Positions 1 through 20,297 of a stretch of DNA of 20,297 nucleotides are shown in pieces (position 1 is the first letter of the stretch; the number at the start of each line of letters is the position of its first letter). The notes below the pieces were generated by a model. The model made no database searches and had not been told where the DNA came from. It worked only from the letters and a program-made list of their open reading frames with translations. This DNA comes from a virus. The position numbers and the translations under genes are program-made. Where the stretch lies: the IMG/VR virus record IMGVR_UViG_3300015171_000040, positions 1 through 20,297 of that record. One strand, 5' to 3'.

Positions 1-1295
1 ACTCCTATCAGTTCTCAGCCAATATTACTTTGGATGGTCAAGTCAACGGCTACGATTTTAATTTAAACGTCAATGCTGCAGCGATTCCGACATCGAATTT
101 CGCTGTCCTTTGGATGTCTGATTTCTCGCAAATTCCTGTGGATGTATATGGCTACCAGGGAGTGGTTTGCCAACCGAATATTGCGAAGATTAAAAACAAC
201 CATAATTTTAATGGCGTAACGATATTCCCAACTATCGCCACAATGGAAGGCAATGCTGGTCTTTCCGGAATTGCTGTTGGTGGGACGGTTACAACGCTTG
301 GCACCGGGGGATTTAGCGCCCTCGGCGTCAATACGAACATTGGCACAGTGCCCGCAACAGCCAACGTCCAAGGCTTGGGGATGTTCCCGCAAATAACCAC
401 GATGGCAGCTACCTCGGGCTTCCACGGGTCAAACATAAGTCCAACTGTTACGACCCTGCATGGCTCTCTTGACCACTACCAGGCAAACCCACAAGTCGCT
501 GGGGGTGATGGAAGTGTCAGTCTTTTCAGCGGTAATATGGGCTCTGTTCATACTACCGGCCAAACCAGCGTAATGAATTTGAACGGTCAAACCGCCGACG
601 GTAAGCAGTCCATCTTTAGCGCCGATGGCGTCAACATGAATATCGGCGGCCAGCTCATCGCCCAAAGCGGTGTCGGCATCGGTAGCCAGCACGTTATATT
701 CACGTCCTTCGTAGTCCCGAACGGCACGGCGATTACAGGTTCTGACTTCCTGATGAATATATTTTCGCCGGATGTGGACTTTGGAGACGCTGGGTCAAGC
801 GTCGCTGCTGGGCCTAACCTGGGCACCAACGCGATGGTGGCTTTTGCCGGGCAGATGCATGGCCACGGCAGTATGGCAGCACTCGACGGCTTGTTGGTTG
901 GTGGCATTTTCGCTGAGGATTTTACCCTCACGGAATGGCGCAACGTTAACGCTGTTGTGATCAACGCGGGTTATAGCGGCACTTGCACCAACGCTACAGC
1001 GTTTTACCACGAGATCACTGGGGCTGGTCCTTTTGCCGCCAACCATTGGGGCCTGCGGGTTGTCTCGGATATCGACAACTATGTGACCAAGATGGCTGTG
1101 AACACGCCATCGCAGAAGGTTACCAACGCGAGCGTTGGCCTGGAAGTTGGCGGCACTGACAGGGCGCTGCTGGTCTCACGCCTAACGACGGCTGAGAAAA
1201 CCGCACTAACAGCACTTAATGGGATGATTGTTTACGACACCGACCTCGACAAGTTCCAGGGGTACGAGGCCGGAGCATGGACTAACTTAATTTAA
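1..1295 (+). CDS. Fibre-like phage structural protein, 5' partial
   Basis: The reading frame is open from the first bases of the window (codon phase begins at base 3), so the real start lies upstream; the TTG at 30 is only the first start-type codon inside the window. About 430 residues are visible. Short beta-type repeats recur in the first half (FPTIATM, FPQITTM, SPTVTTL), suggesting a beta-solenoid or trimeric fibre shaft. The C-terminus carries the motif RLTTAEKTALTALNGMIVYD followed by DKFQGYEAGAWTNL, an ending shared by many phage fibre and head-fibre proteins. It lies just before the tail terminator and sheath genes, at the usual head/tail boundary, so a head fibre or decoration protein is as likely as a tail fibre. 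By eye the DNA is more AT-rich than the tail genes downstream, as is common for exchanged adhesin genes. Structural role fairly sure; exact position in the virion unknown. Confidence 0.7.
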   Translation, partial: SYQFSANITLDGQVNGYDFNLNVNAAAIPTSNFAVLWMSDFSQIPVDVYGYQGVVCQPNIAKIKNNHNFNGVTIFPTIATMEGNAGLSGIAVGGTVTTLGTGGFSALGVNTNIGTVPATANVQGLGMFPQITTMAATSGFHGSNISPTVTTLHGSLDHYQANPQVAGGDGSVSLFSGNMGSVHTTGQTSVMNLNGQTADGKQSIFSADGVNMNIGGQLIAQSGVGIGSQHVIFTSFVVPNGTAITGSDFLMNIFSPDVDFGDAGSSVAAGPNLGTNAMVAFAGQMHGHGSMAALDGLLVGGIFAEDFTLTEWRNVNAVVINAGYSGTCTNATAFYHEITGAGPFAANHWGLRVVSDIDNYVTKMAVNTPSQKVTNASVGLEVGGTDRALLVSRLTTAEKTALTALNGMIVYDTDLDKFQGYEAGAWTNLI

Positions 1296-1303
1296 GGGTT
1301 TTT

Positions 1304-1459
1304 ATGACACCATCGGACGCACTTAAGATTCTAACAGACGCCACGGCTCAAATGGTTATGAAGCGGCAAGACCATTTAGCCGTGCTGCAGGCGCTGGCCG
1401 TGCTTGGCGAGGCAGCCGGTGTGAACAAGCCCCAAGTTGTCGAGACACCTAAACCTTGA
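1304..1459 (+). CDS. Small helical phage protein (51 aa)
   Basis: ATG at 1304 has AAGGG a few bases upstream and follows the fibre stop by 8 bases. The product (MTPSDALKILTDATAQMVMK at the N-terminus) is almost entirely predictable as two amphipathic helices with a short Lys/Pro tail. It ends in TGA at 1457-1459, overlapping the TTG start of the next gene (TTGA), which suggests translational coupling. Short helical proteins of this kind are common next to fibre genes in phages, but I recognise no named family. It could be an assembly helper for the upstream fibre or a neck component; both are guesses. Confidence 0.65.
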   Translation: MTPSDALKILTDATAQMVMKRQDHLAVLQALAVLGEAAGVNKPQVVETPKP

Positions 1460-2208
1460 CCTTAACTCTGACACAGTCGATCACAGCCGTAACGGCCAAC
1501 GTCCCCGCCTCATTCCTTGGCGTGGGCGGGACCGCGCCGTACACCTACGCGGTGCTTGCGGGCGGCGCGGGCGGCACGGTCAACCCCTCGACGGGTGCCT
1601 ACGTGGCGCCTCCGGTGGTCGCGAGTCAGGGCGCGCAGCTTTACGACACCGTGCAGGTGACCGACAGTCTCAGCGCGCAGGCGCAGGCCCGCATCCTCGT
1701 TGGCTCGGCCCTGCTTTTACTCTGCGACATTATACAAACTGGCTTAGGCCTGCAGGATGGCCGCGTCTATCTCTGGGATCAGAAGATCATGCAACCGACG
1801 GACTCGGACCTCTACATAGCGGTCTCGGAGATGCAGCCGCGCGTCTTCGGAAACAACAATCGTTCGGTGGGTTCGCCAGGCGACATGGTGTCGATGCAGT
1901 ACGCGACAATTTCGTCGAAGGTCGACATCGACATCATCTCGCGCGGTCCGGCGGCGCGTGACCGCAAGGGCGAGGTGATTATGGCGCTTAACAGTAACTA
2001 TGCGCAGCAGCAGCAGTATGCAAATTCCTTTTACGTTGGGAAAATGCCGCCGGGCGCTCAGTTCCTTAACCTGTCGCAAATCGATGGCGCCGCTATACCC
2101 TATAGGTATAAAATAACGATAGCCTTGCAATACACCGTCACGAAGACCCAGTCCGTTCCATATTTCGACACGTTTGTAAATCCTCCGACGGTTTACACAA
2201 ATTCATAA
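1456..2208 (+). CDS. Probable tail terminator/completion protein with N-terminal Ig-like domain (250 aa)
   Basis: The frame opens at TTG 1456, overlapping the previous stop as TTGA; no good Shine-Dalgarno is seen, so coupled reinitiation is assumed. Residues ~5-80 form an Ig-like or He_PIG-like module (GGTAPYTYAV..., GGTVNPSTGAYVAP, DTVQVTDSLS). From residue ~82 (LLLLCDIIQTGLGL) the protein changes character to an alpha/beta domain with YIAVSEMQPRVFG and DIDIISRGPAARDRKGEVI, ending in a beta strand plus a PYFDTFVNPP tail. The gene sits immediately before the sheath, where contractile phages place the tail terminator (gpU/gp15-like, capping the tube and binding the neck). That role is inferred from position and size; the Ig-like module is unusual for it. 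A neck or head-completion protein is the alternative. Confidence 0.6.
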   Translation: MTLTLTQSITAVTANVPASFLGVGGTAPYTYAVLAGGAGGTVNPSTGAYVAPPVVASQGAQLYDTVQVTDSLSAQAQARILVGSALLLLCDIIQTGLGLQDGRVYLWDQKIMQPTDSDLYIAVSEMQPRVFGNNNRSVGSPGDMVSMQYATISSKVDIDIISRGPAARDRKGEVIMALNSNYAQQQQYANSFYVGKMPPGAQFLNLSQIDGAAIPYRYKITIALQYTVTKTQSVPYFDTFVNPPTVYTNS

Positions 2209-2218
2209 GGGAGCATAA

Positions 2219-3352
2219 ATGGACTTACCAATTACAAACATTATCGACATCTCGGTCTCGGCGACTCCGCTAGGAGTTAACGCTTACAACACGAGCAACC
2301 TGGCGATTTTCACCGGCGAGACGCCGGCCTTGAGCTTCGGCTCTTTGGGTTACAAGATCTACCTAGAACCTGGCGACGTCGCGACCGACTTCGGTTCTTC
2401 GAGCGTCACGTTCCAGATGGCAAACGCCGTCTTCTCGCAGCAGCCGAACATCCTCGCGGGCAACGGCTACCTCGTCGTCATCCCGTTCTTGTCACTGGAG
2501 ACCCTGGCTGCCGCGATCACGCGGACGCAGAACCTCGTCCAGTATTTCGGCATTATCAGCGCGGCGATCGAGTCGCAGGTTGACATGTTGGCGGCCGCGG
2601 CGGTTGTTCAGCCGCTGAACAAGATTGCCTTCTTCCCGCAGTACGCGGCTGGTTCGATCGCCCCGGGCGGATCGCTTGACCTTGTCCGCACTGGCGGTTT
2701 CAGCCAGTCACGCGGCCTTTACTACGGCGACTCGACCAGCTCGGGCCTTAACGCCCTGCTCATGGGCGCTGCTTACGCCAGCCGCGGCCTGTCGGTCAAC
2801 TTCTCTGGGTCGAATACGACTTTGACCATGCAGCTTAAGTCTTTGATCGGCATCCAGCCCGATCCGTCGATGACCGAGACGCTTTACAACGAAGCCCTAG
2901 TGGCGGGCGCCGACGTCTACGCGAGCATCCAGGGGACGCCGAAGGTTCTTACCTCTGGTGCCAATACGTTTTACGATAGCGTTTATAACCTCCAGTGGTT
3001 CGTTGGCGCATTGCAGGTCGCGGGCTTTAACTACCTGGCGCAGGCTTCCACGAAGGTACCGCAAACTGAGAGCGGCATGACCGGCCTTCGGACCGCTTAC
3101 CAGCTGGTCTGTGCTCAGGGCGTGAACAATCAATATTTGGCGCCGGGTACCTGGACAAGCCCGACAACCTTCGGCAATCAAGCGCTGCTTTTGGCGAACG
3201 TTGCGCAGTTTGGCTACTACCTCTACTCGACGCCGATCGCGCAGCAGTCGCAGCTCGACCGGGCGGCGCGCAAGGCTCCGCTCATTCAGATCGCTGTCAA
3301 GGAAGCCGGCGCAATCCATACGAGCAACGTTATTATTAACGTCAACCCGTAA
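2219..3352 (+). CDS. Tail sheath protein (DUF3383-like, 377 aa)
   Basis: ATG at 2219 is preceded by AAGGGAG at good spacing. The N-terminus (ITNIIDISVSATPLGVNAYN) followed by SNLAIFTGETP matches the opening of DUF3383/sheath-type proteins: a beta strand ending in 'xVxISxxPxG', then a Gly/Thr-rich turn. The centre has alternating helices and strands (GYLVVIPFLSLETLAAAITR) and the C-terminus ends in a strand (IHTSNVIINVNP), as expected for the arm exchange between sheath subunits. At 377 residues it is short for a sheath, consistent with a minimal contractile tail without large surface insertions. It is followed by the tube gene, the standard order. Role: contractile outer cylinder that drives the tube into the host envelope. 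Confidence 0.8.
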   Translation: MDLPITNIIDISVSATPLGVNAYNTSNLAIFTGETPALSFGSLGYKIYLEPGDVATDFGSSSVTFQMANAVFSQQPNILAGNGYLVVIPFLSLETLAAAITRTQNLVQYFGIISAAIESQVDMLAAAAVVQPLNKIAFFPQYAAGSIAPGGSLDLVRTGGFSQSRGLYYGDSTSSGLNALLMGAAYASRGLSVNFSGSNTTLTMQLKSLIGIQPDPSMTETLYNEALVAGADVYASIQGTPKVLTSGANTFYDSVYNLQWFVGALQVAGFNYLAQASTKVPQTESGMTGLRTAYQLVCAQGVNNQYLAPGTWTSPTTFGNQALLLANVAQFGYYLYSTPIAQQSQLDRAARKAPLIQIAVKEAGAIHTSNVIINVNP

Positions 3353-3384
3353 GAACGATTTAAAAACACAATGGGAGGTTTTAT

Positions 3385-3840
3385 ATGCCAACAGTAGCTA
3401 TGTCAGGTGACGACACCATCGTGATCAAGGGCCGGAACTTTTCCGACCTTGCCGACGGCAACTGCGTCGAGTTAACGTTTCCAAACGACATCGCCAACGT
3501 CAAGACCGGTAAAAATGGCAACTCGATTTACGGCCTGAATACCAGCGGCCGTCAAGCGGAGCTAAAACTCCGCTTGATTCGCGGCTCGCAAGACGACATC
3601 TATATGAACGGTCTGCTGAACAACCAGCAGAACAACTTTCAGGGTTTCGTCCTACTCTCGGGCAGTTTCACGAAGAACATCGGCAACGGCGAAGCGGGCG
3701 TCCTTCCGGACACCTACAACGTGGCTGGCGGCGTCTTCGTCAAGCAGGTGGAAGGCAAGACCAACGTCGAGGGCGACATCGAGCAGTCAATCTCGGTCTA
3801 TACCATTCGATTCAGCAACGCGCCGCGCGCCATCGGTTAA
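3385..3840 (+). CDS. Tail tube protein (151 aa)
   Basis: ATG at 3385 has a strong GGGAGG site 6-7 bases upstream. The 151-residue product is mostly beta structure, with DDTIVIKGRNFSDLADGNCV near the start and RQAELKLRLIRGSQDDIYMN in the middle, resembling the simple tube proteins (DUF3277-like) that follow DUF3383-type sheaths. Size, position directly after the sheath and before the chaperone pair, and lack of a signal peptide or membrane segment all fit the inner tube that forms the DNA conduit. Naming rests on gene order and general fold features rather than a unique motif. Confidence 0.78.
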   Translation: MPTVAMSGDDTIVIKGRNFSDLADGNCVELTFPNDIANVKTGKNGNSIYGLNTSGRQAELKLRLIRGSQDDIYMNGLLNNQQNNFQGFVLLSGSFTKNIGNGEAGVLPDTYNVAGGVFVKQVEGKTNVEGDIEQSISVYTIRFSNAPRAIG

Positions 3841-3854
3841 AGTGAGGAGTTTGA

Positions 3855-4259
3855 GTGGAATCACGCGAAGTAAAATGCCCTAGTGGCGCTGTACTAAAGA
3901 TTCAACCGAGTCCGTTTGCCGTTTCTAAGGCGCTTTATCAAGCGGTCCTTAAAGAGGTGGCAAACATCCAGGTTAAGCAGGAGGACGAACTCGCGAACTT
4001 CATTAAGAACCTGTTCTGCGCGGGTTTTTCCTCCCCTGAGATCGAGGGCATGGTCTGGAAGTGTATGGAGCGCTGCCTTTATAACACGGGCACTGGCGAC
4101 CTCCGTATCACCGAGCAGTCGTTCGAACCGGTCGAGCGCCGGCAGGACTACATGTTCGTGTGTATGGAGGTGGTCAAAGAAAACATCGACCCTTTTGGGA
4201 AAGTCCTCTTTGCCGAGTTCAAACGATATATGGGGATGATCGCCGACTCCCGGAAGTAG
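3855..4259 (+). CDS. Tail assembly chaperone, zero-frame product (gpG-like, 134 aa)
   Basis: The frame begins at GTG 3855 with AGTGAGGAG upstream; the next in-frame ATG lies far inside. The protein is small, soluble and helical (SPFAVSKALYQAVLKEVANI), followed by a more polar domain, without membrane segments. Placed between the tube and tape measure genes, it is in the position of lambda gpG and other tail assembly chaperones, which coat the tape measure before tube polymerisation and are not in the finished virion. The end of the gene carries a canonical -1 slippery heptamer at 4190-4196, so this is the major, unshifted product. Confidence 0.8.
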   Translation: MESREVKCPSGAVLKIQPSPFAVSKALYQAVLKEVANIQVKQEDELANFIKNLFCAGFSSPEIEGMVWKCMERCLYNTGTGDLRITEQSFEPVERRQDYMFVCMEVVKENIDPFGKVLFAEFKRYMGMIADSRK

Positions 4260-4429
4260 TCGTAAAAGAGGACGACCTGCTGATCTACATCAAAATGTGC
4301 AAGGCCGGTTACGCGACATCGATAAGGGAAGCCGGCACGATGACGGCGCGAGAGGTTCTGCAGGCACTGGCTTACGAGAAGTTTTGCAGTGACTACGACC
4401 GGGCTTATGTGGAGATTAACCGTCCGTGA
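3855..4429 (+). CDS. Tail assembly chaperone, -1 frameshift product (gpGT-like, 191 aa)
   Basis: A second open frame (-1 relative to the chaperone) overlaps its end, being free of stops from 4085 to 4429. It has no convincing start of its own: the earliest start-type codon is a GTG at 4160 with no ribosome site. Slipping back one base on CCCTTTT (4190-4196) joins 114 residues of the first frame to 77 residues of the second, with the junction reading ENIDPF-WESPLC. The extension holds KEDDLLIYIKMCKAGYATS and AREVLQALAYEKF, a compact helical domain like the 'T' part of G-T pairs, which recruits tube protein. It ends at TGA 4427-4429, overlapping the GTG of the tape measure gene. The frameshift is inferred from sequence and family precedent. 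Confidence 0.78.
4190..4196 (+). other. Programmed -1 ribosomal frameshift heptamer (C CCT TTT)
   Basis: The heptamer fits X XXY YYZ exactly in the zero frame: codons CCT and TTT re-pair as CCC and TTT after a one-base slip. It lies 63 bases before the zero-frame stop, inside the window shared by the two chaperone frames. I saw no convincing downstream stem-loop at the usual 5-9 base spacing; a weak GGG/AGTC with GACT/CCC pairing (4197-4205 with 4245-4251) touches the heptamer directly. Confidence 0.8.
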
Positions 4430-6315
4430 CGACGATTGCCGAACTTTTCGTTTCGATAGGCATCAAAGGGTCTGATAAGACCCTTGAGGCGTTCGTCAAG
4501 GTACAAAAGGGTCTAGAGGGCATCCTCAGTACGTCGTTCCAGACGAAGGCGGCGATCCTGGGGATTGCCTATGCCCTTGAGCAGCTAGGCGCCTCGGCTG
4601 GCGAGACAGGTATCGACCTGACGAACTTCGAAGCGTCGACAGGCGTTTCGACGCAGGTACTTGAGCGCTATACCTGGGCAGCCAAGGCGGCGGGCGTTAC
4701 CACGAATGAGATGGCCGGGACGTTTAAAAGCCTGCAGTCCAACATGGCGAAGACCCTCGCCGGCCAAGGTGCGCCGTCGGGCATGGCGCGCGTCGCCATG
4801 CAGACGATGGGCATCACCAAAGAGAACATCGCCCAGTTCGAAAAGCAGCCAGAAAAACTGATTCAGATCCTGCAAAAATACGCGCTATCGGCCAAGGACA
4901 AAGGCCTAGCGCGTATGGTTCTCGACTCGTTCGGCATCGGTGGTCGGTCGCAGGATGCCCTGTTTAAAGGCCTGTTCAACGACAAGAACATGGCCGATGC
5001 CCGCGTCCACAGCTCGGCGCAGCTTCACACAATGGAGCAAGTTGGCGTCGGTATTTCGAAGCTTAAAAGCAAGTTCGAGTTCGGCAAGGACAACTTCATA
5101 ACGAAGTTTGGCCCGCAGCTGCTTAAGGACATTGACCCTCTGGTCGACAAGCTCTTTAAGCTGGCAGGCGCGTTCGAGAAGTTATCCGAAAAAGCCGAGC
5201 TTATGCGTTGGATCGGCAAGGCCTTCGAGGGCTGGACGTTCATTTTTACGCAGCTCACCGAGCTGCTAGAGACCTTGACGGCCAAGCCACTACCGCAGGG
5301 CGTGATCGACGAGGACAAGAAAAATAAGCGCCAAGAAGCGGCTATGTGGGTTGAGGGCTCGAAGTCGGTTGCCGAAGCGCAGGCACGCGCCTTTCAACAC
5401 GGCATCGACCCGGCCCTCGCCGAGGATGTCTACCGTGAGGGCGTGACGAACCAAGTAAAAGGGAAGATGCCCTTCCACCTCTACACGCCACCCAGCCGCA
5501 CGAATCTCCCAGACATGGGGTCTGAATCATATAAGGCCGGCGAGAAGGCGAAGGTCTTCCCTGCACGGGGCGTGGGGTCTTCCCAATCATCCGACGCGGG
5601 CATGCGGGCTGGCACACATGAGGCGGGCGGTTTCGTGGCCTACTTCGCCGACGGCGGCCCGGTCTACATGGCTGGTGGCGGCCTGACTAATGATGCGATA
5701 AATAAGAAAGGCTGGAAGGCCGACAACAACCCCGACTACCGCGTGGGGTCTTTCCCCGCATTCATCGATAATCAGGGCAACCGTTGGGTCTATAGCAGGT
5801 GGAATAGCCTCTACTTTGTCGACACCCCCGAAGGGCCTGCCGCGCCAGAGAAAGACTATGTCGCGGACATCGACAAGCGCCACTACGAAGCCCATAAGGC
5901 GGCCGGTGGCCCGGTGGGTTACTACGCCGGCGGCGGCGGGCCGAAGGGCCACGACACCGTACCTGCATGGCTTGACCCTCGCGAGTACGTCCTTACGGCC
6001 GGCATGGTCCAGCAGGTAGGCGTGCACAATCTAGAGGCTTGGCGCAAAGGCGGCAAGAACACGGCCAGCACGTGGATCGGCAACCCGGGCAAGCCTAAGG
6101 TTGCCCATCTGGCGGCCGGCGGTCTGGCCGACATGGCGCGCCCGTCCCTCCCCAGCCTCGCTTCGGTAGGCGGCGGCGGCGCGGGCTCGACGACCAGTAT
6201 TCAGCAGACCCTGAACTTCCAACATCCGGGGACGAACGCCAGGGAAACGGGCGACTCGGTCAAGAAGGCCGTGAGCGACGCCTTTCGCTCCCTACCACAG
6301 TCGCAGGCTAACTAA
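4426..6315 (+). CDS. Tape measure protein (629 aa)
   Basis: GTG at 4426 overlaps the chaperone extension stop (GTGA). It is one of the two longest frames in the window and follows the chaperone pair, which is diagnostic of the tape measure. The N-terminal ~350 residues are helix-rich (TIAELFVSIGIKGSDKTLEA, then MAGTFKSLQSNMAK). The rest is a low-complexity Gly/Ala region with repeated 'DGGPVYMAGGG' and 'GGPVGYYAGGGGPKGHDTVP' segments, followed by a 'DPREYVLTAGMVQQVG' motif. Such segments are typical of phage tape measure C-termini (GTDTVPAxLTPGEFV type). At about 0.15 nm per residue the tail would be roughly 94 nm. No peptidase or lysozyme domain is evident. It sets tail length and is ejected ahead of the DNA. 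Confidence 0.88.
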   Translation: MTTIAELFVSIGIKGSDKTLEAFVKVQKGLEGILSTSFQTKAAILGIAYALEQLGASAGETGIDLTNFEASTGVSTQVLERYTWAAKAAGVTTNEMAGTFKSLQSNMAKTLAGQGAPSGMARVAMQTMGITKENIAQFEKQPEKLIQILQKYALSAKDKGLARMVLDSFGIGGRSQDALFKGLFNDKNMADARVHSSAQLHTMEQVGVGISKLKSKFEFGKDNFITKFGPQLLKDIDPLVDKLFKLAGAFEKLSEKAELMRWIGKAFEGWTFIFTQLTELLETLTAKPLPQGVIDEDKKNKRQEAAMWVEGSKSVAEAQARAFQHGIDPALAEDVYREGVTNQVKGKMPFHLYTPPSRTNLPDMGSESYKAGEKAKVFPARGVGSSQSSDAGMRAGTHEAGGFVAYFADGGPVYMAGGGLTNDAINKKGWKADNNPDYRVGSFPAFIDNQGNRWVYSRWNSLYFVDTPEGPAAPEKDYVADIDKRHYEAHKAAGGPVGYYAGGGGPKGHDTVPAWLDPREYVLTAGMVQQVGVHNLEAWRKGGKNTASTWIGNPGKPKVAHLAAGGLADMARPSLPSLASVGGGGAGSTTSIQQTLNFQHPGTNARETGDSVKKAVSDAFRSLPQSQAN

Positions 6316-7193
6316 TGGCGATAAACCTCTCGACACTAGGTAGCGCTTCGACGACAGCCCTGGCGTTGTCTAACCTCGTCCTCGTGACGCCGACGACGGA
6401 CGTCGGCTACCAGCCTGGGTTTCCCAAGAACTTAAGCCTTGAAGAAACTTTCGGCCTTTTTAACAAGCAGCTGCCGCCGCCGATTATGTTCCACTACGAG
6501 GGCGAGCAGTCGGTTCTTTTGCAAAGCGACATCACCGACCACTTCATCGAAGACAACACGGCGATCCAGGACCAAATTGCTCTTAGGCCGAATAAGATAA
6601 CGACCCACGGATTTATCGGCGAGCTAAACGACGTACCGCCGCCAGCCTTGGCGCTACTAAAGGCTGCCGCCGAGAAGCTTACGACGATCGTCGCCTATGC
6701 TCCTGGCCTTAGCTCGGCCGCGCAGCTCGCTTATAACACCGCCCTCGACCTTTATCAGACGGCAAGTGCGGTCGCTACGTCGGCCGGCGCCGCGTGGTCG
6801 TCGCTCAGCGGCAATACGAGTCAGGCTACTATTAACGGCAACGGCCTGAATACGTCGGAGCTGGCGCCGCAAAATAAGCAGCAGCAGATATTCCAGCAGT
6901 TCTACCAGGCGTGGAACAACCGCGTACTCTTTACCGTTCAGACGCCTTACGCCGTATTCGAAAACATGGCCATCGAGACACTCCGGGCTATTCAGGGTGC
7001 TGAGACGAACGTCATAACTGACTTTGAAATTACATTTAAGATGATTCGCATAGCATCGACAACCGTGACCGGTGAGTCTCTTTCGGGCCAAGCGGCGGCT
7101 CAGGCGGCGGCCGTCATCAACAACGGCGTTGGGTCAGGATCGACGGGTGTATCAGTGGCGCAGGGCCTGGCATCCACGCTTGCCGTCGCCTAG
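6315..7193 (+). CDS. Dit-like baseplate/tail-tip protein (292 aa)
   Basis: The ATG overlaps the tape measure stop (TAATG). The segment at residues ~60-105 (HYEGEQSVLLQSDITDHFIE, then DNTAIQDQIALRP and HGFIGELNDVPP) is characteristic of Dit-like N-terminal domains that follow the tape measure in contractile phages. Middle residues ~110-175 are Ala-rich helices. The C-terminal half returns to beta structure with NRVLFTVQTPYAVFENMAIE and VITDFEITFKMIRIAS, which resembles the second beta layer of the ring. In this gene order the protein links the tube to the hub. The Ala/Ser/Gly-rich end is probably disordered. The exact family name is not certain. Confidence 0.68.
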   Translation: MAINLSTLGSASTTALALSNLVLVTPTTDVGYQPGFPKNLSLEETFGLFNKQLPPPIMFHYEGEQSVLLQSDITDHFIEDNTAIQDQIALRPNKITTHGFIGELNDVPPPALALLKAAAEKLTTIVAYAPGLSSAAQLAYNTALDLYQTASAVATSAGAAWSSLSGNTSQATINGNGLNTSELAPQNKQQQIFQQFYQAWNNRVLFTVQTPYAVFENMAIETLRAIQGAETNVITDFEITFKMIRIASTTVTGESLSGQAAAQAAAVINNGVGSGSTGVSVAQGLASTLAVA

Positions 7194-7202
7194 GGGTATG
7201 TA

Positions 7203-7547
7203 ATGCGTCAGATAAACCAAGTGACCGTAAACGCCCTACAGCAGCAGACGTTCGTCCTAGAGGACGGCACGTCCTTCTCGTTTACGCTTTACTACTCGCC
7301 GATCCAGCAGGGATGGTTTTTTACCGACATTACCTATCAAACCTTCACCCTTAATGGCATGCGCGTAACGAACAATATCAATATGTTAAACCAGTGGCGC
7401 AACCTCATTCCGTTTGGCATCGGCTGTATATCGAAAGCCAACCGCGAGCCGTCGCTACAGCCAGACTTCGCGTCGCGAGCGTCTACGCTTTACGTACTCG
7501 ACAAGGCGGAGTGCCGGGAATACGCGAGGCTTATCGCCGTTGGATAA
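7203..7547 (+). CDS. Baseplate plug protein (Pam3 gp18-like, 114 aa)
   Basis: ATG at 7203 has AGGGG upstream. The protein is a small beta barrel by pattern: QTFVLEDGTSFSFTLYYSPI, then QGWFFTDITYQTFTLNGMRV, then a C-terminal ASTLYVLDKAECREYA. Alternating strands with 'Y-S-x-x-x-x-G-W-x-x-D-I' followed by 'L-x-G-x-R' are typical of the short plug protein found before the hub in simplified contractile baseplates such as cyanophage Pam3. It would close the tube end above the spike. The stop at 7545-7547 lies inside the start of the hub gene (TTGGATAA), an 8-base overlap. Confidence 0.65.
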   Translation: MRQINQVTVNALQQQTFVLEDGTSFSFTLYYSPIQQGWFFTDITYQTFTLNGMRVTNNINMLNQWRNLIPFGIGCISKANREPSLQPDFASRASTLYVLDKAECREYARLIAVG

Positions 7548-8454
7548 GTTTGGACGAAATTATATCCTAACGATCGGCACGCCGTCCGGCGCATCGGTCA
7601 TAGTTCAGCTGCCATTTACTATTGAATTCGACATCGTCCGCAACACGCTGACGTCGGCTAACCTATGCAAGCTTCGGATCTACAACCTGTCGCTCCACAA
7701 CCGCAACCTACTGCGTGTCGACTCTAGCAGCTATGCCATAGGCATCAAATACCCGGTAACCTTCGTTGCCGGGTATAAAAACAACATGGCAATCGTCTTC
7801 TCCGGCAATATTCATACGGCCTTTTCGCGGCGCGAGGGCATCAACTTTATCACTCAGATAGAATGTTTTGACGGCGGTTTTGCTTTTGCAAACAGCGAAA
7901 CGTCGGTGGTTTTGCCACCCGGCATGAGTAATCAGCAGATCATCTACGCCTTGATGGCCGACTATGAAAAGTACGGGATCACGCCCGGTGTCGTGGGCGC
8001 CTACCCTGGTCCCGTATCGACGCGCCAGACTTCCTATAACGGCTACACTGCGGACTTGATTCAGGAGAAGACCGGAGGGGGCCACTTTATCGACAGCGGT
8101 TATGCCCACGCCATTGCGACGAACGAGTTTATCGTCGGCGATTCAGGCATTTATACAGTCAGCGCCGCGACGGGACTTCTGGAAACCCCGACGCTTGAAA
8201 ACCTAACGCTGCGCTTTCGAATGATCTTCGAGCCAGCCCTGCAGGTCGGGACGTTGATAAACCTAAACAGCCTGTCGGGATCAACCGACGCCACCGGTGG
8301 TGTCGGCGCTGGCGTTGCCTATAACGGTCAGTATAAGATCACGGAAATCAAACACCACGGGATGATATCCGAGTCCGTTTGCGGCGAGGCAATCACCGAA
8401 GGCGGTTTTTACAACATTAAGCCGGGCACGCCGGCGGCGGGTATCGTGCCATGA
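7540..8454 (+). CDS. Baseplate hub protein (gp27/gpD-like, 304 aa)
   Basis: The open frame extends upstream to 7414, but those codons are antisensical Arg/Ser-rich translation of the plug gene. The sensible start is TTG 7540, overlapping the plug stop by 8 bases. From there the protein reads as an ordered beta-rich hub: LTIGTPSGASVIVQLPFTIE, then a 'LCKLRIYNLSLHNRNLLR' strand-turn motif seen in hub proteins. Next comes a central segment (SVVLPPGMSNQQIIYALMAD) and a C-terminal strand region (LRFRMIFEPALQVGTLINLN). Hubs form the trimeric ring that seats the spike. The stop overlaps the spike ATG (ATGA), so the pair is probably coupled. Confidence 0.72.
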   Translation: MDKFGRNYILTIGTPSGASVIVQLPFTIEFDIVRNTLTSANLCKLRIYNLSLHNRNLLRVDSSSYAIGIKYPVTFVAGYKNNMAIVFSGNIHTAFSRREGINFITQIECFDGGFAFANSETSVVLPPGMSNQQIIYALMADYEKYGITPGVVGAYPGPVSTRQTSYNGYTADLIQEKTGGGHFIDSGYAHAIATNEFIVGDSGIYTVSAATGLLETPTLENLTLRFRMIFEPALQVGTLINLNSLSGSTDATGGVGAGVAYNGQYKITEIKHHGMISESVCGEAITEGGFYNIKPGTPAAGIVP

Positions 8455-9242
8455 CCGGGCCAATATCTTTTGTAAAACAAAACCTCTACCCGGCGCAGCC
8501 AGAACTCAAGGATGTGCTGAAATTATTTAAGAAAAACCTTTTCCTTGAGTTTAACTGTCACCACGTCGGCAGCATTCAGACGTTTAATCCCGTCGATCAA
8601 ACGGCCATAGCGGCGATTAGCTACCCGAAGACGTTTTTTGTTCTAGACTCCTCCGGAAACTACGTAGCCCAGGCTTCAAACTATCCGCTACTCGTGAACT
8701 GTCCCGTTGTCGTCATGGGCGGCGGCAACGGCGCCCTGACCTTCCCTATCGCCCCTGGCGACGAGTGCATCGTCATGTTTAACGACCGCGACCTAGATAA
8801 CTGGTTCCATAGCGGCAACATAGGCACGCCCGTCAACAGCTCGCGCCTCCACTCGTTCTCTGACGCCATGATCCTAGTCGGGCTGCGGTCCATGCCTAAC
8901 GTCCTGGTCGACTACAACGCGACGGGTGTTGAGCTACGCAACCGCCTGGGGACAAGCACGCTGACAATCGAGGCGAATGGCGACATCACGATGACGACGC
9001 TGTTCGGTTTTTTTACCTTCAAGGCCAACTCAGACATCCACTTTAACACCGGTACGGTCGAGGGCCTGATCGGCCACGGCGGACACGTCCAATTTAAGAA
9101 CATCGCCGGCAACGAGTATACGGCCGCGCTGATCCAGCTCTTTACCGACCTTGCAGCGGGGACGGATTCGATGGGCCTGCCCCTGACGATGCCGACCTTC
9201 CCGGCGGACTTGGTCAAATTTCAAACGTTTTTGGAGCCTTAG
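8451..9242 (+). CDS. Baseplate central spike (Gp138-N/gpV-like, 263 aa)
   Basis: ATG at 8451 overlaps the hub stop. Residues ~30-115 form an OB-fold-like domain with the Gp138 N-terminal signature: VGSIQTFNPVDQTAIAAISY, then LTFPIAPGDECIVMFNDRDL and DNWFHSG. A short linker (RLHSFSDAMILVGLR) leads to a repetitive beta-prism stem (LTIEANGDITMTTLFGFFTF, then KANSDIHFNTGTVEG), the usual trimeric spike shaft. The C-terminus is helical and could cap the stem or bind a tip protein. No lysozyme domain or PAAR motif is visible. Role: pierces the outer membrane on sheath contraction. Confident from domain order and position. Confidence 0.78.
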   Translation: MTGPISFVKQNLYPAQPELKDVLKLFKKNLFLEFNCHHVGSIQTFNPVDQTAIAAISYPKTFFVLDSSGNYVAQASNYPLLVNCPVVVMGGGNGALTFPIAPGDECIVMFNDRDLDNWFHSGNIGTPVNSSRLHSFSDAMILVGLRSMPNVLVDYNATGVELRNRLGTSTLTIEANGDITMTTLFGFFTFKANSDIHFNTGTVEGLIGHGGHVQFKNIAGNEYTAALIQLFTDLAAGTDSMGLPLTMPTFPADLVKFQTFLEP

Positions 9243-9244
9243 TT

Positions 9245-9440
9245 ATGGCACTCAACAACGGCACGGCCGATGCCCTCGCGACGGCCTTCTGTGCCTGCGT
9301 GGAAGGTCTTCTGCGAGACGTTGTACGCGCATCTTAAGACGGATATTGATATAACTATCCCTATGAATTCGATCACAACGGCTGGTTCCGCGACAACGCA
9401 GGTGGGTCCTCCGGCACCTGTAACCTTAACACCGGACTGA
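9245..9440 (+). pseudogene. Small baseplate-region gene disrupted by a +1 frame change
   Basis: ATG 9245 opens a frame (MALNNGTADALATAFCAC...) that stops at TAA 9335-9337 after 30 residues. In the frame one base ahead, sensible protein continues from TGG 9300: WKVFCETLYAHLKTDIDIT, then NSITTAGSATTQVGPPAP, ending at TGA 9438-9440. Together they resemble a single ~65-70 residue protein commonly found between spike and gp25-like genes ('MALNxGTAxALATA...' to '...W...YxHLKT...'). That resemblance is from memory. The switch lies around 9292-9300, and a few residues may also be missing there. Possible causes are a real inactivating indel, a sequencing error or a programmed +1 shift; no known +1 signal is visible. 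An independent start at ATG 9270 in the second frame would give an Arg/Pro-rich N-terminus and looks less natural. Confidence 0.6.
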
Positions 9441-9442
9441 AA

Positions 9443-9811
9443 ATGCGGGTGCGTGAAATCGATTCTTCTGGCGACTGGCTCTTTGGCAAGGGTCAGAACG
9501 ACTATCTGACGGCCAACCCGGCGATCGCCCAGAACATCAACACGCGCCTCGGGTCGTTCCTCGGCGACTGCTTCTTCGACCTCAAGGCCGGTATCGACTG
9601 GTTCAACCAGCTGGGCGCTAAAGACCAGACAGCTCTTAACTTGTCGATTTCGGCCGTCATCTTAAACACGGTGGGTGTGACAGGCATCCTACAGCTATCG
9701 GCCAATACGGACCCGCGCACGCGGCGTTTTACCGTTGTCTATAAAGTAGCGACCGTCAACTCGACCGTTACCGGCGTGTATCAATACGACACTAATCCAA
9801 TAGCGGGATGA
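9443..9811 (+). CDS. gp25-like baseplate wedge protein (122 aa)
   Basis: ATG 9443 begins two bases after the preceding stop. The N-terminus (MRVREIDSSGDWLFGKGQND) leads to a helix (YLTANPAIAQNINTRLGSFL), then a segment 'FDLKAGIDWFNQLG', and two C-terminal strands (LSANTDPRTRRFTVVYKVAT). This is the pattern of the gp25/Mu gp46-type wedge: 'xDxxGDWxxGxGxxDY', 'QxixTRLxxxxG.wfLD...GiDW'. It is followed directly by the J-like gene, its usual partner in the baseplate wedge, where gp25 also primes sheath assembly. Length is normal for the short version of the family. Confidence 0.75.
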   Translation: MRVREIDSSGDWLFGKGQNDYLTANPAIAQNINTRLGSFLGDCFFDLKAGIDWFNQLGAKDQTALNLSISAVILNTVGVTGILQLSANTDPRTRRFTVVYKVATVNSTVTGVYQYDTNPIAG

Positions 9812-9815
9812 GACT

Positions 9816-11507
9816 ATGAGCGTCAACGCACTGACAGCCAATGGCCTAACGTTCATGACGCGGTCCGACTGGGTTACATACTTTACGACGAAGTATCAGC
9901 AGATCTACGGCGCCGACATCAACCTGGCGTCGGACACGCCGGACGGCCAAATGATGAATATTTTCATCCAGGCTATCCTCGATGTTCAAGACCTTTTGCA
10001 ACAGGTCTACAGCACGTTCGACCCGGACAATGCGATCGGGAATGTCTTAGACCAGCGCGTCGCGATAAACGGCATCCAGCGGCAAGCCGGCACGAATACA
10101 GTCACACCGGTAACGCTCGTCACGTCGGCCTCGGTAAACCTCTACGGCCTCGACCAGACGGTACAGCCGGTCTATACGGTTGCCGACAGTGCCGGCAACC
10201 AGTGGCAGCTGCAGCAGACGCAGCTCGGCGTGTCAATTGGCACGAACGTCTTTAACTTTCAGGCGGCCAACACGGGCGCTGTCTTGACCGTTCCGAACAC
10301 GATCACGATCCCGGTAACGGTTGTCCTCGGCGTCACGTCGATCAACAACCCAACGACCTATACGACCTTGGGGATAAACCAGGAGACCGACGCGGCGCTT
10401 AAGATCCGGCGCCTCAAGTCCGTCTCGCTCGCGTCGCAGGGCTACCTGCCGGGCCTACTCGCGGCCCTAGAGAACATCAACGGCGTGTCGTCGGCCTTCG
10501 TCTACGAGAACGACACCGACGTGACGAACGTCGACGGGGTGCCGAGTCATTCCATATGGGTCATCGTCGCTGGCTCGGGTGCGAACGCCGACATCGCCCA
10601 GGCGATCTATAACCACCGCAACGCGGGTTGCGGCATGTTCGGCACCACCTCCTATGTCATCACCCAGGTCGACGGCAGTCCGTTCGTCGTCCTTTGGGAC
10701 GTGGTCGTGACGAAGAACCTCTTCGTGTCGTTTACGGTGACGTCGATCAACGGCACAGTGGCGCCGAACATCGCGGCGATCCGGGCGCAGCTGCCGACCC
10801 TCTTTGTCCCGGGCGTCAACGCCGAGGTCAACATCAACGAGCTCGCCACGCTCGTCCAGGACATCGACAGCAACACGCTGGTGACGAACGCCGGCCTAAG
10901 CCTCGCCCTGACGCAGATCCTGACCCTGTCGGGCGTCGCGGCGAGTGGCCAGTTCAAGATCCTTTATAACGGCGCCTTGTCGCCGTCCTTTATCCAGTGG
11001 AACGACTCGATCGGCACGATTCAGACGAAGGTCCAAGCGACGGCCGGCCTCTCGGCCGCGACGGTCACGGGCAGCATCGCCGGCCAGACGCTGACCTTTA
11101 ACCTAACGGGCGTCGGCAGCAGCAACGGCCTAATCGTAGCTGTCCAGAACACGCTTCAGACCATAGCGCCGGCGCCGATCACCTTCGCCTATAACGAGGG
11201 CTACCAGAACATCCTCGCCTCGCCGTCGAAGCAGGATCAGTTCGTGACGTCGTCGGCCAACATCATCATATTGCCGATGCAGCTGACGCCGGGCTCGTCG
11301 CAGGTCGTCCACGGCAACAGCATTACGGTCACGGGCCTAGGCGGCTACGGCACCTACGTCTACTCGTTCCAGACGAACAACTCTGGCGGCACGATCAACC
11401 CGTCGAGCGGCTTCTATACGGCCGGCGCGACGGTTAGCGTTACCGACACGCTACGCGTGACGGACGTCTTTGGCAACACGGCTACGGCAACGGTCTCAGT
11501 GGTCTAA
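9816..11507 (+). CDS. Baseplate J-like wedge protein with two accessory beta modules (563 aa)
   Basis: ATG at 9816 follows the gp25-like stop by 4 bases. Residues 1-100 show the J/gp47 start: MTRSDWVTYFTTKYQQIYGA, then SDTPDGQMMNIFIQAILDVQ and DPDNAIGNVLDQRVAINGI. The central part carries ETDAALKIRRLKSVSLASQG, then LPGLLAALENINGVSSAFVY, as in baseplate J proteins. Two additions follow. Residues ~370-447 are a 'WNDS' module (FIQWNDSIGTIQTKVQAT), inserted before a typical J ending (NEGYQNILASPSKQDQFVTS). Residues ~485-563 are an Ig-like module (GGTINPSSGFYTAG, VTDTLRVTDVFGN). Each module recurs in another tail gene of this window. Core role: the wedge arm that joins the hub to the sheath-triggering apparatus; the modules may decorate the baseplate periphery. 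Confidence 0.82.
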   Translation: MSVNALTANGLTFMTRSDWVTYFTTKYQQIYGADINLASDTPDGQMMNIFIQAILDVQDLLQQVYSTFDPDNAIGNVLDQRVAINGIQRQAGTNTVTPVTLVTSASVNLYGLDQTVQPVYTVADSAGNQWQLQQTQLGVSIGTNVFNFQAANTGAVLTVPNTITIPVTVVLGVTSINNPTTYTTLGINQETDAALKIRRLKSVSLASQGYLPGLLAALENINGVSSAFVYENDTDVTNVDGVPSHSIWVIVAGSGANADIAQAIYNHRNAGCGMFGTTSYVITQVDGSPFVVLWDVVVTKNLFVSFTVTSINGTVAPNIAAIRAQLPTLFVPGVNAEVNINELATLVQDIDSNTLVTNAGLSLALTQILTLSGVAASGQFKILYNGALSPSFIQWNDSIGTIQTKVQATAGLSAATVTGSIAGQTLTFNLTGVGSSNGLIVAVQNTLQTIAPAPITFAYNEGYQNILASPSKQDQFVTSSANIIILPMQLTPGSSQVVHGNSITVTGLGGYGTYVYSFQTNNSGGTINPSSGFYTAGATVSVTDTLRVTDVFGNTATATVSVV

Positions 11508-11516
11508 AAGGAACAT

Positions 11517-12455
11517 ATGAGCCAGACAACTTACCAATTGCAAAAGTATTATCAGGACACGCTGATAATTCAGTACCTTGGTAAGCCACGCGCCTACGCG
11601 ACGATCGGCACGCAAGTCGCCCCGATTATTATGCCGCAGACGTCCGTCCAGACGGTGACGTTTGCGCTCGCGCCGACGAGTGGGACGTTCGTCCTAGAGT
11701 ACGGCGTCTACTCGACTGCGGCGATCAACTGGAACGACTCTACGGCTACGGTCCAGGGGAAGCTGCAGGCTGTCCCTGGTCTCGGCAGCGTGACTGTCAC
11801 GGGGACTATCGCAGGTCTCTTGCTGACGGTCACGTTCGCCGGTGTCTACGCCCCGGCCTTGCCGCTCGTCCTCGGCGCCCACTCGCTTCTGGCTACGGCC
11901 ACACCGGTCGTGCCAGAGATCCTAGAGACCGACCTAACGTTGCCGCTCGCCGTCCAGGCTGGGTTTAACGTCATCGCGCCGTCGCCAGCCGTCGGCAAGC
12001 AGCTCGACGTGATCGGCAAGTACGTCGGCGTGACCAGGACGGCCGCCGGCTTTACGACGCAGATCACGCTCGACGACGCCGACTTCTTGTCGCTGATCCA
12101 GATGGCGATCACGACCAACAACTCGGGGAGCTCGCTGGCCCAGATCCAGCAGCTCCTGCACTTCTACTTCCCCGGCGAAGTCTTGGTTTTTGACTACGCC
12201 GACATGCACATGAGCTACCTGATCGCCTCGACGGTCGGGTCGCAGCAGCTGGTACAGCTCTTCATCACCGAGAACCTGCTGCCGAAGCCGATGGGCGTCC
12301 AGATCCCGCTGATCATCTATGCGCCGGACATCACGCACTTCTTCGGCTTTAGGTCGTACTTCGCGGCGGCCGTCAACAGCACGCCGTTCAACGACTACGC
12401 CAGTTATCACACTGATTGGCCTTGGCTGTCTTACGCCAACGCGATCATTCCCTAG
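11517..12455 (+). CDS. Baseplate wedge protein, DUF2612-like, with inserted 'WNDS' module (312 aa)
   Basis: ATG 11517 has AAGGA just upstream. The N-terminal 40 residues (YQLQKYYQDTLIIQYLGKPR) are a DUF2612-type start. Residues ~48-125 are an inserted beta module (SGTFVLEYGVYSTAAINWND, then VQGKLQAVPGLGSVTVTG) that matches one in the J-like protein. The DUF2612 core resumes with LTLPLAVQAGFNVIAPSPAV, then LDVIGKYVGVTR, LDDADFLSLIQMAITTNNSG and SLAQIQQLLHFYFPGEVLVF, which are clear family features. Genes of this type follow J and correspond to the gpI/gp53-side wedge that carries fibre attachment. The C-terminal Trp/Tyr-rich tail (DYASYHTDWPWLSYANAIIP) is probably exposed. Confidence 0.75.
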   Translation: MSQTTYQLQKYYQDTLIIQYLGKPRAYATIGTQVAPIIMPQTSVQTVTFALAPTSGTFVLEYGVYSTAAINWNDSTATVQGKLQAVPGLGSVTVTGTIAGLLLTVTFAGVYAPALPLVLGAHSLLATATPVVPEILETDLTLPLAVQAGFNVIAPSPAVGKQLDVIGKYVGVTRTAAGFTTQITLDDADFLSLIQMAITTNNSGSSLAQIQQLLHFYFPGEVLVFDYADMHMSYLIASTVGSQQLVQLFITENLLPKPMGVQIPLIIYAPDITHFFGFRSYFAAAVNSTPFNDYASYHTDWPWLSYANAIIP

Positions 12456-12463
12456 GGGGCTTT

Positions 12464-13039
12464 ATGAGTAGGTTAGGCCGAGTAGTCCAGAAGATCTTTG
12501 GCGACAGCGCGGGGTTTGACCAACGCGCGCAGATCGGCTCACTCGCCGCCGCCGCGCCTCTCTTTACGACTGACCCGACGGTCATGCAGGCCCTGTCCAA
12601 CTACGTCAGCGGTTGGTTCGCCTGCGTCGTCGGCGCGAACAGCCCGGCGATCGAGGACATGAACTCGCTTTTCTTCCTGATCACCCGCCAGATCGCCTAC
12701 CTCATGCAGGCCGGCATCGCCGAGTGGAACGCCGCGACGACCTACTACATAGGTAGCCTCGCCCAAGACACGTTTGGCAACGTCTACATCTCCGTCACCG
12801 ACAACAACCTGAACAACGCCTTCGGCACGACCTTCTGGCGGCAGTTTGGCGGCTCGTTGACGACGAACCTAGAGCCCGGAGCCCTGACCGTCGCGACGGG
12901 ACAGTCGTACTTCCAGCCGCAATATAATATTGCGAGCGGCACGACCTGGACCATACAGGCGGGCGGGTATTTAAATTCAATTGGACCGGCACTGGTGGGC
13001 GGCACGCTGCTCGTCGCTGGTACTTCAAAAACACTTTAA
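12464..13039 (+). CDS. Tail fibre protein with carbohydrate-binding-like segment (191 aa)
   Basis: The frame is open from 12416, but ATG 12464, 8 bases after the wedge stop and with GGGGG upstream, gives a natural N-terminus (MSRLGRVVQKIFGDSAGFDQ). Residues 1-85 look like a fibre base that docks on the baseplate (IEDMNSLFFLITRQIAYLMQ). Residues ~86-125 (EWNAATTYYIGSLAQDTFGN, then VYISVTDNNLNNAFGTTFWR) resemble a CBM5/12-type or chitin-binding-like fold found in many tail fibres: an aromatic start and 'gNvYxSxxDxN...W'. The last third is beta-rich and the DNA becomes visibly AT-richer there. Likely receptor-binding or adaptor fibre; 191 residues is short, so a partner subunit is expected. Confidence 0.65.
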   Translation: MSRLGRVVQKIFGDSAGFDQRAQIGSLAAAAPLFTTDPTVMQALSNYVSGWFACVVGANSPAIEDMNSLFFLITRQIAYLMQAGIAEWNAATTYYIGSLAQDTFGNVYISVTDNNLNNAFGTTFWRQFGGSLTTNLEPGALTVATGQSYFQPQYNIASGTTWTIQAGGYLNSIGPALVGGTLLVAGTSKTL

Positions 13040-13052
13040 GGGAGAGTTTCAC

Positions 13053-13517
13053 ATGAGTCTACAACAAGTGAATACGCTGACTGATTTGGCTGGTACTGGA
13101 CCTGTTGATTTCCCTTTTGGGGCAACGCTGCCTGACCTGTCCAATGGCGGCAATGCCGGCTCGGGAAGCTACACACCAACAGCTGCCGCTGTAACAAACG
13201 TCACAACCATTACCGCGCATAAGCTCTATTACAATATGATTGGGTCCACCGTCACGGTCTTTGGTGCGGTTGATGTCCAGGCATCCGGCAGCGGCGACAC
13301 GGAGTTTACGTTGACGCTTCCACCAGGTGGCGCTCAGCCAAACTTTACCAGCACTATTCAGTTAGGTGGTTGTGGTGCTGCATACCAGCCAGGAGTTGGT
13401 ACTCCTGTTCTGCGTATTATCTCTCTTGCACCAAATAAGGCGCAGTTTGACTACGGCGCTATCAACGGCACGGGTATTACTTTCTTCTTCTCGTTCTCCT
13501 ATAACCTGAGCCTGTAG
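13053..13517 (+). CDS. Small beta-rich structural protein, possible fibre tip (154 aa)
   Basis: ATG 13053 has AAGGGAGAG upstream and is preferred to in-frame codons back to 12981, which lie inside the previous gene. The product is Gly/Thr/Ser-rich, low in charge, and predicted as beta sandwich throughout (STVTVFGAVDVQASGSGDTE, then LRIISLAPNKAQFDYGAING), ending in a strand. It has no signal peptide or membrane segment. By position, directly after a tail fibre gene and before lysis genes, it could be a fibre tip, a fibre-bound chaperone or an attachment protein. By eye its codon use (more GTT, GGT, ACA) differs from the GC-rich tail genes, matching the fibre gene end before it. No family recognised. 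Confidence 0.55.
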   Translation: MSLQQVNTLTDLAGTGPVDFPFGATLPDLSNGGNAGSGSYTPTAAAVTNVTTITAHKLYYNMIGSTVTVFGAVDVQASGSGDTEFTLTLPPGGAQPNFTSTIQLGGCGAAYQPGVGTPVLRIISLAPNKAQFDYGAINGTGITFFFSFSYNLSL

Positions 13518-13802
13518 GTGGAACTGATCGCCGCAGGCAGCGTACCCGGTTTACTCGCCGCTATTTCGGTGCTTATGGCACTGCACTTGGTGGTGGCTAT
13601 CGGTCGTTTTGTCTGGTCCTTTAAAGAGAAGAAAGACGCCGTAACCGAGGCTGGCATCGAAGAACTGGCGGCGGCGATGAAGTCCAACACCAAGGCAATC
13701 GAGAAGCTTAGGCAGCAGGTCTTCTCGTCGATCAAGCTCGTTGCCGGCGACAACTGGCCCGCCATCCGCAAGAGCCTACTAGACGAGGAGGCCCTGTCAT
13801 GA
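13518..13802 (+). CDS. Single-TM protein with charged helical tail, holin candidate (94 aa)
   Basis: GTG 13518 begins directly after the previous TAG. Residues ~7-32 (GSVPGLLAAISVLMALHLVV, then AIGRFVW) form one clear membrane helix. The rest (KEKKDAVTEAGIEELAAAMK, then NTKAIEKLRQQVF) is a charged amphipathic helix able to form a coiled coil. The gene overlaps the endolysin candidate by ATGA. A short membrane protein in this place is most simply a holin (class III-like, one TM), which would let endolysin reach the cell wall. A role as spanin or membrane anchor is possible. No sequence motif proves the holin call. Confidence 0.55.
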   Translation: MELIAAGSVPGLLAAISVLMALHLVVAIGRFVWSFKEKKDAVTEAGIEELAAAMKSNTKAIEKLRQQVFSSIKLVAGDNWPAIRKSLLDEEALS

Positions 13803-14149
13803 TCGACCCGGCGACACTACGGTGCAAGTGCGGCTGCGACGACCCGACGACCGTCACGATTTTGACGCTCGCCGGACTAAACACCATGGAGGCTATGGGC
13901 TGTGCTATTCGTCCAACGTGTGGTGTCCGCTGCCCTGTCCACAACAGTGCTGTTGGGGGCGCTGGCGATAGCCGGCACCTGCCTGTTCACGCTGATGCTG
14001 TGGACGTTGCTTGCACTGATTCGGTCGAAAGATTTCGACTAGTCAAGTGCGCGATCGCGGCGGGGTTCTCTTTTATCGAGGTGTGTCCCGCCCACGTCCA
14101 CGTCGACCGGCGCGAAGGGGCCTTGCGCCTTATCCTCGGGTCAGGCTAA
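13799..14149 (+). CDS. M15-type zinc peptidase, probable endolysin (116 aa)
   Basis: ATG 13799 overlaps the holin-candidate stop. The protein shows the peptidase M15A layout: GCAIRPTCGVRCPVHNSAVG, then SRHLPVHADAVDV (candidate zinc ligands His60 and Asp69), and a late EVCPAHVHVDRR (catalytic-type Glu94 region and His101). The spacing between His and Asp is two residues longer than the usual S-x-H-x-x-G-x-A-x-D motif, and the conserved Gly is replaced. Family members cut D-Ala-D-Ala or L-Ala-D-Glu bonds in peptidoglycan. There is no signal peptide, consistent with holin-dependent release, and no separate wall-binding domain. The N-terminal 13 residues include three Cys in CKCGC. Moderately sure. 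Confidence 0.65.
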   Translation: MIDPATLRCKCGCDDPTTVTILTLAGLNTMEAMGCAIRPTCGVRCPVHNSAVGGAGDSRHLPVHADAVDVACTDSVERFRLVKCAIAAGFSFIEVCPAHVHVDRREGALRLILGSG

Positions 14150-14164
14150 ACTGCCCGCCTCCAT

Positions 14165-14223
14165 AGAGAAGATATTTCGAATGCTGCCTAGGTACTCCTC
14201 GCCGAGTACCTAGGCTCTTCTCT
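14165..14223. terminator. Bidirectional hairpin terminator between convergent genes
   Basis: A perfect 12-bp inverted repeat, GCCTAGGTACTC (14186-14197) and GAGTACCTAGGC (14204-14215), surrounds a 6-base loop. It continues outward as AGAGAAGA (14165-14172) pairing with TCTTCTCT (14216-14223), with a 13-base bulge on the left side. It sits exactly between the ends of the rightward endolysin gene and the leftward 14226-14573 gene. A short TTT follows on the right; no long U-tract is present, so the mechanism could be a hairpin-dominated terminator or an RNA-stabilising structure. Confidence 0.7.
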
Positions 14224-14225
14224 GT

Positions 14226-14573
14226 TTAGGCTACGCGCATCGCCTGGACGGCGGCGAGGACGGCTGGCTGCGCCGGGTGCACGACCTTGCCCAGCAGCGT
14301 CTCAAGGGTCGCGAGCGCGTCGGACCAGAGGCCGTTGGCCAGGTCTTTTAGGATCAGCTCCAAGTCCGCCGAGTCGGCGAGTGCAGCCTGCACCGCGGCG
14401 ACTGCACCGACGACCACGCCGTCAACCGTGGCGACGAGGAAGCTCGGAACGAACTTCGCGACGTAGCCTTCGGCCTCGGCCAAGACAGCGGCCCAGTCGA
14501 CGCCGGTCGTGAACTTCTCGAGTTGAGCGAGGACATACTGAACGACGAGTTGAACGAGCCAAGTCTTGACCAT
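14226..14573 (-). CDS. Lone leftward helical protein of unknown function (115 aa)
   Basis: The open frame extends upstream to 14657, but ATG at 14573 is preceded by a strong GAGGAGA site at 7-bp spacing and starts a sensible protein (MVKTWLVQLVVQYVLAQLEK). The product is almost all helix: an N-terminal amphipathic or hydrophobic helix, a middle hydrophobic stretch (PSFLVATVDGVVVGAVAAVQ) and two charged helices (LELILKDLANGLWSDALATL). It has no Cys and no clear signal sequence; membrane association of the Val/Ala-rich segment is possible. The gene is the only leftward gene in the rightward half, bounded by a hairpin at its end and a divergent promoter region at its start, so it is an independent transcription unit of the moron type. 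No family recognised. Confidence 0.65.
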   Translation of the reverse strand: MVKTWLVQLVVQYVLAQLEKFTTGVDWAAVLAEAEGYVAKFVPSFLVATVDGVVVGAVAAVQAALADSADLELILKDLANGLWSDALATLETLLGKVVHPAQPAVLAAVQAMRVA

Positions 14574-14683
14574 GGTGGTGTCTCCTCTACAGGGGTGAAA
14601 CTGGATTTTACGGGTGGATGAGTCTACAATTCTAAGACCTAAGCCCCAGGGACGCAAGTTTACGAACTAAGGGAGAACGCACA
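14574..14683. promoter_or_regulatory. Divergent intergenic region with candidate promoter elements
   Basis: This 110-base gap separates the leftward helical gene from the rightward protease gene. Rightward, TACAAT (14625-14630) is a 5/6 match to a -10 box with a poor -35 (TGGATT, 17-base spacing). Leftward, TAAAAT (complement of 14605-14610) is a possible -10 with a weak -35. Both genes have strong ribosome sites (AAGGGAG for the protease). Sigma-70-type rules may not apply to the unknown host. Confidence 0.35.
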
Positions 14684-15475
14684 ATGAAGTGGTTTTTCGG
14701 CCTGTTATTGGCCTTTTCAAGCATCGTCGCCATCGCCAACGACATCGTCGTCGACAAGAAGGGCGTCCCGCACGGGACGGGCTACGTCAAGAGTTTGACG
14801 CAGGGCGCGCCGAAGTTTTACTTCAACCCCGAGCCCACGCCGCTGCCAGACGAGTACGACTCGCGCAAGCTGGGCTTTATCGGACCGGTCAAGGACCAGG
14901 GCTCGTGCGGCTCGTGCTGGGCGTTTGGCGAGACCGAAGTCTTCGAGGACAGCCTTACGAAGGCAGGCAAGCCGGCGATGACGTTGGCGCCCCAGCAGAT
15001 GGTCTCGTGTGACCGCCAGGCGGCCGGCTGCGGCGGCGGCAATATGGATGACGCCCAGTACCTTGTCGACGTGGGCCTGGCCCTAGAGAAGGACTATCCC
15101 TACCGCGCCGCGACGACGCGCTGTAAACGCCCACTACCTAAGATCGCCGCCAAGGCCGCGACGTGGGCTTACGTCGGAGCGCCTGGCCGCGCTCCGACGG
15201 TGGTCGAGATAAAGCAAGCGGTCCTCGCTTACGGCGAAGGGTTCACGACCGTCGAGGCCGGCGGCCCAGACTGGAGTGGCCAAGAAGTCATGACGCACTG
15301 CCGCAACAGCGGATCGAACCATATTGTGACGATCGTCGGCTGGACGAAGGCCAACCAGTGGATCATGCGTAACAGCTGGGGCGTCGACTGGGGTAATGGT
15401 GGCTACGCGCTTATGCCGTTCGGGTGTGATAATATTGCAGGAGACCCCGACAGCTTCGCCTATATTATTCCCTGA
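14684..15475 (+). CDS. Exported papain-family (C1A) cysteine protease (263 aa)
   Basis: ATG 14684 follows AAGGGAG. Residues 1-18 (MKWFFGLLLAFSSIVAIA) are a Sec signal peptide with an AIA cleavage site. The mature-type domain starts near residue 54 (LPDEYDSRKLGFIGPVKDQG). It holds the oxyanion Gln72 and nucleophile Cys78 in QGSCGSCWAFG, the GCGGG turn at 115-119, His213 in SNHIVTIVGW and Asn230 in MRNSWGVDWGNGGY. All four catalytic positions of papain are present, with Cys pairs able to form disulfides. The pro-region (~35 residues) is too short for an I29 inhibitor domain. The catalytic domain, about 210 residues, matches papain's size. C1A proteases are rare in phage genomes. It probably acts in the periplasm or outside the cell; target unknown. 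The lipoprotein gene follows 17 bases later. Confidence 0.9.
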   Translation: MKWFFGLLLAFSSIVAIANDIVVDKKGVPHGTGYVKSLTQGAPKFYFNPEPTPLPDEYDSRKLGFIGPVKDQGSCGSCWAFGETEVFEDSLTKAGKPAMTLAPQQMVSCDRQAAGCGGGNMDDAQYLVDVGLALEKDYPYRAATTRCKRPLPKIAAKAATWAYVGAPGRAPTVVEIKQAVLAYGEGFTTVEAGGPDWSGQEVMTHCRNSGSNHIVTIVGWTKANQWIMRNSWGVDWGNGGYALMPFGCDNIAGDPDSFAYIIP

Positions 15476-15492
15476 CATAAAGGAACGTTACG

Positions 15493-16248
15493 ATGCGCCT
15501 TTTGCTCGCCCTTTGTCTTTTGACCCAAGTCGTCTCGTGTGGACGCCAGGAACAAGCAAAGTCCGAGCCTGAGGCGCTTCTTCGCTATGACGAGCGCCCG
15601 GCACAGGTTCTCGTCACCCGCAGGCTGGCGAAAGGGGACGTTCGCCAGCTTGCGGCCGAAGCGTTCGACGCCATGTTTACGGTCGCCGAGCGCGAGCTCG
15701 TCAAGGCCGGACACCAGGGCGAGGCCCTGCGCCTAGAGGCCGAGTGGCGCGGCACCTACCGCGGCATGGCCCTGGGGCTCGACGGCGACGTGGGCGACCA
15801 CGCGCCGCTGTCCGAGTGGGTTGCCAAGTGGTACCAGAAGCTCGAAGACTTGCTCGGCGTCCAGGTCATGGAGTTCTTCCACCTGCGGGACGTCTGGGTC
15901 CTAAACTTCACCATTCCGGTTGTCTTTGACGCCGCCTCGGCCAAGTCCTCTTGGTGTAACGACCAACTCGCCAAGTACCCTTACGACACGTGCGAGGCCG
16001 AGTACCGTCGTCACTTCGCCGGCACGCGTTGGGAGGCCGGCCCAGATCCCTTCGCCACTGACGTTCTGCACCACGGGTTCGCCGGGGTCGTGACCTACTG
16101 GGTCGTCTGGGCGGCGTGCGAGGCGGCGACCTACGGCACAGCCACTGCGCTCGTCTGTTCCGGTGCTGGCGACCTGGCCGAGATAGCGGTCGAGAAGTGG
16201 GTAGCCCCCAAGGTGTCCGACCGGCTTTACGAGAGGGCAAACCCGTGA
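15493..16248 (+). CDS. Predicted lipoprotein (251 aa), unknown function
   Basis: ATG 15493 has AAAGGA upstream. The N-terminus MRLLLALCLLTQVVSCGRQE is a lipoprotein signal with lipobox VVSC (Cys16); Gly at +2 does not signal inner-membrane retention. The body is soluble and charged, with helical stretches (QLAAEAFDAMFTVAERELVK, then WVAKWYQKLEDLLGVQVMEF). There is a Cys-containing middle (SSWCNDQLAKYPYDTCEAEY) and a hydrophobic C-terminal stretch (GVVTYWVVWAACEAATYGTA) that could be a buried helix or membrane contact. It lies in one unit with the exported protease and overlaps the next small membrane protein by GTGA. Roles such as superinfection exclusion, protease partner or outer spanin are speculation. 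No family recognised. Confidence 0.7.
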   Translation: MRLLLALCLLTQVVSCGRQEQAKSEPEALLRYDERPAQVLVTRRLAKGDVRQLAAEAFDAMFTVAERELVKAGHQGEALRLEAEWRGTYRGMALGLDGDVGDHAPLSEWVAKWYQKLEDLLGVQVMEFFHLRDVWVLNFTIPVVFDAASAKSSWCNDQLAKYPYDTCEAEYRRHFAGTRWEAGPDPFATDVLHHGFAGVVTYWVVWAACEAATYGTATALVCSGAGDLAEIAVEKWVAPKVSDRLYERANP

Positions 16249-16442
16249 GCCGGACGCGCTGGTTTATGCTGGCATTCATTGTCGTTTTCTTTGGCTATGA
16301 CTTGTGGACTCTGGTGGCCAACGGCTACGATACGACCGTGAGCGCCAGCATTGAGCAGTTGTCCAAGAACTGGCGAATCATACCCTTCACCTTTGGGGTG
16401 TTTGCCGGTCATCTATTTTTTTGCAACTGCAGGGAGTTTTAA
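16245..16442 (+). CDS. Small two-TM phage membrane protein (65 aa)
   Basis: GTG 16245 overlaps the lipoprotein stop (GTGA); the open frame upstream of it is a shadow. Residues ~5-25 (RWFMLAFIVVFFGYDLWTLV) and ~46-60 (RIIPFTFGVFAGHLFF) are hydrophobic segments separated by DTTVSASIEQLSKNW. The pattern 'S-x-S-I-x-x-x-S-x-x-x-x-I-I-P-F-x-x-G-x-x-x-G-H-L-F' is familiar to me from short, unnamed phage membrane proteins, often near lysis genes, so a holin-like role is possible. Function is not established. Confidence 0.65.
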   Translation: MSRTRWFMLAFIVVFFGYDLWTLVANGYDTTVSASIEQLSKNWRIIPFTFGVFAGHLFFCNCREF

Positions 16443-16449
16443 AAAAGGC

Positions 16450-16599
16450 ATGCGCCTACTGTGCCTTTTCAAACACACGTGGGCCATCCACGAGACGCGG
16501 ACCGACGAGCTACGAAGGCGCTTCGGTCCGTGGGTCATCTCGTGTAAGCGCTGCCACTTGGTGCACGAGCCGGCGCCTAAGCCGCTCTACAACCGGTAG
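16450..16599 (+). CDS. Small Cys/His protein, possible zinc knuckle (49 aa)
   Basis: ATG 16450 lies 7 bases after the previous stop, with AAAAAAGG just upstream; codons further up in the same frame are inside the previous gene. The product starts MRLLCLFKHTWAIHETRTDE and has a late CKRCHLVHEP, giving C5, H9, H14 and a C-x-x-C with nearby His, enough to bind one metal. Similar tiny 'CLxxHxW...CxRCxxxxE' proteins are common in phages, usually unnamed. Its last 13 bases overlap the end of the leftward lipoprotein gene, so transcription converges here without a visible terminator. Confidence 0.6.
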   Translation: MRLLCLFKHTWAIHETRTDELRRRFGPWVISCKRCHLVHEPAPKPLYNR

Positions 16600-17429
16600 C
16601 GCCGCAGCACGACGCGTGCCGCGAAGATCTTGTGGACAAGACAGTAGGCCGGGGCGCCGCGCACGTAGGACGGGCACCGGTAGTTGTCGTCGAGCAGTAG
16701 GTCGAACGCGCGCGACATGTCGCCCGTATAGGTGCCGGCCGCGGCGGCGAAGAGACCGTCGTCCGGCGACGTGCGGGCAAACTCTTTTAGGACCCCTAGG
16801 CAGACCTGGTTGATGTCGTAGGCCGCCTCGGTCGTCTCGCCGGCCAGCAGGGCGTCGAGCGCCTGCAGGTGTTGCTCGTAGTCCTTGCCGAGGGCAACGC
16901 AGACCAGCGGGTTCTTGGCGTAACCCCGCCGGTCGGCACCGTGCGACAGGTGGTCCAGGCCGCGTGCCAGGATGCCCTGCGAGCTGGGGTCGATATAGGA
17001 TATCTCGTGATTAGAGCTCATAAACCAGTCGTGCCCCTCGCCGTAGCCGGCCAGGCGCTGCAGGGCCGGGAGGTCACCCGCTGCCCAGCGGCCCCAGGCG
17101 TAGCCCAGGACCATGTCGCGGCTGGCCGGCGTGCACGGCGTCACGGGCGAGCGGACGATTTCACCGGGCGAGCGCTCGGCCAGATCCAGTTTAACCTTAC
17201 CGCCGCCGGCCGCAGCGAGACCAGCCCACAGCGTCCCGTCGCAGTCCTTGGCCGAGGGCCAACCGGTTGCCTCGTCGCTCGCCGCCGCCAGCTCGGCCAG
17301 CCAGCCGTCGCGCTTGGCCGCCAGCCGGCGTTCTTTAAGCGGGGCGATCTCGGGCTTTGACTCGGGGACTTTCTTGAAGTAGCCGCAACCGGTGGAGAGT
17401 AGCAGGGCGAGGGCGAGACGTTTGATCAT
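16587..17429 (-). CDS. Second predicted lipoprotein (280 aa), unknown function
   Basis: The start at 17429 overlaps the stop of the nuclease gene (ATGA) and has AAGGA upstream. MIKRLALALLLSTGCGYFKK is a lipoprotein signal with STGC (Cys15) and Gly at +2, suggesting outer-membrane location if the host is Gram-negative. A Lys/Glu-rich linker (VPESKPEIAPLKERRLAAKR) leads to a globular helical domain of ~240 residues. That domain has several Cys (C63, C98 and later pairs), DMVLGYAWGRWAAGDLPALQ, GEGHDWFMSSNHEISYIDPS and AYDINQVCLGVLKEFA. The Cys content fits a disulfide-bearing exported protein. Last gene of the leftward operon, convergent with the protease/lipoprotein cassette. No family recognised. 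Confidence 0.7.
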   Translation of the reverse strand: MIKRLALALLLSTGCGYFKKVPESKPEIAPLKERRLAAKRDGWLAELAAASDEATGWPSAKDCDGTLWAGLAAAGGGKVKLDLAERSPGEIVRSPVTPCTPASRDMVLGYAWGRWAAGDLPALQRLAGYGEGHDWFMSSNHEISYIDPSSQGILARGLDHLSHGADRRGYAKNPLVCVALGKDYEQHLQALDALLAGETTEAAYDINQVCLGVLKEFARTSPDDGLFAAAAGTYTGDMSRAFDLLLDDNYRCPSYVRGAPAYCLVHKIFAARVVLRRYRL

Positions 17430-17719
17430 GCTGCGAGTCCTTCTAGTGTGGCGTATACGGCCGGCCAGTTGTCCGGCGAGACGACCGCGGCATACCCGCC
17501 AGCGGCGTTTATCTTAGCGAGCTTGTGATCTTGGAGTTTCGAACTGCGGCCACCCCGGCGCTTTAGCTCTAGGGCTATAAAGAGACCTTTGATGCAGATG
17601 ATCAAGTCCGCATCCCCCCTAATGGCCACTTGTTGCACGGACATTACGTACGTGTTGGGCAGCCGGTCCAGGGCCGCGCGCACCCTCTTCCGAAAGTTCG
17701 TTTCCGGTTTCGCCGTCAC
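17426..17719 (-). CDS. VRR-NUC-like PD-(D/E)XK nuclease (97 aa)
   Basis: GTG 17719 gives a full single-domain protein. The order is an N-terminal helix (ETNFRKRVRAALDRLPNTYV), then a strand with GDADLIICIKG (Asp38), then FIALELKRRGGRSSKLQDHK (Glu51, Lys53), then INAAGGYAAVVSPDNWPAVY. This is the VRR-NUC/phage resolvase-like layout: a catalytic D followed by E-x-K, then S-x-x-Q and a late 'GG-x-A-x-V' strand. Such stand-alone phage nucleases are thought to cut branched DNA or take part in recombination and packaging. The usual GxPD is here GDAD. The start overlaps the zinc-ribbon gene by about 100 bases, unusual for this operon. The stop overlaps the lipoprotein start. Confidence 0.75.
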   Translation of the reverse strand: MTAKPETNFRKRVRAALDRLPNTYVMSVQQVAIRGDADLIICIKGLFIALELKRRGGRSSKLQDHKLAKINAAGGYAAVVSPDNWPAVYATLEGLAA

Positions 17720-17912
17720 GCTTACACCTCAGCAGGCAGTCCTGGCGAGCGTACACCGTCGGGCTCTTGGCCGTCACCCGAAAGGTCTTGCCGCAGCCGC
17801 CCGCACACGTCCGCGTCACGAGCTGCGGCAGATCCGTCGCGGGCGCCGGCTTCGGCGGCGTCTGGAAGTTGCCGTGAACGAACCCGAAAGGGCGGTCGGT
17901 CTTAGTCGTCAC
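17619..17912 (-). CDS. Zinc-ribbon-like protein (97 aa), overlaps nuclease gene
   Basis: GTG 17912 overlaps the preceding stop as GTGA, the rule in this operon; a TTG at 17939 would add an N-terminal CRCG and is the alternative. The middle carries a C-x3-C (TCAGGCGKTFRVTAK) and, 18 residues later, a second C-x3-C (QDCLLRC), a plausible four-Cys zinc site. After that the frame runs on for ~30 residues (DGETGNELSEEG, then a Pro/His tail) antiphase inside the nuclease gene. The tail may be real, or an indel may have removed the original stop: in the neighbouring frame a TAA lies at 17722-17724, just before the nuclease GTG. A related small ribbon protein occurs at 19560-19736. Function unknown. 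Confidence 0.55.
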   Translation of the reverse strand: MTTKTDRPFGFVHGNFQTPPKPAPATDLPQLVTRTCAGGCGKTFRVTAKSPTVYARQDCLLRCKRDGETGNELSEEGARGPGPAAQHVRNVRATSGH

Positions 17913-18133
17913 CTGTGCTCCACAACGGCAAATGCCCAAGCGTTAAGCGCCTCGGCCAGAGGCTCTTTAGCGCCGTGTCGGGCGTACTCCTCGCTAGCTT
18001 CGTGCGCCTCGTGCATGCTAAGCGTCGCCTCGACGAGGTTCCACACGGCCATGCGAACGGGGTCATCGGCGTACTGGAAACGTTTACGGTCGTACTCTAG
18101 GGCTGCTTTGACGCGGGAGGTTGTTTTGCTCAC
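17909..18133 (-). CDS. Small helical protein (74 aa), unknown
   Basis: GTG 18133 overlaps the preceding stop (GTGA), and its own stop overlaps the next start (GTGA). The product is charged and helical (SRVKAALEYDRKRFQYADDP, then VWNLVEATLSMHEAHEASEE), ending LAEALNAWAFAVVEHR. No Cys, membrane segment or known motif. The C-terminal 'AL-x-AWA' pattern is faintly like the 74-residue protein at 19286-19510, so the two may be distant paralogues; this is a weak impression. Confidence 0.55.
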   Translation of the reverse strand: MSKTTSRVKAALEYDRKRFQYADDPVRMAVWNLVEATLSMHEAHEASEEYARHGAKEPLAEALNAWAFAVVEHR

Positions 18134-18267
18134 TTATCACCTATCTTCGCCAGGGCAGCGCGGACGATTGCATAACTAGCGGGATCTGGAGAAGCCTGGT
18201 TAACTAGCTCCTGGATTAACCATTTCACCAACGGATCGAACCATCCAAAAATAGCTGCAGCCGTCAT
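18130..18267 (-). CDS. Small protein (45 aa) sharing a C-terminal motif with 18751-19221
   Basis: ATG 18267 overlaps the preceding stop (ATGA) and the stop overlaps the next GTG. The N-terminal half is hydrophobic/aromatic (MTAAAIFGWFDPLVKWLIQE) and the end reads VRAALAKIGDK. The 156-residue coiled-coil protein upstream ends ARAALAKIGAQ, with similar DNA (CTGGCxAAGATAGGT) and the same GTGA junction after it. This suggests duplication of a gene end, leaving a short paralogue. No good ribosome site; expression would rely on coupling. Confidence 0.5.
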   Translation of the reverse strand: MTAAAIFGWFDPLVKWLIQELVNQASPDPASYAIVRAALAKIGDK

Positions 18268-18437
18268 AAAAGCCGCTTCTTTGCAATTTCAAAATATTCT
18301 TTAACTTCATCACACGACACCTTGGCTCTCGCTGTACTCACGATTACCAGCCCCACTTTGGTATTGAGGTGGAAGCGGCAGTCCACAGATGAAATGCCCA
18401 GCGTGCGGCATCCACACCCACGCGGATTTATTCGCAT
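18264..18437 (-). CDS. Small Cys-containing protein (57 aa)
   Basis: ATG 18437 lies within the last 10 bases of the preceding gene and the stop overlaps the next ATG (ATGA). The frame is the only one of the three that spans this gap. The product starts MRINPRGCGCRTLGISSVDC (three Cys, C8, C10, C20), has a hydrophobic strand (KVGLVIVS) and ends in a charged helix (CDEVKEYFEIAKKRLL). No Shine-Dalgarno is visible. The call rests on frame continuity and the overlap pattern; function unknown. Confidence 0.45.
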   Translation of the reverse strand: MRINPRGCGCRTLGISSVDCRFHLNTKVGLVIVSTARAKVSCDEVKEYFEIAKKRLL

Positions 18438-18754
18438 TCGTTTTCACTGCTGGCATTCCTCGCTTTCACATAGTTCTCAAACGCCTTCTGCGTCCTGGGG
18501 CCCAAGGTTTGCGTGCGGAGCCAGCGCGCCAGTTTGTCGGCGGCGGCGATTTGCGTGTGCGCGGTGGCGAGTTCTGTGGTCAATGCTGTGATTGTGTCCA
18601 CGCAGCCGTCAAAGGCACTCCTGGCCACTACAAGCTTTTCGCGTGCGGTTGCGAGTTCGGCTAGCACTGCATCGTGGACCTCGTTGCACATACAATCATT
18701 CCATGTCCACCCGTGGCCACCGTAGTAACAGCCTTTGATGTGGTTGCTGGTCAC
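18428..18754 (-). CDS. Coiled-coil protein with Cys/His N-terminus (108 aa)
   Basis: GTG 18754 overlaps the preceding stop (GTGA). Residues 1-28 are Cys/His/aromatic-rich (NHIKGCYYGGHGWTWNDCMC, then NEVHDA), a possible metal site. Residues ~30-85 form a long heptad-type helix (LAELATAREKLVVARSAFDG, then ITALTTELATAHTQIAAADK). The C-terminus is polar (QKAFENYVKARNASSENECE). Small coiled-coil proteins of this type are frequent in phage early operons and usually unnamed. Confidence 0.6.
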   Translation of the reverse strand: MTSNHIKGCYYGGHGWTWNDCMCNEVHDAVLAELATAREKLVVARSAFDGCVDTITALTTELATAHTQIAAADKLARWLRTQTLGPRTQKAFENYVKARNASSENECE

Positions 18755-19221
18755 TGCGCACCTATCTTAGCCAGCGCGGCGCGGGCGCCATCTTGCATCG
18801 CAGTTATAGTGCGCTTGATTGCAGTGTCTTCGCCCCAGCGCATAGAGCCGGCTATTTCTTTCAGCGCCTCAACGGCCGTGGCGAGTTTTTCATGCGTCGA
18901 AACTTCGCGATTCTTTAAATCAACAAAATCAGCGTGACGCGCGCGACATTCCTTCTCAAGCCTCGATGCGCCACGCGGATCATCTTCCCATTTAACAACA
19001 TCCTCTAATGCTGTCCGCGCCTTCTCCAGCTTGGCCTTGAGAGCGTCGCATTCAGCTTTCCAAACGGCTTTGTCAATCACAGCCTCATCCCGCTTCTTCA
19101 CCAGCCGCTCGCACAGGTCGGCGGCTTCTGCCAATGCCGGGCAGGTTTTATAATCAGGCGCTAGGTTTTCAGCGAGATCACGCCACTTCTTAACCAGCTC
19201 CTCGGCGCTAGGTTGGGTCAT
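18751..19221 (-). CDS. Coiled-coil protein (156 aa), unknown function
   Basis: ATG 19221 has GAGGGA six bases upstream and overlaps the stop of a 23-codon gene (ATGA); the upstream TTG at 19242 lies inside that mini-gene and is not needed. The protein is nearly all helix with strong charge alternation (AEELVKKWRDLAENLA, then KAVWKAECDALKAKLEKART, later REVSTHEKLATAVEALKEIA). It ends ARAALAKIGAQ, a motif repeated in the 45-residue protein further along. No DNA-binding or catalytic motif seen. By eye the DNA is a little less GC-rich than the tail genes. Confidence 0.65.
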   Translation of the reverse strand: MTQPSAEELVKKWRDLAENLAPDYKTCPALAEAADLCERLVKKRDEAVIDKAVWKAECDALKAKLEKARTALEDVVKWEDDPRGASRLEKECRARHADFVDLKNREVSTHEKLATAVEALKEIAGSMRWGEDTAIKRTITAMQDGARAALAKIGAQ

Positions 19222-19289
19222 AAGTCCCTCGCTAAGTAGCAAAGGATGCCAACAATAACGAAGGCCAATATCAAGCCTAAAGTATTCAT
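19218..19289 (-). CDS. 23-aa single-TM micropeptide
   Basis: ATG 19289 has a strong purine run (GGGAGGGGGA) just upstream, overlaps the preceding stop (ATGA), and its own TGA overlaps the next ATG (ATGA). The product, MNTLGLILAFVIVGILCYLA plus RDL, is one perfect hydrophobic helix with a short basic/acidic tail. The ribosome site and the paired overlaps make chance unlikely. Possible roles are a membrane-acting regulator or lysis-timing peptide; none can be shown. Confidence 0.6.
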   Translation of the reverse strand: MNTLGLILAFVIVGILCYLARDL

Positions 19290-19510
19290 TCCCCCTCCCG
19301 CCCCAGCACGCTGTCGGCCCACGCTGTGAGGGCCAAAACCAAATTGTGTCTGCTCTTGCTTACAATCCCCTTGCCATTTGCACACGGCATCTGGGAATAT
19401 TTTTGCGCCGCCTCAATCACGGCCAATGTCGCCTCCCAATTCGTATCGAGCGATACAATCTCTGGGATGCGCGCCTTCTCTAGTGCCTTGGCGATCCGGC
19501 CTTGGGTCAT
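19286..19510 (-). CDS. Small soluble protein (74 aa), unknown
   Basis: ATG 19510 overlaps the preceding stop (ATGA) and the stop overlaps the micropeptide ATG. The product begins with a helix (TQGRIAKALEKARIPEIVSL) and has a middle with a single Cys (AAQKYSQMPCANGKGIVSKS). It ends HNLVLALTAWADSVLGREGE. No known motif, signal or membrane segment. Likely an early or accessory phage protein by context only. Confidence 0.58.
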   Translation of the reverse strand: MTQGRIAKALEKARIPEIVSLDTNWEATLAVIEAAQKYSQMPCANGKGIVSKSRHNLVLALTAWADSVLGREGE

Positions 19511-19560
19511 GGATACTTATCCCTAGTGATTTTCAGCTCGCCGCAGCGCTGACACTTCAT
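19507..19560 (-). CDS. 17-aa Cys-x-x-Cys micropeptide
   Basis: ATG 19560 overlaps the preceding TAA (TAATG), has GGGAAGAGG upstream, and its TGA overlaps the next ATG (ATGA). It encodes MKCQRCGELKITRDKYP, a single zinc-knuckle-type CxxCG. It may be a real micropeptide or only a coupling relay between its neighbours. Confidence 0.5.
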   Translation of the reverse strand: MKCQRCGELKITRDKYP

Positions 19561-19736
19561 TACGGCCTCTTCCCTATCGCCCGCTGGAATCGCTCGCACG
19601 CCTTGACTGCCGCCGCCTGTGCTATCTTAGCGCGGCACTCTACGGTAGCTGCGAGCCTAGTGCTACCCTCTGGTACGGTGAACTGGCGGTTGCAGCCGCA
19701 GATGCACAGGCGCGTGGTGGTTGGTTCTGTGGTCAA
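19560..19736 (-). CDS. Small zinc-ribbon-like protein (58 aa)
   Basis: TTG 19736 follows AAGGAG at good spacing and overlaps the preceding stop (TTGA). The product reads TTEPTTTRLCICGCNRQFTV, then a later VECRAKIAQAAAVKACERFQ: C11, C13, C15 and C34/C47 offer a metal site, followed by a basic helix. The pattern 'CxCGC-x-x-x-F-x-V' resembles the 17619-17912 protein ('CAGGCGKTFRV'), so the two may be paralogues. The strong ribosome site and fit in the overlap chain support a real gene. Confidence 0.6.
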   Translation of the reverse strand: MTTEPTTTRLCICGCNRQFTVPEGSTRLAATVECRAKIAQAAAVKACERFQRAIGKRP

Positions 19737-19930
19737 AGTTTCTGCTCCTTAACCCAGCTGATCAATTTCACCTCAAGCTCGACGATGCCGCATTTTTCGG
19801 TACAGGGATAAGCCTCGGCGCATTCGCCCGCTGTCCCGAAAAATCGCGTACCACCGGCGGCCTGTCCTAACTCATGCTGTCAGTCGACGCCGCACATAAA
19901 GACACGTTTGGGTTCGTCTCCGGTCCTCAC
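19733..19930 (-). pseudogene. 66-codon gene interrupted by an in-frame TGA at codon 17
   Basis: GTG 19930 overlaps the preceding stop (GTGA) and the final TGA (19733-19735) overlaps the next TTG (TTGA), which frames a gene of exactly 66 codons. One TGA (19880-19882) interrupts it: before it MRTGDEPKRVFMCGVD, after it QHELGQAAGGTRFFGTAGEC, then AEAYPCTEKCGIVELEVKLI and SWVKEQKL. The flanking text resembles a phage family I recall as 'CGVDWxHELGxAAGGTRxY...PCxxxCGIVEvE', where the interrupted position is Trp (TGG to TGA); this is from memory. Causes could be a nonsense mutation, a sequencing error or readthrough. Other genes clearly use TGA as a stop, so code change is unlikely. Confidence 0.6.
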
Positions 19931-20130
19931 GTCGTCTCCCCCGCATCGACGGCCTCGGTTTGGCGGAACTGTTCATACTCTCGGTAATTGATGGAATCTA
20001 GGGGTACCCAAAGCAAGACCCTTCTCGCCAGCCGCACCTCGGCCACCAGTTTCAATACCGTGTCCTTGTGCATCTGCATCCCCGGGTGGGCGCACCGCTT
20101 CCATTCGTTTTCGATTGAGTCGAGGGTCAT
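19927..20130 (-). CDS. Small protein (67 aa), unknown
   Basis: ATG 20130 overlaps the stop of the ribbon-helix-helix gene (ATGA) and has GAAGGCGGTG upstream; its stop overlaps the next GTG. The product has an N-terminal helix (TLDSIENEWKRCAHPGMQMH), a central basic helix (VLKLVAEVRLARRVLLWVPL) and an acidic end (FRQTEAVDAGETT). No family recognised. Confidence 0.58.
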   Translation of the reverse strand: MTLDSIENEWKRCAHPGMQMHKDTVLKLVAEVRLARRVLLWVPLDSINYREYEQFRQTEAVDAGETT

Positions 20131-20288
20131 TTCACCGCCTTCCGCCGCTTAGCCGTCATCTTCTGCACGAGCACGTCCTCGATATAGCGCGACAGACTCG
20201 TGCGCGCCCGACGGGCCTCGGCCACGATCCAGTCCTTTAGCTTCGGGTCCATGCGCACGAACGCTGCCACCGTGGGTCTGCTCGTCAT
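20127..20288 (-). CDS. Ribbon-helix-helix (Arc/CopG-type) DNA-binding protein (53 aa)
   Basis: ATG 20288 is the first start after a TAA at 20295-20297. The product MTSRPTVAAFVRMDPKLKDW, then IVAEARRARTSLSRYIEDVL, has the RHH layout: a short beta strand (VAAFVRM), helix 1 (PKLKDWIVAEARRAR), the TSLSRYIEDVL second helix, and a basic tail (KMTAKRRKAVK). RHH proteins bind DNA as dimers through the strand and often regulate their own operon. This is the most upstream gene seen in the leftward operon; its promoter would lie outside the window. Confidence 0.72.
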   Translation of the reverse strand: MTSRPTVAAFVRMDPKLKDWIVAEARRARTSLSRYIEDVLVQKMTAKRRKAVK

Positions 20289-20297
20289 TTGAGTTTA

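Follow-up and report, generated by a model that had tools for sequence, protein, structure and literature searches.

The papain-like protease family C1A is old, and C1A proteins as such are already known from phages. Intracellular, PF00112-type members are encoded by Lak phages, Burkholderia FLC9, Thermoanaerobacterium phage THSA-485A and Gordonia phages (there as "cysteine protease"), and BFVD holds several phage proteins named "Peptidase_C1". The standard account of phage lysis relies on a holin, an endolysin and a spanin. Bdellovibrio-like predators grow inside their prey, and to our knowledge very little has been learned about the phages that infect predatory bacteria. One of them, the Bdellovibrio phage phi1422, is a dwarf myovirus from a group with ~45-kb genomes and was described as lytic (PMC3391216). 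Our literature search, which covered few subscription papers, returned no paper on phage C1A proteases or protease-aided lysis. Here we describe a 20,297-bp IMG/VR fragment, that is, part of a phage genome (the window), and P0001, the protease encoded by its ORF 14684-15475.

Identity, export signal and pro-region of the protease

The coordinates and strand of the protease ORF check out, with an ATG start and GGGAG upstream. Pfam places Peptidase_C1 (PF00112) on residues 54-247 of P0001 (E 3e-40, 139 bits, cut-off 20.7); NCBIfam gave no match. The catalytic residues Gln72, Cys78, His213 and Asn230 are all in place within their classic motifs, as the first-pass annotation of this DNA had proposed. 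Beside catalytic Cys78, the protein has six cysteines (75, 109, 116, 147, 206 and 248; seven in all), which from the alignment and papain numbering we take to be those of papain's three disulfides (22-63, 56-95 and 153-200). This pattern would be expected of a protein that folds outside the cytoplasm. P0001 matches cathepsin K by phmmer (2.3e-31), and the structure prediction that the annotation had suggested returned a papain fold: the AlphaFold2 model (46-row alignment) has a pLDDT of 90.5 and a pTM of 0.87, its best Foldseek match is procathepsin K (3.8e-23), and VIA-align superposes the two with a Z of 30.9 over 234 residues at 2.1 Å, pairing model residues 23-263 with 62P-215 of procathepsin K. 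Profile, tetrad and the AF2, Foldseek and VIA comparisons thus agree on the papain fold and on family C1A (PF00112), and the resemblance is far beyond chance. PF00112 is the sole domain above cut-off, with no peptidoglycan-cleaving domain (NlpC/P60, CHAP, amidase or M15), so P0001 does not classify as an endolysin. We conclude that P0001 is, as read from its sequence, almost certainly a full-length exported C1A papain-like protease.

The protein can be divided into a predicted signal peptide (residues ~1-19), a short pro-region (~20-53) and a peptidase domain (54-263). Residues 1-19 of the N-terminus, MKWFFGLLLAFSSIVAIA, are strongly hydrophobic and read as a Sec signal peptide, which fits the export proposed earlier. 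Only ~34 residues lie between the signal peptide and the mature domain. Pfam did not find an I29 inhibitor domain, and the I29/ERFNIN-GNFD propeptide of ~90-100 residues is absent, in line with the annotation's view that the pro-region is too short for a standard inhibitor domain. Its corollary, that activation must differ, is right in part: the ERFNIN/GNFD part is missing, but the model places residues 23-53 on the C-terminal half of the propeptide of procathepsin K, from 62P on, the half that fills the cleft (local pLDDT 72-80). In this model, the globular ERFNIN part appears to be gone and the strand running through the cleft to be retained. Thr32-Gly33 of the pro-region is invariant in an 11-sequence alignment.

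The gene lies next to tail genes in a tailed phage, which could point to a virion or head-maturation protease or to a tail-associated entry enzyme. We consider such a role very improbable, as an export signal would take the protease out of the assembly compartment, relatives carry lipobox variants and P0001 has no structural domain.

Phage lineage, relatives and probable host

The contractile-tail module of the window spans genes 1456-12455 and includes a sheath (phrog_205), a baseplate hub (phrog_196) and a wedge (phrog_6). The tail and baseplate module is collinear with that of phi1422 (Table 1), which places the window among phi1422-type dwarf myoviruses. This tail module also recurs in a prophage of one Bdellovibrionota genome (G100, contig C12, ~96-139 kb; L216-L218). 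The prophage is seemingly complete, is collinear with phi1422 as well as with the window tail module, and shows no C1A gene. Neither phi1422 nor most tail relatives were found to carry a C1A protease, which argues that the protease is accessory and not required for exit. The adjacent tail proteins 9816-11507 and 11517-12455 have in common a domain of ~90 aa (SGxFxLxYxG..IxWNDSxxTIQxK), and matches at shifted positions in related phages suggest that this domain is mobile.

Used as sole query against IMG/VR viral contigs, P0001 found no relative. An alignment query retrieved 36 virus contigs. About 25 of these code for relatives, most of them exported, that are 33-48% identical in the core. The catalytic tetrad is retained in 29/29 aligned homologues, most N-termini have a Sec signal or a lipobox, and dN/dS between close phage copies is ~0.09, which indicates purifying selection. 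The exported papain/cathepsin type had no match in named phage isolates (annotated phage records gave only four unannotated faecal contigs, at 22-27% identity), and a megablast search with the full window found nothing among isolated phages. The earlier statement that such proteases are rarely reported in phages therefore stands for the exported type in named isolates, yet it has to be set against ~25 metagenomic contigs and against the intracellular C1A proteins already annotated in THSA-485A, Gordonia phages and BFVD.

We built the protease tree proposed in the annotation from 69 rows, including 21 virus proteases. A 27-row clade (support 98/96) unites 19 of these 21 with five proteins from Bdellovibrionota and three other proteins. 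Within it, the window protease sits in a subclade whose six members are all viral (100/97). A tree in which the phage proteases of the 98/96 clade were made to form one group, and hence to have a single origin, was rejected (p-AU 1.7e-6), which argues for several transfers between phages and bacteria. The protease L077, which neighbours an ABC transporter on a cellular contig of a Bdellovibrionaceae MAG, is 51% identical to that of phage L051. One of the three other members, L094 (JAKPFN010000099.1, labelled as an Armatimonadota MAG), was considered as a non-Bdellovibrionota cellular homologue and rejected. Its contig is itself phage-like, which makes the MAG binning doubtful, and resembles the window cargo region: a fam31 protein (36%), a large f53 protein, an M15 peptidase and a C1A protease. 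Another phage C1A protease, L064:6816-8642 (IMGVR_UViG_3300047160_026084), has an apparent intein exactly at the catalytic Cys (junctions KDQGQCGS^CHSENTEVL...RVLISSN^CWDFSG; the LAGLIDADG match is weak), so that its activity could depend on splicing.

C1A proteases occur in many bacteria and the window is only part of a genome, recovered from a metagenome, which leaves a cellular gene on a mis-assembled or misclassified contig, outside phage biology, as an explanation. We give it almost no weight: the phage gene order is unbroken and the GC content matches, the closest relatives are all on virus contigs (the 100/97 subclade), and on many of the homologous contigs there are genes for a terminase, portal, helicase or polymerase. 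Judged from these phage genes and from the tail synteny with phi1422 and the prophage, the protease gene is phage-borne, as had been proposed from the window itself. The synteny with phi1422, the Bdellovibrionota prophage, the distribution of the partner gene fam15 (below) and the 98/96 protease clade together indicate that the phage very probably infects Bdellovibrio-like predatory bacteria, with Bdellovibrionota as the likely host group. The annotation had recognised neither this host nor the co-conserved partner gene nor the repeated gene exchange.

Gene neighbourhood and partner genes

The protease has tail, lysis and early-type genes on its flanks, as the annotation described, but a probable terminator and an opposite-strand ORF part it from the late operon. 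Nine inverted repeats were found in the window (4.3 expected), and the one at 14186-14215, which has by far the longest stem, is a probable terminator dividing the tail/lysis operon from the protease unit. The opposite-strand ORF between endolysin and protease had no convincing family match in Pfam or PHROG, and a pattern scan found no promoter-like site upstream of the protease. The unit consists of the protease, fam15 and a small membrane ORF. L049 has a comparable ORF ~1 kb downstream of its own protease gene. Minus-strand early-type genes, including a phrog_93 endonuclease, follow on its 3' side. On this gene order, the window protease is a separate unit placed just past the late operon.

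Table 1. Features of the 20,297-bp window, in order of position.
Feature	Position	Strand	Basis and remarks
Tail sheath, lineage marker	2219..3352	+	phrog_205 7e-55; 42% to phi1422, 54-55% to Bdellovibrionota prophage
Baseplate wedge protein	9816..11507	+	phrog_6 2e-34
Small protein, one N-terminal TM then coil, holin- or i-spanin-like	13518..13802	+	Hydropathy only
M15_3 peptidase, endolysin	13799..14149	+	PF08291 E 2e-10; phrog_894 endolysin 4e-10
Inverted repeat with 12-bp stem and T-rich tail, probable terminator	14186..14215	.	Pattern scan
ORF with one hydrophobic segment, probable internal ATG start	14226..14657	-	Between endolysin and protease; hydropathy
Exported C1A papain-like protease (P0001), 263 aa	14684..15475	+	PF00112, tetrad, AF2, VIA
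fam15, exported/lipobox (LTQVVSC) all-helical protein, 251 aa	15493..16248	+	Start 18 nt past protease stop
Small membrane ORF, holin-like topology	16116..16442	+	Hydropathy; likely GTG start near 16245 overlaps fam15 stop
fam31 lipoprotein (LLLSTGC), 280 aa	16587..17429	-	Homologues in protease-bearing L037, L039, L094

The partner fam15 has no Pfam or PHROG match, and its AlphaFold2 model (pLDDT 81) has no significant fold match in the PDB. The neighbourhood of plasmid C1 proteases, where I42 genes occur, had suggested a chagasin- or cystatin-like inhibitor; this idea was dropped, fam15 being all-helical and without such a match. fam15 is co-directional with the protease and within 1.2 kb of it in six records (the window, L037, L052, L219, L220 and L223), in both orders. 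A C1 protease occurs in 10/23 other virus records with fam15 versus 1/26 tail-related records (Fisher p 0.0013, indicative only given shared ancestry); among records of at least 25 kb the association is not significant (p 0.09). Homologues of fam15 are present in 26/291 Bdellovibrionota genomes (those examined lie on contigs that look chromosomal) and were found in none of 682 genomes from two other groups (0/398 of the phylum of Sterolibacterium, Pseudomonadota, and 0/284 of the phylum of the Myxococcota MAG). A linkage of fam15 and C1A within Bdellovibrionota chromosomes was rejected, as C1A occurs in 6 of the 26 fam15 genomes, in keeping with the base rate of 55/291. In L219, a gene for a thioredoxin-like lipoprotein (5692-6171) lies between the C1A protease and fam15, and its product could keep the catalytic Cys in its reduced form or ensure that the right disulfides form. 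In several phages, fam31 and the large f53 protein of unknown family (L037:8543-10576, L094:3464-5452) accompany exported proteases.

Role of the protease and comparison with known systems

Five lineage groups, the window among them, have a lysis gene near the protease, which lies at most ~2 kb from an endolysin and often adjoins it. The M15 peptidase of the window is ~0.5 kb upstream; a co-directional amidase lies about 36-45 nt upstream in L050, L059, L060 and L061, an M15 5 nt downstream in L051, a GH108 ~0.36 kb downstream in L220 and an M15 1.5 kb upstream in L223. In other carriers its neighbours are a terminase gene (L052) or genes of replication (L053, L038). The endolysin-protease neighbourhood is thus frequent, not universal, and no convincing candidate for a small o-spanin-like lipoprotein was found near the protease. 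A 994-aa exported protein encoded at L057:7986-10970 (IMGVR_UViG_3300037041_001506) fuses a C1A domain, through a Pro-rich linker, to a GDSL hydrolase and a GH5 domain, and the terminase large subunit (TerL) is encoded ~1.3 kb downstream; we take this fusion to favour a degradative role.

Recurrence beside cell-wall-lysis genes in several unrelated phages suggests a use in opening phage-bearing cells. The annotation had named three possible jobs: clearing envelope proteins at lysis, blocking superinfection and lysogenic conversion. The first fits the sequence data best, and our leading reading, to which we assign a probability of roughly 0.45, is that the protease may be an exported hydrolase that helps to dismantle envelope protein at phage exit. 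It would be made late in infection and exported by Sec, then fold in the periplasm with three disulfides or, in relatives, be anchored as a lipoprotein. The short N-terminal strand would fill the cleft and keep the protease latent until cleavage of that strand activates it. The active enzyme would then break down envelope-linked proteins in the predator and perhaps also in the bdelloplast around it, which would let cells treated with endolysin open and release their virions. fam15 might take part as a chaperone, anchor, inhibitor or membrane factor. Since their hosts live within prey, phages of such predators would have to open two cells, which could create a use for an exported protease.

Several observations weigh against this exit role. 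The window protease lies past a terminator and an opposite-strand ORF and hence is not simply a member of the lysis operon; some copies are adjacent to terminase or replication genes, and phi1422 and most tail relatives do without the gene. The weakening of the fam15 association in the longer records and the lack of enriched pairing in Bdellovibrionota chromosomes also count against it. A wider version is tentative: predator phages might repeatedly have captured host digestive exoenzymes (the papain-like protease with fam15, and in one case the lipase-like/glycanase fusion) as an exit kit. With similar reserve, such a kit could supply a protease-based lysis step alongside endolysin and spanins, directed against two nested cells.

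The strongest rival is a benefit to the host, in which protease and fam15 would act as a moron (lysogenic conversion), helping the bacterium while the phage is resident, for example in predation or saprophytic growth, and being dispensable for lysis. The separate unit beyond the terminator would suit this role, as would the cellular homologues of both proteins in Bdellovibrionota genomes, the repeated capture, the tail relative integrated as a prophage, the absence of the gene from most tail relatives and an antirepressor gene in one carrier. It has to contend with four further lineage groups in which the gene borders an endolysin or lies close to one, with an upstream region in which no promoter-like site was found, with a 20-kb fragment in which no integrase was seen and with the lytic description of phi1422 (PMC3391216). 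We regard it as possible but doubtful. Less likely still is superinfection exclusion or counter-defence, in which the exported protease would destroy surface receptors, proteins of rival phages or periplasmic defence proteins: its predicted periplasmic or lipoprotein location and accessory position would suit such a task, but no link to known exclusion genes was seen, and the fusion to lipase-like and glycanase domains in L057 better matches bulk degradation.

If envelope clearance at exit is the true role, an exported, disulfide-bonded protease adds envelope proteolysis to the list of phage lysis activities. Concrete markers for locating predator phages come from the window, from ~20 contigs related to it and from a partner gene of Bdellovibrionota type, and the short TG-motif pro-strand, together with a fam15 that matches no known fold, provides testable ideas on how a bacterial papain may be silenced without a full inhibitor domain.

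Compared with MEROPS clan CA family C1A (papain/cathepsin L-like), P0001 has the same Gln/Cys/His/Asn set, the six structural cysteines and the whole fold (Z 28-31), but lacks I29/ERFNIN, has a short pro-strand with a TG motif common to its relatives, is phage-borne and carries a bacterial export signal. It differs from the intracellular phage type, which has a GSCTA motif and no signal peptide, in having a signal peptide and GSCGSCWAF. A distant tail relative, record G015 (IMGVR_UViG_3300048502_000062), supplies an example of the GSCTAN form: L019:1405-2133, a non-exported C1A protein followed by small membrane proteins. Baculoviruses, ascoviruses and giant viruses also encode cathepsins with the C1A fold, but these belong to viruses of eukaryotes, differ in sequence and serve as an analogy only. 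phi1422 shares the tail/baseplate module, whereas no C1A protease was found in it; the half of the phi1422 genome that was examined also showed no fam15. The exported C1A proteases of Bdellovibrionota (L077, L155-L158) fall within the same 98/96 clade as the window protease; L077 resembles the phage proteases in its signal peptide, short pro-region and VTG motif and, unlike the window, has no adjoining fam15. As far as these collections show, what is new is a recurrent exported papain-type branch in phages tied to Bdellovibrionota, together with the partner of this protease and the fusion of several hydrolases in one protein.
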